From positions 1 through 64,000 of the forward strand of contig JANXAL010000025.1 in assembly GCA_025062325.1 (NCBI GenBank): DNA of 64,000 nt, read 5' to 3'. The DNA comes from Roseiflexus sp. (lineage in GTDB: Bacteria > Chloroflexota > Chloroflexia > Chloroflexales > Roseiflexaceae). The position numbers were made by a program, and so were the translations under genes. Under the pieces are notes generated by a model. That model was not told the origin of the DNA. It made no database searches and saw only the letters and a program-made list of their open reading frames with translations. Each line of letters opens with the position of its first letter. Position 1 is the first letter of the stretch. Positions 1-64,000 of this stretch are shown here, one piece after another.

Positions 1-855
1 GTGACCGGCAACATTGTGACAGCGGGGTCATCAACGGTCTTTCCGCTGACGCAGCGGATGGCTGAGCGCTTCAAGGACGAGGGGTACAAGGGGAGCATCA
101 CGATTGACTCGATTGGCACCGGCGCAGGCTTCGAGCGCTTCTGCAAAGCGGGCGAGACCGACATCGCCAACGCCAGTCGCCCCATTCGCCCGGCGGAGGT
201 CGAAAACTGCCGCGCCATCGGCCGCACCCCCGTCGAGTTCCGCGTCGGCACCGACGCGCTCGCTGTGGTCGTCAATCCGGCCAACACCTTCGTCGACAGC
301 CTGACCAAGGCGCAACTGGCCGACATCTTCTCCGGCAAAGCCAAGACCTGGAAAGATGTCAATCCCGCCTGGCCCGCCAATCCGATCAAGCTCTTCAGCC
401 CCGGCTCGGACTCCGGCACCTTCGACTTCTTCGTCGAAGTGGTGATGGACCCGGCGTTTGAGAAGAAGGGCAAGGAGGCGATCCTGAACGCGCCAGGCAT
501 TCAGTTGAGCGAGAACGACAACGTGCTGGTGCAGGGGGTGGAGGGCGACCCGAACGCGATTGGCTACTTCGGCTACGCCTACTACATCGCCGAGAAGGAC
601 CGCCTGCGCGCAGTGAAGGTCGAGGGGGTCGAGCCGACCGACCGGACGGCGGAGACGGGCGAATATCCGCTGGCGCGTCCGCTGTTCATCTACTCCGACC
701 CCAAGATTATGAAGGAGAAGCCGCAGGTCGCCGCGTTCATCAACTTCTACCTGACCTATGTCAACGAGGAGATCAAGGACGTTGGCTACTTCCCGGCGTC
801 TCAGCAGGCGATTAGCGTTGCCAAACTGAACTGGCTGGGCGCTATGAAACCGTAG
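1..855 (+). CDS. pstS: Phosphate-binding protein PstS (5' end outside window)
   Basis: Periplasmic/extracytoplasmic phosphate-binding component of the Pst ABC transporter. The reading frame is open at base 1 and begins directly with the mature-domain strand (VTAGSSTVFPLTQRMAERF), so the signal peptide and true start lie upstream of the window. Visible PBP-like phosphate-site motifs include GSST near the start, TGAGFERF, the SRPI segment and the SPGSDSGTFDFF loop, where the SDSGT turn contacts the phosphate oxyanion in this family. It is followed by a hairpin and then pstC, pstA, pstB and phoU on the same strand. The family assignment is firm; the full length is unknown. Confidence 0.93.
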   Translation: MTGNIVTAGSSTVFPLTQRMAERFKDEGYKGSITIDSIGTGAGFERFCKAGETDIANASRPIRPAEVENCRAIGRTPVEFRVGTDALAVVVNPANTFVDSLTKAQLADIFSGKAKTWKDVNPAWPANPIKLFSPGSDSGTFDFFVEVVMDPAFEKKGKEAILNAPGIQLSENDNVLVQGVEGDPNAIGYFGYAYYIAEKDRLRAVKVEGVEPTDRTAETGEYPLARPLFIYSDPKIMKEKPQVAAFINFYLTYVNEEIKDVGYFPASQQAISVAKLNWLGAMKP

Positions 856-872
856 TTGTCAGCGCGGAAACA

Positions 873-904
873 CGAGTGGGGCGGGTTGACATCCGCCCCA
901 CTCG
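873..904 (+). terminator. Hairpin between pstS and pstC (first pst locus)
   Basis: A perfect 12-bp inverted repeat, CGAGTGGGGCGG / CCGCCCCACTCG, starts 17 nt after the pstS stop. No U-run follows, so it is more likely an mRNA-stabilising or attenuating hairpin than a simple intrinsic terminator. Such a structure would allow more PstS than permease to be made. Confidence 0.6.
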
Positions 905-1043
905 CAGATCAGAGGACGGGTCCTTACAGGTAGTGGCGACGTTGCAGGCAGAGATATGTTAGGAGATCTCGACATAAGATACGTCTGACCTAATCGTTGC
1001 GCGCTAATGTTCCCCTCGATCTCCCCATGACACAATTGGCGGG

Positions 1044-1073
1044 TGCTCAAGCGACCCAAAACCGTGCTATACT
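1044..1073 (+). promoter_or_regulatory. Possible promoter of pstC (first locus)
   Basis: An extended -10 element TGCTATACT ends at 1073 and matches the -10 boxes of stronger promoters elsewhere in the window. The -35 position is weak (TGCTCA about 18 nt upstream). It lies 58 nt before the pstC start and after the pstS hairpin, so pstCAB-phoU may have a second promoter. Confidence 0.35.
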
Positions 1074-1130
1074 GGCATATCAAAGGCGTAAAAAGCTCTT
1101 CCAGGACCATACTGAGGAGATCTGCAACCA

Positions 1131-2090
1131 ATGGAACAGGAAGCGCGTGTACGTATCGAACGCTCTGCAGTAATTCCCGCTGACACGATTAACCTGCGCG
1201 GCAGGCGGCGGCTTGGCGAGCGTCTCATCGAGACAATCGTCTTCATCTGCGGCGCCATTTCAATTTTTACCACCACTGCAATTGTTATTGTGCTCTTCCA
1301 AGAAGCGTGGTTGTTCTTTGGCTCACCTGAAGTGGATGTGACAGAGTTCTTTGGCACCACAACGTGGCAGCCGGAGACCGGACGGTTCGGCATCTGGCCC
1401 CTGATGACATCGACGCTGATCACCAGCATCATTGCGCTGCTGGTGGCAGTTCCGCTCGGTTTGGGCGCTGCGATCTATTTGAGCGAATATGCGTCACCGA
1501 CGGCGCGCGGTTATCTCAAACCAATCCTCGAAGTGTTGGCCGGCGTGCCAACTGTCGTCTACGGCTACTTTGCGCTGACGTTCGTGACGCCGGTTATTCT
1601 GCAGGGATTGCTCGGCAAGGAAAACGTCGAGATTTACAATATGCTCTCGGCAGGCATGACGATGGGAATTATGATCTTGCCGCTGGTCGCCTCGATGAGC
1701 GAAGATGCGCTGAGCGCCGTACCGCGTTCCCTGCGCGAAGGATCGTATGGCCTCGGCGCGACGCGCTTTGAAACATCGGTGCGTGTCGTCGTTCCGGCGG
1801 CGTTGTCGGGCATTCTGGCATCAGTCATTGTAGCGATGTCACGCGCTGTCGGCGAGACGATGATTGTCGCACTAGCGGCTGGCGCCGGACCACGGTTTAC
1901 CTTCAATCCGCTACAGGCAGCAGAAACAATGACTGGCCATATTGCGCGCATTAGCGGTGGCGACATCAGTTATGCCAGCATTCAATACACTAGTCTCTTC
2001 GCTATTGCGCTGGTGCTCTTCTTTATGACACTGATTCTCAACCTGTTGAGCGGTTGGGTGGTGCGACGCTTCCGGGAGGTCTACGAATGA
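1131..2090 (+). CDS. pstC: Phosphate ABC transporter permease PstC
   Basis: Inner-membrane permease half of the Pst phosphate importer. It is 319 aa, with an N-terminal hydrophobic segment followed by the five-helix MetI-like core. The EAA loop that docks PstB is visible as SLREGSYGLGATRFET followed by the VVPAALSGI helix. The motif AVGETMIVALAAG is typical of PstC. The start ATG has an upstream AGGAGA, and the stop overlaps the pstA start (ATGA), indicating translational coupling. Confidence 0.95.
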   Translation: MEQEARVRIERSAVIPADTINLRGRRRLGERLIETIVFICGAISIFTTTAIVIVLFQEAWLFFGSPEVDVTEFFGTTTWQPETGRFGIWPLMTSTLITSIIALLVAVPLGLGAAIYLSEYASPTARGYLKPILEVLAGVPTVVYGYFALTFVTPVILQGLLGKENVEIYNMLSAGMTMGIMILPLVASMSEDALSAVPRSLREGSYGLGATRFETSVRVVVPAALSGILASVIVAMSRAVGETMIVALAAGAGPRFTFNPLQAAETMTGHIARISGGDISYASIQYTSLFAIALVLFFMTLILNLLSGWVVRRFREVYE

Positions 2091-3346
2091 GCACGAGGGT
2101 AAATCCGCGCGAACGTCCAACTGGCTACCTGCCGGAAGGCGCCGATATTAATCGGAACATCGCAGCGCGGCGTCTGCGCGGTAAAATCTGGCAGGCGATC
2201 TTCTTCTCATCGCTGGTGATTGGGTTGCTGGCGCTTGGCACCTTGCTCTACACGATCATTGACGATTCATTCGGCTACATTGCAGTGCAAAACAAGAAGG
2301 ATCCGGAAGAGCTATCGAGTCGCCCGCTTGAAGAGTTATCGAAAGAAGAGCTGATCGAAATCCTGCGCGCCAACATCTCCCCAGGCCTCTTCCGTCGTTT
2401 TGATCGGGATGAGCCGTTTAGCGAACGCTCGAAGGAAAGCGTGCTGCAACTGATCGAAGAGCGCGTGATTGGACGAGAAGTCGTCGCCTCTTTCAAACTG
2501 ACCGAGTCGCTGCTCGAACGCGAACGGATCGAGGCAACCGTCCGCGAACGCTTCCCACGCGCCAAGCTCGAATTCTATTCGTGGCTCAATCGCGACTTTC
2601 TCACTCGACCGATGAGCAGCGTTCCTATCCTGGCGGGCATAGGCAACGCCGTTCTGGGTTCGCTGTGGGTCATCGCCATCACAATGATCCTTGCTGTTCC
2701 CATTGGCATTCTGGGCGGCGTGTACCTGGAAGAGTACGCTAGCGACACCTGGTACTATCGTTTGATTGAGACAAACATCAATAATCTAGCAGGCGTGCCT
2801 TCGATCATTTACGGCATCCTGGGTCTGGCCGTCTTCGTGCGCGCACTTGAACCGTTGACCAGCGGCGCCATGTTTGGAGTGACCGACTCGAACGGACGCA
2901 CGATTCTGTCCGCTGGACTGACGATGGCATTGCTGGTGTTGCCGCTGATGATCATCAACGCCCGCGAGGCGATCCGCGCTGTGCCGCAGTCGATCCGCCA
3001 GGCGTCGTATGGTCTGGGCGCGACTAAATGGCAGACCGTCTGGCATCATGTTCTGCCGAATGCGCTGCCTGGCATCCTGACCGGTACGATTCTGAGCATG
3101 TCGCGCGCGATGGGCGAAACAGCGCCGCTCATCGTGGTTGGCGCTTCGACTTTTGTAGTGTTCTTCCCGGATAGCGTGTTTGATAAGTTTACCGTTATTC
3201 CGATCCAGATTTTTAACTGGACATCGCAGCCCGGCGCACAGTTCCGCAGCGCCGCTGCAGCAGCCATCATTGTGCTGCTCGTCACGCTGCTCTTACTCAA
3301 CGCGACCGCGATCTTGCTGCGTAATCGTTTCAAGAGGAGTTACTGA
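2087..3346 (+). CDS. pstA: Phosphate ABC transporter permease PstA with a large charged insert
   Basis: Second permease subunit of the Pst importer, 419 aa, longer than the roughly 280-300 aa usual for PstA. Start chosen at the ATGA overlap with pstC. After the first membrane segment (about residues 30-60) comes a hydrophilic, Glu/Arg-rich stretch of about 100 residues (around 65-170) with helical, coiled-coil-like composition, then the normal permease core. The EAA loop is [16 protein letters not shown] and the conserved [12 protein letters not shown] motif follows. The insert would sit on one face of the membrane after TM1. The stop overlaps the pstB start by one base. Confidence 0.93.
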
Positions 3347-4164
3347 TGACAGTTGCAGAACTCTCATCTATCAATACGACGCAGACGAACGGCAGATATG
3401 CCGTTGAACTGCAAAATACGCATATCTATTACGGATCGTTCCGCGCAGTCAAGGACGTTAGTCTCCAGATTGAACGGCAAAAAATCACGGCGTTTATTGG
3501 GCCGTCGGGATGCGGTAAGAGCACTGTCCTGCGCGCCATTAACCGGATGAACGACCTGATCCCCGGCTCGCGCCTCGAGGGTCGGATCTTGTTCCACGGC
3601 AAGAATATCTACGATCCTGACGTGGATCCGGTGGAGGTGCGGCGACGGATCGGGATGGTGTTTCAGAAACCAAACCCCTTCCCCAAGAGCATCTACGACA
3701 ACATTATGTTTGGTCCGCGCATCAATGGCTGGCGCGGCACCAAAGCGCAGGCGGACGAACTGGTGGAGCGCGCGCTGCGTGGCGCGGCGATCTGGGATGA
3801 GGTCAAGGACAAGTTGCACCAGCCTGGCACGGCGCTCTCCGGCGGTCAGCAGCAGCGTCTGTGCATCGCTCGCGCCCTGGCGGTGCAGCCTGAGGTCATT
3901 CTCATGGACGAGCCATGCTCGGCGCTCGACCCGATCTCGACGCTGAAAATCGAAGAACTGATGCTTGAACTGCGGCGCAACTATACCATCATTATTGTGA
4001 CCCACAACATGCAGCAGGCGAGCCGCGTGTCGGACTATACCGCCTTCTTCCTCATGGACGCCGACCGCGCCGGTCAGCTTATCGAATACGGCCCGACTGA
4101 AGAAATATTCACATCGCCAAAAGATAAGCGGACGGAGGACTACATCAGCGGGCGGTTCGGCTAA
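3346..4164 (+). CDS. pstB: Phosphate ABC transporter ATP-binding protein PstB
   Basis: ATPase of the Pst importer, 272 aa. It has Walker [10 protein letters not shown], a Q-loop in [17 protein letters not shown] (the PstB-specific sequence), signature LSGGQQQR, Walker [14 protein letters not shown] and a switch histidine in IVTHNMQQA. It couples ATP hydrolysis to phosphate transport through PstC and PstA. The 1-nt overlap with pstA and the phoU gene 3 nt downstream place it in the same transcript. Confidence 0.97.
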
Positions 4165-4167
4165 GCA

Positions 4168-4830
4168 ATGGGCGCGCTTCACAGCCTGGCGCACGATTAC
4201 GACTATCTGCGTCATACACTCGATGCCATGGCGCGTCGGGTGAAAAGCGCGCTCCATGAGAGCCTCCAGGCGCTACGGCGCTCCGACGCCATCGGCGCCA
4301 AGCACGTCATCCACGATGACCCGGACATCAACGCGCTGCAGCAGGATGTTGAAGATCTCGTTGTGCGCTTCATCACGCAGTGGCAGCCGCTCCTGCGCGA
4401 CCTGCGTCGCGTCCTGGCGATGCTCATGGTTGCCAGCGAACTCGAGCGCATCGGCGATTATGCCAGGCAGTTGGCCATGCAGGTGCGCCGCGCTCACGAT
4501 AACAACTATCCGCTACTGATGGTGGCGGATCTAGCGGAGTTAGGAGCGCTCACCGAATACATCCTCTCTTCCAGCATTGCTGCATTTCTCGCCGAGGATA
4601 CTGCAGCGGCGCGAGCGATTGCCGCCCTCGACGATCAGATTGATGAGCGTCGACGCGCTATCATTGCATCTGTTCGTCAGGCAGCGCTCGAAGACAGCTC
4701 AGTGTTCGACGCGGCTCTCGCCTCCATTGAAATCGCCCGCACGCTTGAGCGAGTTGCCGACCGGGCAACGAATATTGCAGAGCGCACCGTCTACCTCGTG
4801 ACCGCAACCCACGAAGCGCTGAACGAATAG
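4168..4830 (+). CDS. phoU: Phosphate signalling protein PhoU
   Basis: Cytoplasmic helical regulator that links Pst transporter state to the Pho two-component system. It is 220 aa, the normal length, made of two three-helix PhoU repeats. The second copy of the family motif is visible as ARTLERVADRATNIAER, and the first as ASELERIGDYARQLAM, both carrying the E-R-x-x-D metal-binding pattern. It is the last gene of the first pst operon, 3 nt after pstB. Confidence 0.96.
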   Translation: MGALHSLAHDYDYLRHTLDAMARRVKSALHESLQALRRSDAIGAKHVIHDDPDINALQQDVEDLVVRFITQWQPLLRDLRRVLAMLMVASELERIGDYARQLAMQVRRAHDNNYPLLMVADLAELGALTEYILSSSIAAFLAEDTAAARAIAALDDQIDERRRAIIASVRQAALEDSSVFDAALASIEIARTLERVADRATNIAERTVYLVTATHEALNE

Positions 4831-4956
4831 CATCAGCAAGCAAGACCGCATCTGTGCAAGTGAGGGCGAAGTCTTGGGTCCTCTTACCTTACTCGTTGTT
4901 AGGTTATTGCCTTTTCGCATACCTCGCTTGTGTCCTCTATTAAGAACTACTGAAAC

Positions 4957-5000
4957 TTTATAACAAAAACTTAAATTGCTGCTAACGAATCTCTTAATAC
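4957..5000 (+). promoter_or_regulatory. Pho-box-like direct repeats upstream of second pst locus
   Basis: TAA-centred repeats occur at about 11-12 nt spacing (TAA at 4961, 4972, 4983 and 4995), each preceded by pyrimidine/T, for example CTTAAATT, GCTAACGA and CTTAATAC. This resembles the CTTAAC-type tandem octamers bound by PhoB/SphR-type regulators in other bacteria. The block is A/T-rich against a GC-rich background and lies about 180 nt before the pstS start. Assignment is by pattern and context only. Confidence 0.45.
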
Positions 5001-5180
5001 AGTTGTGATAGTCTCGCCGTGAGTTCTGTACGCACGCCACAATCCTACTGGCTGACGCAGCCTACGCCCGCAGTGGAATGCACTATCTGCAAGGTGCGAG
5101 CTGACTGCGGGATTTGCGCGTTCAATGCGACCAACGGCGTGCGTGAGATGAAGACGCTTGTAGAAATAAGGAGAAGGAGC

Positions 5181-6422
5181 ATGCGAAGACACTTCATCCG
5201 TCCAATCCTGGCGCTAACGATGCTGGCGCTGCTCGTCTCGACGTTTATGGTCGCTGCGCCAGCGCAGGCGCAGACCCAGCCATCGCCAACGCCGCGCCCG
5301 GAAGTAACACCAACGCGACCGCGTGCAACTCCGACGCCCCGTCCACGACGGACTCCCACGCCGCGTCCACAGGCGGCAACCCCAACCGCGAGTCCAGCGG
5401 CGCCAGCAGCCTGGGCGCCGCGCCAGATTAGCGGCGTTTCGCTCCAGGGATCGGGAGCGACTTTCCCGAATCCGCTTTATCAGGCATGGATCAGCGTGTA
5501 CAAGAACATTGTGCCTGGTGTGACCATCAGTTATCAGGCGGTTGGCTCTGGCCAGGGGCAGCGCGACTTTATCCGCTATCTGACTGACTTCGGCGGAACG
5601 GACTCAGCTCTGCCAGCGGACCGCATCGCGGTTGAAGCCCCAGACACCCTGCATGTGCCAATGGTGATTGGCGCCGTTGTGCCGACCTATAACCTGCCTG
5701 GTTTGCCGCCCGGCACCGTGCTGCGCTTCTCGCCGGAGACGTTGAGCGGCATTTATCTTGGCGAAATTACGCGCTGGAACGACCCCAAGATCGCGGCTGA
5801 CAACCCTGGCGTGTCATTGCCCGACCTGGCGATTACGCCGGTCTATCGCTCGGATAGCTCCGGTACGACCGCCATCTGGACCGACTATCTCTCGAAGGTG
5901 AGCGAAGCCTGGCGCACCCGCGTCGGCGCTGGCACTACAGTGCGCTGGCCCGTGGGTATTGGCGCACCAGGCAACGCAGGTGTTGCAGGAACAGTAGTGC
6001 GCACTGAAGGCGCCATCGGCTACGTGGAGCAGGCATTCGCTATCGGCAACCGTCTGCCAGTGCCGGCCGTGAAAAATGCAGCGGGCAACTACGTTCTGCC
6101 TACGCCAGAGACGGTTTCCGCCGCCGCTGCAGGTGTGCCCATTCCCGATGACCTGCGTTATTCGATCACCAATCCACAGGGAGCGAACGCTTATCCGATC
6201 GCTGGTTTGACATGGATCCTCATTCGTGAGCAAACCTACACTGACGTGGCGAAGGCGCAGGCGCTCACCGACTTCCTCTACTGGTGTCTGACCGAAGGAC
6301 AGGGCGCCGCCATTCGTCTGGGATATGTTCAGTTGCCTACCGAGGTCCGACTGAAGGCGATGGCGCAACTGAATAAGGTGCGCGTCCGCGGCCAGCAGGT
6401 ATTCACAACGCCGCCGCGCTAA
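5181..6422 (+). CDS. pstS: Phosphate-binding protein PstS (second locus)
   Basis: Secreted phosphate-binding protein, 413 aa. The start was chosen at the ATG behind AAGGAGAAGGAG because it begins a clear signal peptide (MRRHFIRPILALTMLALLV, cleavage near AQA-Q at about residue 30). A Pro/Thr-rich linker (about residues 31-80, repeated TPRPR-type units) precedes the binding domain. Domain motifs are LQGSGATFPNPLYQAW, GSGQGQRDF, the FGGTDSAL segment and the phosphate loop YRSDSSGTTAIWTDYL. It differs clearly from the first PstS. A strong hairpin follows the stop before pstC. Confidence 0.95.
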   Translation: MRRHFIRPILALTMLALLVSTFMVAAPAQAQTQPSPTPRPEVTPTRPRATPTPRPRRTPTPRPQAATPTASPAAPAAWAPRQISGVSLQGSGATFPNPLYQAWISVYKNIVPGVTISYQAVGSGQGQRDFIRYLTDFGGTDSALPADRIAVEAPDTLHVPMVIGAVVPTYNLPGLPPGTVLRFSPETLSGIYLGEITRWNDPKIAADNPGVSLPDLAITPVYRSDSSGTTAIWTDYLSKVSEAWRTRVGAGTTVRWPVGIGAPGNAGVAGTVVRTEGAIGYVEQAFAIGNRLPVPAVKNAAGNYVLPTPETVSAAAAGVPIPDDLRYSITNPQGANAYPIAGLTWILIREQTYTDVAKAQALTDFLYWCLTEGQGAAIRLGYVQLPTEVRLKAMAQLNKVRVRGQQVFTTPPR

Positions 6423-6447
6423 TCAACCTGCATACTGCAGGGTTGCC

Positions 6448-6478
6448 GCTGTAGCAGGGAGGTCATCCCTGCTACAGC
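6448..6478 (+). terminator. Hairpin between pstS and pstC (second locus)
   Basis: A perfect 13-bp stem, GCTGTAGCAGGGA / TCCCTGCTACAGC, with a 5-nt loop lies 25 nt after the pstS stop and 44 nt before pstC. The run after it is only ATTTG, so partial termination or protection of pstS mRNA is more likely than a full stop. It mirrors the hairpin at the same position in the first locus. Confidence 0.65.
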
Positions 6479-6521
6479 ATTTGTCTCAATGTGAGAAAGA
6501 ACAAGGCGCTGGAGAGAACGT

Positions 6522-7520
6522 ATGGCACAAGCACAAGCGACGAGAGAGACGTTTCGTGAGCGTATCGCAAAACGCACGCAGCATGGAGATGGCATTTTCT
6601 GGGGTTTGACCCTCTCTTTTGCGCTTTTGGTGATTGTCCTGGTTTTTGCAATCGTCTGGGTAACGTGGAGCGACTCGCAACTGGCGCGCGAGCGGTTTGG
6701 ATGGGCTTTTTTTACGTCGGGAGAGTGGAATCCCGTCGAAACGCCAGTTAATCCGGTCAGTTTCGGCGCGATGCCAGCTATCGTCGGCACACTTGTCTCT
6801 TCAGCAATTGCGCTCATCCTAGCTGCGCCGGTAGCAATTGGGATTGGGATCTTTCTAGCAGAGCTATGTCCGCCGGTCCTTCGCACGCCGCTGTCGTTCA
6901 TGGTTGAATTGCTTGCTGCCATTCCGAGCGTCATCTACGGCGTGTGGGGAGTGATGGTCTTCGCCCCCTTCTTCACACAAAATGTTGCTATGCCTATATC
7001 GCAGACGATCGGACAGGTGGTTCCTTGGCTGGGAGGTGATCGTGTGTCGTCCGGTCGCGGCCTGCTCATTGCGGGGATCATTCTGTCGATCATGATCCTG
7101 CCAACGATTGCGGCTATCACCCGTGATGTGCTGACCCTGGTGCCAAACTCGCAGCGTGAGGTCTTGCTGGCGTTGGGGGCGACGAAATGGGAAGTCATCT
7201 GGTTGGCAGTCGTGCCGTATGCGCGCGCTGGCATTATTGGCGCGGTGATGCTTGGATTGGGGCGCGCTCTGGGAGAAACCATGGCAGCCACCATGCTGGT
7301 TGGCAATCGTCCCCAGGTGCCGGAAACCCTGTTTGAGCCAGCTACAACCGCCGCCTCGCTGGTCGCTAGCGAGCTGGTCAATGCGCAGACGTTGATTCAC
7401 GAGAGCGCGCTGGTGCTCATTGCGCTTGCGCTCTTTGCGATTACCCTGCTGCTGAATCTGTCTGCCCGTCTGCTGATCTGGTATATGAACCGCGGACCAG
7501 TAGGGAGGACACGCGCATGA
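6522..7520 (+). CDS. pstC: Phosphate ABC transporter permease PstC (second locus)
   Basis: Inner-membrane Pst permease, 332 aa. A cytoplasmic N-terminus is followed by a first membrane helix (about residues 25-50), an extracytoplasmic stretch and the MetI-like core. The EAA loop reads NSQREVLLALGATKWEV, followed by LGRALGETMAATMLVGN, a hallmark of PstC. The ABC-transporter site for phosphate translocation is inferred from the family. The stop overlaps the pstA start (ATGA). Confidence 0.95.
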   Translation: MAQAQATRETFRERIAKRTQHGDGIFWGLTLSFALLVIVLVFAIVWVTWSDSQLARERFGWAFFTSGEWNPVETPVNPVSFGAMPAIVGTLVSSAIALILAAPVAIGIGIFLAELCPPVLRTPLSFMVELLAAIPSVIYGVWGVMVFAPFFTQNVAMPISQTIGQVVPWLGGDRVSSGRGLLIAGIILSIMILPTIAAITRDVLTLVPNSQREVLLALGATKWEVIWLAVVPYARAGIIGAVMLGLGRALGETMAATMLVGNRPQVPETLFEPATTAASLVASELVNAQTLIHESALVLIALALFAITLLLNLSARLLIWYMNRGPVGRTRA

Positions 7521-8539
7521 GCCTGAAATCGAGCGTATCGCCCAATTATGCCCGCCGCAAGGCCGTCGACCTGATCATGCGCGGTCTGGTCTTGATAGCG
7601 ACCGGACTCGCCATTGTGCCGCTGGTGTTGATCATCGGGTATGTCATGATCATCGGCGGCAGCGCCTTGAACTGGGAGTTCTTCACCGATATCTATCAAC
7701 CGCCGATGACCGTGTCGATGCCCAACACCGGTCCTATCGATCCGAACGATCCGTTTGCCAATCTTGACCTCGGAGCGCTCGTTGGCAGTGAACCTGCGAC
7801 TGGACAGGCGGGCGCTGGCGATGAGAAAGGGGCGGATATTCTTGAGGCGCCTCCACGCGGCGGCGTCCTCCATGGGATCGTCGGCACGATGCTTATCACG
7901 ACCGTGGCGCTGCTCATCGCCATGCCAATTGGCATCATGGCGGGGATCTTCCTATCGGAGTTCCCCGACAACTCAGTTGCGACTACTGTGCGTTTCGCAT
8001 GTGATGTGCTGTCGGGCGCACCGTCCATCATTGTCGGCGTGACAGCATACATTCTTATTGTGAACGCAAAAGGACCCGACGGTCAACCGCTTGGCTTCAC
8101 CGGTATTGCTGGCTCAATTGCGCTTACGTTTCTCATGGTGCCGACGATTACGCGCACTACCGAGGAAGTGCTGAAACTGGTGCCCGAAGCGACCCGCGAA
8201 GCGGCGCTGGCGATGGGCGCAACAACCTGGTATTCGACGTTTACCGTCGTTGTGCCAACCGCGCTCTCCGGTATCGTCACCGGTATTATGCTTGCGTTTG
8301 CCCGTGGCGCGGGTGAAACCGCTCCATTGATCATGACCGTGCTCGGCAGCAATGTGCTGATGACCAACCTGCTCGAGCCAATGGCGGCGCTGCCGCTGAT
8401 CACCTATCGCTACACCGAGTCGCCGTTCCCGAGCGAAAACACTCTCGCGTGGGGCAGCGCTTTTGTGTTGATGATGCTGGTGTTGCTGGTCAATATCCTG
8501 GTGCGCATCGCTACGCGCAACCGCCTGCGCATGCGTTAG
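7517..8539 (+). CDS. pstA: Phosphate ABC transporter permease PstA (second locus)
   Basis: Pst permease subunit, 340 aa. The first helix (about residues 20-50) is followed by a roughly 50-residue Pro/Gly/Asp-rich extracytoplasmic insert, then the transport core with EAA loop [17 protein letters not shown] and motif [18 protein letters not shown]. It overlaps pstC by four bases, and the pstB start follows 35 nt downstream behind an AGGAGAAGAGG ribosome-binding site. Confidence 0.94.
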
Positions 8540-8574
8540 CGCAGAAAACGACTTTCAGGAGAAGAGGCGCTCAT

Positions 8575-9378
8575 ATGACAACTCCTCCTGCACCGACAAA
8601 GTCAACGATCCATATTCGCGACCTGAAACCTTACTACGGTAAACGCCTTGCGGTCAGGCCCGTGAATATGACGATCGAGCCAAATAAAATCACTGCAATT
8701 ATTGGACCATCGGGATGCGGCAAGAGCACCGTTTTGCGATGCATTAATCGGATGCACGAAACGATTCTCGGCGCGCGTGTCGAAGGTCAGGTGCTGCTGA
8801 ACGGCGAAAACATCTATGCGCCCGATGTCGATCCGATGCTGGTGCGCCGCAAAATCGGCATGGTTTTCCAGCAACCCATCGCGCTGCGCACTCGCTCGAT
8901 CTTTGAGAACGTCGCTATTGGTTTGCGTCTGGCAGGAATCAACGATAAACGAGTGCTGGCAGAGCGCGTGGAGGCAAGCCTGCGCGCAGCCGTTCTGTGG
9001 GACGAAGTCAAGGACAAATTGAACCAGCCCGGCACCGCCCTCTCTGGTGGACAGCAACAGCGCCTAAGCATCGCCCGGACTATTGCCGTTTCGCCAGAGG
9101 TCATTCTCTTCGATGAGCCGTGCTCGGCACTCGACCCGATCGCGACCATGAAGATAGAGGATTTGCTGCTTGAACTGCGTAAGCAGTATACTATCGTCAT
9201 CGTGACGCACAACATGCAACAGGCGGCGCGCATTTCCGACAACACCGCCGTCTTCATGGTCGATACTGATGACGGCGTGCCGACCGGCGTACTGGTCGAA
9301 TGCAATCCGACCTCGAAAGTGTTCACCCAACCCGACGACCCGCGGACGGAGGACTATATCAGCGGACGGGTAGGATAA
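8575..9378 (+). CDS. pstB: PstB-type ATPase, divergent copy
   Basis: Phosphate-importer ATPase, 267 aa. The start is the ATG at 8575 behind AGGAGAAGAGGCG; the open frame upstream overlaps pstA and is not family sequence. Walker [10 protein letters not shown], signature LSGGQQQR and Walker [11 protein letters not shown] are intact. The Q-loop region is unusual: [22 protein letters not shown] replaces the near-invariant PstB sequence after the Q-loop glutamine (PNPF..SIYDN). The D-loop and switch His (VTHNMQQA) are normal. It is followed immediately by a second, canonical pstB. Confidence 0.93.
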
Positions 9379-9424
9379 CGATAGACGTGTGGAACAGTTA
9401 AGTCATTTACTCTTAGAGGAGCGC

Positions 9425-10285
9425 ATGGACGAAGCAGCGCAGCAATCACGATTACTCAGCGGGTTCGCCAAGACCATCGCACAGGCAAAAGAGCGTGCCG
9501 CGCAGACGTCGCACGAAACGAAGATAGAAGCAATAAACTTTAATTTCTTCTACGGCTCGTTTCAGGCGTTGCGAAATATCAGCATTCGCATCCCGTCGAA
9601 TCAGGTGACTGCGATCATCGGACCATCGGGATGCGGCAAATCCACCTTTCTACGCGCCATTAACCGGATGCACGACCGCACCCCTGGCGCACGTGGCGAG
9701 GGTCAGTTGATGCTCGACGGCGTCAACATTTACGGCGACCTCGATCCGGTCAAACTGCGGCGGCGAGTCGGCATGGTCTTTCAGCGGCCCAACCCATTCG
9801 TCAAATCAATCTACGACAATGTCGCCTATGGTTTGCGCGTCCAGGGGATCAGAGACCGACGGATACTCGATGAAAAGGTCGAAACGGCGCTCAGACGCGC
9901 TGCATTGTGGGACGAAGTAAAAGATCGGCTGCACAAAGCGTCTGGCACGGCGCTTTCTGGCGGGCAGCAGCAGCGGTTGTGCATCGCGCGAGCGATTGCT
10001 GTCGAGCCGGAAGTCATACTGATGGATGAGCCGTGTTCTGCGCTCGACCCGATTGCGACAATGAAAATCGAGGACCTCATCCACGAACTGAGCGCCAGTT
10101 TCACCATTGTCATCGTTACCCACAATATGCAACAGGCCATGCGTGTTTCGGACATGACTGCCTTTATGCTGATGGACCGTGAAACACGCGCTGGTGAGCT
10201 GATCGAGTTCGGTCCCACCGATGAAATTTTCACTAATCCGAAGGACAAACGCACTGAGGATTATGTGACGGGTCGATTTGGCTAA
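9425..10285 (+). CDS. pstB: Phosphate ABC transporter ATP-binding protein PstB, canonical copy
   Basis: Third PstB in the window, 286 aa. Start chosen at ATG 9425 because TAGAGGAGCGC sits just upstream; a GTG 36 nt earlier is possible. An extra N-terminal stretch of about 30 residues precedes the ATPase domain. Motifs: [54 protein letters not shown]. It is paired with the divergent PstB before it, so the second transporter may use either ATPase or a heterodimer (inference). Confidence 0.95.
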
Positions 10286-10297
10286 CTGCGGTTTGAT

Positions 10298-10915
10298 TTA
10301 TTGCACCTGCTTAATCGCAAATGTCTGCGCCGGAGAGTCAGACATCAGCGGCACGAGCGATAGCACCTGCACCGTAAAACGACGCCGTGCCGGTTGACAC
10401 GCCGGCAACTGTCGTTCTCGCCAGAGATGTTCCCAGAAATCCCGCGCCGCGGGGTGGAGTCGCACTTCAGATCGCGCAAGAATAGCGCTTGGGAACCCAT
10501 ACTCCGCATCATATTCGATGCGACGCAGCGTGAAGACGCGGTGGCATGGGCAGTCGTGCGGCGATGGCGTGCAGCGCGACGCAGGAATGCTCTCGATATC
10601 GCTGGCAAGCGCAAATAATTCATCAACGGTCAGCGGATTGACCCAGAGCGCATCACAGGTATTTTCGATCACGCGGCGCACCCATGCGCCACGGACTTCG
10701 AGGCGCTGAACACACACCTTTCCTAGCGCCTCAATCCGTACTGCAAGAGAGTACGAGTCGAGCATTCGGGCATTCCAGCGCGCACGTGCTTCCGCCCACT
10801 GAGAGCTGTGCGGCGGATTAACCGCCGCCAGACCCATCAGTTGCAGGCTCAGCACACACGCCAACGCCCCGCACAGCAGTGCACCTATTCTCGTTAGGCG
10901 GGCGGAATGGCTCAT
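10298..10915 (-). CDS. Membrane-anchored protein of unknown function (DUF6174-like)
   Basis: About 205 aa. A single hydrophobic N-terminal segment (GALLCGALACVLSLQLMGL) suggests a signal anchor or signal peptide. The remainder has the arrangement W-x-A-R-x-x-S-Y-S-L-A-V-R-I, a Cys in VCVQRLEVRG, TVDELFALASDIES and IEYDAEYGFPSAI. This matches what I recall of DUF6174-type extracytoplasmic proteins, but that assignment is tentative. It starts 8 nt after the acyl-CoA dehydrogenase stop, so the two are probably co-transcribed. Convergent with pstB. Confidence 0.7.
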   Translation of the reverse strand: MSHSARLTRIGALLCGALACVLSLQLMGLAAVNPPHSSQWAEARARWNARMLDSYSLAVRIEALGKVCVQRLEVRGAWVRRVIENTCDALWVNPLTVDELFALASDIESIPASRCTPSPHDCPCHRVFTLRRIEYDAEYGFPSAILARSEVRLHPAARDFWEHLWRERQLPACQPARRRFTVQVLSLVPLMSDSPAQTFAIKQVQ

Positions 10916-10923
10916 ATGCGGCA

Positions 10924-12063
10924 CTACCGTGCGATTTCGCGGGCGATGATCAGGCGCTGGATCTCGCTAGTCCCTTCGTAAATCTCGGTAATCTTGGCAT
11001 CACGGAAGTAGCGCTCGACCGGATACTCCTTCGAGTAGCCGTTGGAGCCAAAAATCTGCACTGCTTTCGTCGCCGTCCACATTGCCGTTTCGGAGGCATA
11101 GAGCTTTGCCATTGAGGCGGCGCAAATGAAATCGAGATGCTGATCTTTGCGCCAGGCAGCTTCATAGGTGAGCAGACGCGCCGCTTTGATGCGCGTCGCC
11201 ATATCCGCTAGCGTGAATCCAATCGCTTGGTTTTCAATGATCGGCCTGCCGAATTGCTCGCGGATTTTGGCATATTCGAGCGCTGCCTCATACGCTCCCT
11301 GCGCAATGCCGACCGCCTGCGCTGCAATTCCGATCCGGCCAGCGTTCAGAATGGTCATTGCAATTTTGAACCCCTGACCTTCCTCGCCAAGCCGCCGCCA
11401 TACCGGGAGGCGATAGTTGTCATACGCCATTTGGCACGAGTGAGCGCTACGGATGCCCAGTTTATGCTCAACCTTGACAATGCTGCACCCCGGTTGGCGC
11501 GGATCGACTAAGAACGCCGTGATCCCGCGATGACCCTTGCTGGGATCGGTCATTGCCATCAGAATGATTACATCGGCATAATCGCCGTTAGTCACCCAGT
11601 TTTTGATGCCGTTAATCACATAATAGTCACCATCGCGCACCGCCGTCGTTTTCTGCGCTGCAGCATCCGAACCGGCGCCCGGTTCGGAGAGCGAGAAAGC
11701 GCCCAGCATACGTCCTGAGGCGAGCGGCGTCAGCAGTTCGCGCTTCTGTTCTTCGGTACCGAATGTTTCAATGCCATAGCACACGAGCGAATTATTGACT
11801 GAGGCAATGACGCCAAGCGAGGCGTCCACCCGCGACAGTTCCTCAATCACGATGGCATACGAGACATAATCCAGCCCGGCGCCACCGTATTGCTCGCTCA
11901 CTGCCACGCCCATCAAGCCGAGCTGCCCCATTTTCTTGACCAGCTCCACCGGAAACTCCATCGCCTCGTCGCGCGCCGCCGCGGTAGGTCGCACCTCCTG
12001 CTCGGCAAAGGTACGCACCGTCTGGCGCAACATCTCGTGCTGCTCACTGAGCGCGAAATCCAT
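10924..12063 (-). CDS. Acyl-CoA dehydrogenase
   Basis: FAD-dependent oxidation of acyl-CoA to enoyl-CoA, passing electrons to ETF. It is 379 aa, the usual length. The start is the ATG preceded by AAAGGAGGC; the family N-terminus [19 protein letters not shown] begins exactly there. Signature 1 is [14 protein letters not shown]. The flavin/substrate region [13 protein letters not shown] and the C-terminal [18 protein letters not shown] (catalytic Glu in YEGTSE) place it with short/medium-chain enzymes. The substrate cannot be told from sequence alone. Confidence 0.95.
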
Positions 12064-12170
12064 GCCGATGCCTCCTTTGGATAACAAGCTGCTTGTATCT
12101 TCATCATACCATATTGCTTGCCTTCGTCTGAATTTGTGCAAAATATACAAGCCAAATGGCGGTTTTCTTG

Positions 12171-12199
12171 TTGAAAATGTCTATATCGTATGCTATACT
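12171..12199 (+). promoter_or_regulatory. Strong sigma-70-type promoter with extended -10
   Basis: TTGAAA, a 17-nt spacer and TATACT, with TG one base before the -10 (TGCTATACT). It points to the small ScdA_N-like gene starting at 12299, leaving a leader of about 90 nt. Confidence 0.75.
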
Positions 12200-12298
12200 G
12201 GCATCGACGGAACCGCAGTGATGCGGAAACTTCTCAGGAGCGGCGACGCAGGTGACGCCCTCCTAGTGATAGAGCAGAGCGCATTGAGGAGGAATGCC

Positions 12299-12544
12299 AT
12301 GCAGTACAAGAGCTATGAAGAGCAGACAGTCAAAGAGGTTGCTGAGCGTGTGCCCGAGGCGCGCCGCGTGCTGCGCTCATATCACATCAGCGCATCGAAC
12401 GATATGCCGCTAGACATTGCCGCGGCCGAGGCGTCCGTTACGCCGGATGAGCTGCTGGCGGTTGTCGAATACAAAGCGCGCCGACGTGCGCGGCAGGCGC
12501 CAGCAATCCGTGAGTACGCCCACGAAGAGGAACTGGTCGCCTGA
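12299..12544 (+). CDS. Small ScdA_N/DUF542-like protein lacking the cysteines
   Basis: 81 aa. The start at 12299 follows TGAGGAGGAATGCC; an in-frame ATG at 12221 would give a longer product. The sequence QTVKEVAERVPEARRVLRSY matches the helical N-terminal domain of the ScdA/YtfE iron-sulfur-cluster repair family, which normally continues with a Cys-Cys pair (GIDYCCGG). Here that site reads HISASND, so the nitrosylation/metal-linked cysteines are missing. It stands alone between a strong promoter and a perfect terminator, which suggests an independently and highly expressed gene. Function unknown. Confidence 0.75.
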   Translation: MQYKSYEEQTVKEVAERVPEARRVLRSYHISASNDMPLDIAAAEASVTPDELLAVVEYKARRRARQAPAIREYAHEEELVA

Positions 12545-12563
12545 TATTCGGACATGGTCGGTC

Positions 12564-12601
12564 AACATCGCACAGGCAGAAGCGCCTGTGCGATGTTTTT
12601 T
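12564..12601 (+). terminator. Intrinsic terminator
   Basis: Perfect inverted repeat AACATCGCACAGGC / GCCTGTGCGATGTT with a short loop followed by a T6 run, 20 nt after the stop of the small ScdA_N-like gene. Confidence 0.92.
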
Positions 12602-12654
12602 GCGCAACGCCGGGCGGCGGATTTCGCGCCGCTCGCCTCTTGCCGCGTTGCGGT

Positions 12655-12730
12655 CAATGAATGGGACAGCGAATGAACGAATGAGTCAACGAATGGGGCA
12701 GCGAATAGCGAATGGCAGCGAATAACAAAT
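12655..12730. repeat. Short degenerate CGAATGRG-type repeats
   Basis: GAATG-containing units (AATGAATGGGACAGCGAATG, ACGAATGAG, ACGAATGGGGCAGCGAATAG, GCGAATGGCAGCGAATAAC) recur irregularly in the roughly 200-nt spacer between the terminator and actF. No coding signal was seen in the spacer. Confidence 0.5.
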
Positions 12731-12811
12731 GCGCCTTGCGCGTCTCTCACGCTCGCCTGTGCCTCGTGCCGCTCACTGCTCGCCTCGCGCCTCGTGCCGT
12801 CGCCGCTCGCC

Positions 12812-14056
12812 TCAATGATGCTTCGCCGCAGCCTTGCCGCGATGCCCGTGCCCATGCCCGCCAGCCTCCTGGCGGCGCAGTAACGGCACACGGTAATCGT
12901 TTGGCGCAAGCAACGGCGCACGCTGCAGGTGCCAGGCGAAGGTTCCCAGCCACAACCCGCCGATTGCAATCAGCGTCACCAGATCGAGCCAGTGGATGTG
13001 GAAGCCGTCGGGATGGAACGCGGGCATAATCTTCCAGAAATACCAGACAATCTCAATAAGGTACATGTAGATTGCAATCGCCGTCAGATTTGCCAGGCGG
13101 CGCTTAGCGAAGCGGCTCAGCAGCAGCATGAACGGCAGCAGGAAGTGCCCGAAGATCATCGCAATTCCCAGGATTTCCCAGCCGCCTGTCGAGCGATGGG
13201 CATGCCACGGCGTTAATTCCGGCACATTCCCCGACCAGATGATCAGATACTCGGAGAAATTGACATACGCCCAGACTGCTACGAACGCGAACAGGAATTT
13301 GCCCAGATCGTGCAGCCGATCAACAGGGATGCCGAACGGCAGCAAGTTGCGCGACTTAAGCGCCGCCAGCGCAATAATGCCGCCGCCGAAGGTCAGGATC
13401 AGCATGCTGGCGATGTAGGTCACTGGATACATCGAGGAGAACCATTCCGGCTCCAGCGACATCCCCCAATCGGTGGCGGCGAAGGTCCACGCCAGCACCA
13501 GCACAACAATGCCAGGACCACTCAGGCGCTGGAAACGACCACGCAGCTCGTCGCTGAATCCTTTCACATCCTCTTCCAGCGACCATTGCCGCAGCAGATA
13601 CGCCATTCCAATGAACAGCACGAAGTAGATCACCGCGCGCGCCAGGAAGAAGGGCACATTCAGGTAGGGCGTTTTCAGCGCCACCACTTCGTCATTCGCC
13701 ACAACTTCCGGGTTCGTCCAGGGGAACAGGTAGTGCGTCCCCATCAACGTCTCAGCCGCAATTGGCAGGAACAGGATCGCCATCAGCGGCAGGGTAAGCG
13801 CCGCCGCCTCCAGCAGGCGCCGGAGCATCAACCCCCACACGCCCTGCGTCAGGTGGTTGATCATCAGCACCAGCAGCCCGCCGAGCGACAGGGCAAACCA
13901 GAAGAAATAGGCGAAGATATACGAATGGAAGAACTGCGCCGCTCCCAGAAACGCTCCAGCTACTGCCAGCAGCATGGCCACACCGCCAACGATCAGCGCC
14001 ACTTGCTGGAGACGCCCTAACGCCGGGCGGAGCGCAGCAGGCTCTTGTGCGATCAT
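12812..14056 (-). CDS. actF: Alternative Complex III subunit ActF (NrfD-like quinone-interacting membrane protein)
   Basis: Integral membrane subunit of Alternative Complex III, 414 aa, with about ten hydrophobic helices. It is a paralogue of ActC in the NrfD/PsrC family, which forms the quinol-binding membrane part. Recognisable stretches include LVLAWTFAATDWGMSLEPEWFSS-type sequence after the middle helices and the motif WHAHRSTGGWE. The C-terminus is His-rich (GHGHGHRGKAAAKHH). It is the last gene of the act operon, separated from actE by a telomere-like heptamer repeat. Confidence 0.92.
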   Translation of the reverse strand: MIAQEPAALRPALGRLQQVALIVGGVAMLLAVAGAFLGAAQFFHSYIFAYFFWFALSLGGLLVLMINHLTQGVWGLMLRRLLEAAALTLPLMAILFLPIAAETLMGTHYLFPWTNPEVVANDEVVALKTPYLNVPFFLARAVIYFVLFIGMAYLLRQWSLEEDVKGFSDELRGRFQRLSGPGIVVLVLAWTFAATDWGMSLEPEWFSSMYPVTYIASMLILTFGGGIIALAALKSRNLLPFGIPVDRLHDLGKFLFAFVAVWAYVNFSEYLIIWSGNVPELTPWHAHRSTGGWEILGIAMIFGHFLLPFMLLLSRFAKRRLANLTAIAIYMYLIEIVWYFWKIMPAFHPDGFHIHWLDLVTLIAIGGLWLGTFAWHLQRAPLLAPNDYRVPLLRRQEAGGHGHGHRGKAAAKHH

Positions 14057-14115
14057 AACGTCACCCTTTCGGACGAGAGCACGCTCTCGATATCAGGCCG
14101 GGGTCCAATCTCCGG

Positions 14116-14149
14116 TAACCCCTAACCCTCAACCCCTAACCCCTAATTC
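14116..14149. repeat. Telomere-like CCCCTAA heptamers after actE
   Basis: Four to five imperfect units of CCCCTAA/CCCTCAA lie between actE and actF. The actE stop codon (TAG in TTAGGGG on the minus strand) falls inside the repeat. The same heptamer occurs at 27.9 and 59.9 kb. Confidence 0.8.
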
Positions 14150-14724
14150 TGCGGCGGCGGATTCTTCTGCAACTCACGGATATGCGCCACAATCGCCCAG
14201 CGGTCGCTGATGCTCTGGACGCGATAGCCGTAGGCATACATCGTTCCTCTGCCGTTGACCAGCACGTCATAATATTCGCCATCGGGCATATTGAGCAGGC
14301 GCTGATCGTAGAACGACGGCGGGCGCGGATTGAGCAGCAGACCGACCCGACCGCGACCATTGCCATTGACGCCATGACACACGGCGCAGTAGATCTCGTA
14401 GCGTTCTTTACCGCGCGCCAGCAGCTCCGGCGTGATCTGGATCGGAATTGTCGTCACATAGGCGCCATTCGGATCGCCGCCGACGCGCCCGGTGCTCGTC
14501 GCGTCAATCCGCAACCGACCGCGCGCCACCGTGTTCTCCACCAGCGGACGGGCTGCGGCGCCGCTGGCAAAAATTTCGCTAGCCTCTTGCGGATCATATC
14601 TTGCCTGGTCATACATCTCCAGGTGGCAGGCACTCATTAGCAGTGCAACAGCAACCAGCCACCCTACCCGAACAATCCGTCCGATCAGCGACCCTGGACG
14701 GCGGCGTTGTCGCAGGTTCAGCAT
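14143..14724 (-). CDS. actE: Alternative Complex III subunit ActE (monoheme cytochrome c lipoprotein)
   Basis: 193-aa extracytoplasmic electron carrier of ACIII. A basic N-terminus and hydrophobic segment end in a lipobox (LLMSAC-H), so the protein should be lipid-anchored. One CxxCH heme c motif is present (IYCAVCHGVNGNGRG), with later Met residues available as the sixth ligand. A short gap of 10 nt separates it from actD. It transfers electrons from the pentaheme subunit or the Fe-S subunit to the downstream acceptor (family knowledge). Confidence 0.93.
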   Translation of the reverse strand: MLNLRQRRRPGSLIGRIVRVGWLVAVALLMSACHLEMYDQARYDPQEASEIFASGAAARPLVENTVARGRLRIDATSTGRVGGDPNGAYVTTIPIQITPELLARGKERYEIYCAVCHGVNGNGRGRVGLLLNPRPPSFYDQRLLNMPDGEYYDVLVNGRGTMYAYGYRVQSISDRWAIVAHIRELQKNPPPQN

Positions 14725-14734
14725 TGTAACTCCC

Positions 14735-15313
14735 CTAGTTATCTACGGTCGAGACCGCCAGCGGTCCGAGGCTCTCCAGAAACTGGCGCGTCCGTTTCAG
14801 CTCGAACTTGGGATCGGCGGCTTCGATGCACAGAAAGAACCGGTCAACCGACGCGCGCTCGAAATTTGGCGCATTGAACACCGGATGGTACGGTCGCGGC
14901 AGGCCGCACGCGGCGATCATGCCAAAGACTGCAGCGAACGCCGACAGCAACACCATGCCCTCAAAGGTCGCCGGGATAAATGCAGGCCAACTGAAGAGCG
15001 GACGACCGCCGATATTCATTGGATACGCTACCAAGTTGATCCATGTCTGCAGCGAAAACATCCCGATAGCGCCGAGCAAACCTGCGCCAAAGATCACCCA
15101 CGGCAGACGTGTGCCGCGATACCCGACGGCTGCGTCCAATCCATGGATGGGCATCGGCGTATACGCCTCAAACTTCGTATATCCGGCGTCACGGGTTTTC
15201 TCCGCTGCCGCCAGCAGCGCCTCCGGATCATCAAACTCGGCTATCAACCCGTAGAGGGTCGGCTCTGCCGAAATTTTTGGCGCTTTTGCCTGTCTCACAT
15301 TTCGCCTCAACAT
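14735..15313 (-). CDS. actD: Alternative Complex III subunit ActD (DUF3341)
   Basis: 192 aa, with two membrane helices (around residues 70-95 and 110-140) flanked by a ferredoxin-like N-terminal region: YGLIAEFDDPEALLAAAEK followed by GYTKFEAYTPMPIHGLD, the DUF3341 signature. It is a structural membrane subunit of ACIII without its own cofactor. It lies 12 nt after actC and 10 nt before actE. Confidence 0.94.
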   Translation of the reverse strand: MLRRNVRQAKAPKISAEPTLYGLIAEFDDPEALLAAAEKTRDAGYTKFEAYTPMPIHGLDAAVGYRGTRLPWVIFGAGLLGAIGMFSLQTWINLVAYPMNIGGRPLFSWPAFIPATFEGMVLLSAFAAVFGMIAACGLPRPYHPVFNAPNFERASVDRFFLCIEAADPKFELKRTRQFLESLGPLAVSTVDN

Positions 15314-15325
15314 CCCAACGCCTCC

Positions 15326-16741
15326 CTAGTGATGCGCGGCGCCGCCGTGAGCCAGCGCTTTTTCCGTTTCCGTCTTATGCACTAGGTCGCGCACCTCAAA
15401 GATCGAAATGGCTGGCAACAACCGGATGAACAGGAAGAACAGGAAGAGGAACCAGCCGAATGATCCGGCGTACAACGAAAAGTCCCACACGGTTGGCGTG
15501 TAGTACCCCCACGATGCGGGCATAAAGTCGCGGTGCAAGCTGAGCACGATAATGACCCAGCGCTCGAACCACATGCCGATGTTAATGCAGATCGAAATGA
15601 ACAACAGCCAGGCCAGATTCGTTCGGAAGTACTTGAACCACAGCAACTGCGGAATGGCGACATTGAGCACGATCAAGGCCCAATAGCTCCAGGCGTATGG
15701 TCCTATCGTACGGTTGATAATCAGGTAGTACTCATAGATATTCGCGCTGTACCAGGCGTAGAACATCTCGGAGAAATAGCCATACGCCACCACGAGACCC
15801 GATGCCAGCATCACCTTGCCCATCAGGTCAAAGTGCTTGATCGTGATCAGGTCATGGAGTTTGTACCAGCGGCGCATCGGGATCAGCAGCAGGATCACCA
15901 TTGCAAAGCCGCAGTAGACCGCGCCAGCCACGAAGTAGGGCGGGAAGACCGTCACATGCCAGCCTGGCAACTGCGAAATGGCGAAGTCGAGGCTGATGAT
16001 GCTGTGCACCGAAAGCACCAGCGGCGTTGAAAGACCAGCAAGGATGAGCGAGGCCACTTCATAGCGGTTCCAGTCGCGCGCGCCGCCGCGCCAGCCAAGC
16101 GCCAGAAAGCCGTAGAACATCTTAACCCACTTATTCGTCGCCCGGTCGCGTAACGACGCTAGGTCGGGGATCAGACCGAGGTACCAGAACAGGATCGAGA
16201 CCGTCGCATAGGTCGAGATGGCGAAAACGTCCCATTCAAGCGCGCTACGGAACTGCGGCCACATCCCCAACGTACCGGGATAAGGGATCATCCAGTAATC
16301 GAGCCAGGGACGACCGGTGTGCACGAGAGGATAGACGGCTGCGCACGCTACGGCGAAGATGGTCATCGCCTCAGCAGCGCGGTTGATCGACGTGCGCCAG
16401 TCCTGACGGAAGAGGAGCAGAATGGCGGAAATGAGCGTTCCGGCATGCCCGATGCCGATCCACCACACAAAGTTGATAATGTCGAACCCCCAGGCCACCG
16501 GAATATTGATGCCCCACACGCCAACGCCGACGGTAAACAGCACCGCCAGCGAGAAGAGATACATGAATAGCCCTAAAGCGGCGATCACAAAACCGACCGA
16601 CCAGCCCCAAGGGGTTTTCCTCAGCGGCGTCAGCACAATATCGCCAATGGTCCTGGTGACCGAGTCGTAGGTCTGCTTCGGTCCCAGGAGTTCTTCAAGC
16701 ATCTTGCCATATGCCGATTGTTGCGCAGGTTGTGAAGCCAT
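15326..16741 (-). CDS. actC: Alternative Complex III subunit ActC (NrfD/PsrC-like)
   Basis: 471-aa polytopic quinol-binding subunit of ACIII with about ten helices. Characteristic stretches include [24 protein letters not shown] (first half shown by residues around 90-115) and [19 protein letters not shown]. The Asp/His residues of these helices line the quinol site and proton path in solved ACIII structures. The C-terminus is short and His-rich (AHGGAAHH). It follows actB by about 70 nt. Homologous to ActF, giving the pseudo-twofold membrane core. Confidence 0.95.
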
Positions 16742-16811
16742 GTGCTACTCCGTGTATCCAGGACGAGAAACCAGACGCCCCTGTTTTCTCGCCATCTGCC
16801 GTTCGCCGCGA

Positions 16812-19800
16812 TTATGCTTTCTTTTCCCCTGCAAGATCAGGGTTCAGATTCTTGATCTTCGCCAGATAACTGACACGCGGTTTGGTGTTGAGTTTATCGA
16901 GCGACGTATATTTGAGCGGTTGCTCTTTCAGCGCCACTACCTGCGCCTGCGGGTCGTTCAGGTCGCCGAAAACAATCGCCTGTGTCGGGCAGACCTGCTG
17001 GCATGCCGTTAGGATCTCGCCGTCGGCGATGCGCCGATTCTCCGTGCGCGCCTGGATGCGCGCCTCGTTGATCCGCTGGACGCAGAACGTGCACTTTTCC
17101 ATCACGCCGCGTGCGCGCACGGTGACATCCGGGTTGCGCATCATCTTGAGCACCGGGATGCTCTCGTTCTCAGTCGAGGCGTCGATCGGCGAGCGGTATG
17201 GCACATCCTGATACTGCAGGAAGTTGAACCGGCGCACCTTGTACGGGCAGTTATTTGAGCAATACTTCGTCCCGACGCAGCGGTTGTACACCATGTTGTT
17301 CAACCCCTCTGCGTCGTGAACCGTTGCAGCGACAGGGCAGACGATCTCGCACGGCGCGTGCTCGCACTGCTGGCAGAGCATCACCATGTTGTATACGTCT
17401 GGAGTGTGCTCATCGCCGACGTAGTACTGATCGATGCGGATCCAGTGCATCTCGCGCCCGATCAAGACCTCGTTCTTGCCGACGACCGGAATGTTGTTCT
17501 CCGCCTGGCACGCAACCACGCATGCATTGCATGAGTTGCACACATTCAGGTCAATCGACATGCCCCACTTGTAGCCGTTGTACTCATATTCGCCGAAAAG
17601 CGAGATAGGCTCCTTCTTTTCAGTCTGAAGGAACTTCTCGTTTTCCAGATACTCTGCGAGCGTACCGTAGCGCACCAGGTCCTTCTTCCGTCCTTCCATC
17701 AGGAAGTGCCCCTGAGTGCTCGCCAGCTTATAGTTCTCGCCAACCTTCACGATTTCCAGACCGACGCCAAACCATGGCGTCGCACTAGTACGCAGGCGGT
17801 AGGCATTGAACCCGACATTGTTTCCGACCCGCCCGGCAGCCGTGCGCCCAAAGCCGAGATGCACCGTCACCGAATCGTCGGCGTGCCCCGGCTGCACCCA
17901 GACCGGCGCATCCACTGAGCGGCCCTGGTAGGTGAGCCGCACCACATCGCCATTCTTGAGCCGCAGCGCGTTGGCGGTACGCACGCTCATCATGGCAACG
18001 TTATCCCATGTTAGTTTGGTATACGGCTTGGGTATCTCCTGCAGCCAGGCGTTGTTGGCGAACGTGCCGTCCCATAGGGACGGATCGGGACGGAACACAA
18101 TTTCCAGCCCCTGCGCAGGCGCTGGCGGCGGCGTGCTAGCGAACCCCTGCCGGAGCGTCACCTGGCGGCTCTGCGCCTGAGTGGCAGGAATCACACCATC
18201 GTGCAGCGCCGTATTCCAGAAGACGCGGAAATTGCCACTTTTGTCTTGCGCTTGCCAGTAAGCGGTCAACGTCTGATATCCCGTCTCCTGCGGCTTGCCG
18301 AGCAGCACATTGAGCACTTCGATCGCCGACTTGCCGTTGTACAGCGGTGCAATCAGCGGCTGCACAATCGTCGCCGTACCGTCGAAGGCGCGCACATCGC
18401 CCCATGCCTCCAGGAAGTGTGTTCCGTTAATGTGCCAGGTGCTCTTCTGCGCAGTCTCATCGCGGTAGAGACCAACGTGGATGCTGAACGGCACCTTTGC
18501 CAGCGCCTCGGCGAACGGAATATCGGCGGGCGCATTGTACACCGGGTTGCTGTCGAGCATCAGCAGCACCTCAACTGTCCCGGCGTTCATCTCCTGCGTC
18601 AGCGCGTTCAGTGCGGCAATGCCGCCGGATGGATCGCTCTCGATCGGTTCAGTGTACACCACCGTACTGCCGACATTCCCCAACTGCGCGTTGATCGCGT
18701 GACCGAGCGCGTGGACGACTGGCGGTTGACTTTCGCCGATCAGCACAACACCTGCCCCTCGGTTCGCCTGCAAATCCTTTGCCGCCGCCTCAACCCATTT
18801 CTTTTCTGCATCGCTCAGGGAGGCGCCCGCTGCTACATCTGGCACGCCGACGAGAATCGCCAGCGCACGCACCATATGTTCAATCTGCGACGAGCGCACC
18901 GGCAGGCGGTGATCGGCGAGCAGACCAGTGATCGACGGCGTGCTTTCGGCGAGGTACAACCGGTTAACCTCTTTCGTCCCCTTGCGGATGCGGCGTCCAT
19001 CAGCGAGCTGACGCGCCATGCGCACGCCGGTCGGCGATGGCGCAGTGAAGTCGGCATCAAAGCTCACGATCACCTTTGCGGTATCGAGGCGATAGATCGT
19101 ATGCACGTCCTCGCCAAACGCCAGGCGCGCGCCAGCATTGGCGTTGTCGCGTCCGACCGGTTCGTACTGATACCATTTCGCCTGCGGAAACTGTGCGAGC
19201 AGTTGGTTCCTCTGCGCCACTAGCGTTGGCGAGGTAAACGTACCAGAGAGAACACGCAGCCCGGCGCCCTGTTTTGCAGCCTGCGCCTGCATCGCCGCAG
19301 TCGCTGCAGCGACGAAGGCCTCCCATGTCGACTCCTGACCAGCATTGGTTGGCGCCTGCGAGCGATCCGGGTCGTACATCGTCAGGATCATCGCCTGCGT
19401 GATGAGGTCGGTTGAACCGAGCGACGCCGGATGATCGGGATTTCCCTCGATCTTGGTCGGGCGACCCTCGTGGCTCTCGACGATCAAACCGGTGCCGAAG
19501 CCAGCGAACGTCATGGCCGTGGCAAAGAAGAGCGGGCGCCCATGGATAATCTCCTCCGGCTGGCGCACATAGGGGACGATCTTTTCCTGCGGCGGCTTAA
19601 GCGCGAACTGACAACCCGACAGACCGGCAAGCGCGAGCGACGCGCCCATTAGTTTCAGGAAATTACGCCGGCTCACCGGATCGCGCCATTCGGCGGCGCC
19701 GCGCGGGAACTCGCGCTTCAGCAATTCGTTGAATTCCGGCGTATCAGCCAGCTCATCAAGGCTGCGCCAGAACTCGCGTCCTTCGGCATTTGCAAGACGC

Positions 19801-19838
19801 GCACGCAGCGCGTTTACATCCAGGGAAGTGGCACTCAT
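16812..19838 (-). CDS. actB: Alternative Complex III subunit ActB (molybdopterin-like plus Fe-S fusion)
   Basis: 1008-aa peripheral subunit. The start was set at ATG 19838, 14 nt after actA; the open frame upstream reads through actA. A twin-arginine motif (SRRNFLK, about residues 57-62) and lipobox (LSGC, Cys76) imply Tat export and membrane anchoring. The first about 700 residues resemble a molybdopterin oxidoreductase fold, which carries no Mo cofactor in known ACIII. The C-terminal part is ferredoxin-like with four Cys clusters: CNSCNACVVAC, CQQCEHAPCEIVC, CVGTKYCSNNC and CTFC...CQQVC. It wires quinol oxidation at ActC to the heme subunits. Confidence 0.96.
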   Translation of the reverse strand: MSATSLDVNALRARLANAEGREFWRSLDELADTPEFNELLKREFPRGAAEWRDPVSRRNFLKLMGASLALAGLSGCQFALKPPQEKIVPYVRQPEEIIHGRPLFFATAMTFAGFGTGLIVESHEGRPTKIEGNPDHPASLGSTDLITQAMILTMYDPDRSQAPTNAGQESTWEAFVAAATAAMQAQAAKQGAGLRVLSGTFTSPTLVAQRNQLLAQFPQAKWYQYEPVGRDNANAGARLAFGEDVHTIYRLDTAKVIVSFDADFTAPSPTGVRMARQLADGRRIRKGTKEVNRLYLAESTPSITGLLADHRLPVRSSQIEHMVRALAILVGVPDVAAGASLSDAEKKWVEAAAKDLQANRGAGVVLIGESQPPVVHALGHAINAQLGNVGSTVVYTEPIESDPSGGIAALNALTQEMNAGTVEVLLMLDSNPVYNAPADIPFAEALAKVPFSIHVGLYRDETAQKSTWHINGTHFLEAWGDVRAFDGTATIVQPLIAPLYNGKSAIEVLNVLLGKPQETGYQTLTAYWQAQDKSGNFRVFWNTALHDGVIPATQAQSRQVTLRQGFASTPPPAPAQGLEIVFRPDPSLWDGTFANNAWLQEIPKPYTKLTWDNVAMMSVRTANALRLKNGDVVRLTYQGRSVDAPVWVQPGHADDSVTVHLGFGRTAAGRVGNNVGFNAYRLRTSATPWFGVGLEIVKVGENYKLASTQGHFLMEGRKKDLVRYGTLAEYLENEKFLQTEKKEPISLFGEYEYNGYKWGMSIDLNVCNSCNACVVACQAENNIPVVGKNEVLIGREMHWIRIDQYYVGDEHTPDVYNMVMLCQQCEHAPCEIVCPVAATVHDAEGLNNMVYNRCVGTKYCSNNCPYKVRRFNFLQYQDVPYRSPIDASTENESIPVLKMMRNPDVTVRARGVMEKCTFCVQRINEARIQARTENRRIADGEILTACQQVCPTQAIVFGDLNDPQAQVVALKEQPLKYTSLDKLNTKPRVSYLAKIKNLNPDLAGEKKA

Positions 19839-19852
19839 AGGTACGCTCGATC

Positions 19853-20515
19853 CTAGCGGTGGCAGATGGCGCAATTCGTCAATTCCCACGACGAACGAAT
19901 TCCGTATTCCTGAACCAGACGTCGTCCAACTTCGAGCTGGTTGGGAGGCGGCGTCCACGCCATATTGAAGACTTCTTCGCGCGGACGGACATATTTCTCC
20001 GGGTTGCGATGGCAATCCAGGCACCATGACATGAACAACGGTTGCGTCTTATACACGACGCGCATCTGATCGACGCGCCCGTGGCACGTCGAGCACCCGA
20101 TGCCCTTGGCGACGTGGATGCTATGATTGAAATAGACAAAATCGGGGACATCGTGGACTTTATTCCACTGGATGGAGGTTCCAGTTTCCCAACTCTGCCA
20201 GAGGAAGGCGACTTTTTCGCTGCGACTGATAATCTGCGAGTGACATCCCATACACGTCTCGGTCGGCGGAATGTTGGCGTGAGCTGAAACCTCAACTGCG
20301 GTGTGACAATAGCGGCAATCCATCCCTAACGCAACATGCAGTTGATGATTGAACCCGCCGCCAGGCTGCTCTATTGGAACACCTACGTCCCGGTGCCAGT
20401 CCGACCAGCCAAACAGCCACCAGACCCCGCCGAGGATTGCTAGCACGAGGGGAATGCCGGCAAAAATGCTCACACTGGCGAGCGTATTGGCTCTCCGATT
20501 AAATACCTGGGCCAT
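19853..20515 (-). CDS. actA: Alternative Complex III subunit ActA (pentaheme cytochrome c)
   Basis: 220 aa. One N-terminal membrane helix (about residues 15-37) is followed by an extracytoplasmic domain with exactly five CxxCH heme-attachment motifs: CRYCH, CMGCH, CSTCH, CLDCH and CAICH, the last at the C-terminus. This matches ActA of the Chloroflexus/Roseiflexus ACIII. It is the first gene of the operon, so the promoter should lie in the spacer beyond 20515; AGAAAGGCG precedes the ATG. Confidence 0.96.
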   Translation of the reverse strand: MAQVFNRRANTLASVSIFAGIPLVLAILGGVWWLFGWSDWHRDVGVPIEQPGGGFNHQLHVALGMDCRYCHTAVEVSAHANIPPTETCMGCHSQIISRSEKVAFLWQSWETGTSIQWNKVHDVPDFVYFNHSIHVAKGIGCSTCHGRVDQMRVVYKTQPLFMSWCLDCHRNPEKYVRPREEVFNMAWTPPPNQLEVGRRLVQEYGIRSSWELTNCAICHR

Positions 20516-21096
20516 GTGGCGCCTTTCTAGCGTCTAGCAGGCTGTTGACGATTGGAAGCGCATTGAGCGTATCAGCGGGACATCACCGGATCAATCGTGC
20601 CGCATCATGACCGACGCATCTGCTACACGCGCCCGCCAGAGAACCTCGCACCCTCCTGAGCGTCATGAGAGACGGGTATGTTGAAGTTTCCGTGCATAGC
20701 ACACGGCACACGGTCGCCACGGACCAGGACTGTAGGGACGACCGGATGGTGTGAACCAACCAGAGCATACCGCCCTGCATGGCAGTATGCACAACACGGG
20801 TTTCCGGGAGGAGCGAGATCGTCTGGTTGCACCCTCTCTAGTTCTCGCAGTACGATTCCGGATCCGTGAGATGCGGCAGCACGACGGCCTGGAATGGCGC
20901 GCCGGACAGATTGTCGGTAGAGCTGAACGGCATCATGCAACCTTGGTTAATAATATCACATAGGGTTACACACACGGTCAAAAATGATCTGGCAAAACAG
21001 TGAAGAAATCTTAACTGAAACAAAGATTCTCCGCATTCAATATACAAAAGCTCTACAACTAAAACCACACTTATCTGTACAGAAATGTCACCAATT
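20516..21096. other. Intergenic region upstream of actA
   Basis: About 580 nt between actA and arginase, both transcribed leftward. No convincing gene is seen; the open frames lack a ribosome-binding site and recognisable domains. The part next to arginase (about 20945-21090) is A/T-rich and could hold the arginase 3' end signals, while the act promoter should be near 20520-20700. I could not fix a -10/-35 pair. Confidence 0.5.
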
Positions 21097-21999
21097 TCAA
21101 TAGATTCGTTTCCCCAGCGCCGACAGTGCAAACTCGACGGCAAGAAGCGCGGTCTTATTGCGCTCGTCGAGAATAGGATTGACTTCTACCAGATCAAGCC
21201 CCATCAGGCGCCCCGATGCCGCCACAAGCTCCATCGCCAGATGCGCCTCACGATACGTAATGCCCCCCAACACCGGCGTCCCGACGCCCGGCGCCTCGTT
21301 TGGGTCGATCACGTCGAGATCGAAACTCAGATGAAAACCGGCAGTGCTGGCGCTGACATGCACGATTGCCTCTTCCATCACCGACGCCATCCCGCGCCGA
21401 TCAATGTCGTGCATCGTGAAGACGTGCACCCCAGAGGCGCGGAGCAATTCCCGCTCGCCTTCATCGAGATTTCGCACACCAACCAGAGCGGCATCTTCTG
21501 GACGTACAACCGGTGTCTGACCGAGGACTCCGGTCAGGAGTGGATGACCAAGCCCGGTGAGCGCTGCCAGACCCATACCGTGAATGTTGCCCGATGGCGT
21601 CGTCTCTGGAGTATTATAGTCGCCGTGGGCGTCGAGCCAGATGACGCCGATACGCCGATTGTGGGCTACACCGGCAACCGATCCGATTGCCAGGCTATGA
21701 TCGCCGCCCAGAACGAGCGGCAGCGCACCTGCGGCGGCAATGTCGCGCACTCGCTGCGCCAGATCGCGCACGACACTCGCAATTGGCTGGAGATATCGCA
21801 GCGTCTCATCGGGCGCCGGTAGTTCAATCTGTTCCGCCAGCGGAACACTCACATTGCCGAGATCGTGTACCCGATATCCTAGGGTTGCGATCCGCTCCCG
21901 CAGCCCGGCGTATCGGATTGCACTGGGTCCCATGTCGACGCCGCGTCGTCCTGCGCCAAGATCGAGCGGCGCTCCTATAATCGCAACATCGCGCATCAT
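21097..21999 (-). CDS. Arginase
   Basis: Mn-dependent hydrolysis of arginine to ornithine and urea, about 301 aa. Start chosen at the double ATG (21999/21996) where family homology begins ([19 protein letters not shown]). Metal-ligand motifs are all present: [22 protein letters not shown], and SFDLDVIDP. The arginase-type SGNIHGM substrate loop, rather than the agmatinase form, supports arginase. It is divergent from an ABA4-like gene with only about 17 nt between starts, so promoters must overlap the neighbouring coding ends or the shared spacer. Confidence 0.93.
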
Positions 22000-22016
22000 C
22001 AGTAAGGAGGAAAGCA

Positions 22017-22460
22017 ATGGAACGCTTCTTTCAGTATCTGAACATCTATCCGATGCCATTCTGGCTAGCGATGATGTTCGCCCCCCAACATCCGCTGACC
22101 GAGCGGATGAGCCGTCCCGGACCGATCTTCATCATCGCCGGACTGAACTACATTGTAGCACTGGCGCTAGCGGTGTGGCGCGGGCGACGCGATGGCGCGG
22201 CGATCAATTTCACCTCGCTGGAGGGAATTCGTAAGGGTTTGAGCTCGCCAGAAGGCGCTGCAGCTGCGTGGGCGCATATGACCGCCCTCGATCTATTCAG
22301 CGGTGCGTGGATTTACCGAGAGTGCCGTCGCCTGAACGCCCCGTGGCAGGTGCGCATCCCCGCGCTCTTTGCCACCTTGATGGCAGGACCAGCCGGGGTC
22401 ATGGGGTTTCTTATCTGGCGCTTGCGCTTGAAAGAAGAGAGTGACAGGACTGACATGTGA
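22017..22460 (+). CDS. ABA4-like (DUF4281) membrane protein
   Basis: 147 aa, with four hydrophobic helices. It matches the ABA4-like family (plant ABA4 takes part in neoxanthin formation) through FWLAMMFAPQHPLTERM near the N-terminus, then WAHMTALDLFSGAWIYRECRR and GPAGVMGFLIWRL. A carotenoid-related role in this phototroph-like genome is plausible but inferred. A good ribosome-binding site (TAAGGAGGAAAGC) precedes the ATG. Divergent from arginase, convergent with the glycosyltransferase. Confidence 0.85.
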   Translation: MERFFQYLNIYPMPFWLAMMFAPQHPLTERMSRPGPIFIIAGLNYIVALALAVWRGRRDGAAINFTSLEGIRKGLSSPEGAAAAWAHMTALDLFSGAWIYRECRRLNAPWQVRIPALFATLMAGPAGVMGFLIWRLRLKEESDRTDM

Positions 22461-22484
22461 GCGGCGCTGTTCAAGCATGGCATC

Positions 22485-24143
22485 TCAGCGCTTTTTTCGC
22501 CGCTTTCTCTTGTAAGCGCTGCTCGATGATGACGCAGGCGGGTTCTCTGTCTGGAGCGCGCCTGCGGCGTCAGCTTCACCCACGGCGGCAACCGCCGCTG
22601 GCGCGGGCAGGTCCTCCGGCTGGAGCGCGCCTGCGGCGTCAGCTTCACCCACGGCGGCAACCGCCGCTGGCGCGGGCAAGTCCGCTGGCTGGAGCGCGCC
22701 TGCGGCGTCGGCTTCACCCACGGCAGCAATCGCTGCTAGCGCGGGCAAGTCCGCTGGCTGCGTTACCTCAGCGACCTGCGCTTCATCAGTCGCTGCTAAT
22801 GCTCCTGCCAAAGCATCCTCGGCAGGAACGGCCAGCAATTCAATGTGCCCGCAGCGGGTGCAGACCCATGCCCGAGGGGTTATCTGACGTGCCGCAGAGG
22901 ATGTGACAATAATCGTCCCTTGAACTGGCGCTGGTGCGAGGCGCTGTCCGCAGTGCGCACACGCGACAAGACGATCAGGCGGCGGCAGGTTGGCTGAGAC
23001 GACAGCTGGCGCAGGCTCAGCGCGCGGCGACCGTGCGACCACCCGCCGATAGACTGCCAGAGTTTCGCGTGCGGCGCGCAGCCACGAAAACTGCTCTGCG
23101 CGAGCGCGCGCGAGCCGTCCCATCCTTTCACGGCGCTCCTCATCATCCCACAGCGCTTCCATCCGATCCGCCCAAGCGCCAATGTCGAGCGGCGGAACAT
23201 ATTCAACTGCGTCACCGCCGATTTCAGGCAAACTGGCGCTCGATGACGCCAGACATGCGGCGCCGCACGCCATTGCTTCTAGCAGTGGCAAACCAAACCC
23301 TTCGTAGAGCGAAGGATTGACATAGAAACGGCACGCATTGTAGAGCCAGCGCAAATCGTACTGACCCACACGTCCGGCGAAGAGCACATGCTCCTCAAGG
23401 TGCAGATCGCGCACGGTTGCGAAAATATCCTCATCGCGCCAGCCGCGCGCGCCAGCAACGATAAGGCGATAGGTGCGATCAGGGCGTCGGTCAAGGCACA
23501 CGCGCAACGCGCGCAGCAGTGACGGCAGGTTCTTGCGTGGTTCGAGGGTGCTCACAAAGAGCATGAATGACTTTGCCTTGACCGGCGTGCCAGCGAGCAC
23601 ACGGGCCTCGCCGGGGCGGAGAGATATTGGCGTGTAGATTGGTGCAGCAGCTTCGTATATGACATCAATCCGCTCAGGCGGAACATCAAGGAATTGGGCA
23701 ATGTCCTCGCGGGTGGTCTCCGAAACAGCAATCACTGCATCCGCGCGCGATACGCTGTCGCCAACCTGGCGATAGTAAGCGGCGGCGGCGCGATCAAGAA
23801 TGTTGGGATAGCGCAGGAATGCCAGGTCGTGAATGGTCACGACGGTCGGACAACAACGATACCGGGGCGCCACGAAATCGGGAAGGTGAAGGACGTTGGG
23901 ACGCACCAGCAATAGTTCCAGCGGCAGAGTCCAGCGTTCGAAGCGATGATGAGGGGGCGTATACAACGGATGACGAACCACATTGGGTGCAACGACGAGC
24001 GGGCGCAGATGGTCCCGATGTTGCAGGCTGATGATCTGATCGTCGACTGCGCATACAGCCAGCGCTGCCATCAACTGGCGCGTGTACTGAGGAATGCCGC
24101 CGGTGCGATAAGCATTCAAACGGGCGTCGATTGCGATGCGCAT
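22485..24143 (-). CDS. GT4-family glycosyltransferase with zinc-ribbon-like and repetitive C-terminal tail
   Basis: 552 aa. Residues about 1-370 form a GT-B glycosyltransferase of family GT4: N-terminal MRIAIDARLNAYRTGGIPQY, donor-site YEGFGLPLLEAMACGAACL (the EX7E motif). After about residue 390 the protein departs from the family: a C-x2-C ... C-x2-C segment (CAHCGQRL and CTRCGH) looks like a zinc ribbon. Then three near-identical 23-residue Ala/Pro-rich repeats are encoded by 69-bp tandem repeats, ending in a lysine/arginine-rich tail. Acceptor and donor sugars unknown. Confidence 0.9.
   Translation of the reverse strand: MRIAIDARLNAYRTGGIPQYTRQLMAALAVCAVDDQIISLQHRDHLRPLVVAPNVVRHPLYTPPHHRFERWTLPLELLLVRPNVLHLPDFVAPRYRCCPTVVTIHDLAFLRYPNILDRAAAAYYRQVGDSVSRADAVIAVSETTREDIAQFLDVPPERIDVIYEAAAPIYTPISLRPGEARVLAGTPVKAKSFMLFVSTLEPRKNLPSLLRALRVCLDRRPDRTYRLIVAGARGWRDEDIFATVRDLHLEEHVLFAGRVGQYDLRWLYNACRFYVNPSLYEGFGLPLLEAMACGAACLASSSASLPEIGGDAVEYVPPLDIGAWADRMEALWDDEERRERMGRLARARAEQFSWLRAARETLAVYRRVVARSPRAEPAPAVVSANLPPPDRLVACAHCGQRLAPAPVQGTIIVTSSAARQITPRAWVCTRCGHIELLAVPAEDALAGALAATDEAQVAEVTQPADLPALAAIAAVGEADAAGALQPADLPAPAAVAAVGEADAAGALQPEDLPAPAAVAAVGEADAAGALQTENPPASSSSSAYKRKRRKKR
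22552..22758. repeat. Three 69-bp tandem repeats inside the glycosyltransferase gene
   Basis: Copies begin at 22552, 22621 and 22690, each starting TGGAGCGCGCCTGCGGCGTC with few differences. The 69-bp unit is a multiple of three, so copy number can change without frameshift. Encodes the GEADAAGALQP-type protein repeat. A decayed fourth unit follows to about 22800. Confidence 0.95.
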
Positions 24144-24327
24144 GACGCTGATCTAGCCATTCAGGGAGTTTCTTCTCTTGGCGCCGCAGGTCAAGGCGTT
24201 GCGCCAGTGCAAGCGTCGATGCTCTGACAACCCACTAGTAGGATGTAGCAATGTTGATACGCCATGGCTTCTCCATTATATCATACCGCCTATATGAATT
24301 CGTCTCGATCCGCAGGAGTCTGTGACC

Positions 24328-24530
24328 CTCGCAAGTGGAGCGTTTTTGGGTGCGATGGATGTTTTCTGCGTCTTGATGTCTGTTTTCCCCTCATCCCCCT
24401 ACCCCCTTCTCCCACCCCCCTTTGCCCCCCGCACGCAGGGGGTTGGGGGGAGAAGGGGGAGTTTACTCATCCTAACGCCCAAAACGGGCGATTCAACATA
24501 AGGGCTTGCCAAAAAATCCACCCTTGTGAG
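24328..24530. repeat. MITE-like element with terminal inverted repeats (copy A)
   Basis: About 203 bp in the spacer upstream of the acetyltransferase. The ends CTCGCAAGTGGAGCGTTTTT and (inverted) CTCACAAGGGTGGATTTTTT are imperfect inverted repeats of about 22 bp. The interior carries a pyrimidine-rich stem and a palindromic CCCCGCACGCAGGGGG. It shares end and interior sequence with the elements at 31.4-31.9 and 54.4 kb. No coding capacity. The rest of the 24144-24718 spacer holds nothing recognisable. Confidence 0.8.
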
Positions 24531-24718
24531 CCCCCTACGCACCACGCCAACCAAGGCATCCAAGCACCCTGTCATAGTCGCACCCCTCCGCTCTCCAGGA
24601 GTTGACGACCATTCCAGGCAAGATTAGAATGAGGCATTGCTGCGTGTGTGCGTCGTTTGGCGACCATTTCTCGCAGCATCTCACCATCTGCCAGCCTCTA
24701 CGCCGATATTGCAAGGGT

Positions 24719-25366
24719 ATGCTGACGATCTCGCGCGTTGTGACACCCGTTCCTATCCCACTGCAGATCCGCGCTGCACGCATGGACGATATCTACCCCA
24801 TTCTGCGGCTGCACTGCGAAGCCTTCGCCGACAAGTTCGGCGCTGCCTTTGGCGTCCGCGGCACTGCGCGGGGCATCGAGGCGATGGCGGAAGCCTGGCG
24901 TCGCCAGGGACGGAGTGCTCTGCGCGGTATGTTCGTCGCCGACTCGAATGGTCTGGTGGTCGGTACGATCTCACTCCGCACGTGGGATACGACAAGCGAT
25001 ACGAGCGGCGCTGCTGAACTTGCGTTTCACCAGGTGCTAGGGATGTGGGGCGCTGTTCGCTCAATCTTTGCGCTGTCGCTGCTTGAGCATACCATCGAGC
25101 GCAATGAAGGGTATATTACTGATGTGGCAGTGCTTGCCCAGTACCGACGCAACGGCATTGCGCGGGCATTGCTGGATCACGTGGAACAGGAAGCCCGACA
25201 GCGGGGCAAGCAATTTCTCGGACTGTACGTGAGCGCCTCAAACATCCCGGCGCGTCGTCTCTATGCCAGCGCAGGGTTCGTTGATTATCGGACGCGCCGT
25301 TCGTGGCTCGCCGGTCTCATCCTTCGTCAACGCACCTGGATCTACATGCGGAAAGAACTCCGGTAG
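24719..25366 (+). CDS. GNAT-family N-acetyltransferase
   Basis: About 215 aa; start taken at ATG 24719, since the open frame upstream lacks family sequence and a ribosome-binding site there is weak (GCAAGGGT). The GNAT core is clear: IRAARMDDIYPILRLHCEAF at the N-terminus, acetyl-CoA-binding DVAVLAQYRRNGIARALLDH (the Q/RxxGxG/A motif) and LYVSASNIPARRLYASAGF near the C-terminus. Substrate unknown; the long helical segment between strands hints at a small-molecule or peptide amine acceptor. It precedes the glutamate dehydrogenase gene by 47 nt. Confidence 0.88.
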   Translation: MLTISRVVTPVPIPLQIRAARMDDIYPILRLHCEAFADKFGAAFGVRGTARGIEAMAEAWRRQGRSALRGMFVADSNGLVVGTISLRTWDTTSDTSGAAELAFHQVLGMWGAVRSIFALSLLEHTIERNEGYITDVAVLAQYRRNGIARALLDHVEQEARQRGKQFLGLYVSASNIPARRLYASAGFVDYRTRRSWLAGLILRQRTWIYMRKELR

Positions 25367-25413
25367 GGTTCCTCGTTTTGGCTCGCAATTCCTTTACCTC
25401 AGAGGAGCAGACA

Positions 25414-26679
25414 ATGAGGTCTGATCGTGACAATCCGTTTCGGATCGCTCAGGAGCAGTTTGACCGGGCAGCGGCGCTGCTCAATCTGCCCGACGATGTA
25501 CGTGAGGTATTGCGTGTCCCCCAGCGCGAGTTGACTGTGCGCTTTCCAGTAATGATGGACGATGGCTCGACGCGCGTATTTACCGGGTATCGTGTGCAGC
25601 ATAATCTTGGGCGCGGGCCAACCAAAGGCGGTATTCGTTACCATCCGAACGTCGATATCGATGAAGTGCGCGCGCTCGCCATGTGGATGACCTGGAAATG
25701 CGCCTTGGTCAATATCCCGTATGGCGGCGCCAAGGGAGGGGTCGTTTGCGACCCCTCGCAGCTTTCACTTGGCGAACTTGAGCGTCTGACACGCCGCTTT
25801 GCAACCGAAGTCGCTATCGTGGTCGGCAGCGAGCGCGATATTCCCGCCCCTGATGTCAACACCAATCCCCAGATCATGGCGTGGTTCATGGACACCCTGT
25901 CCATGCAGCAGGGACACACCATCAATGCCGTCGTCACCGGCAAACCCATTGAGGTTGGCGGCTCGCTGGGACGGAACGAAGCGACGGGGCGCGGCGTCAG
26001 CCTGATGGTCCGCGAATGGGCGCGGCGTCAGCAGCGGCGCTTGGAAGACCTGCGGGTAGTCGTTCAGGGGTTCGGGAACGTCGGCAGCGTGGCAGCGTCG
26101 CTTATCTCGGCGTTGGGGTGCAAAGTGATCGCCGTCGGAGACGCCAGCGGCGGGTATCTCTGTCGGAATGGTCTCAACATCGCCGAGATGCGCCAGTACG
26201 TCGCGCGGCATCCGCGCCGGTTACTGGAGGGGTATAGCGCCCCCGGAGTGGAGCGCATCGACAGCAACATGCTGCTCGAGACGCCGTGTGATGTGCTGGT
26301 GCCAGCGGCGCTGGAAAATCAGATCACGGCTCGGAATGCAGATCGTATCCGCACTACGCTGATCGTCGAAGGCGCAAACGGGCCTACTACCCCTCGGGCA
26401 GACGAAATCCTCGAGGCGCGCGGGATTACTGTCATTCCTGATATTCTGGCGAATGCCGGCGGTGTGATAGTCAGTTACTTCGAGTGGGTCCAGGGACTGC
26501 AATCTTTCTTCTGGAGTGAACAGGATGTTAACCATCGCCTGGAGCAGATTATGGTCAACGCCTTCGAGCGGGTATGTGATCTTGCAGATCAGCGCGGCAT
26601 TTCCCTCCGACTAGCAGCGTATCTCCTGGCAGTGCGTCGCGTCGCTGACGCCAATATCATCCGTGGATTGTATCCGTAG
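25414..26679 (+). CDS. Glutamate dehydrogenase (Glu/Leu/Phe/Val dehydrogenase family)
   Basis: 421-aa NAD(P)-dependent enzyme interconverting glutamate and 2-oxoglutarate plus ammonia. Start at the ATG after AGAGGAGCAG. Motifs: KGGIRYHPNVDIDEVRALA with the first substrate Lys, the catalytic Lys in VNIPYGGAKGGV, the Asp-containing ERDIPAPDVNT, and a Rossmann fingerprint VVQGFGNVGSVAA. Length fits the hexameric small-subunit class. Being near arginase suggests amino-acid nitrogen metabolism nearby, but the genes are not one operon. Confidence 0.95.
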   Translation: MRSDRDNPFRIAQEQFDRAAALLNLPDDVREVLRVPQRELTVRFPVMMDDGSTRVFTGYRVQHNLGRGPTKGGIRYHPNVDIDEVRALAMWMTWKCALVNIPYGGAKGGVVCDPSQLSLGELERLTRRFATEVAIVVGSERDIPAPDVNTNPQIMAWFMDTLSMQQGHTINAVVTGKPIEVGGSLGRNEATGRGVSLMVREWARRQQRRLEDLRVVVQGFGNVGSVAASLISALGCKVIAVGDASGGYLCRNGLNIAEMRQYVARHPRRLLEGYSAPGVERIDSNMLLETPCDVLVPAALENQITARNADRIRTTLIVEGANGPTTPRADEILEARGITVIPDILANAGGVIVSYFEWVQGLQSFFWSEQDVNHRLEQIMVNAFERVCDLADQRGISLRLAAYLLAVRRVADANIIRGLYP

Positions 26680-26740
26680 CCATCAATTTCCGCCCAGACT
26701 GCGCGTATCCCCCTGAGCCATTCTGACGGTTTCTCTACGT

Positions 26741-26813
26741 AGCGCCTAACGAATCCATCTTGCTCGCTCCTGCTCCTCCGACGTCGCTCGTCTTCCTGAA
26801 AACGTTAGGCGCT
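26741..26813. repeat. 11-bp inverted repeat with 51-nt spacer
   Basis: AGCGCCTAACG and CGTTAGGCGCT flank a 51-nt interior between the glutamate dehydrogenase gene and the receiver gene. It may be a small mobile remnant or a long hairpin; no other sign of function. Confidence 0.5.
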
Positions 26814-26859
26814 GTGTAACTATTGCTTTGAGAGTAGGTGGATGCGCAGGAGGCGTGCA

Positions 26860-27261
26860 ATGAAGGATCTCTGCCGCGGACGAATCCTGGTCATCGAGAA
26901 GGATCATGATTTGGGACGACTCTTTGAGACAATCCTGACCCTCGAGGGATACCATGTCACCGTGACTTCCCATATTGATGAAGCGCACCGTATCTTGCCC
27001 CAACTGGAACCGAACCTTGTCGTCTTTGACTGGTCAATCCACGCCACAGCCGGTTTCATATGGGTTGATGAACTGCGCACCTCGGCTCACACTGCGCACA
27101 TTCCGGTGTTACTGGTGTGCGGCATGCTTCCGCCGCGCAGCATCTATGAAATGCTGGCAAGCGCAGGGGTGCCGATTATTGAGAAACCGTTTGATCTACT
27201 CGCCTTCAATCGCTGTGTCGCATCGCTTGTGCATCCGCGAGAGCGCGCTATCGGCGCCTGA
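26860..27261 (+). CDS. Single-domain response regulator receiver protein
   Basis: 133 aa. Start at ATG 26860 behind CAGGAGGCG. CheY-like fold: acidic pocket in RILVIEKDHD, phospho-acceptor Asp in LVVFDWSI, Thr/Ser switch region VLLVCGML (where the usual Thr/Ser is Cys) and the conserved Lys in PIIEKPFDL. There is no output domain, so it probably acts by protein interaction or as a phosphate relay. No adjacent histidine kinase was seen. Confidence 0.85.
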   Translation: MKDLCRGRILVIEKDHDLGRLFETILTLEGYHVTVTSHIDEAHRILPQLEPNLVVFDWSIHATAGFIWVDELRTSAHTAHIPVLLVCGMLPPRSIYEMLASAGVPIIEKPFDLLAFNRCVASLVHPRERAIGA

Positions 27262-27265
27262 GATG

Positions 27266-27844
27266 CTACGTGGCGCCGCCAAAGAGGGCGATAACGCCAA
27301 AGCGGACGAGGCGCGCCAGAAAGACAGCGCTGAGGAAGATCCAGTACGGCAGCCCCATAGCTCCTGCCGTGATCCCCGCCACGTCGAATGCGGGATTGGG
27401 CGGCGCTGAGAGCGCGAATAAGACTACGAATGCGCGCCAGGGATGTTCAAGTTGGCGCTGCACCCAGCGGTAGAACCGCGTCTGTTCAACCACTCCGCGC
27501 CCCGATCGGCCCACAAAAAAACCAACCGACTCGCCGATCACCGACCCAAGCGCACCGGCGAGCCCGACCCCGACTACGCTCAGGCCAGGAGAGAGCGCCG
27601 CAACCAGACCGAAATAGGGAATGGGTACAACGATGGTTGCATTGGAGATCAGGGTGATCAAAAAGACTCCGAGGTACCCCAATTTCCCCAGGCGATACGC
27701 AAGATCTGGCGGGATCATGAGGTAGGCAATGATGTTCAGCGCAATAGCAACGCCTGCGACCAGCGCCGGACGCATCCAGGCGCGCCAGCCGGTCGTGATC
27801 GCGGTCTTGTGCTCGTGGGTCGCCTGGCGTCCTGCTTCCGACAC
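27266..27844 (-). CDS. VTT/DedA-family membrane protein
   Basis: 192 aa, with about five hydrophobic segments and reentrant loops. The VTT core is seen in SNATIVVPIPYFGLVAAL, GALGSVIGESVGFFVGR (the glycine-rich G-x-x-x-G-x-x-x-G/Y element) and SAPPNPAFDVAGITAGAMGLP. Family members act in lipid scrambling or transport of undecaprenyl phosphate; the specific role here is unknown. Convergent with the receiver gene with a 4-nt gap. Confidence 0.86.
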   Translation of the reverse strand: MSEAGRQATHEHKTAITTGWRAWMRPALVAGVAIALNIIAYLMIPPDLAYRLGKLGYLGVFLITLISNATIVVPIPYFGLVAALSPGLSVVGVGLAGALGSVIGESVGFFVGRSGRGVVEQTRFYRWVQRQLEHPWRAFVVLFALSAPPNPAFDVAGITAGAMGLPYWIFLSAVFLARLVRFGVIALFGGAT

Positions 27845-27872
27845 GTAAAACCTCGTCTGATCACGTCCTCGA

Positions 27873-27900
27873 CAACCTCTAACCCCTAACCCCTAACCCC
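27873..27900. repeat. Telomere-like CCCCTAA heptamers after the anti-sigma gene
   Basis: CCTCTAA followed by three CCCCTAA/CCCCTGC units. The stop codon of the anti-sigma gene (TAG) lies in the repeat, as at actE. Confidence 0.8.
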
Positions 27901-28687
27901 TGCTTCGTTTCCAGAGCAGAATGCCGCCTCCTGCCAGCGCCACGATGACGACCGTGACCAGCAGAAGCGTCAGATCAGGAGCGCCGCCAGGCGTCGCCGG
28001 TTCAGCGACCGGCGTTGGTTGCGTCAGATTGACCGCACCTGGCGATGAAATCGCCGGTGGCGCAGTCGCTGGCTGCGGCGCCACTCCGGGAAGCGCGGCC
28101 ACTTCTGGCGTAACGAGAACTGTTGCCAGCGCCTGGGGTGTGGCTGGTCCAGAACCATTGTCAAGCGAGGACGGCGCTGCAATACCATTGCCAGGCTGTA
28201 GAGTCGGTACGGCCGCCAACGGTGCGCTTTCGCGCGCTTCTGCGGCGACTGTGGGCGCTTTAGTCGGCACAGCGGCGAGCATCGGTTCAGTCGCAGGAGC
28301 AGCAGTTGGCTGCACTGCTACAGATGGAGCACCAGCGCCCATTGAACCGAGCACATTGAGTGCGCCAATCGCGGCAACCAGCACTGCTGCAAACACGCCA
28401 GCCACCTGGAGCAACCTTCCCCATCCCAGGCGCGCGGCGGGCGGTCGCTGCACGGCAACCTTCGCTGGATCAAGCGTAAACGAGCGAGGCGGACGCAGCG
28501 GCTCAAGGTCGCGCAGCGCCTGCACCGTTGCGCGCAACTCCTCATACATCTGGCGCAACTCTGCCTCTTCGGCGAGCCGCCGCTCAATGGTGCGCCGCTC
28601 ATCAGCGCTCACCTGCCCGTCAATATAGGCGGAGAGCAGTTCCAGGTCGTGTTCGTTCAACTGTGGCTGCGCAGTCATAGCATCCAT
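27893..28687 (-). CDS. Anti-sigma factor, membrane anchored
   Basis: About 264 aa; the start could be ATG 28687 or 28678, or TTG 28708. The N-terminal 90 residues form a cytosolic anti-sigma-like domain (DLELLSAYIDGQVSADERRTIERRLAEE pattern), but the His-x3-Cys-x2-Cys zinc motif is absent. A membrane helix follows (LLQVAGVFAAVLVAAIGALN), then a long Ala/Pro/Thr-rich extracytoplasmic stretch and a second C-terminal helix (LLLVTVVIVALAGGGILLWKR). It lies directly after the sigma factor gene, so it most likely sequesters that sigma factor. Confidence 0.85.
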   Translation of the reverse strand: MDAMTAQPQLNEHDLELLSAYIDGQVSADERRTIERRLAEEAELRQMYEELRATVQALRDLEPLRPPRSFTLDPAKVAVQRPPAARLGWGRLLQVAGVFAAVLVAAIGALNVLGSMGAGAPSVAVQPTAAPATEPMLAAVPTKAPTVAAEARESAPLAAVPTLQPGNGIAAPSSLDNGSGPATPQALATVLVTPEVAALPGVAPQPATAPPAISSPGAVNLTQPTPVAEPATPGGAPDLTLLLVTVVIVALAGGGILLWKRSRG

Positions 28688-28711
28688 TCGTTGGCGCGGA
28701 CGGGTCAATCT

Positions 28712-29335
28712 TTACATTCTTGCCGCGCCGTCTGCTTCCTCATTATGACGGAACCGCAAGGGCAGAAGTTCCTCTTGGCGGAGCAGGTCGCGCAGGCGGG
28801 CGCGCCCCCGGCTCAAGCGCGACTTGATCGTCCCCAGGTTGGCGCCGGTCACCTCGGCGATTTCCTCATAGGTCAATCCTTGAAGGTCGCACAACACGAC
28901 GACCAGGCGTTGATCAAGCGGCAGTTGCGCCAGCCCCGCCTCGATGGCGCGCGCCAGTTCGCGGCGCAGTGCAAACTCGTCCGGCGACTCTGACGTATCG
29001 ACGATCTGGAGGGAGGACGATTCTTCGGCAGCGGTCTCATCAGGTGCATTGAGCGAGACGACTGGACGACGCTGGCGTGCACGCAGCGCATCGTAACAGA
29101 CGTTGGTGGCGATTCGCAGCAACCACGAGCGGAATGACCCGCCGCGAAACGCATGCAGGTGACGGTACGCCGACAGAAATGCGTCCTGCGCGGCGTCCGC
29201 TGCGCTGTCGGCGTCGCCGAGCAGACGATAGCACAGGTTGTAGACGCGCCCCTCGTACAGCCGGACCAGCGCGTTGAAACTCTCGACATCGCCACGCTGC
29301 GCTGCCGCGACCAGGCGCAACTCTTCATTTGCCAC
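28712..29335 (-). CDS. ECF-family RNA polymerase sigma factor
   Basis: 207 aa. Region 2 is FNALVRLYEGRVYNLCYRLL followed by DAAQDAFLSAYRHLHAF and the -10 recognition helix RSWLLRIATNVCYD. Region 4 is LPLDQRLVVVLCDLQGLTY followed by EEIAEVTGANLGTIKSRLSR. Typical group-IV factor without region 3. Partner anti-sigma gene follows on the same strand. A TATAAT-like box in the upstream spacer (minus strand, about 29370) could be part of its promoter. Confidence 0.95.
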   Translation of the reverse strand: MANEELRLVAAAQRGDVESFNALVRLYEGRVYNLCYRLLGDADSAADAAQDAFLSAYRHLHAFRGGSFRSWLLRIATNVCYDALRARQRRPVVSLNAPDETAAEESSSLQIVDTSESPDEFALRRELARAIEAGLAQLPLDQRLVVVLCDLQGLTYEEIAEVTGANLGTIKSRLSRGRARLRDLLRQEELLPLRFRHNEEADGAARM

Positions 29336-29869
29336 CGTTTTGCTCCCGCTATCGATAAATCGGGCGAGAGTATTATACTCGTTGTTCTCTCTTCAGCGTG
29401 TACCGCGTGATGTTCTCTAAGACTCTTGAGGCTGAGTGCGCTGATAAAATCACTCCTGCAATCATCGGCGCACCCGCAAAAAGCGGGAGAGCATACGCCT
29501 GCCAGCGAAAAGAAAGAATGTCGCTGCGCGGTCATACGACGTGCTGCCAAACATAATCAATCACTGTCGGACTGCCGATGTCCAGGTTCGGCGCTAACTC
29601 CTGGTCTGAACCGGCAAAAGGTGACATTTACGCACGTATAGCAAGCTCAAATGCGCCATACCTTTTGAGGCATTTGAAGATGACGCTTGCCAACCCAAAG
29701 CGCTTGCGGTACAGTTTCGACGTAACGGATGGCTGCCACAACGTGTTTCGCAAGAGGCGAGCACAAAAACGTCGAGACATGCAGTCTCGCAAGCCTACCC
29801 CTTTGCGTCTCAGCGTGTTTGCGTCAGTCCGCCTAGAAATATGTGGTTATTTCCGATACGTGCAATCAC
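29336..29869. other. Spacer between divergent sigma-factor and ligase genes
   Basis: About 530 nt without a convincing gene. Contains a short phrase (CCTTTGCGTCTCAGCGTGTTTGCG) similar to text at 59.8 and 62.9 kb, likely a dispersed repeat remnant. No terminator or clear promoter for the rightward gene was recognised. Confidence 0.4.
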
Positions 29870-31327
29870 ATGACTCCGTTCCCCCACTCCACTCGTGATG
29901 CCCTTGCAATGACGCTAAGCCGCCATCCGCTGGCGGCGGCGCTGGCTGCCACGCTGCTCGGTCTTGCCGGCGGCGCTACGGTAGCCTTCGGTCCGGTCTG
30001 GCTTGGTTTTGTGGCGCTAGCAGCGCTGATCGGAGTCTATGCGCTGCTGCTCGATACCCGCGTCGGGCTTGCGGCGGTCATCGGCATCGCCACAATCCTG
30101 CCGTTCGCCACGCTTCCGTTCCGCGCCGTGGTGACCCCGACGCTGCTGACGCTAGCGCTGGCAGCGCTGATGGGGGTCTGGTTACTGCGGTTGCTGGTGC
30201 GCGGCGATGAGCGCCTGATCATCACTCCCATCGGCATGGCGCTCATCGGCTTCCTGGGGATCACGCTGTTCGCCTTTTTGCTCGGCTCCAATGCTAGCCC
30301 TGAACCCTCGCTGCTCCATAACTATGTCAAATTTGTCATGGCGACGCTCTTCTTCTTCAGCGTTGTCAATTGCGTGCGCGACCGCGAGACGGTGCGCTGG
30401 GTCATCCGCTTTTTGATCATCGGCGCTGCGCTGTCAGCCCTGATCGCCCTAGTGCTGTATGTCATTCCTGACCAACTGGCGCTTCAGATTCTGGTATCGT
30501 TCGGGCGCATCGGTTACCCGACCGAGGGGCGAGTGCTGCGGTACGTCGAGGATGACCCCAACGGATTAATGCGTGCGATCGGTCTGTCAGTCGATCCGAA
30601 TAGCTTTGGCGGGATGCTGGCATTGACTGGGGCGCTGGCAGCGACTCAGGCGGTGAGCGAACGTCCGGCGCTTCCGCGACGGTTGCTGCTGATCGCCACC
30701 GGCGCGATCCTGGTGGCGCTGTTCCTGACCTACTCGCGCGCAGCGCTCGGCGGCATGATTGTCGCTGCGATGTACGTGGCGACGCTGCGCTACCGGCGGC
30801 TCTGGTGGGTCATCCTGGCGACCGGGGCGCTGGCTGCTGCGCTCTTCATCGGGCTGGGGATCGGCGAACGTTTCGTTGAGCGGTTGGTCGAAGGGGTGCA
30901 ATTCCGCGACCGGGCGAACCAGATGCGTCTGGCGGAGTATCAGAACGCGATTGCGATCATCCGGGCGTACCCCGTGTTCGGCATTGGCTTCGGTCAGGCG
31001 CCAGAGATCGACCTGGTTGCGGGGGTGTCGAGCATTTACCTGGCGATTGCGCAACGCACCGGTCTGGTTGGTCTGGCGACGTTCCTGGGCATCATGGTCT
31101 GGTTTTTCGTGCGAAGCTGGCGTGCGCTGCGCGCTGCCATCCGCTCCGGCGACGATGAACGCGCAGCATGGCTGGTGGCGCTCCAGGCGGCGCTGGCAGC
31201 GGCGCTCTCGGTGGGGTTGCTCGACCACTATTTTTTCAACATTGAGTTCAGCCACATGAGCGCGCTGCTGTGGGGCACGATCGGGCTGGCAGTGGCGATT
31301 GAAGGGCTGGAAGAGCAGGAGGGGTGA
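29870..31327 (+). CDS. O-antigen ligase/polymerase-like membrane protein
   Basis: About 485 aa with ten to twelve membrane helices and one larger loop, as in the Wzy/WaaL (O-antigen ligase) family. The family segment appears in GILVALFLTYSRAALGGM-like sequence and FGIGFGQAPEIDLVAGVSSIYL (the H/x-NxxL-type loop before the late helices is poorly conserved). Start uncertain (GTG 29843, ATG 29870 or 29909). It probably joins or polymerises surface polysaccharide; no other polysaccharide genes are adjacent. Confidence 0.8.
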   Translation: MTPFPHSTRDALAMTLSRHPLAAALAATLLGLAGGATVAFGPVWLGFVALAALIGVYALLLDTRVGLAAVIGIATILPFATLPFRAVVTPTLLTLALAALMGVWLLRLLVRGDERLIITPIGMALIGFLGITLFAFLLGSNASPEPSLLHNYVKFVMATLFFFSVVNCVRDRETVRWVIRFLIIGAALSALIALVLYVIPDQLALQILVSFGRIGYPTEGRVLRYVEDDPNGLMRAIGLSVDPNSFGGMLALTGALAATQAVSERPALPRRLLLIATGAILVALFLTYSRAALGGMIVAAMYVATLRYRRLWWVILATGALAAALFIGLGIGERFVERLVEGVQFRDRANQMRLAEYQNAIAIIRAYPVFGIGFGQAPEIDLVAGVSSIYLAIAQRTGLVGLATFLGIMVWFFVRSWRALRAAIRSGDDERAAWLVALQAALAAALSVGLLDHYFFNIEFSHMSALLWGTIGLAVAIEGLEEQEG

Positions 31328-31438
31328 AGGTGGGAAAGTTGAAGGTGGGAAGGTTGCGGGTAAGGTAGCGTGTGAACACTCCTCTCTTCAGGTATCATTT
31401 GTGAACCGCAATCGCTGGATGGGGCCAGTCCTGTCTGT

Positions 31439-31901
31439 CTCACAGGTGTAGAGTTTTAGGGGGCAACGGATGTTTGCCGCGTCCTGACGCCCTCTTTCCT
31501 ATCATCCCTCATGCCCCCTTTTCCCACAAGGGGAGAAGGGGGAGGTTGCGCGTCCTGACGCCCTTTTCCCCTCATCCCCCATGCCCCGTTCTCCCGCCCC
31601 TTTCAGGTGTCGATTTTTCTAGTAAACCCTCGTGTTGAGTCGCCTGTTTTTGGGCATCAGAATGCCTCAACTCCCCCTCTCCGGCAACGCTGGAGAGGAG
31701 ACAGGGGGGTGAGGAAGAAAAAGGCTTTGAGACGCGGAAAACGTCCCTCGTCTCTAAAAACTCTACACTTGAGAGTTCTCCCACCCCTCCTGCGCTCCCC
31801 GCACGCGGGGGGTTGAGGGAAGAAGAGGGGGTTGGGGCGTCCTGTTGCTTGAAACGGGCGATGCCACATAAGAGCTTGCTAAGAAAATCTGCGCTTGTGA
31901 G
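31439..31901. repeat. MITE-like element (copy B, outer) interrupted by a second copy
   Basis: Outer ends are CTCACAGGTGTAGAGTTTTA and (inverted) CTCACAAGCGCAGATTTTCT, the same terminal repeat as copy A. The right 70 nt (AACGGGCGATGCCACATAAG, then GCTTGCTAAGAAAATC) align with the right part of copy A. The element is interrupted at 31601-31775 by an inner element. No coding capacity. Confidence 0.8.
31601..31775. repeat. Inner MITE-like element nested in copy B
   Basis: 175 bp with imperfect terminal inverted repeats (TTTCAGGTGTCGATTTTTCT and inverted CTCTCAAGTGTAGAGTTTTT). It is flanked by TTCTCCCGCCCC (31589-31600) and TTCTCCCACCCC (31776-31787), a possible 12-bp target duplication. Its inverted sequence matches the element at 54.4 kb over most of its length. 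Confidence 0.75.
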
Positions 31902-32229
31902 GACACTAACCCCCCTTGAGTGCAGGCTCGATTGTCCGAATTTTGGTTGATCTTTCTACGAGAGGCTGTCGATTCCAGGCTGGCGGGTGTAGTGAGTCTG
32001 GGATTGCCGCTTTGACGTTTGTTCTGTACCGGCGCGAGCGCATTTCTACCGGTCACAGCTTCTTTCGCTGTCGGATCCAAGCATGAACGGCCCGGCGGCA
32101 GCCCGCGATGCCGCCCGATAGTGATGGGGATCCTCTTCCCAATAAACCAAAAAGTTCCCGTTCTCTTTCTCCTCTAAAGGCGTGCTCATATAAGGAAATA
32201 TTAAGGCGACATTTGCTTCAGGTAATAGA
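31902..32229. other. Spacer at the left edge of the Dpd-like island
   Basis: About 330 nt before the HTH gene. A short leftward open frame (start 32189, about 47 codons) has protein-like composition but no ribosome-binding site, and I do not call it. The last about 90 nt (32140-32230) are A/T-rich and are the likely promoter region for the island. Confidence 0.4.
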
Positions 32230-32241
32230 GTGGTTACGACA

Positions 32242-32550
32242 ATGATGTACAGTTGGCTACAACAGTACAACGTGCATCAAGGCGTGAAACACCCTCGTTT
32301 TCGTCTGAACCCCGCATTCCCGGATCTGATCGCTCGCGCCGGTTTATCACAGCGTGCATTTGCGCAGCGTGCGGGTGTCAGTCTTTCGACCATCGCAGGA
32401 CTGATCCATCCCAGGCCGCATCTTGGGCGTCGGGGGAGCATGCAACGGCGCACTGCGTGGTTGCTTGCCAGGGCATATGCTGAAGTAACAGGCATCGGCA
32501 TTGATGATGCGTTCCGGTTACTGATTTGTGAGCAAGTGGACAAGGAATGA
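32242..32550 (+). CDS. Small helix-turn-helix (XRE-like) protein
   Basis: About 102 aa. A Cro/XRE-type HTH is visible: FPDLIARAGLSQRAFAQRAG followed by VSLSTIAGLIHPRP, with Gln/Arg at the recognition-helix positions usual for the family. The start could be GTG 32230 or ATG 32242/32245. It lies 86 nt before the helicase gene on the same strand and is the likely transcriptional controller of the island (inference from position). Confidence 0.75.
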   Translation: MMYSWLQQYNVHQGVKHPRFRLNPAFPDLIARAGLSQRAFAQRAGVSLSTIAGLIHPRPHLGRRGSMQRRTAWLLARAYAEVTGIGIDDAFRLLICEQVDKE

Positions 32551-32636
32551 GCTCTCACCTTCGCTGAGATTATCGCAGGCTTTTATGCGCGAGATCGTTG
32601 CAGCTGCGCGTGTACTCTCAATAAGGAAGACCTGCA

Positions 32637-35012
32637 ATGTATACGACAACCTCCCCATCCTTTATCAGCATTGACGCATTTATGAGTATAGTTGCGCAAC
32701 AGCTTGGCAAAACGCTGAACCTCGAGCAACAACGGGCTGTTGAAGCAGACAGCGACGAGTCGCTCTTCCTGGTTGCGGGACCGGGAAGCGGCAAGACGAC
32801 GGTGCTCACATTGCGCGTTCTGAAGTTGATCTTTGTTGACGGCATCGAACCGGACGCCATTCTGGCGACCACCTTCACGCGCCGCGCAGCCGCCGAGCTG
32901 CGGTCGCGCATTCTGGGATGGGGCGACCAGATTCGCCATGGGCTGCTCACAAACGCTTCCCCGGCACAACGTGCATGGTTGCGGAAACTGGATCTCAATC
33001 AGACCCTGACCGGCACGCTCGATAGCCTGGCTGAACAGGTGCTGCGCGACTTCCGCGGCGCGGGCATGCAGCCGCCGGTGGTGCTCGATGAGTTCATTGC
33101 ACGCGCGCTCATGTTTCGCGAGGGGGTCCTCGGCACGGGAGCATATGGTAATCAGGCGCTGAAGGATTATCTTGCACGCCTGTGTCGTGATAGATATATG
33201 TCTGTCCAGTCCATGGGAGCAATTGTCAGCGAAATCAGGCAGCGCATCATCCACGACCGCGTGGACCGGGCGCAGTTTCGCGCCAGTCAACCGCCCCAGG
33301 TCGATAATCTGTTTCAGATCATCGACGCCTATGAGCAGAAACTGCGCGAAAAACTGGCGCTGGACTTCGCTATGCTCGAACAGCAGTTTCTGGAACGGTT
33401 GCAGTCCGGCGCCCTGAGTCGCTTTACCGAACGGTTGTGCGCCGTGCTGGTTGATGAATATCAGGATACCAATCTGCTGCAGGAGTCAATCTACTTCGAG
33501 ATGGCAAAAGCCGTCCGGCAGCGCAACGGCGGAATCACAGCGGTCGGCGACGATGATCAGTCGCTCTACCGCTTCCGCGGCGCAACCGTGGACCTGTTTA
33601 AGGATTTTGTTCCACGATTGAGAAGCGCGACCGGGATTGCAGCAACAACGATCTATTTGAACTCGAATTACCGTTCAACAGCGAACATCATTGACTACGC
33701 AGAGAAGTATCTTCGCCACGATCCGCCGTATAGCGGGGCGCGCGTCGCCGGGAAACCGCCGCTCCGGGTTGGACGGACGGGCGGGATCAATGTTCCCATC
33801 CTGGCAATGTTTCGGCCCGACCTGCCGATCCTCGCACGCGATCTCGCCGCCTTTATTGCCGATGTCGCCAGGGAGGGGCGCGTGATCGTCACTCCGACAG
33901 GGCAGAGATTGACTATTCGCGTCGATCCCTCTGCTGGCTCTGTCGGAGACATCGCGCTACTCTGCAGCTCACCCCGCGAGTACAGTTCGAGCGGCAGAGC
34001 GCGTTTACCGCTGCTCATCCGCCAGGAGCTGGAGCAGACGCATCGCATCCCGGTCTTCAATCCGCGCGGCCAGGAGTTCAGTGAAATTGAGTGCGTGCAG
34101 CAACTGTGCGGTCTGATGCTGGAGTGTATCGACCCTGGCGGGGCGCTGCAGCAGAACCTGGTTCCCAGGCGCATTCCAGACGACATCAGCGACAAAATGA
34201 ATGCCTGGCGAGCCGTAGCGCGCACCTTCATCGCCAGCAATCCGCCGGGACCAGGAACGGTTCGCGCCGGTCGCTCCCACTCACTGGGAGACTTCGTAAG
34301 CGCCTGGCAGCGCCGCAGTCCACAGGAGAGGAGCAGAACCTGGCCCGAAGAGGTCCCGCTCATTGACCTGCTGTACAAACTTCTGACCTGGATTCCGAAA
34401 ATGCAGGAGGACCCTGAAGGTCTGGTCTATCTTGAAGCCATTACCCGGACGATCACGCAGTCAGCCTATTTCAGCCCGTTCGATGCCGCCATTCGGCGCG
34501 ATCCGCCCTTTGCGCAGCGCTCGGTAGAGGCAGCGATCCGCGACATCTTTGCGCCGCTGGCTGCGGGTGAGATTGATATCGATGAAGACTTGCTGGAAAC
34601 GATTCCGCGCGATCGCCTGAACATTCTTTCAATCCATCAGTCTAAAGGACTGGAGTTTCCTCTGGTGATCGTTGATGTCGGCAGCGATTTCAGAACAGAA
34701 CACTATACGCAGCGCTTCCGTCGCTTTCCTGACGCCCCAGGGCGCGCGCCTGCGCTGGAAGATGGATTACGCCCCTCTTCGCCTCTCGGCGCGCCTGCGC
34801 GTTCGGGATTGGATCGGGCGTTTGATGATCTGATCCGGCTCTACTTCGTCGCCTTCAGTCGCCCTCAAGATGTGCTGCTGCTCGTCGGTCTGGGCGATCC
34901 AAGACGCGGACCAAACCGAACGATTCCGAACATCGCACTTGGGTGGCGCCGACAGGATCCTTCACCCGGCGGCATGCGCTGGCCGTTGACTAGAGAGATC
35001 GTCTATCTGTAG
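32637..35012 (+). CDS. UvrD/Rep-family superfamily 1 helicase
   Basis: 791-aa DNA helicase; start behind AAGGAAGACCTGCA. All SF1A motifs are visible: Q-motif LNLEQQRAV (27-35), Walker A AGPGSGKTTVL (47-57), Ia ATTFTRRAAAELRSR, II VDEYQDTN (271-278), III AVGDDDQSLYRFRGA (301-315), IV NYRST, V SIHQSKGLEFPLVIVD and VI RLYFVAFSRPQDVLLL. There is no fused nuclease domain; the RecB-type nuclease gene comes 18 nt later, so the two probably form an AddAB-like helicase-nuclease. Part of the putative Dpd-like island. Confidence 0.95.
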   Translation: MYTTTSPSFISIDAFMSIVAQQLGKTLNLEQQRAVEADSDESLFLVAGPGSGKTTVLTLRVLKLIFVDGIEPDAILATTFTRRAAAELRSRILGWGDQIRHGLLTNASPAQRAWLRKLDLNQTLTGTLDSLAEQVLRDFRGAGMQPPVVLDEFIARALMFREGVLGTGAYGNQALKDYLARLCRDRYMSVQSMGAIVSEIRQRIIHDRVDRAQFRASQPPQVDNLFQIIDAYEQKLREKLALDFAMLEQQFLERLQSGALSRFTERLCAVLVDEYQDTNLLQESIYFEMAKAVRQRNGGITAVGDDDQSLYRFRGATVDLFKDFVPRLRSATGIAATTIYLNSNYRSTANIIDYAEKYLRHDPPYSGARVAGKPPLRVGRTGGINVPILAMFRPDLPILARDLAAFIADVAREGRVIVTPTGQRLTIRVDPSAGSVGDIALLCSSPREYSSSGRARLPLLIRQELEQTHRIPVFNPRGQEFSEIECVQQLCGLMLECIDPGGALQQNLVPRRIPDDISDKMNAWRAVARTFIASNPPGPGTVRAGRSHSLGDFVSAWQRRSPQERSRTWPEEVPLIDLLYKLLTWIPKMQEDPEGLVYLEAITRTITQSAYFSPFDAAIRRDPPFAQRSVEAAIRDIFAPLAAGEIDIDEDLLETIPRDRLNILSIHQSKGLEFPLVIVDVGSDFRTEHYTQRFRRFPDAPGRAPALEDGLRPSSPLGAPARSGLDRAFDDLIRLYFVAFSRPQDVLLLVGLGDPRRGPNRTIPNIALGWRRQDPSPGGMRWPLTREIVYL

Positions 35013-35030
35013 CGGAGTAAGGAGGTCACG

Positions 35031-36209
35031 ATGACCCTCTCAACGCGCCCCGAACCGTATATCATCCCCTCCTATAGCCTGGTCGGCGATCTACTCTCGT
35101 ACCTGAACTGCGGACGGCAGTACCGCTACCATCAGCGTGGGGCGCTGCCGCCTTCCAAACCGGTGCAACTCTGGTTCGGTCAGTTCATTCACGGGGTCAT
35201 GGAGGAAGCGTACCGGCGCTGGAATGAGCAGCGCACCACGCGGCTGAACGGCGGCAGCGCCGGACCGTTGCTCACGTTTCCCTGGGATGATGCAACGCTG
35301 GAAAGCCTGGAGCAAGAAATAATTGGCCGCCTGGCAGCTCAGGGTCTGGTCTACAGCAACAAGAGCATGCTTGAACTATCACGCAAACGTGCGCGTATCA
35401 TGATCAATGAAATCGGGCGCGATCTCTTTCCGCTGATTGATGCGGCTGAGGTGCGGTTGCAGGGGATCAGACCGATGCCGCAACTCAAAGGCGCGCCTGC
35501 GCGTTCAAACTATTACGAAGTCACCGGCGTGGTCGATGTGCTCTCAACGCTTCATCTGGCAAAGGCCGATCCGGGGAATCGCATCTTGCAGGCGTTGATG
35601 CGCAACCCAACAGTGCAGCAGACCCTTGCTCGTCATCAAGCGAACAACGGGAGCGAGTTCGAGATAATTCTCGATTACAAGGGCATGCGGCGGCCACCGC
35701 TGCCTGAAGATGCGCTCGGACGCTTCGAGTGGCAGATCCAGACCTACACCTGGCTCCGTGCGCAGCAGACGAATGCGCGTCCTGTCCTGGCAGGCGTCCT
35801 GATCTTTGTCAACGAACTCGAACCCAGTCGCACCGATATGGAAGCGCTCTATGACGAGGTATACGAACTGCCAGGCGGTCCTGTCACCGATGTTCCGCCT
35901 GCAGGCAAAGATGACATCGCATTGAGAAGGTGGCGAAAGAACAAGCAATCATTTCCGCAGCTCACCTTCGATTACCGCCTGCAACGCGCGTTGCATATCG
36001 TGCCAATTACAGACAGCACGATGCACGCCAGTTTGAGCAGGTTTGATGCCGTCGTGGCAGAGATCGAAGCCTCGGTGAACAAAGAAAAATTCGGGAAAGG
36101 CATTTCCGCCAGCTGGAAAGCGACGCCCAAACGGAACAATTGTACCGTGTGCGACTTCAGGCACTTCTGCGATAAATCCGACGTTCAGGGTCTACCTCTG
36201 GCGCCGTAG
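35031..36209 (+). CDS. RecB/Cas4/AddB-like PD-(D/E)XK nuclease with Fe-S cysteines
   Basis: 392 aa. Nuclease core: H54 in GQFIHGVMEEAYRRW, D169 in TGVVDVLS, the D215-Y-K217 catalytic pair in IILDYKG and the QxxxY motif (WQIQTYTW). Four cysteines are placed as in AddB and Cas4: C27 near the N-terminus and C371-x2-C374-x5-C380 at the C-terminus (CTVCDFRHFC), expected to hold a 4Fe-4S cluster that clamps the domain. Between helicase and unknown gene, same operon (gaps 18 and 12 nt). Confidence 0.93.
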   Translation: MTLSTRPEPYIIPSYSLVGDLLSYLNCGRQYRYHQRGALPPSKPVQLWFGQFIHGVMEEAYRRWNEQRTTRLNGGSAGPLLTFPWDDATLESLEQEIIGRLAAQGLVYSNKSMLELSRKRARIMINEIGRDLFPLIDAAEVRLQGIRPMPQLKGAPARSNYYEVTGVVDVLSTLHLAKADPGNRILQALMRNPTVQQTLARHQANNGSEFEIILDYKGMRRPPLPEDALGRFEWQIQTYTWLRAQQTNARPVLAGVLIFVNELEPSRTDMEALYDEVYELPGGPVTDVPPAGKDDIALRRWRKNKQSFPQLTFDYRLQRALHIVPITDSTMHASLSRFDAVVAEIEASVNKEKFGKGISASWKATPKRNNCTVCDFRHFCDKSDVQGLPLAP

Positions 36210-36221
36210 GGTGATGCGCAT

Positions 36222-37334
36222 ATGCCTGTGCTTCGACAGCGCAAAGATGGCGATTTCTACGTCCGTGCGTGGGTGCCGGGCACATCGTCGGTTGCTACCT
36301 GGCAATTGACACGGCGCGGACTGGAGATATTGCGACAGCGCAGGTACTCTGCGGATGGAGATAAATTTGCGCGAGATCTGCTGCAGCAACTCATCAGCCA
36401 GAGACACGCCTTCACGCATGGCTCTGGTCTGACGCCAGCACTGGTTCAACCAGAGGCGTTCATCACGCGCGACACGGCGGCATCGAACCGGCAGTTGCAC
36501 ACCTCCATGCTGGTGTTCAACCGGCACGAGACCGGCTGGCGGCTGGCTCTTCGTATTGACGAAATTCCCCGCCGATGGTGCGATACGGTCGACAATCTGG
36601 TTGCTGCTCTTTCAGGCTGGTGCATTGTGGTGGACGGCGCGCACTCCATCCCGGCGATGCGCCTCTACCCCGGACGGGGCGGCGCAATCGTGGATGTGCC
36701 GCCGAAAACCGGCTTCTACACGCTCACCCCGCAGGGCGACTGGCCCAAACAGTGGGATGTGCGCCATTGGCTGGTTGGCACGACTGGTCTGGCGCCTGTT
36801 ACCGTGTTCGATGCGGATACCGGTGAGCGACGGCAACCCCGTGAGCCTCTGGCGCCTGGCGAGCGCTACATCCTGGTGGTTGAAAGCGATCGCCTGGCGC
36901 CGCCGCCGGATGACCTTCAACCGGTTGACCTGGGGATTGTTGATCGATGGCGTGCGTGGGATATTCAGGTTCCTGAAACACCTTCCAGTCGCATCGAACG
37001 CTGGTGCGAGCACGCCGGGTTGCGACTGGCTAAGCGACGCTTCCGGCTGACGCTGGTCACGCCGCCCTATGCCTGCACAGACGATGGGCGTCCGATAGTG
37101 ATCCGCGACGAAGAGATTATCTGCGCGCTCACGCCAATTGGAGAACCTTCTCCGACAGAACCGACGTTCTACGTTCTGCACTGCGCTGTCGCCATCGGCG
37201 TCTACCCCGCACTGCTGAACGCGGCGCCGCCGGCATTCAGTCATCCGCTGCAAAAGCGCGGCGTTCTTTTGAGAGATTATATTGTCACACGTGACTTGCC
37301 GCTGGCGTATGCGAAAGTATCAGCCTCTCTCTGA
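36222..37334 (+). CDS. Unknown protein of the Dpd-like island (370 aa)
   Basis: I do not recognise a family. Soluble, no membrane segment or signal peptide. The N-terminal 70 residues are basic and helical (RRGLEILRQRRYSADGDKFA). The middle looks beta-rich with repeated Gly/Pro turns (DGAHSIPAMRLYPGRGGAIV, then PGERYILVVESD), and two Trp-rich spots (RWCDTV and DRWRAWDIQVP). It lies 12 nt after the nuclease gene and 8 nt before the next gene, so it is very likely a component of the same system. It could be the recognition or scaffold subunit; this is a guess from position. Confidence 0.8.
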   Translation: MPVLRQRKDGDFYVRAWVPGTSSVATWQLTRRGLEILRQRRYSADGDKFARDLLQQLISQRHAFTHGSGLTPALVQPEAFITRDTAASNRQLHTSMLVFNRHETGWRLALRIDEIPRRWCDTVDNLVAALSGWCIVVDGAHSIPAMRLYPGRGGAIVDVPPKTGFYTLTPQGDWPKQWDVRHWLVGTTGLAPVTVFDADTGERRQPREPLAPGERYILVVESDRLAPPPDDLQPVDLGIVDRWRAWDIQVPETPSSRIERWCEHAGLRLAKRRFRLTLVTPPYACTDDGRPIVIRDEEIICALTPIGEPSPTEPTFYVLHCAVAIGVYPALLNAAPPAFSHPLQKRGVLLRDYIVTRDLPLAYAKVSASL

Positions 37335-37342
37335 GAGTCTGA

Positions 37343-38173
37343 GTGAATGAAAGGGCGCTGCCAGGGATGGCTTCCTCCAATCGTTTGCTGATCAGCCATA
37401 TCACGCTGCGCGGGCGCGAACTGAAGCAACTCTACGAGCAGATTGCCGCATGCCCCGGCATCTCATTTGCGGATCTCGTCGTCGCGCTCACTCCTGAGCA
37501 GCCGGAGACGTTCGGATTAGCAGACACAACGTTGCGGGAAGCGCTCAACTTCCTGCTGATTGCCAGCATGGTCAAGCAGGAGGGCGCAGAACGCCGACGC
37601 GCATCGTTTTACCCGACGCCACAGCTGGTAGACGCTCCCTTTGCGCTGCTCCTTCTTCACCACATCCAGACTCATCCCGACCGACGCCAGCAGGCGCTGG
37701 CGCTCATCCAGCGTCTGCTGGCGGCTGAAGACATCCTGGCGCTGGCGCCAGCGCAGGTGCGGGAACGGATGGAGCGAAGCCCGATAGGGTCGCTCTTTGC
37801 CTGGACAGGCGAAAAAGTCAGGTTTTGGGGGAGCCTGGCTCACTATCTGGGAGTAGTGCGATGGTTTGGAAATAACACCGACATACTGCTCGTCCCTCAG
37901 CCATATCTGCTGTTCCAGGCGTTGGAGTGGATTGTGCGCGGGAACGAGACAGACGAACATCATTTGAGGCGGGTTTTGGATGATATTGATTGCCGCTTTT
38001 TCGCCTGCTATACCACACAAAAGCGGGTTCATCAGGGGGTAGTTCAGTCGCTGCTGGCGCTCGAACGCATGGGAAGTGTGCACTTGAGCCATAGAGCGGA
38101 CGCTGCCAGCTCACTGTTGCTGAACGAGCGGCGCATCAGCCACTTCCGACTGTGTCGAAGGATAATGATATGA
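37343..38173 (+). CDS. Unknown island protein, DpdG-like by size and position
   Basis: 276 aa (GTG start; ATG at 37367 is an alternative). N-terminal half shows a winged-helix-like pattern: GISFADLVVALTPEQPETFG then DTTLREALNFLLIASMVKQE followed by a short hairpin (RRRASFYPT). The rest is helical. In Dpd systems a protein of about this size (DpdG) precedes the large ATPase DpdH; the similarity claimed here is of order and length, not a demonstrated alignment. Overlaps the ATPase start (ATGA). Confidence 0.75.
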   Translation: MNERALPGMASSNRLLISHITLRGRELKQLYEQIAACPGISFADLVVALTPEQPETFGLADTTLREALNFLLIASMVKQEGAERRRASFYPTPQLVDAPFALLLLHHIQTHPDRRQQALALIQRLLAAEDILALAPAQVRERMERSPIGSLFAWTGEKVRFWGSLAHYLGVVRWFGNNTDILLVPQPYLLFQALEWIVRGNETDEHHLRRVLDDIDCRFFACYTTQKRVHQGVVQSLLALERMGSVHLSHRADAASSLLLNERRISHFRLCRRIMI

Positions 38174-40998
38174 AGTATCCGCGCACCTGGAACAACGAGC
38201 GTGTGTTACAGGTTCTGACGACGGAGAGTCGTCAGAAAGAACGAGACCTTTTTATGCGCACCCATCGACCATTCATGCAGATTCGCGTCGATTTCTGCAA
38301 AGAGAAGGGGATACAAAATACGTTCATTGATGAAGATCAGCTACGAGAATTGGTACAGAACAGTTCACTGAATGCACATAATCGCCTTTTCTTTGTGGTT
38401 GGCGAGGCTGGCAGCGGAAAAAGCGAACTATGCCAGTGGCTTGAGTATACCGTTGATGAACGTCGTGTTCTTCCCTTCCATATTCCACGAAGTATGACGA
38501 CGGCAACTGGCGTTGCAGCACTCCTCAGGCAACAATCAAAGGGTTTCATCCCAAAGACGCTATCGAAGACGCCGATAACGGTTCAGGTTCGTCACATTAT
38601 ATCATCAGCAATTATTATCCTCTACGAGGACAGAAGTTCTGTTTTTCCGCCTGAAGAACATTGGGTGCGCCTGATAGAAAGCCATGAGATGCACCAGATG
38701 ATCGAAGTATACCTCCAAAATATCTTGGATGGCGCAAAAACATTTGAATTACTCGCCGATGAAGATGAAATCCGGCGTATACTTAATAAATACAATCTCT
38801 GCTCGTTAATCGAAGATATTTCAAGAAAAAAGGGACTTCTCCGCGAAATCCTTGAGCAAGCTATAGAACAAACATTTTGGCTGGGGGATATCCGGTTAGT
38901 TCTCGATGACATCTCTCGCCACCTCATCCTTCAGAACCGACGACCGTTACTGCTGATTGAAGACATAACCGGTTTCCAGACTCTGAGCGGAAAGCTGCTC
39001 GATTATCTTTTTGATCTCTCGACTGGGCATTTCGACGCGGTTATCGGCGTAACCAGCGGTTTTGAGAGCACACGACTGATTGATTCAGTCAGTGCGAGTG
39101 ATCTGACAGGCGTTCACCATCGTCTGAAAGGACGCTTCGTACTAACCGACGATCACGGCTGCTCGTATGGACTCGAAGATGGTCTGATCGAACTGACGCG
39201 AGCGTACCTGGACGCAGTCAGGGCTGATTATTCTCAGGCTGTGCAGGAACCTTTGTTCTCCGCGTTCAGTCAGGGACTGTATCCATTTACAGAAACTGCA
39301 CTGCGACGCGTTTTCTCCAGCTTGTACGAGGATGGAATTCCGCGTCGAACTCCTCGCCTGTTTCTCGAGCACGTGCTTGCCGCGGCGCTGCTTGCAGAGA
39401 CTCCGCCTTATCTCACATTTGATCGCTCGAGGTACATCAAGGCGCCGCCTCTGTTGTTTCGCACCGATGACGTTCCCGATCCGCATCTTCAGAGCCTGCT
39501 GCGTTGGTACGGCGAGATAGATGACGATTTCATTACGCTCGATGCGCGCATTGCCGACGTATGGGGCGTTCACCTGCCGGAACATGCCTATCGTGAGGGA
39601 GTGTACCGGATCCCTCGCGCATATGCTGGTCCGGCGCCTGACATTGCTAGCAACAGCGCCTGGCAGCAAGAATTGTCTGAACTCCAGAGCTGGCTCAATA
39701 AGGGCGGCATGTATCCCAGTCGCGAGGTGCTCAAACGCGGGATAGAACGTGTGGTGCGTTTGTTCGGTGATCCGCGATCGCTCGGCAATCCTGACGCCGC
39801 CGGTGGCGCATCTATCGTCTATGCGCGCGGCGATGAGCGCCTCCCTATCTCTCTGGGTCGCAACAGCGGCGACCAACCATCCACATCGACCTATATCAAG
39901 CTCAAGATTGCGTGCTCACCTGACGAACGCGGCATTCTTGAGGAACTCGCCTATCTGGCATTGAGCGGTAAAGACCTGCTGCAGGCCTGTCGAAACGTTG
40001 CGCTCACGCTCGAATGGGCGCAGCAGCGCTGGCGAGAATATCATCTGGAGGTCCGGGATCTGTTTGCACGTCATCTGCATGGTATAACGGTTGAACAGTT
40101 CATCTGGACATCGTGGCGATTGATCTGCGGATTGTGCGGCATGCCCTGGGATAGACGACCCCATCTCAAGTCCTGCGATGTGGGCAATATTCCGTATGAT
40201 CGGGTAACTCCCTGGTCGCCTGAACGCCATGGAGCGTGTTACGCCGCTGGCAAGGAGTTCCTGAGATACTCCGATGTCGTGCGCCAGTTGTTCATCGGAA
40301 CGTTTGCGCTCCATGCATCGGTGCTGGACGTTGAAGCGTGTACAGCGGCACAACAAAGCGCCGCGTCTTTGGACGTCATAGATCGACTGGCACGTGTATC
40401 CATCAATGCGTGGCGTAAGTTACCCTTCAGAATTCGCCCAACAGGGCAGAATCTTTCCGATCTGCTCATTCCCCTGCAACGTTATGCGCACGCTCTCAAG
40501 CAACTCAATGTTCAGGTTGCGTACACTGCCGACCTGCTTGATCTCAGGCAAAAGGAACGCCATCTTGCGGCACAAGAACCCTTCGATCACTCCCTGCTCC
40601 AGCGCCATCTTGCGACTTTGCGTCAGCAATGCGGTGAAATTGGGCTGACCTGGCGGCAGCAGTGGGATGAAGCGCTCGATACGCTCAGATCAGTCACCGG
40701 AGAACAATTGATTAATCTACGCCGGGAAATCCAGCGGCTATGCGCTAGCGTTGAAGCGCGGAGCAAGGAAATAACGGACGATATATGGCAATATCAGCAG
40801 TTTCGTTGCCATCTACGCCCGATTATTGATCATCCCTATTGGTTAGCCGTCGCCACTGTGCAAACAATCCAAAGCGATCTGCTCTCAGCCGCTTATACGC
40901 GTTATCGGCGACGAGGCGGCTCGATAACGAACACACGCCAGTATCGGCAGCTGAAAGAAACTATTCGCAATGTCTGGAGTGAAATAACCGATGACTGA
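38170..40998 (+). CDS. Large P-loop ATPase of the island (DpdH/DptF-like)
   Basis: 942 aa; start at the ATGA overlap with the preceding gene (a GTG at 38152 is possible). Walker A FFVVGEAGSGKSELCQWL (residues about 75-91) and Walker B RPLLLIEDITGFQ (258-270) define an AAA/STAND-like ATPase near the N-terminus. The remaining about 650 residues are mostly helical, with a Cys/His-poor middle and a coiled-coil C-terminus. Architecture resembles large ATPases of DNA-modification-dependent restriction (DpdH, DptF). Base composition of the first kilobase is more A/T-rich than neighbours, suggesting transfer. Confidence 0.85.
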   Translation: MKYPRTWNNERVLQVLTTESRQKERDLFMRTHRPFMQIRVDFCKEKGIQNTFIDEDQLRELVQNSSLNAHNRLFFVVGEAGSGKSELCQWLEYTVDERRVLPFHIPRSMTTATGVAALLRQQSKGFIPKTLSKTPITVQVRHIISSAIIILYEDRSSVFPPEEHWVRLIESHEMHQMIEVYLQNILDGAKTFELLADEDEIRRILNKYNLCSLIEDISRKKGLLREILEQAIEQTFWLGDIRLVLDDISRHLILQNRRPLLLIEDITGFQTLSGKLLDYLFDLSTGHFDAVIGVTSGFESTRLIDSVSASDLTGVHHRLKGRFVLTDDHGCSYGLEDGLIELTRAYLDAVRADYSQAVQEPLFSAFSQGLYPFTETALRRVFSSLYEDGIPRRTPRLFLEHVLAAALLAETPPYLTFDRSRYIKAPPLLFRTDDVPDPHLQSLLRWYGEIDDDFITLDARIADVWGVHLPEHAYREGVYRIPRAYAGPAPDIASNSAWQQELSELQSWLNKGGMYPSREVLKRGIERVVRLFGDPRSLGNPDAAGGASIVYARGDERLPISLGRNSGDQPSTSTYIKLKIACSPDERGILEELAYLALSGKDLLQACRNVALTLEWAQQRWREYHLEVRDLFARHLHGITVEQFIWTSWRLICGLCGMPWDRRPHLKSCDVGNIPYDRVTPWSPERHGACYAAGKEFLRYSDVVRQLFIGTFALHASVLDVEACTAAQQSAASLDVIDRLARVSINAWRKLPFRIRPTGQNLSDLLIPLQRYAHALKQLNVQVAYTADLLDLRQKERHLAAQEPFDHSLLQRHLATLRQQCGEIGLTWRQQWDEALDTLRSVTGEQLINLRREIQRLCASVEARSKEITDDIWQYQQFRCHLRPIIDHPYWLAVATVQTIQSDLLSAAYTRYRRRGGSITNTRQYRQLKETIRNVWSEITDD

Positions 40999-41539
40999 AA
41001 AATCAATCATATCTCTGCTTTCAGAAACATGCACGACGCTTGATCATCTGAAAATGCACGATGCTCACGCCGAATCATATGAACGCGCTCAAGAACGGAC
41101 CGCGCTCGTTCTGCAGGCTGCTCAGCGATTACATGCGGCATTGCAACGCCTGAGAGCCGCTTCGCTTCTGCTGAAGGTCGTGGCGCCAGACTGCCATCTT
41201 GCGTCTCTCTGGTCAAGAACCTGCACTGATCTGCAGAAGGGAATGCCGCGCGATTTTCGGGCGCCGGCAGCGGCGATCGTTGAAGGTCATCTTGACCTGC
41301 TGCGATTGATTGAGTATACTGCCTGCTCAGCTGCGGTTGCAGAAGAACGAGGTGATCAGATCGCTGATCATCTTGCACGACTTATGCAAGAGAGCAGTCG
41401 TGACGACGGAGCGCATCCTTCTGCGGTCTATCGGGCGTGGATTGAAGAAGCGCTTAGCGATCTGGTGCGGAAGAAAAATGCAGACGATGCACACGACATG
41501 TGGCAGATGCTGCTCAGGCGATGTGGTGAAGCGCCCTGA
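40991..41539 (+). CDS. Unknown helical island protein
   Basis: 182 aa, overlapping the ATPase gene by 8 nt, so translationally coupled to it. Almost entirely helical with heptad-like leucine/alanine spacing (YERAQERTALVLQAAQRLHA then ALQRLRAASLLLKV). No known motif. It is the last gene of the rightward cluster, ending 27 nt before the converging TGT-like gene. By position it may correspond to DpdI-type small subunits, or be a partner of the ATPase coiled coil. Confidence 0.75.
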   Translation: MTEKSIISLLSETCTTLDHLKMHDAHAESYERAQERTALVLQAAQRLHAALQRLRAASLLLKVVAPDCHLASLWSRTCTDLQKGMPRDFRAPAAAIVEGHLDLLRLIEYTACSAAVAEERGDQIADHLARLMQESSRDDGAHPSAVYRAWIEEALSDLVRKKNADDAHDMWQMLLRRCGEAP

Positions 41540-41566
41540 AACTCTGCTTGAGACGCATGGAACGCA

Positions 41567-42481
41567 CTATGCCGGATCGTTATCGGAAGCGATGGCGGCG
41601 AGCTCCTGATAGAGATGATAGCAATTATGGATGGCTCTCAGGCGAACATAGGATTTTCCTTCAGGGTTTAGCAGACGCGAGCTGTCTTCTCGGCAGACCG
41701 GGCAATCGCAAGGCAAGGGTTGAGTCAGAATCTCGGCGAAGGTGTAATTTCGTCGCCACTCGCTGAAGTGCGGACTCGCAAGTTTGTATCGCCGAAGGGG
41801 GTTGCTGTAGAACAATCCTCCGCGCCAGGCTTCCTGCGCCGGTGCGCTCGAGTCGGCGGATGCGACGCCGAGGCGCGCGAGTTTCGTCAGCACCTCCACT
41901 GAACTGACGCCGAAGATGTGCAGATTGGCGCCGACCGCTTCGAGCGCCGCTTCGACACGACGATAGAATTCATCGCGGTTTGCAGTGACCAGGCGGGCAA
42001 GCGATCCAAGCGCGAATGATGAATATCCCATATCAGCAAGTACTCGCGCTGCATTGTAGATGGTAGAAACATCGTATCCCTGAATAACCCCGACAATCTG
42101 GACATTGGCAGGAAGAGAAATGGTGGCGAGGCGACTGATCAGCCATCGCGCGTTTTCAAGATTATGAACAACCCGTCGTTCCAATTCTCCGAGCGTTTTG
42201 GCGCCGAAGAGAGGAACATCGAGATGGCAGAGACGAATTGGAATGGTGAGAGACATAATCATTTCGCACTGCCGTTCCCAGACGCGGAGGGGCGTCAGCC
42301 ACGGCGCCTTTTGGGCAGGCTGGTAAGCGCCGCTGTCGATCATCAAACTGCTTGGCAGAGATGGCCAGTCACGCGCTCTCCAGGAGCGACTGACATTTGG
42401 CGGACTGACCAGCACGCGGACGTAAGGCAGATAGTGTTGATAAATCGGGTCACTGTTTGTCCATGCTACGTAGTATTGCAT
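41567..42481 (-). CDS. TGT-fold protein, second (short) DpdA-like paralogue
   Basis: 304 aa. It keeps the landmarks of tRNA-guanine transglycosylases: substrate-site Asp in MIDSGAYQ (D49), GVIQG (131-135), the glycine-rich FALGSLARL, nucleophile-position Asp in GVASADSSA (D210), and zinc ligands C258-x-C260-x2-C263 with H285. The tRNA-binding features of housekeeping TGT are absent, and it is short. It would be expected to exchange guanine for a 7-deazaguanine base, probably in DNA given its neighbours. Divergent from the longer DpdA-like gene across a 34-nt spacer. Confidence 0.85.
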   Translation of the reverse strand: MQYYVAWTNSDPIYQHYLPYVRVLVSPPNVSRSWRARDWPSLPSSLMIDSGAYQPAQKAPWLTPLRVWERQCEMIMSLTIPIRLCHLDVPLFGAKTLGELERRVVHNLENARWLISRLATISLPANVQIVGVIQGYDVSTIYNAARVLADMGYSSFALGSLARLVTANRDEFYRRVEAALEAVGANLHIFGVSSVEVLTKLARLGVASADSSAPAQEAWRGGLFYSNPLRRYKLASPHFSEWRRNYTFAEILTQPLPCDCPVCREDSSRLLNPEGKSYVRLRAIHNCYHLYQELAAIASDNDPA

Positions 42482-42515
42482 AGGCGTCGTTCATTTCTGT
42501 AAAAAGACTCAGTAG
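42482..42515. promoter_or_regulatory. Short divergent spacer between the two TGT-like genes
   Basis: Only 34 nt separate the two opposing start codons. That is too short for two independent promoters, so at least one promoter must lie inside the other gene's 5' end, or the two are co-regulated through one site. No clear -10 was identified. Confidence 0.4.
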
Positions 42516-43796
42516 ATGTCGCTCATATATTTTATCCCCGACTGGGATGACCGGGTTGATCCGAATTACGACTTTATTAACGACACGCATTCACCTGATC
42601 GAGATCCATACCATAGCGATTATTACGCCCATCAAATCTATAATGAACCTCCATATGACGGCATTCTCGTGTCCAGGGCGGTCATCGACCGTCAACCGTC
42701 CAAATTAGAACTCATCCGGGATATTGGTTCAATAAAACGATACCTCCGACTTCCAGAAAGTCATACCGTTCTTGGCGACTGCGGCGCTTTTTCGTATTGG
42801 AGAGAAGAGAACCCTCCTTATAAGAACGAAGAGATGCTTGAATTCTATCAGAGGCTCGGCTTTGATTTCGGCGTCTCAGTTGATCATCTTATCTTTGCTG
42901 GGTTAGACCATGACAAAGAACGCCGCTGGAACATAACGATGGAGAATGCTGAAGTGTTTATCAAGCGTCATCGTGCAGGAAGATATACGTTCACACCGAT
43001 TGGAGTAGTCCAGGGTTGGGATCCAGAGTCGTATCGCCGTGGGGCTCGCCAGCTTATCAAGATGGGATATCGTTACATAGCAATTGGCGGGTTGGTCAGA
43101 AGCGCGACGAAAGACATCATCCGGATTTTGTCTGCAATTCAAGAAGAACTGTCTCCAGGGATTCGCGTTCATTTGTTTGGTGTTAACAGACCCGAATACG
43201 TTCATGTGTTTGCTCAGTTGGGAGTAACCAGCTTTGACAGCGCTTCACGTTTACGCCGCGCCTGGATTGACGGCGAGAGAAACTACTTTCTTGGGGATGA
43301 TGCCTACACTGCAATTCGCGTCCCATATTCTTCAAAAATGACAGGGAAATCACCATCCAACGAAAAAGAACTGCAGAAGATGGAAAAAGACGCTCTCACC
43401 AGGTTAAGGGATTATGATCGAGGAATTGTCTCAATAAACCAGGTATTTGAAAGTATTGTCGCATATACCGAACTTTCAGGCAAAATGAGTTCAAGAATGA
43501 GACGGGAATACTGGAGAACTCTCCAGGAAGAGCCATGGAAGCGTTGTCCTTGCGCTATATGTCGATCAATTGGCGTTGAAGTGATTATCTTTCGCGGAAA
43601 CAACAGAAATCGCCGCCGCGGTTTTCATAACACCTGGCAGCTCTATCAGAACATCAAATCCAACTCTGCCTCCGCACCTTCGTGTGATCTCACTCGATAC
43701 GAAGCACTGCTCGCACCTCCCCAACCACTGCCTCCGCCTTCGCCCGATACGCGGCGCGCAGCGCCTCCCCGTGGGGAAGCGGACGGTCGAGGATGA
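42516..43796 (+). CDS. dpdA: DpdA-like DNA 7-deazaguanine transglycosylase
   Basis: 426 aa. N-terminus FIPDWDDRVDPNYDF and YNEPPYDGILVSR match what I recall of DpdA, which inserts preQ0 into DNA guanine positions. Catalytic landmarks: D88 in LGDCGAFSYW, GVVQGWDP (163-170), YIAIGGLVRS, nucleophile-position D241 in TSFDSASRLRRAW, zinc ligands C344-x-C346-x2-C349 and H371. The gene is A/T-rich. The last about 35 residues (Pro/Arg-rich) are encoded on the antisense strand of the HAD gene end, so the natural C-terminus is probably near residue 390. The product needs a preQ0-type precursor; no such synthesis genes are in view. Confidence 0.88.
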   Translation: MSLIYFIPDWDDRVDPNYDFINDTHSPDRDPYHSDYYAHQIYNEPPYDGILVSRAVIDRQPSKLELIRDIGSIKRYLRLPESHTVLGDCGAFSYWREENPPYKNEEMLEFYQRLGFDFGVSVDHLIFAGLDHDKERRWNITMENAEVFIKRHRAGRYTFTPIGVVQGWDPESYRRGARQLIKMGYRYIAIGGLVRSATKDIIRILSAIQEELSPGIRVHLFGVNRPEYVHVFAQLGVTSFDSASRLRRAWIDGERNYFLGDDAYTAIRVPYSSKMTGKSPSNEKELQKMEKDALTRLRDYDRGIVSINQVFESIVAYTELSGKMSSRMRREYWRTLQEEPWKRCPCAICRSIGVEVIIFRGNNRNRRRGFHNTWQLYQNIKSNSASAPSCDLTRYEALLAPPQPLPPPSPDTRRAAPPRGEADGRG

Positions 43797-44550
43797 ACGG
43801 GAACGTCCGTACCGGCGCGCCGAAAACGCTGCGGATGACATCGATAGTCAGCGCCTGCCGGCGCTGGACCTTCACCGGATCGGCGTAGAAATCGAGCAGG
43901 TTCTCATTCGCGCCAAAGTCATCAACGACCAGAACCTCCTGCGGTTGCTCGACAAGACCTGCCTGTACGCAGCGCCAGAAGTGTGCGCTGTCTTTGCGCG
44001 CGCCGAGATCGGCTGAGTTGGCGATCAGGACCGTGCGTGCGCACGGAGGGTCGCTGGCTGGCGTCGAGATGGTCTGCAGTGATGTTGTGCCAGCGTCATC
44101 AACGCGCAACGCCGCTGCGCGCCATCCCATCGCCGCAATCTGGCGCCCAATGTGGTCGGTGGCTTCGGCGTAGTGGTCGGTAGCCACGAGGGGCGTCACG
44201 CATTCTGCCAATTGCAGCGCGTCGAAGAGCGGGCGCCACGCTGGATCGATGACCGATGCCTGGAGGTATGCCTGCACGAACTGTTCAGCGCACTGGAGAA
44301 CGTCATCGGCGGGCAGGCGCGACGCCGGTATGAATTGCGCGATCAGGTGCGCATACGGCGTGCGTGTCGTGCTGCCGGTTTCCCAGGTCGGCTTCACGAT
44401 GTCGTTCCAGTAGCGTTCGACATCCACTCCCAGGTCCCACAGACCACTCTGCCGCAGCGCCTGCTCCAGGCGGTCCGGCATGCCGAAGCGCACTGCTTCC
44501 AGGCTCAACATTCCCGAAAAATCCAGCACCAGCAGTCGCTGTGTCATCAT
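43690..44550 (-). CDS. HAD-superfamily hydrolase
   Basis: 286 aa; start at the ATGA overlap with tenA. Motif I is LVLDFSGML (nucleophile Asp, with Ser at +2 in place of the general-acid Asp), and the late acidic motif is VLVVDDFGANEN. An Arg/Lys-rich loop and cap region occupy about residues 20-130. In plants a TenA-HAD fusion dephosphorylates thiamin monophosphate, so this pair may do the same chemistry (inference from the fusion). Its last about 107 nt are overlapped antisense by the DpdA-like frame. Confidence 0.85.
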   Translation of the reverse strand: MMTQRLLVLDFSGMLSLEAVRFGMPDRLEQALRQSGLWDLGVDVERYWNDIVKPTWETGSTTRTPYAHLIAQFIPASRLPADDVLQCAEQFVQAYLQASVIDPAWRPLFDALQLAECVTPLVATDHYAEATDHIGRQIAAMGWRAAALRVDDAGTTSLQTISTPASDPPCARTVLIANSADLGARKDSAHFWRCVQAGLVEQPQEVLVVDDFGANENLLDFYADPVKVQRRQALTIDVIRSVFGAPVRTFPFILDRPLPHGEALRAAYRAKAEAVVGEVRAVLRIE

Positions 44551-45200
44551 GGCATCCACTGCTCAAGCCAGTAGGCGCTGTCCCAGAACATCCACTCCAA
44601 CCGCGAAGAATACACAAAAGCGTCGCGCATACGGGCTTTCTGCGCTTCGGAAGCATGATCAGCGATCACATCGGTCAGTGCGATGGCGCGATCAACCCAA
44701 CCGCTGAACTCCTGCCCGGCATAGGTGTCGATCCACTTCTGGTATGGGTTATTCGGCGCTGCGCGGCGGTAGATGTCATTCCCGACTTCGCGGTAGATCC
44801 AGAAGCAGGGAAGCAGGGCGGCCATGCCCTCTTCATAACTGCGACAGGCGGCGGTTGCCAGCAGGAAGTTGGTGTAGGCGAAGCAGGAGGGCGACTGCTG
44901 ACGCGTCGGCGCATCGATGCCGAACTCGCGGAAGTAGGTATGGTGCAGCATGCGCTCGACCACTGCCACTCCCTCGGCGAAGCGCACAAACTGGATGATC
45001 GCCTCCTCATCGTAGGCGCGCCCTGCCATTATCGCTAGCGCACGCGCAAAATCCGCCAAGTACAGGGCGTCCTGCTGCATGTAGAAGGCGAACTTCTCGC
45101 GCGGCAGTGTTCCTTGCGCCAGTTCCTCGTTGAACGGGTGGCGAATGATAGCCTGGTAGATGTCGGTGATTGACGACCAGAGCGTTTCAGTAAAGCGCAT
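44547..45200 (-). CDS. tenA: TenA-family thiaminase II
   Basis: 217 aa; start at ATG 45200 behind AGGGAGAAA. Typical TenA: FYMQQDALYLADFARALA near the active site, Cys in TAACRSYEEGMAALLPCFWIY (catalytic-region Cys) and the C-terminal SSRLEWMFWDSAYWLEQW. It recovers pyrimidine from degraded thiamin. A TPP riboswitch lies in its leader, and the HAD gene overlaps its stop, forming a two-gene thiamin-salvage operon. Confidence 0.95.
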   Translation of the reverse strand: MRFTETLWSSITDIYQAIIRHPFNEELAQGTLPREKFAFYMQQDALYLADFARALAIMAGRAYDEEAIIQFVRFAEGVAVVERMLHHTYFREFGIDAPTRQQSPSCFAYTNFLLATAACRSYEEGMAALLPCFWIYREVGNDIYRRAAPNNPYQKWIDTYAGQEFSGWVDRAIALTDVIADHASEAQKARMRDAFVYSSRLEWMFWDSAYWLEQWMP

Positions 45201-45368
45201 AACAATTTCTCCCTGACAGTGCACGACTGTATACGCCTGCGTATGTACTGCGCACGCGGGCGCGTATCGAACGTTTCCGCACGGGGTACGCAAACGCAGC
45301 AATCAGAGAGGTAGTGCACCGTGAAAGAGGAAGGGAGTTGGCAGCAGCGAACGTCAGCGCTCGTTCCG

Positions 45369-45457
45369 ATTTCCTACGCCGGCATTACCCGGATCAGGTG
45401 CAAAGGGTATCTTCTCAGCCTCGCCGCATGCGCGAAGCGCCCCTACGGAACATCCTG
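45369..45457 (-). ncRNA. TPP riboswitch (THI element)
   Basis: Minus-strand sequence carries the THI box parts in order: GGGGCGC, GGCTGAGAAGATACCC, TTTGCACCTGATCCGGGTAA and TGCCGGCGTAGGAA. It lies between a strong promoter and tenA, about 170 nt upstream of the start. It should repress tenA-HAD expression when thiamin pyrophosphate is plentiful. Confidence 0.97.
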
Positions 45458-45458
45458 G

Positions 45459-45487
45459 AGTATACGTTGAGCAACGGCGTCTGTCAA
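45459..45487 (-). promoter_or_regulatory. Consensus promoter of the tenA operon
   Basis: On the minus strand TTGACA, 17-nt spacer, TATACT. Transcription would begin within about 7 nt of the THI element, so the riboswitch is at the very 5' end of the mRNA. Confidence 0.85.
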
Positions 45488-45625
45488 GGCGACGATATAG
45501 CGTAAGAGCACACGGATTGACGCGGATCGAGACGGATTCGCGCGGATCAATCACTCTCTCTCCCGCACCAATCCGCGTGAGTCCGTCGCCCCCGCGGCAC
45601 TCCGTGGTCCCTTCCAGCCCGGCGC
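45488..45625. repeat. Degenerate ACGGATT/GCGGATC repeats
   Basis: Units such as ACGGATTGACGCGGATC, GACGGATTCGCGCGGATC and the reverse AATCCGCGTGAGTCCGT recur in the spacer between the tenA promoter and the DUF4058 gene. They look like a scattered simple repeat; no gene seen. Confidence 0.5.
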
Positions 45626-46420
45626 TTACGGGCGCAGCCCCTTAGCGCGCAGATGTGCATCAAGCCACGCCGCCTCCTCCGGCGCGAGCTCGGGCGGCGG
45701 CGGCGGTTGCCGGTAGTCGATGCGCAAATCGTAGCGCGCGTTGCGATACACCTGCTGCACTATCTGCGTCAGCGGCAGCGGCACGTCCGGGTCGGGCCGA
45801 CGCAGCGGCACCGGCACCGTCGGGAGCGGCTGCTGCAGCGGGCAGGCCCAGATGTCAATCACGGGCCAGCGCTCGGCGCGACTGAGAAAAACAAAGTACG
45901 GCGCGGCGGGCAGCGGGTCGGGACGCGCCAGGTGCGGGCGCCGTCCGCCGCGCAACAGGTCGATTTCGAGCAGATGCACTCCGCTCTGAAACAGTTCCTG
46001 CCGCTTCTTCTCGTAGGCTTCGGCGCCGTCGGGACCAGGGCGCTTGTTGACCGGCGAGAGGAGTTCGATGGCGGTGACCAGCGTCTCATCGACCACGGAA
46101 CGGATTTCGATGCGCGCGTAGCGGGTGGGGATTTCTGCCAAAGCGAGGCCGGTGAGGGTCGGCGCATCAACGGCGAGGGAGGCAACGGCGCTGGCGGCAG
46201 GTTCGCGCTCATAGACGCCGATGGCGGGAACCAGGGCGCGGCGCGGCGCGGCGATTTCGATCTGCTCCAGCGCGACGTAGGGCGCAATCTGCGCAATATA
46301 CCCCGGCGCAATCCGCGCCTGCAGGTAGTCGCGCATGGCTGTAATCAGCCCGGTGTGCACATCGGGCCAGAGGGTCGAGCGCTCCAGATAGGGGTCCATC
46401 CCCGGAAATGGCGGTTCCAT
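45626..46420 (-). CDS. DUF4058 family protein
   Basis: 264 aa; start at ATG 46420 behind GCAGGAGGCGC. The DUF4058 signature EPPFPGMDPYLERSTLWPDV begins at residue 2, and the second conserved block contains TAIELLSPVNKRPG and LLEIDLLRGGRRP (E-x-L-S-P-x-N-K). The acidic/Lys arrangement recalls PD-(D/E)XK-like folds, but function is unknown. Not in an operon. Confidence 0.88.
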   Translation of the reverse strand: MEPPFPGMDPYLERSTLWPDVHTGLITAMRDYLQARIAPGYIAQIAPYVALEQIEIAAPRRALVPAIGVYEREPAASAVASLAVDAPTLTGLALAEIPTRYARIEIRSVVDETLVTAIELLSPVNKRPGPDGAEAYEKKRQELFQSGVHLLEIDLLRGGRRPHLARPDPLPAAPYFVFLSRAERWPVIDIWACPLQQPLPTVPVPLRRPDPDVPLPLTQIVQQVYRNARYDLRIDYRQPPPPPELAPEEAAWLDAHLRAKGLRP

Positions 46421-46511
46421 AAGCGCCTCCTGCTGTCGGACGAGCATGATAGCATAGAACTAGCGAGGTATCATGGCAAGGCAACGCTCCTCACGCAAGT
46501 GTGCAATTTCA

Positions 46512-46540
46512 TTGACGAAATCGTGCTGCGATGCTATACT
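46512..46540 (+). promoter_or_regulatory. Promoter of infC-rpmI-rplT
   Basis: TTGACG, 17-nt spacer, TGCTATACT-type extended -10 (TATACT 46535-46540). Leader of about 70 nt before the infC start codon. Confidence 0.82.
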
Positions 46541-46614
46541 TACGTTTACGTCGCGTCGCTTCGGTGTAGTTTGCTGTTCTCTCGGTAGAGAGTTGAGTCG
46601 AAAGGAGCGCTGCA

Positions 46615-47250
46615 ATTAGAGACCGGCTTCGTATCAACAATCGCATTCGCGCCCGCGAAGTGCGCTTGATTGACGAGAATGGCACGCAGGTCGGCATCGT
46701 GCCACTCCGCGATGCACTGCTGATGGCGGAGGAGCGTGGGCTTGATCTGGTCGAAGTCGCGCCAAACGCCGTCCCGCCAGTTTGTCGCATTCTGGATTAC
46801 GGCAAATTCCGCTACGAACAGTCGAAAAAAGAACGCGAGGCGCGGAAGAACCAGAAGCAGGTGGAGGTCAAGCAAATCCGGCTGGAACCGAAAACCGACG
46901 AGCACGACCTAGGGGTCAAAGCCAAACAGGCGCGCCGCTTTTTGCTGGATGGCGACAAAGTGAAGTTCAATATGCGGTTCCGCGGTCGCGAGATCTTCCA
47001 TCAGGAAATCGGGCTGGAAATGCTGGAACGCATGGCGGAGGAACTGCGCGATATATCGGTTGTTGAGCAGCGGCCAACGCTGGAGGGGCGTGTTCTGACG
47101 CTTCTGCTTGCGCCAAACCAGAAAGCCAGAGCGCAGGCGCAGCGTGAACGACAGCAGCAGGCGTCTCGTCCCTCAACGCAACCTACGCCTAAGGTGAGTG
47201 TACCCCCATCTGATGCAGCGACTAACGATCAGGCTAACGAAGAGGAATAG
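46615..47250 (+). CDS. infC: Translation initiation factor IF-3 with ATT start codon
   Basis: 211 aa. The frame must start upstream of the first ATG (46660), because that would remove the conserved N-terminus. An ATT at 46615, behind AAAGGAGCGCTGCA, gives the expected beginning (RDRLRINNRIRAREVRLIDE). ATT initiation is the classical form of infC and supports autoregulation by IF-3. N-domain with VGIVPLRDALLMAEERGLDL and C-domain with RGREIFHQEIGLEMLER. The C-terminus has a Gln/Pro/Ser-rich tail beyond the usual length. Confidence 0.94.
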   Translation: MRDRLRINNRIRAREVRLIDENGTQVGIVPLRDALLMAEERGLDLVEVAPNAVPPVCRILDYGKFRYEQSKKEREARKNQKQVEVKQIRLEPKTDEHDLGVKAKQARRFLLDGDKVKFNMRFRGREIFHQEIGLEMLERMAEELRDISVVEQRPTLEGRVLTLLLAPNQKARAQAQRERQQQASRPSTQPTPKVSVPPSDAATNDQANEEE

Positions 47251-47262
47251 AGGAATAAACGC

Positions 47263-47475
47263 ATGCCCAAGATGAAGACGCACAAAGGGGCGGCCAAACG
47301 GTTCACCCTGACCGGAACCGGCAAGATGGTTCGCTCGGCTGGTCGTCGCGGTCACTTCCGCCGCAGAATGTCACTGCGTATTCTGCAACATCTCGACCGA
47401 AAATTTGATGTGCATAAGAGTGTTCAGCGTCGTCTGCGCCGCGCATTGCCGTACATTGCGAAGCATAGTCGGTAA
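47263..47475 (+). CDS. rpmI: 50S ribosomal protein L35
   Basis: 70 aa, basic. MPKMKTHKGAAKRFTLTGTG is the family N-terminus, and the middle contains RRGHFRRRMSLRILQHLDRK. Located between infC and rplT as in most bacteria, 12 nt after infC. Confidence 0.96.
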   Translation: MPKMKTHKGAAKRFTLTGTGKMVRSAGRRGHFRRRMSLRILQHLDRKFDVHKSVQRRLRRALPYIAKHSR

Positions 47476-47506
47476 AAGCGCGCTTGGATGAGAATCAGGT
47501 GCCGTT

Positions 47507-47860
47507 ATGACTCGTGTAAAACGTGGCGTGATGGTGCGCAAGCGCCACAAAAAAGTGCTCGAGCAGGCAAAAGGGTATCGCGGCAGTCGCAGCCGTCGCT
47601 TTAAAGTGGCGCGTGAAACAGTGATGAAAGCGCTCTGGTACGCTTATCGCGACCGACGCAACCGCAAACGCGACTTTCGCCGCCTCTGGATCATCCGCAT
47701 CAATGCCGCCGCTCGTATGCACGGCATATCGTATAGCCGCTTGATGAACGGTCTCAAGCGCGCTGGCATTGAGCTTGATCGCAAGGTGCTTGCCGATATG
47801 GCAGTGCGTGATCCGGCAGCCTTCGGACGCGTCGTCGAACAGGCGCAACAGGCGATGTGA
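47507..47860 (+). CDS. rplT: 50S ribosomal protein L20
   Basis: 117 aa. [20 protein letters not shown] and [17 protein letters not shown], then the C-terminal [20 protein letters not shown] are diagnostic of L20. It binds 23S rRNA early in assembly. The stop overlaps the start of the rRNA methyltransferase gene (GTG inside ATGTGA). Confidence 0.97.
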
Positions 47861-48645
47861 TTACCAGCCCGGCGAATCAGCATGTCAAACGGATCCGCTC
47901 GCTGGTTGCCGACCGTCAGGAACGCCGCCGCGAGCGGATGCTCGTGCTTGAAGGGGTTCGCCTGGTCGCCGACGCGCTAGAGAGCGGTGCGACGCTGACA
48001 CTTGTGCTGTACGCACCAGAACAGTTGCAACAGACGCCAGCCGGATCAGATCTGCTGCAACAGATCCGCCGCCTGCCAGCCAGTTATGAGGCGACGCCGC
48101 AAGTAATTGCGGCAGCCGCCGATACCGTCCATCCGCAGGGTGTGGTGGCGCTTGCCCGATGGCCGCAGATACCGCCAGGGAAACCAGGGCTGGTGCTGGT
48201 GATCGATGCTGTGCAGGACCCCGGTAATCTAGGGACCCTCCTGCGCAGCGCTGAAGCGGTGGGCGTAGCACAGACGCTCTGCAGCATCGGGACGGTCGAT
48301 GTATATGCACCCAAGGTGGTGCGTAGCGCGATGGGGGCGCACTTCCGTCTGTCAATCGAGCAGGATTTGCGTTGGGACGAGATCGGGGAGCGTCTGGCGC
48401 ACGTCGATCATATCTATGCCGCCGATCCAGGTGCGCGGATGCCGTACTATGCCGCCGACTGGCGCCAACCGTCGGCGCTGCTGGTGGGAAATGAGGCGCA
48501 CGGGTTGAGCGACGCCGCACGTCGGCTCGCCACCAAACAGATCGCCATTCCTATGCGTGGCAGAGCTGAGTCGCTCAATGTTGCAGTGGCGGCGAGCGTT
48601 ATTCTGTTCGAGGCGCTGCGGCAGCGCACCCTGGGACGCAGTTAA
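47857..48645 (+). CDS. TrmH/SpoU-family RNA 2'-O-methyltransferase
   Basis: 262 aa, GTG start overlapping rplT. N-terminal L7Ae-like substrate-binding domain ([20 protein letters not shown] then [14 protein letters not shown]) is followed by the SPOUT catalytic domain: [20 protein letters not shown] (motif 1), [16 protein letters not shown] (motif 2) and [20 protein letters not shown] (motif 3, the knot). Position after rplT suggests rRNA as substrate. It ends before the T-box leader. Confidence 0.94.
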
Positions 48646-48668
48646 CATTCGCATCGTTGTGCAGGCTG

Positions 48669-48943
48669 TGACGAAGCGAGTAGGCGGGAGACGACGGACA
48701 GAGAGCGATGGCCAAAGGGTGTGAGCCGTCGCCGTAATGCCCCGCTGAAGTTCCCTTCCGAGCTGCGACGGGGAAAGGAAGCGCAGATCGCGTGCATGGT
48801 CGTCTGCGCAGGCGCCGAGTAGTCGTCGCCGGTTGCCCTCCGCTATCGGGGCTATGAGGGTGGAGTCGCCATGGGCGATTCTGCCGAAACAGGGTGGTAC
48901 CACGGGCCACGCCTCGTCCCTGGCGAGTGCGTGGCTTTGTTGT
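48669..48943 (+). ncRNA. T-box riboswitch upstream of pheS
   Basis: Stem I begins with GACGAAGCGAGTAGG (AGTA element) and contains GGTGTGAGCC at the apical part. TTC codons at 48751 and 48756 are candidates for the Phe specifier. The T-box core AGGGTGGTACCACGG sits at 48891-48905. A downstream CGTCCCT can pair with it to form the antiterminator, and an alternative GC-rich stem (48906-48935) followed by TTTGTTGTT forms the terminator. Uncharged tRNA-Phe should favour read-through. Confidence 0.93.
48906..48943 (+). terminator. T-box terminator hairpin
   Basis: GCCACGC-CTCG / CGAG-T-GCGTGGC stem with TCCCTGG loop, followed by TTTGTTGTT. The 5' strand overlaps the region that pairs with the T-box core, giving mutually exclusive structures. 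Confidence 0.85.
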
Positions 48944-48962
48944 TGAACGGAGGCAAAAGAGC

Positions 48963-50006
48963 ATGTCGCTGATCGATCAGTTGAACCAGCTTGAACAGGA
49001 AGCGCTAGCGGCGCTCGAGCGCGCCGCCGATCTGACGGCGCTTGCCGAATGGAAGAGCGCCTACCTCGGTAAGCAGGGTGCGCTCTCACGCTTGAGCCGA
49101 GGTCTCGGCGCACTACCGGCAGAGGAGCGTCCGGCCGCCGGAGCGCGCTTTAACGCTGTGCGCGCCACGCTTGAACAGGCGCTTGAGCGCGCCGAAGCGC
49201 AATTGAAACGCATCGCACGTCAGCACGCCTTTGAAGCCGACCAGGTCGATGTCACCCTTCCCGGACGCGCACCTGCTATCGGACGGTTGCATCCCACCAC
49301 GCAAATGCTCCGCACAATCTACAGCGTGCTAGGGGAGATGGGGTTCCAGGTCTGGGAAAGCCCGGAAGTCGAAACCGACGAGTTCAACTTCCAGTTGCTC
49401 AATATGCCGCCAGATCATCCGGCGCGTGATATGTGGGACACGTTCTACATTGACACAGCGCCTGGCGAGCCGACGCTTCTGCTGCGCACGCATACGTCGC
49501 CGGGGCAGATCTACGCTATGCGCGCCAATGCGCCTAATCCAGTGCGTGCCATTCTGCCCGGCAAGTGCTATCGCTACGAACAGGTGACCGCGCGCCACGA
49601 GATGCAGTTCTTCCAGGTCGAGGGCATTGCTATCGGTGAGCAGATTTCCTTCGCCGATCTGAAGGGAACGCTGGTGGCATTTGCCGAACGGCTGTACGGC
49701 AAGGGGGTGAAGACCCGCTTCCGCCCTAGCTACTTCCCCTTCACCGAGCCAAGCGTTGAATTCGATATCGAGTGCTTCCTCTGCGGCGGCGCGGGGTGTC
49801 GCGTATGCAAGCATTCCGGGTGGCTCGAAATCCTTGGCGCGGGCATGATCCATCCGACCGTGCTGCGCAACGGCGGGTACGACCCGGAGAAGGTCAGTGG
49901 GTTTGCATTCGGCATGGGACCGGAGCGAATGGCGATGCTGCGCTACGGAATCGACGATATTCGCTGGTTCTTTAGCGGTGATGAGCGCTTCCTGCAACAG
50001 TTCTGA
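48963..50006 (+). CDS. pheS: Phenylalanyl-tRNA synthetase alpha subunit
   Basis: 347 aa. ATG at 48963 after GGAGGCAAAAGAGC. Class II catalytic domain: HPTTQMLRTIYSVLGEMGFQVWESPEVETDEFNFQLLNMP (motif 1 region shown by its start), motif 2 in YRYEQVTARHEMQFFQVEG and motif 3 in GAGMIHPTVLRNGG followed by AFGMGPERMAMLRYGIDD. A CxxC-type segment (CGGAGCRVCKHSGW) is typical of PheS. The alpha subunit activates Phe and pairs with PheT, encoded two genes on. Confidence 0.97.
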   Translation: MSLIDQLNQLEQEALAALERAADLTALAEWKSAYLGKQGALSRLSRGLGALPAEERPAAGARFNAVRATLEQALERAEAQLKRIARQHAFEADQVDVTLPGRAPAIGRLHPTTQMLRTIYSVLGEMGFQVWESPEVETDEFNFQLLNMPPDHPARDMWDTFYIDTAPGEPTLLLRTHTSPGQIYAMRANAPNPVRAILPGKCYRYEQVTARHEMQFFQVEGIAIGEQISFADLKGTLVAFAERLYGKGVKTRFRPSYFPFTEPSVEFDIECFLCGGAGCRVCKHSGWLEILGAGMIHPTVLRNGGYDPEKVSGFAFGMGPERMAMLRYGIDDIRWFFSGDERFLQQF

Positions 50007-51868
50007 TGAAGACGACCGGACCGCTCATTGCGCTGGTCGCGCTCTTTCTGGCGCTCTGCGTCCTGTACAATCTGGCAACGCCGCCTGGCGAGGGACCGGA
50101 CGAACCGGGGCACGCGGCGTATGTGTTCTTCTTAGCGCGCGAGGGACGATTGCCGGTACAGTGCCCGCCGCCATGCGTCAGCGACGTGCCGGGGTCGGGG
50201 CATCATCCGCCGCTCGCCTATTTGCTGGCGACTCCAGCGACGCTCTGGCTGCCGCCGCCGTTGCGCACCTTCGATCTGCCTGGCAACCCGCGCTTCACCT
50301 GGTCAGGCGGCGATCAGGTAAACGCGGTTGCGCATGGGAGCCGTGAGCAGTGGCCCTGGGACGCGCAAGTGTGGGCCTGGCGTCTGGCGCGCGGGGTATC
50401 GAGCCTGGCAGGTGCGGCGACGGTGGTCTTTACGTATCTGGCTGTCCGCGCATTGCGCTGTCGCATAGATGGCGCGGCAAACAGCGACTCGACGGCGTTG
50501 CTTGCAGCAGCGCTGGTAGCGCTCAACCCGCAGTTCGTTTTTATCTCGTCGCTGATCAGCAACGACGCGCTCCTAGCGGCGCTCGGCGCTGCGTTGCTCT
50601 GGCTGGTTGTCAGCAGCCCGCGGTCGCTGCCGCACGCTGCGCTGATCGGGGTTGTGCTGGGGCTGGCGTTGATCACCAAACAGAGTGCGTTGATTTTTGT
50701 ACCATTCGTGCTAGCGTGGTGTGCGACGGGTGGTGAGGGCGCGCCGCTGCCGCGCTCCTGCGATGGGGCAGACGGGGACGCGGCGCGTGGGGATGCAGCG
50801 CCGCCACCGCTGGGCGCGGCGCTGCCGCGCCCCTACGCGGGGGTGGTGGCGGTTGCCGGGGCAATGATCATCGGTGGCTGGTGGTACCTGCGAAATTGGC
50901 GACTGTACGGCGACCCGCTCGGTTTGCAGGCGTTTCGCGCGGCGTTTACCACGCAGGCGTTTGAATGGACCAACCTGGCAGCCTGGGCTGGCGCGCTGAC
51001 CGCCCTGCACGAATCGTTCTGGGCGCGCTTTGGCTGGATGAATCTGCCAGCGCCAACGTGGACAATGATGGCGTACGCTGCATTGCTGGCAGCGGCGCTC
51101 GCCGGTTGGGCGCGAAACCTGGTTCGCCCGAATCAGGCAGTGCGCCGACGGATCTGGCAACTGGCAGCGCTGCCAATACTGTCGCTAATGTGGATCGTGA
51201 GTTTTGCCTTCACTGTTGGGCTAGTTGCCTGGCAGGGGCGGCTGCTCTTCCCGGCAATTGCGGCGATTGCGGCGCTCCTGGCGTGTGGGCTGAGCGTCTG
51301 GCTTCGTCGGCGCGTGTCGGTGATGCTGCTAATCGTCGGGATGGCGGGCATCGCAGCGTGGCTGCCAGTAAGCGTTATTCGACCAGCATACCCACCTCAG
51401 ACCCTCTCTCCATCTGCGGCGCAGGCCTGGGAGGGAACTGAGACATATGCGCGTTTCGCGCGATCGACTGAACCTGGCGCGGTGATCCGCCGCTGGCGGA
51501 TTGAAGGAACGCCGCGTCCTGGCGCGACGATGGAATTGGCGCTGCTCTGGCACGCGCTGTCGCGCCAGGACCGCGACTGGTGGACGTTCGTGCACCTGGT
51601 TGATGCCAACCGCCGGATTGTTGCGGAAGACAACCGTGAGCCGCGCGACGGCGCGTACCCGATGTCACAATGGGTGGCGGGGGATTGGGTCGAGGCGCGC
51701 TACACGCTCGCCATACCCGCCAATCTTCCGCCTGGCGACTATGCGCTGCGGGTAGGGCTGTGGGATCCGGCGACCGGACGACGCGCGGCGTTCTTTGACG
51801 ATGACAATGTGTATGATCCCGATGGCGATCATATCGTATTGACTACTTTGATAATAACCGGACCATAA
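50006..51868 (+). CDS. Polytopic glycosyltransferase-like (GT39/DUF2142-type) membrane protein
   Basis: 620 aa. Overlaps pheS by one base (TGATG). About ten to eleven hydrophobic helices; after the first, the loop PGEGPDEPGHAAYVFFLARE carries the acidic D/E-x-x-H pattern of lipid-linked glycosyltransferases of the PMT/DUF2142 type. The last about 140 residues form an extracytoplasmic beta-rich domain (WTFVHLVDANRRIVAEDN, then YPMSQWVAGDW and LPPGDYALRVGLWDP). Its presence between pheS and pheT is unusual. Substrate unknown. Confidence 0.85.
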   Translation: MKTTGPLIALVALFLALCVLYNLATPPGEGPDEPGHAAYVFFLAREGRLPVQCPPPCVSDVPGSGHHPPLAYLLATPATLWLPPPLRTFDLPGNPRFTWSGGDQVNAVAHGSREQWPWDAQVWAWRLARGVSSLAGAATVVFTYLAVRALRCRIDGAANSDSTALLAAALVALNPQFVFISSLISNDALLAALGAALLWLVVSSPRSLPHAALIGVVLGLALITKQSALIFVPFVLAWCATGGEGAPLPRSCDGADGDAARGDAAPPPLGAALPRPYAGVVAVAGAMIIGGWWYLRNWRLYGDPLGLQAFRAAFTTQAFEWTNLAAWAGALTALHESFWARFGWMNLPAPTWTMMAYAALLAAALAGWARNLVRPNQAVRRRIWQLAALPILSLMWIVSFAFTVGLVAWQGRLLFPAIAAIAALLACGLSVWLRRRVSVMLLIVGMAGIAAWLPVSVIRPAYPPQTLSPSAAQAWEGTETYARFARSTEPGAVIRRWRIEGTPRPGATMELALLWHALSRQDRDWWTFVHLVDANRRIVAEDNREPRDGAYPMSQWVAGDWVEARYTLAIPANLPPGDYALRVGLWDPATGRRAAFFDDDNVYDPDGDHIVLTTLIITGP

Positions 51869-51877
51869 GGAGTTTAT

Positions 51878-54379
51878 ATGCGCGTTCCTCTGTCGTGGCT
51901 GAAGGAGTTCGTGGACATTACCCTGCCGGTCGAAGAACTTGCTGAGCGCCTGACCCGCGCAGGGCTGGAATGTGAGGGAATCGAGCGGATCGGCATAGAG
52001 GGCGCTGACCTGCCGTGGGACCCGGAGAAGATCGTGATCGGCAGCATCCTCGAGGTGCGGCGGCATCCGAACGCCGACCGTCTGGTGCTTGCGGACGTGG
52101 ATTATGGCGCGGGCGCGCCGCACACGGTCGTTACCGGCGCTCCCAATCTCTTCCCCTACAAAGACAAAGGGCGACTGCCGCAGCCGCTCAAGGGAGTGTT
52201 TGCGCGCGAAGGCGCAGAACTGTACGATGGTCACGCTGAAGGCTGGGTGAAGATGCGGCTGAAGGGGCGACTGGTGCGCGGCATTATGTCCGATGCTATG
52301 CTCTGCTCGGAAAAGGAACTTGGGCTGTCCGAGGATCACGAAGGCATTCTGATTCTGCCAGACGATGCGCCGGTTGGAATGCCGCTGCGCGACTACCTTG
52401 GCGATATGGTGCTGAAATTCGATGTGCTGCCGAATATGGCGCGCTGTCTGTCGATCCTGGGCGTGGCGCGCGAAATCGCAGCGCTCACCGGTGCGCCGCT
52501 GCGCATGCCGGAGATGACTGTCGTTGAGGACGGTCCGCCAATCGAAGGGCGCGTCCGGGTGACGATTGAGGAACCCGACCTTTGCCCGCGCTTCACTGCG
52601 ACCCTGATCGAAGGAGTCACAGTAGGTCCGTCGCCGCTCTGGATGCAGCGCCGCCTGATAATGGCGGGTATGCGCCCGATTAACAACATTGTAGACATCA
52701 GCAATTATGTGATGCTTGAACTCGGCGGACCTAACCACATGTTCGACGCTGACCGGGTGGCGGATCAGCACCTGATCATTCGCCTGGCGCGCCCTGGCGA
52801 ACGTCTGGTGACGCTCGACAACAAGGAGCATAACCTGGATGCCTCGCTCGGCGGCGGGATGCTGCCGCTGCTCGTGTGCGACCCGCAGGGACCGCTCAGC
52901 CTGGCGGGGGTGATGGGCGGTGCGTCGAGCGAAGTCAGCGCAACCACAACTCGCGTGCTGCTGGAAGTCGCCGTATGGGACCCGACGATCATCCGACGGA
53001 TGAGTTCCGCGCTGCGAGCGCGCTCGGAGGCGTCGAAGCGCTTCGAGCGCGGCGTAGATTACGAATTGCCGCCGCTAGTACAGCGCCGCGCCCTGTCGCT
53101 GCTGCAACGGATCGCTGGCGGCAGGGTGGCGAAGGGGATGATAGACAATTATCCACGTCCATGGAAACCGGTGACCCTTGATCTGACGCCGCGCGAGGTG
53201 CGCCGGATTATTGGCATTTCGCTCAGCGCCGCTGAGATCGCCGACCTGTTGCGTCCTCTGGGGTTCGCCTGCGATCTGATTGACAACGGCGCCGCCGTGC
53301 GCGTCACCGCGCCAAGCTCACGACGCGACATCACGATGCTCGCCGATTTGTGCGAGGAAGTAGCGCGCATGTATGGGTACGATCGCATTCCGCTGACGCT
53401 GATGGCGGATGCGCTGCCCGAGCAGCGCAACAATCCGTCGCTGGAACTGGAATTGCGGGTGCGCGACCTGCTGGCAGGCGCCGGGCTGGACGAGGCGATC
53501 ACCTACTCGCTGACCAGTATGGCGGCAGTTGCGGCGGTCAACCCAGCGGATGCCGACGCTTCGCTCTACCTGCGGCTGGCAAACCCGCTGACGCCGGAAC
53601 GCGAATACCTGCGCCGGTCGCTGCTGCCGACGTTGCTGGAGGCGCTGGCGCAGAACCTGCGCGAACGCGAACGGGTGCTGCTGTTCGAGATCGGGCGCGT
53701 CTACCTGAAACGCGCTCCCGGCAGTGACGACCCGCGCCCTGAAGAACCGCGGCGGCTGGCGCTGGCGCTGGCGGGTCGGCGCTATGAGCGCTCATGGCAC
53801 ACGCCAGATGAGACCGTGATGGATTTCTTCGATCTAAAAGGCATTGTTGAGACGCTGCTGGCACGACTGAACGTCTCCGGCGTGCAGTTCATCCCGCTCA
53901 CCGACGATCCTCGATTCCATCCTGGGCGCGCAGCACGGCTCGAGCGTGACGGGCGCGTGCTCGGCGTCATCGGCGAACTGCATCCCGAGGTCTGCGAGCG
54001 CCTGGAGATCGCCGTGCCGCGCGCGATGGCTGCCGAACTTGATCTCGAATTGATTGGCGCGCTGGTCGAGCCGGTGCGTTACCGCGCTATCTCACGTTAC
54101 CCGGCAACAACCCAGGATCTGTCGCTCGTGGCAGCGATCACGGTCCCGGCGGACCGAGTGGCAGCGACTATTCGCAAATACGCTGGTGCGCTGCTCGAGT
54201 CGCTGACCCTCTTTGATGTGTACGAAGGCGAACAGGTTGGCGCAGGTAAACGCAGTCTCACCTACCGGCTGGTGTTCCGCGCGCCGGACCGCACCCTTAA
54301 CGACGCCGAGATCGCAAAAATCCGTCAGAAGATCGTGCGCGGACTGGAGTACGACCTTGGTGCAACGATCCGGGGGTAG
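51878..54379 (+). CDS. pheT: Phenylalanyl-tRNA synthetase beta subunit
   Basis: 833 aa, the expected length. N-terminal MRVPLSWLKEFVDI, EMAP-like tRNA-binding domain with VRRHPNADRLVLADV, B3/4 editing domain, B5 domain (LTPREVRRIIG), catalytic-like fold and C-terminal FDX-ACB anticodon-binding domain (YRAISRYPATTQDLSLV and SLTYRLVFRAPDRTLND). Starts 10 nt after the membrane protein gene; same T-box-controlled transcript. Confidence 0.97.
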   Translation: MRVPLSWLKEFVDITLPVEELAERLTRAGLECEGIERIGIEGADLPWDPEKIVIGSILEVRRHPNADRLVLADVDYGAGAPHTVVTGAPNLFPYKDKGRLPQPLKGVFAREGAELYDGHAEGWVKMRLKGRLVRGIMSDAMLCSEKELGLSEDHEGILILPDDAPVGMPLRDYLGDMVLKFDVLPNMARCLSILGVAREIAALTGAPLRMPEMTVVEDGPPIEGRVRVTIEEPDLCPRFTATLIEGVTVGPSPLWMQRRLIMAGMRPINNIVDISNYVMLELGGPNHMFDADRVADQHLIIRLARPGERLVTLDNKEHNLDASLGGGMLPLLVCDPQGPLSLAGVMGGASSEVSATTTRVLLEVAVWDPTIIRRMSSALRARSEASKRFERGVDYELPPLVQRRALSLLQRIAGGRVAKGMIDNYPRPWKPVTLDLTPREVRRIIGISLSAAEIADLLRPLGFACDLIDNGAAVRVTAPSSRRDITMLADLCEEVARMYGYDRIPLTLMADALPEQRNNPSLELELRVRDLLAGAGLDEAITYSLTSMAAVAAVNPADADASLYLRLANPLTPEREYLRRSLLPTLLEALAQNLRERERVLLFEIGRVYLKRAPGSDDPRPEEPRRLALALAGRRYERSWHTPDETVMDFFDLKGIVETLLARLNVSGVQFIPLTDDPRFHPGRAARLERDGRVLGVIGELHPEVCERLEIAVPRAMAAELDLELIGALVEPVRYRAISRYPATTQDLSLVAAITVPADRVAATIRKYAGALLESLTLFDVYEGEQVGAGKRSLTYRLVFRAPDRTLNDAEIAKIRQKIVRGLEYDLGATIRG

Positions 54380-54417
54380 GGACAACCTGACGGGTTGCCC
54401 GCCACCGGGTTGTTCCT

Positions 54418-54582
54418 GTCTCAAAGATTTTTCAGACGCGAGTGGCGTTTTCCGTGTCTCGACAGCCGTTTTTGCCCTCACTCCTGCCCCTCTCCCGCAC
54501 TGCGGGAGAGGGAAGTGTTCTGTTATCCTGATGCTTGAAATGAATGATGCAACGTGAGTCCTTACCGAAACGATGGGTGTTT
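54418..54582. repeat. MITE-like element (copy C)
   Basis: Left end TCTCAAAGATTTTTCAGACG and interior GTTTTCCGTGTCTCGACAGC, CTCTCCCGCACTGCGGGAGA and ATCCTGATGCTTGAAA align with the inverted inner element at 31601-31775. The right end resembles the shared GATGC-ACATAAG-GCTTGC block in altered form. Lies just behind pheT. Confidence 0.7.
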
Positions 54583-54599
54583 TGCGAGTCCTTGTATCG

Positions 54600-54681
54600 T
54601 ATTGGCTGTTCCGGGCATCAGGATGACTCAAATCTCCCTTCGCCCCTTGTGGCGGAAGGGAGCGGGGGAATGAGGGGAAGG
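54600..54681. repeat. Partial inverted MITE-like fragment
   Basis: GGGCATCAGGATGACTCAAA followed by a GC-rich hairpin (CTTCGCCCCTTGTGGCGGAAG) and GGGGGAATGAGGGG. The order matches the 31601-31775 copy (GGGCATCAGAATGCCTCAAC, hairpin, GGGGGGTGAGG). Adjacent to the epimerase pseudogene. Confidence 0.6.
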
Positions 54682-55060
54682 TCATCTACACGTCTTCAGC
54701 CGCGTTAGTGTACGTACAAATGCGTCCTCTTCAGAAACCTGCAGAACGTACCCCAGATTGCGCGCCGCTTTTGCCGAGGTGAACCAGCAATCGACGCAGG
54801 TCGACGCCGCGACAGAACGAGTGAGCAATGGCTTGCCGAAACGTCCGCGAGTCAGGCGCGCCCATCCTTCCAGCGCGGCGCCCAGAGCGTATGCAGTACG
54901 GTAAGGGATCGTTCGACGCGCGGGAGGCAGCCCCAGCGCCGTCACAAACGACTCGACGAAATCAAAAAAAATTGCATGGCGGTTGGTCAGTGACAAAGAA
55001 GACGCCCGATAAATCCGCTGCCGCCGATGACAACAACGTGAAGGTTGCGACTATCGTTCA
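54682..55060 (-). pseudogene. Decayed NAD(P)-dependent epimerase/dehydratase
   Basis: The minus strand encodes the N-terminal Rossmann turn VVVIGGSGFIGRLL near 55000-55045, followed almost at once by a stop, and then a C-terminal piece (FVTALGLPPARRTIPYRTAY, then ARNLGYVLQVSEEDAFVRTL) typical of the end of extended SDR/3-beta-HSD-type proteins. About 200 residues of the middle are missing, so this is a deletion remnant and not a working gene. Flanked by repeat copies that may have caused the deletion. Confidence 0.8.
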
Positions 55061-56154
55061 TCGTGCAATGCGGCCTCCAGGTCTCGATAGGTGCGCATCT
55101 GTCGGAGATCAACCCCGATTCCGACGAGCGCCTGTGCCACTTCGGGGCGAATGCCGACCAGGACCGTCTCAGCGCCGAGCAACCGCGTCTGCCGCACGAC
55201 GTCGAGCAACCCCCTGGGCAATCTGCTGATCCACCAGCGGAACGCCGCTAATATCCAGAATGAGACGCCGCGCCGTCGAACGTTCAAGCGCATGGAGCGC
55301 TCGATCCTGCAGCACATGTAGTCGCTCGCTGTCGAGCGCACCAACTAGCGGAATGATTAGCGCATCGGCGCTCACCGGCAGCACCGGTACGCTCAAGCCC
55401 TGAATGATTGCGCGTTGCTGCCGATTCTCTTCCAGCAGGCGCTCCTGAGCGGCGGCGCGGTCTCGCACTTCCGCCAGCGCCGCCTGCAATTCCGCCGTGC
55501 GTTCGGCAATGCGCACTTCCAGCGTCGCCTGCAACTCCTCCAGGCGCTGGTTACGCTCTTTCGCTTCCCGCAACGCCGTGCGCAGCGTCTGCCCGAAGAG
55601 AGCGGTAAAGATGCCCAGAATGGCGGCAACGACAATGAATCCCCCCACATCGCCGCCAATATTCCCTTCGCGCGACGCAGCAATGCCGACAAACGGAATA
55701 CGGAGATTTTCGAGAACGCTCGTCACTGCGACAATAGCACTGCTAAAGAGGCAACTGTCACTATCACCAGTCGCCTGCTCCCCATCAGCCCGGCAAGCAC
55801 AATAGGCAGGGCGAAAGCGAACAGCAAGGCGCTGCTGCTGCGCACGCCGGTGGTGAGCAGCAATGCCCCGGTTACCAGAAGCAGCCCAATGCATCCAAAA
55901 GCCAGCGCCAGATCAAAACGACCGCGACGCACCAGTGCGATGCCTGCTGCCTCAATCAGCACACTTGTCCATATGATGCCAATGACGATCCATGCCACCA
56001 TCTGAGGCACAGGCGCTAGCAACGTTATAAACGATCCGAGAAAGGAAAGGATAGTAACTCCAAATAGCATCGCCTGGAGCAGCGATGCTTGTCGATACGT
56101 CGTTGGGTCGGTGTACGGTAAAGCGCTCATCCAGCGGGTGAAAGCGCGCATCAC
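55051..56154 (-). pseudogene. Frameshifted STAS-domain (RsbR-like) sensor protein
   Basis: Three minus-strand frames together make one protein: a multi-helix membrane domain (56154 to about 55735), then membrane end plus coiled coil and first half of a STAS domain (to about 55215; VPVLPVSADALIIPLVGALD and LILDISGVPLVDQQIAQG), then the STAS end (LLDVVRQTRLLGAETVLVGI and GVDLRQMRTYRDLEAAL). The second shift sits in a run of five G; removing one restores the family sequence. Either a decayed gene or sequencing errors. RsbR-type proteins act in stress-signalling switches. Confidence 0.8.
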
Positions 56155-56454
56155 GCGGACCTCGCTTTCTGCAGGAATGAGGTCGGGGACGGATATGTGC
56201 AGGGGTCACAGGAACTGCTTGGTGGACAGGAGTGCTAGGTTTACCCCGCCTGCAGGCGGATGATCGCAGATGAGAACGGGTTGTGGATTAATCCGCAACG
56301 ACTCTGTATTGTTCGTGCTACACGTGTCCTCTAATTAGAATTGTATCACAAGCGCAGATGGCGCGCGGATTGACGTGCGTTTCTGCATCTTCTACAATCG
56401 CCAGGGGCGCCTGCCTCTTATGAGCGCTCAGTACGTCTAACCAGGAGTGTGGTC
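56155..56454. other. Spacer between divergent STAS pseudogene and mutase
   Basis: About 300 nt, no gene. It contains an A/T-rich patch around 56330-56350 which may hold promoter elements; no certain -10/-35 pair. Confidence 0.4.
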
Positions 56455-57969
56455 GTGTCCTATCTCAATCTGAGCATGTTCAAAGCCTACGATATTCGCA
56501 CGCCTGCGTCACAGTTGACTCTTGATCTCGCCGAGCGTTTGGCATACGCCGAGGCATACTATTTTCGCGAGTACCTGGGTGCCAGGAAAGTGGTACTCTG
56601 CCGCGATGCGCGTCTCTCCGGCGCGCAGTATCTCGAACAGGGCATCCGCATCTTCCGCGAGCTGGGATTCGAGGTGCTGGCGATGCCGCAGGTCAGTTCC
56701 GCCTGCCTGTTTTACTATACCTGCATGCGCCATCCCGATGCAGCCGGGATCATGTATGGCGCATCACATAACCCTGGCAGCGATACCGGGCAAAAGATCA
56801 TTGCTCCCGGCGTGCAACCAATCGCCGATGGGTGCGGTCCCGGCGGCGGGTTGCAGGCTGTTCGCCAGTTGTATGAGCGCGGCGTGCGCCCTGAGCCGCT
56901 GCGCGGCGACCGATTGCGCCTGGTCAATTATCTCGAAGACTACGTGCGCGACTCCATGCGCCTGTCTGGCGTCGGTCCAGATACGCTTGCGGGACTGCAC
57001 ATCGTGCAGGATTTCCTCTCAGGAGCGGCAGGGCAGGAAATGCTGACGGCATTCACCATCGCGGGCGCGGATGTCGAGCCGCGCAATCTGGTGCCGGACG
57101 GTCATTTTCCGGCAGGGGCGCCCAACCCTGTCGTTTATTCCGCAATTGCACCATCGCTGGACCTATTGCGCCAGGGTGGGTTCGACTTCGGCATGTTCTT
57201 CGATGGCGACGGCGACCGGATGGACATTGTCGCCCCCGATGGGCGGCAACTCAGCCCGGCGTTCAACTTGGTCGCGCTGGCGCCGCGGTTGCGCACCATT
57301 TTCCCTGAGATTTCCCATCCCAATCTATATATCGATTTCAAAGCCAATCCGCTGGCGATCATCCGCATCGCGCGGCAGGGATTTGGGGTGCACATCATCC
57401 GCAATGGTCACTCGCAGATCAAGCAGGCCATGAGCAAAAATGCCGCCGCTGGCTTCATCGCGGCAGTCGAGGAGTCATCGCACTACTACCTGACGATCCG
57501 GCAAAATGGCATGGTCTTTCCAACCGAAAACACCCTCTTCTTCGCACTGCTGACTGCGCGCGCCTGGCGGGAGGATCCGTCGCTCTACCGCGACCTGCTC
57601 GACCTGCAGCACTCAACCTTCCGGGAACGCGAGTGGGGGCACCATTTCCCGAATGACGACCTGCGCAACGCAGCCCTGGCAGCCGTTGAAGAAGCCTTCG
57701 TGCGCAGCGGCTGGCAGGTGATGCGCCGCACGGCGGATGGCGCCGATATGGACGCGACATTGCTGCGCGATGGGCTGCCTTGCGTTATCGACGCCGACAC
57801 CCCGCTGACGCAGGAATGGACGCAGGTGGCGCAGCGCGCTTCGCAAAGCGAGAAAAGTCTGGCGCGCTGGGAAGTGACAGCGAGTACGGCAGCGCGCCGT
57901 GACGCAGCCGTGCGCTTGATCGAAGAGACCGTCCGCCGCTTCCAGGCAGGCCCGCGCTACGTCGGGTAG
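56455..57969 (+). CDS. Phosphomannomutase/phosphoglucomutase
   Basis: 504 aa; GTG 56455 preferred because CCAGGAG lies 7 nt upstream (GTG at 56449 also possible). Alpha-D-phosphohexomutase family: FKAYDIRTPASQL at the start, phosphoserine loop in GIMYGASHNPGSD (Ser102-like, TASHNP type), metal loop FFDGDGDRMDI, and sugar-recognition VEESSHYY where the usual EESGH is changed. It interconverts 1- and 6-phosphate hexoses for cell-surface sugars. The C-terminal domain is long. Confidence 0.9.
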   Translation: MSYLNLSMFKAYDIRTPASQLTLDLAERLAYAEAYYFREYLGARKVVLCRDARLSGAQYLEQGIRIFRELGFEVLAMPQVSSACLFYYTCMRHPDAAGIMYGASHNPGSDTGQKIIAPGVQPIADGCGPGGGLQAVRQLYERGVRPEPLRGDRLRLVNYLEDYVRDSMRLSGVGPDTLAGLHIVQDFLSGAAGQEMLTAFTIAGADVEPRNLVPDGHFPAGAPNPVVYSAIAPSLDLLRQGGFDFGMFFDGDGDRMDIVAPDGRQLSPAFNLVALAPRLRTIFPEISHPNLYIDFKANPLAIIRIARQGFGVHIIRNGHSQIKQAMSKNAAAGFIAAVEESSHYYLTIRQNGMVFPTENTLFFALLTARAWREDPSLYRDLLDLQHSTFREREWGHHFPNDDLRNAALAAVEEAFVRSGWQVMRRTADGADMDATLLRDGLPCVIDADTPLTQEWTQVAQRASQSEKSLARWEVTASTAARRDAAVRLIEETVRRFQAGPRYVG

Positions 57970-58017
57970 AGTTGATAATCCGCAACCTTCGGTGAACTTT
58001 TCTTTTCTTTGTGAAGT

Positions 58018-58046
58018 TTGACACAATTTATTCCGTGTGCTAGACT
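58018..58046 (+). promoter_or_regulatory. Promoter of the ctaA-ctaB fusion gene
   Basis: TTGACA, 17-nt spacer, TGCTAGACT (extended -10; TAGACT 58041-58046). About 80 nt upstream of the start codon. Confidence 0.8.
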
Positions 58047-58124
58047 TGGACCGACAAACGCCTCAAAGGGCGCTACGCAGGCAAACGCTCGGTTCTTCCA
58101 GCGCCCTGGCTGCAGGAGGTCCAC

Positions 58125-59738
58125 ATGCGCCGCGAGAACGCGCGAGTACTTGCTCTCTCCCTGCCTCGGTCGTCCTGGACGACTATTGCATTGGCGCTGA
58201 TCGCTTACAGCGCCACCCTGGTCGGCAGCATTGTCCCTAACATAACCGGCGCTGCGATAAGCGGCATCGCAACTGCAGTACTAGGCGCAGCGCTTGCTAT
58301 GTATACCAGTATGCGCACCAGCGCCGCACCGGCGCGTCTTGGCGGGCGCGCAGCGGCTGCCCGACGATCCTATCTGACCTTGGCATTTGCCGCTGTTGGC
58401 GTCCTATATCTGGCAGTGGTCGCTGGTGCGCTCAATACGAGCGCTGGCACAATTTGGACATGCCAGACCTGGCCCGGATGTGATATGTCCAGCGCAGGCG
58501 CCTGGCTAGCGCTGGCGCACCGCGGTCTGGCTGGCGTTGCAACGCTGCTGATTGCAGCGCTGGCAGTGCAGACCTGGCGCATTAAGCATGAACGCGCGCT
58601 GCGCGTCGCTGTTGCGTGGGCGCTGGGATTGATGCTGACGCAGAACATTGTTGGTCTGGTTCAGGTGCTTCTGGCGCAGGCCGGCGAGTCGCTCCCGGTA
58701 TCGGTCGCACGCCTGATGCACTTGGGGCTGAGCGCCACCGCCTGGGGGGCGCTGGTTGTGCTGACGACGCTGGCGCTACGCCGTCCGTTCCCGTCGTTGG
58801 CGCCGGCAAAGTCGCCGTCGTCTGCAACCGTCGCACGCCCCGGCATGACCGATACGGTGCTGCTAGAAGGCAGACCGTCGCTACTGAAGGACTATATCAG
58901 CCTGACCAAGCCAGGGGTTATTTCGCTGCTCATTCTGACGACGATCACTAGCATGTACATTACACCGGCCGGTATTCCAGAGTTGTCGCTGGTGCTCTGG
59001 ACAACAATCGGCGGCTGGTTGATGGCATCGGGTGCGCACTCCATCAACTGCTATCTGGATAAAGACATAGACCTCAACATGGGGCGCACCAGCCGCCGTC
59101 CGATTCCGAGCGGGCGCATTCCGGCATGGCACGCGCTGGCGCTTGGCATTGCGCTCGGCGCGGTTGCGTTCGCTATTCTGGCGATCTTTGTCAATCTGCT
59201 GGCCACGCTGCTGGCACTGGCCGGCTTCCTCTACTACGTCCTTATCTACACTATCTGGTTGAAGCGCACATCGAAGCACAACATCGTCATTGGCGGTGGG
59301 GCAGGCGCGTTCCCGCCGCTGGTCGGCTGGGCGGCAGCGACGGGTTCGCTGACGCCGGAGGCGCTGATCCTGTGGCTGATCGTCTTCTTCTGGACGCCAC
59401 CGCATTTCTGGGCGCTGGCGCTGATCCGCGAGAAGGACTATGCGCGCGCCAGAGTGCCGATGCTGCCGGTGGTAGCTGGCGATGTCGAGACGCGCCGCCA
59501 GATTGTGATCTACACGATCATCATGCTGGCGCTCACTGTATTGCCATCGCTGCTGGGAATGCTGGGCTGGTCTTATCTGCTGATGGCTGCGGTCTTCGGC
59601 GGGTTGTTCCTGCACTATGCGCTGAAACTCCGCCGCGACGGCACGACGGCGACTGCCTGGACGCTTTACAAGTACTCGTTACTCTACCTGGCGCTCCTCT
59701 TCGTGGCGATGGTCGTGGATCGCGCGGCGTTTGCGTAG
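58125..59738 (+). CDS. ctaB: CtaA-like/CtaB fusion: heme A synthase-like domain plus heme O synthase
   Basis: 537 aa. Residues about 1-235 form a COX15/CtaA-like membrane domain (six or more helices, Cys pair in TCQTWPGCDM, His in LALAHRGLAGVATLL and MHLGLSATAW). Residues about 250-535 are protoheme IX farnesyltransferase of the UbiA family: SLTKPGVISLLILTT, the Asp-rich motif NCYLDKDIDLNMGRTSRRPI, and the second motif YTIWLKRTSKHNIVIGG. Converts heme B to heme O and probably to heme A for cytochrome oxidase. AGGAGGTCC precedes ATG. Confidence 0.94.
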   Translation: MRRENARVLALSLPRSSWTTIALALIAYSATLVGSIVPNITGAAISGIATAVLGAALAMYTSMRTSAAPARLGGRAAAARRSYLTLAFAAVGVLYLAVVAGALNTSAGTIWTCQTWPGCDMSSAGAWLALAHRGLAGVATLLIAALAVQTWRIKHERALRVAVAWALGLMLTQNIVGLVQVLLAQAGESLPVSVARLMHLGLSATAWGALVVLTTLALRRPFPSLAPAKSPSSATVARPGMTDTVLLEGRPSLLKDYISLTKPGVISLLILTTITSMYITPAGIPELSLVLWTTIGGWLMASGAHSINCYLDKDIDLNMGRTSRRPIPSGRIPAWHALALGIALGAVAFAILAIFVNLLATLLALAGFLYYVLIYTIWLKRTSKHNIVIGGGAGAFPPLVGWAAATGSLTPEALILWLIVFFWTPPHFWALALIREKDYARARVPMLPVVAGDVETRRQIVIYTIIMLALTVLPSLLGMLGWSYLLMAAVFGGLFLHYALKLRRDGTTATAWTLYKYSLLYLALLFVAMVVDRAAFA

Positions 59739-60053
59739 GAGGAGAGGCGAGGGGCGAGTGATGAGTGACAAGTGACGGGTGACGAGCAAGGAGCAATTCT
59801 GAATCATCTCTGCGCCTTTGCGCCTTTGTGTGAGGAATGAAAGGCGCGCGGCAAGCGGCGCGAGATGTGAGGCGCAAGGAGTGCGGTGGCAGGCGGAAGG
59901 TTAGGAAGACTAATCCCTAACCTCTAACCTCTAACCCCTCATCATAGTCGTGGCGCGGGGGGCGCGAGACGCGGGTTGAGGAGCAAGACGCTTCTCCCCG
60001 CGTCGTTCGTTTGTGTGGTATCATGTCGCCGAAACCAATACTGCCAAATCTCG
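59739..60053. other. Repeat-containing spacer after the ctaA-ctaB fusion
   Basis: No gene. Holds GAGTGATGAGTGACAAGTGA-like simple sequence, a phrase TGCGCCTTTGCGCCTTTGTGTG shared in part with 62.9 kb, and CCCTAACC/CTCTAACC units at about 59910-59940. Confidence 0.6.
59910..59940. repeat. Telomere-like CCTCTAA/CCCCT heptamers
   Basis: Four units (ATCCCTA, ACCTCTA, ACCTCTA, ACCCCTC) in tandem, the third such array in the window. Confidence 0.75.
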
Positions 60054-60872
60054 ATGATCACCGCGCCATCCATTGCGTTGACCGATGCATTCTGTGACAT
60101 AAGTCGTCTGCGCTATATCAGTGCTGGCGCAGGTGAGCGCGCTGTCGTACTGTTGCATGGATGGGGCGACACGAAAGAGATCTGGCGCGCCACGCTCGCA
60201 GCACTATCGGCGCACGCCCGTGTTTTTGCGCCTGATCTGCCGGGGCACGGCGGCTCACCACTCGACGGTGCTGAACGCATGCAGCACGTCGCCGCGCGGA
60301 TGGCTACATTCTGCAACGCGCAGAAGATTGACCAGATCACGCTGGTCGGGCACTCGATGGGCGGCAATGTGGCGCTGGAGTTGACGTTGACGTATCCGCA
60401 TCTGGTAGAGCGTCTAGCGCTGGTGGCGCCTGCGGTGCTCACAGTAGTAATGCCGCCATACACGCGGTTTTACTTGCACCACAGGTATGGATGGGCAGCG
60501 CTGTGCGCATCACTGCTCTTCTATCGCGGAATCGATGCACTATCGCGCCACTGGCGACTGATTGCCGTCATAAAACGCATCCTGCCGGGCCTACGCCGCG
60601 CCGCGTTTGCCGCACACCACGACCCTGAAGGACTGCATCGTCTGCTCAAGGGATTGTTTGCCAATTCGTTTGATGGTCGCCTGGATCAGGTGCGCGTTCC
60701 GACGCTGGTGATCAATGGCAACCTTGATGCCGTCGTGCCAGCTAACCTGTCGCGGCGGGTTGCTTCCGCCATCCCTGGAGCGCGATTCATACTCATGCGC
60801 GGAGCGCTGCACCACCCGATGGATGAACAGCCGGAAGCGTTTCAGCGCGTGTTGCTGGAGTTTCTTGCTTGA
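60054..60872 (+). CDS. Alpha/beta hydrolase
   Basis: 272 aa; start at ATG 60054, where the fold begins (the frame upstream is non-coding in character). Oxyanion strand LLHGWGDTKEIW, nucleophile elbow VGHSMGGNVAL (Ser), Asp in INGNLDAVVP and final His in ALHHPMDEQPE complete the triad. Close to the haloperoxidase/esterase-like group; substrate unknown. Confidence 0.92.
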   Translation: MITAPSIALTDAFCDISRLRYISAGAGERAVVLLHGWGDTKEIWRATLAALSAHARVFAPDLPGHGGSPLDGAERMQHVAARMATFCNAQKIDQITLVGHSMGGNVALELTLTYPHLVERLALVAPAVLTVVMPPYTRFYLHHRYGWAALCASLLFYRGIDALSRHWRLIAVIKRILPGLRRAAFAAHHDPEGLHRLLKGLFANSFDGRLDQVRVPTLVINGNLDAVVPANLSRRVASAIPGARFILMRGALHHPMDEQPEAFQRVLLEFLA

Positions 60873-61107
60873 GATCGCTGCTGCGCATAACCGTTGTCAG
60901 AAGTGCGCCTATGCGCCTCAGAATGATGCCGCGCCTGCCGCTCGCACGCAGCGAACAATTCTATACACGCCCAATGCGGATAAGCGTGCAGAACAGCGGC
61001 CGCCGCACCAGAATCTGTTTCGGTCGCAAACTGCTGAGCGCTTCATCGGCGGCTAGCGTAGCTGGCGCGGCGAGAAGACGGTATGGAGGGAGGAGGAGGA
61101 TCTTTGT
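60873..61107. other. Spacer, no gene recognised
   Basis: About 235 nt between the hydrolase and the ACT-domain gene. A short in-frame stretch continues into it but shows no family match. A GGAGGAGGAGGA ribosome-binding site ends it. Confidence 0.4.
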
Positions 61108-61569
61108 ATGGCTCCATCGCATGATCCGCGCCTGCCCGACATCCTTCGACGTTTGCGCTGGGCAGTATTGCCGGAACGATACGTTCTAGCAGGGATCGAT
61201 CCACGCGAGGCGGCTGTAGTGATCCGCTTGCTCGGCGGTCTGCGCGCCCGTCTATGGCAGTTGTTCGTCGCTCCTGACACAATCACTTTCATTCTGCCTG
61301 AGACCGACTGGCGCAACATTAGCCCGGCATTTCCGCGCGCTCGTGTCGAACGTCCATATCGCGTGGTCAGTTTCGAGGTCGATTTGCCGCCTGACCTGAC
61401 TGGCTTTCTCGCTCTCGTTAGCAATGCACTGGCAGCCGAAGCAGTGCCGATTCTGGCAATTTCCGGTTTTAGCCGCGACCATCTGCTGCTGCGTGAAGCC
61501 GATCTCGACCGCGCGCTGGCAGTGCTTGACTCGCTCGTGTCGTCTGCAACAGCAACAGCGGAGGGATAA
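61108..61569 (+). CDS. ACT-domain protein
   Basis: 153 aa with two ACT-like halves. The second half shows the ACT_7 pattern: YRVVSFEVDLPPDLTGFLAL (strand 1-helix 1), VPILAISGFSRDHLLLREAD (strands 2-3) and LDRALAVLDSL (helix 2). Family members bind amino acids as regulators. Strong GGAGGAGGAGGATC ribosome-binding site. No adjacent biosynthesis gene to indicate the ligand. Confidence 0.82.
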   Translation: MAPSHDPRLPDILRRLRWAVLPERYVLAGIDPREAAVVIRLLGGLRARLWQLFVAPDTITFILPETDWRNISPAFPRARVERPYRVVSFEVDLPPDLTGFLALVSNALAAEAVPILAISGFSRDHLLLREADLDRALAVLDSLVSSATATAEG

Positions 61570-61809
61570 CGCTCGACTTGCGCCCGAACCTGCGATTGTC
61601 TGTCTGACTGATCCTGGCATTCGCGCCGAGATCGCCGAGCTGGAGAGCGCGCTGCCTGCTCTGCTGAGTGTGGCGACGTGCTTCTCCAGCTACATCATTC
61701 TGTGGTCCGCCGTTGAGTCCTGCGACGCGCTGCCGCGTTCGTCCGCGAGCAAAGCGCCGCAGCGCGCGTTTCTTGACGATCGCTCTGAATACAGGGATTG
61801 CCTCAACGT

Positions 61810-62877
61810 ATGCGTCCTCTCTCGCGCCTTGCTGCCGCACGTATCGCAGCCGAAACGCTGGTTGCATCCGGTCGTATTCCTGGTGTGGTTGTCGCCGTAG
61901 CGCTGGGCAACCAGAAACCGGACGTCTTCGCGGTCGGAACGGACGCCAACGGTCGTCCACTCGTTGCCGACGATCTCTTCCCGGTCGCCTCGATCACGAA
62001 ACTGGCTACAGCTCTGACAGTGCTGCGCCTGGTCGATCGCGGGCTGATCGAACTGGACGATCCGGTTGATCGGTTTCTGAAGCGGGCTGAACCGCATCCT
62101 GGCGTGACCATCCGCCGTTTACTCTGTCACACCGCAGGATTCGCCATCGACCTGCATGCCAGCGATGCGCCGTATGCACCGGGGTTAACCTGGGAGGATC
62201 TGGCGCGGGCGTGTTTGCACGCGAAACTGCATCATCCGCCGGGGAGCAAGGTGCTTTACAGCAATGTCGGATATGGCCTGCTGGCGCTGGTTGTGGAAGC
62301 GCGCACCGGCGCGCGCTTTGGCGATATGCTGCATGACCTGGTGCTGACTCCTCTCGGCATTGAGGGATACCTGGGAGTGGAGCCGCCGCGCCTGCCAGCG
62401 CGCATTGCCGATGTACGCGATCGTCACCGCGCAACGCCGCTCGAACCGTTCAATTCATCGTTCTGGCGGTCGCTGGCGCTGCCATGGGCAGGACTCGTGA
62501 CAACTGCAGCAGGCGCCCTGGCGCTGGTGCGCGCATTTTGCGGGCATCCGCCAGGCTTTCTCAGCCCACCCCTACGTGCTGCGGCAATTGCTAATCAGAC
62601 GAACGACCTGCCCGGCGGATTTATTGAGCCGTTGCGCTGGAATCCTTGCCCATGGGGGCTTGGACCAGAAGTGCGCGGCGTAAAGGAACCGCACTGGCTC
62701 CCTGCTGCTGTCGGCGCCGACTCATTCGGGCACACCGGTGCATCGGGATGTCTGGCATGGGCAGCGCCAGGAACTGGCGTCGCATGGGCGATCCTCGGCG
62801 CGCGCACTGCCGACAACGGTTGGCTGTTGCGCCATTCGGGAGCAATCAGCGCCGCAATCTACGGCGTAGAGGGCTAA
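61810..62877 (+). CDS. Serine hydrolase, class C beta-lactamase/D-peptidase family
   Basis: 355 aa; start at ATG 61810 (TTG 61798 also open). The SxxK motif is in FPVASITKLATALT, the YxN motif in VLYSNVGYGLLALV, and the third motif as HTGAS near the C-terminus. No signal peptide is evident, so it is probably cytoplasmic esterase-like rather than a secreted beta-lactamase. The 240 nt before it hold no recognisable gene. Confidence 0.88.
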   Translation: MRPLSRLAAARIAAETLVASGRIPGVVVAVALGNQKPDVFAVGTDANGRPLVADDLFPVASITKLATALTVLRLVDRGLIELDDPVDRFLKRAEPHPGVTIRRLLCHTAGFAIDLHASDAPYAPGLTWEDLARACLHAKLHHPPGSKVLYSNVGYGLLALVVEARTGARFGDMLHDLVLTPLGIEGYLGVEPPRLPARIADVRDRHRATPLEPFNSSFWRSLALPWAGLVTTAAGALALVRAFCGHPPGFLSPPLRAAAIANQTNDLPGGFIEPLRWNPCPWGLGPEVRGVKEPHWLPAAVGADSFGHTGASGCLAWAAPGTGVAWAILGARTADNGWLLRHSGAISAAIYGVEG

Positions 62878-63246
62878 AGGCGCGAAAGGTGAAGGGCAAA
62901 GGGTATACGGTGCGGGTAGCAGCAGCGAACGTTTTTGATCACACAAAGGCGCACAGGTTTCGACACTGCAAAGGTGAAGTAGAGGAAAAAAACGTGAGAA
63001 GGGAAAGGCCTCAGGTTTGGGCGAGCGATCACACCATTAACCCCGCGCCCTCAACGTTGGCTCTTGCCCCTTGCCTCTCGCCTCTCGCTCCTTGCCTCTC
63101 GCCTCTCGCTCCTTGCCTCTCGCCTCTCGCCCCTTGCCTCTTGCCTTTCGCCTCTTGTCAGACTGCAACAAATGGCGCCGAACGCGCGTACTATCGGCAG
63201 AGAAGCGATCAACCAAGTGCACAGCGCATCAGAAACGAGGAAAGTG
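62878..63246. other. Low-complexity spacer with 21-bp tandem repeats
   Basis: About 370 nt without a gene. Includes ACACAAAGGCGCACAGG-like dispersed repeat text (62940) and, at 63070-63153, tandem CTTGCCTCTCGCCTCTCGCTC units (three near-perfect 21-mers, then decayed ones). Open frames through it are repeat artefacts. Confidence 0.7.
63070..63153. repeat. 21-bp tandem repeat
   Basis: Unit TTGCCTCTCGCCTCTCGCTCC repeated three times, followed by variant units with CCCC and TTTC. Confidence 0.85.
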
Positions 63247-63675
63247 ATGAGCGGGAACGGTTATCGAAACAATAAGAGCAGTTTTGGGATTCCGCCACTT
63301 TACCTATACATTGCCATCGGCATCGCAGCAGTCATCGTTATTTCCATCATTGGCGGGTTGCTAAGCGCAGGGGTACAGGCATATTTCGCTGTTGCCGCAG
63401 GCATCATGCTGGTGCTGGCGAACCTGCGCGATCTCTTGCGCGGCGTCAACAGCGGCATTGCCTTGATGAACACCATGATCGGCGCTGCGCTGATCTTTTT
63501 CTTCCTGGGCAGCGCCTTTGGCTGGATTTGGTACATTCCGGCGCTGTTGTTGCTGGTTGCCGCAGCGCCGCTCGGGTTGCGCCGTAGAGACGTCTACAAC
63601 GTCTACGTCGACGCTGCACGCTCAATGGCAGTCAATATCCGTCGCGCTGTCAGCGGACGCACCCGCCTGCCATAG
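63247..63675 (+). CDS. Small membrane protein of unknown function
   Basis: 142 aa; ATG preceded by GAGGAAAGTG. Three to four hydrophobic helices: LYLYIAIGIAAVIVISIIGG, YFAVAAGIMLVLANL and GAALIFFFLGSAFGWIWYIP then LLLLVAAAPLGL. Short polar N- and C-termini, the latter basic. No family recognised; not in an operon. Confidence 0.75.
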   Translation: MSGNGYRNNKSSFGIPPLYLYIAIGIAAVIVISIIGGLLSAGVQAYFAVAAGIMLVLANLRDLLRGVNSGIALMNTMIGAALIFFFLGSAFGWIWYIPALLLLVAAAPLGLRRRDVYNVYVDAARSMAVNIRRAVSGRTRLP

Positions 63676-63686
63676 CAACGCTATGA

Positions 63687-64000
63687 TTATGATAGATCGG
63701 CAAGAAACTGACGCACGGTGGCAAGAAATTCGCTGGCCTCAAACGGTTTCTCGATATAGTGAACGCCGCTGCGTTCAAGAAAATCGCGCGTACTGCGACT
63801 AGCCGTGTCGCCGCTGATGAACAGGACGCGGCGCGCTAGGTGCGGTGCGCGCTGTTTCAGTTCGGCGAACAGTTCATTGCCGCTCATCCCCGGCATCCGC
63901 ACATCACAAATAATGAGATCATAGGTGTTGTGAGTGATGAGTTCAAGCGCCAGCGCCCCATCACGGCACACCTCAACCGTCCATCCCTCATCGCGCAGCA
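63687..64000 (-). CDS. Receiver domain of a response regulator or hybrid kinase (5' part outside window)
   Basis: C-terminal 104 residues of a CheY-like receiver: phospho-Asp in LIICDVRMPGMSGNELF, Ser switch residue in VLFISGDTASRSTRDF and conserved Lys in HYIEKPFEASEFL. It ends right after the domain, as in hybrid histidine kinases or single-domain regulators. The rest runs off the right edge. Confidence 0.88.
   Translation of the reverse strand, partial: LRDEGWTVEVCRDGALALELITHNTYDLIICDVRMPGMSGNELFAELKQRAPHLARRVLFISGDTASRSTRDFLERSGVHYIEKPFEASEFLATVRQFLADLS

What the first reader, a model, noticed from the sequence alone, without database searches (positions are those of the whole stretch)
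32242..43796. Candidate variant DNA 7-deazaguanine (Dpd-like) modification-restriction island
Genes in order: HTH, UvrD helicase, RecB/Cas4-type nuclease, unknown 370 aa, unknown 276 aa, 942-aa P-loop ATPase, unknown 182 aa, then two TGT-fold proteins facing apart. Rightward genes have gaps of 8-18 nt or overlaps, so they form one operon. Known: DpdA-type TGTs put preQ0 into DNA, and other dpd genes restrict unmodified DNA. Inference: here a UvrD/RecB-type helicase-nuclease replaces the SF2 helicases and PLD protein of classical Dpd. The classical DpdB and DpdC and preQ0-synthesis genes are not visible, so this would be a minimal or distinct type.
Basis: partly seen in the sequence, partly recalled or inferred. 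Interest (0 to 1): 0.92.

Follow-up and report, generated by a model that had tools for sequence, protein, structure and literature searches.

The report
Dpd-like DNA-marking island, two TGTs
This stretch of a Roseiflexus-group bacterium carries a DNA self-marking and DNA-destroying gene set, related to known 7-deazaguanine (Dpd) defence islands, in which a second base-swapping enzyme seems to stand in for the usual partner DpdB and a UvrD helicase plus nuclease pair seems to stand in for the usual DNA-destroying part.

Summary
In detail: nine intact ORFs, 32230-43796, tightly packed. Profile and neighbourhood work identifies them. One TGT is a true DpdA (457 bits, cut-off 200). The 276-aa and 948-aa 'unknowns' are a divergent DpdG and DpdH. 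The 370-aa 'unknown' is a deletion scar: Druantia DruB (first ~318 aa) fused in frame to the last ~47 aa of DruE; a relative (G414) has the whole locus, DpdJ-TPR-DruB-DruC-DruD-DruE-DpdG-DpdH-U182-TGT2-DpdA. DpdB is absent from all ten carrier genomes searched. The second TGT (TGT2) is a separate lineage with its catalytic residues kept. In 20 DpdA-bearing plasmid records, DpdB and a second TGT never occur together (12 DpdB only, 6 TGT2 only, 2 neither). The UvrD + PD-(D/E)XK pair is not chance: its only three close plasmid homologues (a cyanobacterium, two rhizobia) all lie within 10 kb of dpdA. So this is a Dpd-family island of a new variant: DpdA+TGT2 instead of DpdA+DpdB, with UvrD-nuclease restriction. 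The nearest published hybrids are BRIGADE systems of haloarchaea. Chemistry and effect on phage are unproven; the genome lacks QueC and the scar shows loss, so activity in this strain is uncertain.

The parts
32230..32550 (+). small HTH protein (HTH_3-like), possible regulator; membership in the island uncertain
   Evidence: Pfam HTH_3 E=4e-4, below cut-off; upstream of UvrD by 86 nt
32637..35012 (+). UvrD-family SF1 helicase, restriction candidate
   Evidence: Pfam UvrD-helicase 1.7e-46; Walker A, DEYQD and later motifs intact; 41-46% identical to UvrDs beside dpdA on three plasmids
35031..36209 (+). PD-(D/E)XK nuclease of AddB/Cas4 type with a conserved four-cysteine (probable Fe-S) set
   Evidence: PDDEXK_1 1.6e-11; H54, D169, D215-Y-K217 and C27/C371/C374/C380 invariant in four dpd-linked homologues
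36222..37334 (+). DruB::DruE in-frame fusion ORF = deletion scar of a Druantia type I core (about 36222-37176 DruB-like, about 37188-37334 DruE C-terminus)
37343..38173 (+). divergent DpdG (DpdG2)
   Evidence: profile-profile match to classical DpdG, probability 94.5, E=8e-8; same place before dpdH in relatives
38152..40998 (+). divergent DpdH, P-loop ATPase (DpdH2)
   Evidence: NCBIfam DpdH 1.6e-20, below cut-off; profile-profile 99.5, E=6.6e-23; 46-49% orthologues in Chloroflexales
40991..41539 (+). U182, all-helical protein conserved after DpdH2
   Evidence: orthologues in four relatives; AlphaFold2 pLDDT 80, all helices; no significant fold match
41567..42481 (-). TGT2, second TGT-fold transglycosylase with catalytic and zinc residues kept
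   Evidence: Pfam TGT 5e-13; outside the DpdA group and outside the tRNA TGTs; both catalytic Asp, CxCxxC and His kept
42516..43796 (+). DpdA, DNA 7-deazaguanine transglycosylase
   Evidence: NCBIfam DpdA 457 bits, cut-off 200; PADLOC DpdA 425 bits

Best explanation
It is a Dpd-family DNA self-marking and restriction island of a DpdB-less subtype. Shown from sequence: a DpdA, a second catalytic-looking TGT-fold enzyme (TGT2), divergent DpdG and DpdH, a helical protein, a UvrD helicase, a PD-(D/E)XK nuclease and a Druantia deletion scar. Inferred: DpdA swaps guanine in host DNA for a 7-deazaguanine base (most simply imported preQ0, as the genome lacks QueC); TGT2 takes the place of DpdB as DpdA's partner, perhaps as half of a mixed TGT dimer, and the ATPase DpdH2 with DpdG2 supplies the ATP-driven DNA handling; unmarked incoming DNA is unwound and degraded by the UvrD-nuclease pair, working like AddAB. 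An ancestor of this locus had a Druantia DruBCDE core in front of dpdG; here most of it is deleted and the UvrD-nuclease pair is the only helicase-nuclease left.
For: DpdA over its curated cut-off. DpdG/DpdH homology. TGT2 is distinct from DpdA and tRNA TGTs and keeps both catalytic Asp and the zinc site. In 400 Chloroflexota genomes the four with a strong TGT2 (over 450 bits) all have DpdG2-DpdH2 next to it. DpdB absent from all ten carrier genomes. In the 20 best DpdA-bearing plasmid records: 12 DpdB without second TGT, 6 second TGT without DpdB, 2 neither, none both; chance of no overlap 7e-4. Within cyanobacteria close DpdAs have either DpdB (L110, L113) or TGT2 (L086, L097). The three close plasmid homologues of the nuclease all sit 3-10 kb from dpdA with the UvrD beside them; crude chance about 1e-10. 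preQ0 genes lie by the module in relatives G414 and G328, Paenibacillus and Halobaculum. YhhQ-family transporter genes exist in the genome.
Against: No DNA chemistry and no phage data. QueC is missing from this genome and from all six genomes of its genus that were searched. The 370-aa scar and decayed copies in ZM16-3 and ZM17-4 show that such loci are being lost. The UvrD-nuclease pair also occurs with DpdA/DpdB (L087, L088) and a more distant one with DISARM (L111), so it is not tied to TGT2. The mutual-exclusion count has related rows (alphaproteobacteria, haloarchaea). TGT2 is not one clade in the tree: three lineages.
Confidence: 0.68

Rival explanations
1. The island is a decaying remnant: it lost its Druantia restriction core by deletion and has no precursor supply, so it no longer marks or restricts DNA in this strain.
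For: DruB::DruE scar; no QueC; decayed sister copies in two Chloroflexales.
Against: The other eight frames are intact, with the key motifs kept in the TGTs, UvrD and nuclease; the last five genes are 99-100% identical and open in a second MAG; YhhQ-type transporter genes present; a full UvrD-nuclease pair remains.
Confidence: 0.22
2. The TGTs and DpdG/H form a modification-only module and the UvrD-nuclease is an unrelated AddAB-like repair unit that happens to lie upstream.
For: The nuclease has no full-length relative in 81 other Chloroflexales genomes, and more distant UvrD-nuclease pairs occur without Dpd (L111, L127).
Against: All three close plasmid homologues are beside dpdA, and the genes are 8-18 nt apart in one direction here.
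Confidence: 0.07
3. The two TGTs modify tRNA (queuosine pathway), not DNA.
For: Both match the general TGT family.
Against: The genome already has two tRNA-type TGTs (C46 469 bits, C119 317 bits); DpdA scores 457 bits to the DNA-type model against 28 to the tRNA enzyme model; defence-type neighbours.
Confidence: 0.03

Closest known systems
Classical Dpd systems (S. Montevideo type: dpdABC + dpdD-K)
   Same: DpdA; DpdG and DpdH homologues; defence-type island; preQ0 genes by the module in relatives
   Different: No DpdB, no DpdC-like protein, no DpdD/E/F/J/K in the window; second TGT; UvrD + PD-(D/E)XK instead of SF2 helicases + PLD
BRIGADE (PMC12458937; reported only from halophilic archaea)
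   Same: Haloarchaeal plasmid loci that fit its description have DpdA, a second TGT, DpdG and DpdH homologues and paired DEAD helicases; one (Halobaculum) has a UvrD and a PD-(D/E)XK protein
   Different: Bacterial; no YprA helicase left in the window (a DpdJ-like and a DruE one in relative G414); DpdA without DpdC-like part; the paper's main text holds no 'TGT' or 'DpdA'
BREX-Related Capture (BRC) systems (PMC12839542)
   Same: A TGT without DpdB or DpdC beside an NTPase, proposed dPreQ0 mark
   Different: BRC has HerA/FtsK, PglZ, DUF6079, DUF4007; none found among the window proteins
Druantia type I
   Same: DruB and DruE remnants in the window; full DruBCDE before dpdG in G414
   Different: Core deleted here; no DruA seen; Druantia is not known (to me) to use a 7-deazaguanine mark
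AddAB / Cas4-type helicase-nuclease
   Same: UvrD helicase with a four-cysteine PD-(D/E)XK nuclease
   Different: Scores far below the AddA cut-off (135 against 708 bits); separate small nuclease; dpd-linked

Membership tests
Dpd system | DpdA above curated cut-off | tested here: met
   457.4 bits, cut-off 200
Dpd system | DpdB (DndB/ParB-like ATPase partner) | tested here: not met
   0 of 10 carrier genomes, own included; none in the island
Dpd system | DpdC (dPreQ0 to dADG) | tested here: not met
   no match in window proteins; rest of the genome not searched for DpdC
Dpd system | DpdH | tested here: inconclusive
   1.6e-20 but 73 bits against cut-off 450; profile-profile 99.5%: homologous subfamily
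Dpd system | DpdG | tested here: inconclusive
   12.7 bits against cut-off 80; profile-profile 94.5%, E=8e-8
Dpd system | restriction set DpdD/E/F/J/K | tested here: not met
   no matches among window proteins; DpdD absent from the genome
Dpd system | preQ0 supply | tested here: inconclusive
   no full QueC in genome or genus; two YhhQ-family matches
Dpd system | 7-deazaguanine base in DNA and restriction of unmarked DNA | not testable with these tools
   needs LC-MS and phage/plasmid assays
BRIGADE | YprA-family helicases (usually two) with a PLD or PD-(D/E)XK nuclease | tested here: not met
   no YprA helicase among window proteins, only the DruE tail; a PD-(D/E)XK protein is present
BRIGADE | halophilic archaeal host | tested here: not met
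   Roseiflexus-group Chloroflexota
Druantia type I | intact DruB-E with DruA | tested here: not met
   only a DruB::DruE fusion
Gabija (PADLOC GajB match to the UvrD) | GajA beside GajB | tested here: not met
   no GajA among neighbours; the match is to the general UvrD fold
tRNA TGT | score over the tRNA-TGT equivalog cut-off | tested here: not met
   28 and 25 bits against 307

The most novel reading that the evidence does not exclude
A catalytic second TGT (TGT2) has replaced DpdB as the partner of DpdA in a whole branch of Dpd systems found in Chloroflexota, Bacillota, Deinococcota, Cyanobacteriota and haloarchaea, and in Chloroflexales this marking module serves interchangeable destroyers (classical DpdF-J-K-D, Druantia BCDE, or UvrD + PD-(D/E)XK). 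That would make some Druantia systems restriction systems guided by 7-deazaguanine marks.
Probability: 0.35. Interest if true: 0.85.

Novelty: new variant of a known kind. Interest (0 to 1): 0.72.

Why it matters
How DpdA is guided to DNA, and why it needs DpdB, is unclear; a branch where a second TGT stands in DpdB's place gives a clean test (swap the partners). A Druantia core joined to a DNA-marking TGT module would give Druantia, whose way of telling self from non-self is to my knowledge unknown, a testable mark. The UvrD + PD-(D/E)XK pair gives Dpd restriction a simple two-protein form for biochemistry.

Tried and rejected
Gabija for the UvrD (no GajA). BRC (no HerA/PglZ). Queuosine tRNA function for the TGTs. 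U182 as BrxA (E 0.03; no fold match). U182 as the classical gene after dpdH (no profile match). The gene after the nuclease on the plasmids as a DruB (no match). AlphaFold2 of DpdG2 failed (pLDDT 39) and was not used. Viral contigs for DpdA: none; TGT2 in phages: none. NF041061, meant as DpdC, proved to be DpdD, so DpdC was tested only within the island. The 273-aa and 1233-aa genes beside the G206 TGT were first taken for DpdG/DpdH by size; profile comparison gave no support. Four of the core Dpd papers tried were not held, so novelty against them rests on the held library and my own knowledge.

Full report
OBSERVATION. The nine ORFs are present and intact at the stated places. Rightward genes are 18, 12 and 8 nt apart, then overlap by 22 and 8 nt; TGT2 converges 27 nt downstream and diverges from dpdA over 34 nt. 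The genome (G000, 4.7 Mb, 143 contigs, 97% complete) is of the Roseiflexus group: a contig of MAG Roseiflexus sp. SKYG45 is 99% identical over DpdG-DpdH-U182-TGT2-DpdA (L018).

IDENTITIES. 42516-43796 is DpdA: NCBIfam 457 bits over a cut-off of 200, PADLOC 425 bits. 41567-42481 is a TGT-fold protein below that cut-off (71 bits). The 948-aa ATPase matches DpdH at 1.6e-20 but under its cut-off; profile against profile it is DpdH-like (99.5%, 6.6e-23), and the 276-aa protein is DpdG-like (94.5%, 8e-8). The 182-aa protein is all-helical and conserved in relatives but has no recognisable fold partner. The UvrD and the nuclease keep their motifs; the nuclease has a four-cysteine set as in AddB and Cas4 (the Fe-S role is from general knowledge).

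THE 370-AA GENE IS A SCAR. In G414 and G274 (Chloroflexales) residues 1-320 match the N-terminus of a 540-550-aa protein and residues 320-367 match the end of an 1800-aa helicase some 9 kb downstream. In G414 those are DruB (weak PADLOC match, 6e-4) and DruE, with genes between that match DruC (3e-8) and DruD (6e-27); the homologous helicase of Oscillochloris L022 matches DruE1 with 1824 bits. The alignment puts the joint near residue 320. The window has therefore lost about 9 kb of a Druantia type I core, in frame. In G414 the order is DpdJ-like, TPR, DruB, DruC, DruD, DruE, a 143-aa ORF, DpdG2, DpdH2, U182, TGT2 (opposite strand), DpdA, with DUF366, a YhhQ-family transporter and QueC about 6-8 kb downstream. 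In L022 DruE runs straight into DpdG2-DpdH2-U182-TGT2-DpdA.

THE MARKING MODULE. DpdG2-DpdH2 with TGT2 and DpdA recurs. A genome-collection scan with the DpdH2 alignment found five loci, all Chloroflexales; its patterns reach close relatives only. Strong TGT2 occurs in 4 of 400 Chloroflexota genomes, always next to DpdG2-DpdH2 (L013/L019, L016/L071, L074 and the window). G328 has DpdA fused to a DpdC-like domain beside classical DpdF-G-H-J-K-D; G375 has classical DpdF-G-H-J-K-D followed by DpdG2-DpdH2 at the contig end. Paenibacillus sp. 37 and Deinococcus taeanensis plasmids have TGT2-DpdG2-DpdH2 too. Haloarchaeal plasmids have DpdA, a second TGT, and DpdG and DpdH homologues beside paired DEAD helicases, which fits the published BRIGADE description (PMC12458937). 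In the tree DpdA is one group (94), the tRNA-type TGTs of these genomes mostly another (99), and TGT2 falls in three lineages, bacterial, cyanobacterial and haloarchaeal (long branches, so deep joins are unsure). Both catalytic Asp are kept in all TGT2s; the zinc site in all but the cyanobacterial ones.

DPDB AND THE SECOND TGT EXCLUDE EACH OTHER. DpdB is absent from ten carrier genomes. The 20 best DpdA-bearing plasmid records were all read and scanned with local profiles: DpdB only in 12, second TGT only in 6, neither in 2, both in none; chance of no overlap 7e-4 if rows were independent, which they are not fully. Within cyanobacteria close DpdA fusions carry either partner. I infer that TGT2 replaces DpdB.

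THE UVRD-NUCLEASE PAIR. The nuclease has no full-length relative in 81 other Chloroflexales genomes. Among 72,556 plasmids it has three close homologues, all with the UvrD beside them and dpdA 3-10 kb away: Picosynechococcus PCC 73109 (DpdA fusion + TGT2), Bradyrhizobium 41S5 and Rhizobium WYJ-E13 (DpdB-DpdA-DpdB). More distant pairs lie by dpdA in Scytonema and Halobaculum, by DISARM in a Nostoc plasmid, and alone in G273. No paper found by searching the held library joins dpdA, UvrD and restriction. It is thus a recurrent Dpd add-on or replacement for the usual helicases and PLD nuclease.

MECHANISM AND LIMITS. Most likely the island marks host DNA by base exchange and destroys unmarked DNA by an AddAB-like pair. 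No step of chemistry is shown. QueC is missing here and in five other genomes of the genus, so the base must be imported or the system is idle; two YhhQ-family genes are present. GC is about 57-61% from UvrD to DpdG and 48-56% from DpdH to DpdA, against 60-62% around, so the island looks like a mosaic. The junction of the scar rests on one assembly.

Noticed in passing
L125 (G206:C92) 2073-17431 and L126 (G214:C205) 1734-18000: In two other Chloroflexales a Druantia type II/IV-like operon (in L125: DruE about 1575 bits, DruF, DruL/DruF-like) is divergent from a very divergent DpdA-like TGT followed by 273-aa and 1233-aa unknowns (not DpdG/DpdH by profile): a second Druantia-TGT association.
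   Followed up: partly
L111 17232-26720: Nostoc N6 plasmid: UvrD + PD-(D/E)XK pair right beside DISARM genes drmC/drmA.
   Followed up: no
L127 3529-7142: G273 (Chloroflexota) has a distant UvrD-nuclease pair with no dpd gene recognised on its 10-kb contig.
   Followed up: partly
L019 9539-14349; L020 9156-15593: Decayed sister islands in Chloroflexales bacterium ZM16-3 and Oscillochloris ZM17-4: truncated DpdG, DpdA fragments, one with a stop.
   Followed up: partly
window 45353-45454 (-): TPP riboswitch upstream of a TENA/THI-4 gene (44547-45302 -), ordinary.
   Followed up: no
G000:C46 and G000:C119: Two tRNA-type TGT genes of different branches in a genome without QueC.
   Followed up: partly
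L060 14609-18879; L019 19848-21244: DUF366 next to a YhhQ-family transporter near the module in G414 (with QueC) and ZM16-3 (no QueC found), suggesting DUF366 belongs to 7-deazaguanine metabolism.
   Followed up: no
L087 17800-21232, L088, L115-L117, L119-L121, L123: Many alphaproteobacterial plasmids carry two DpdB-like genes flanking dpdA.
   Followed up: no
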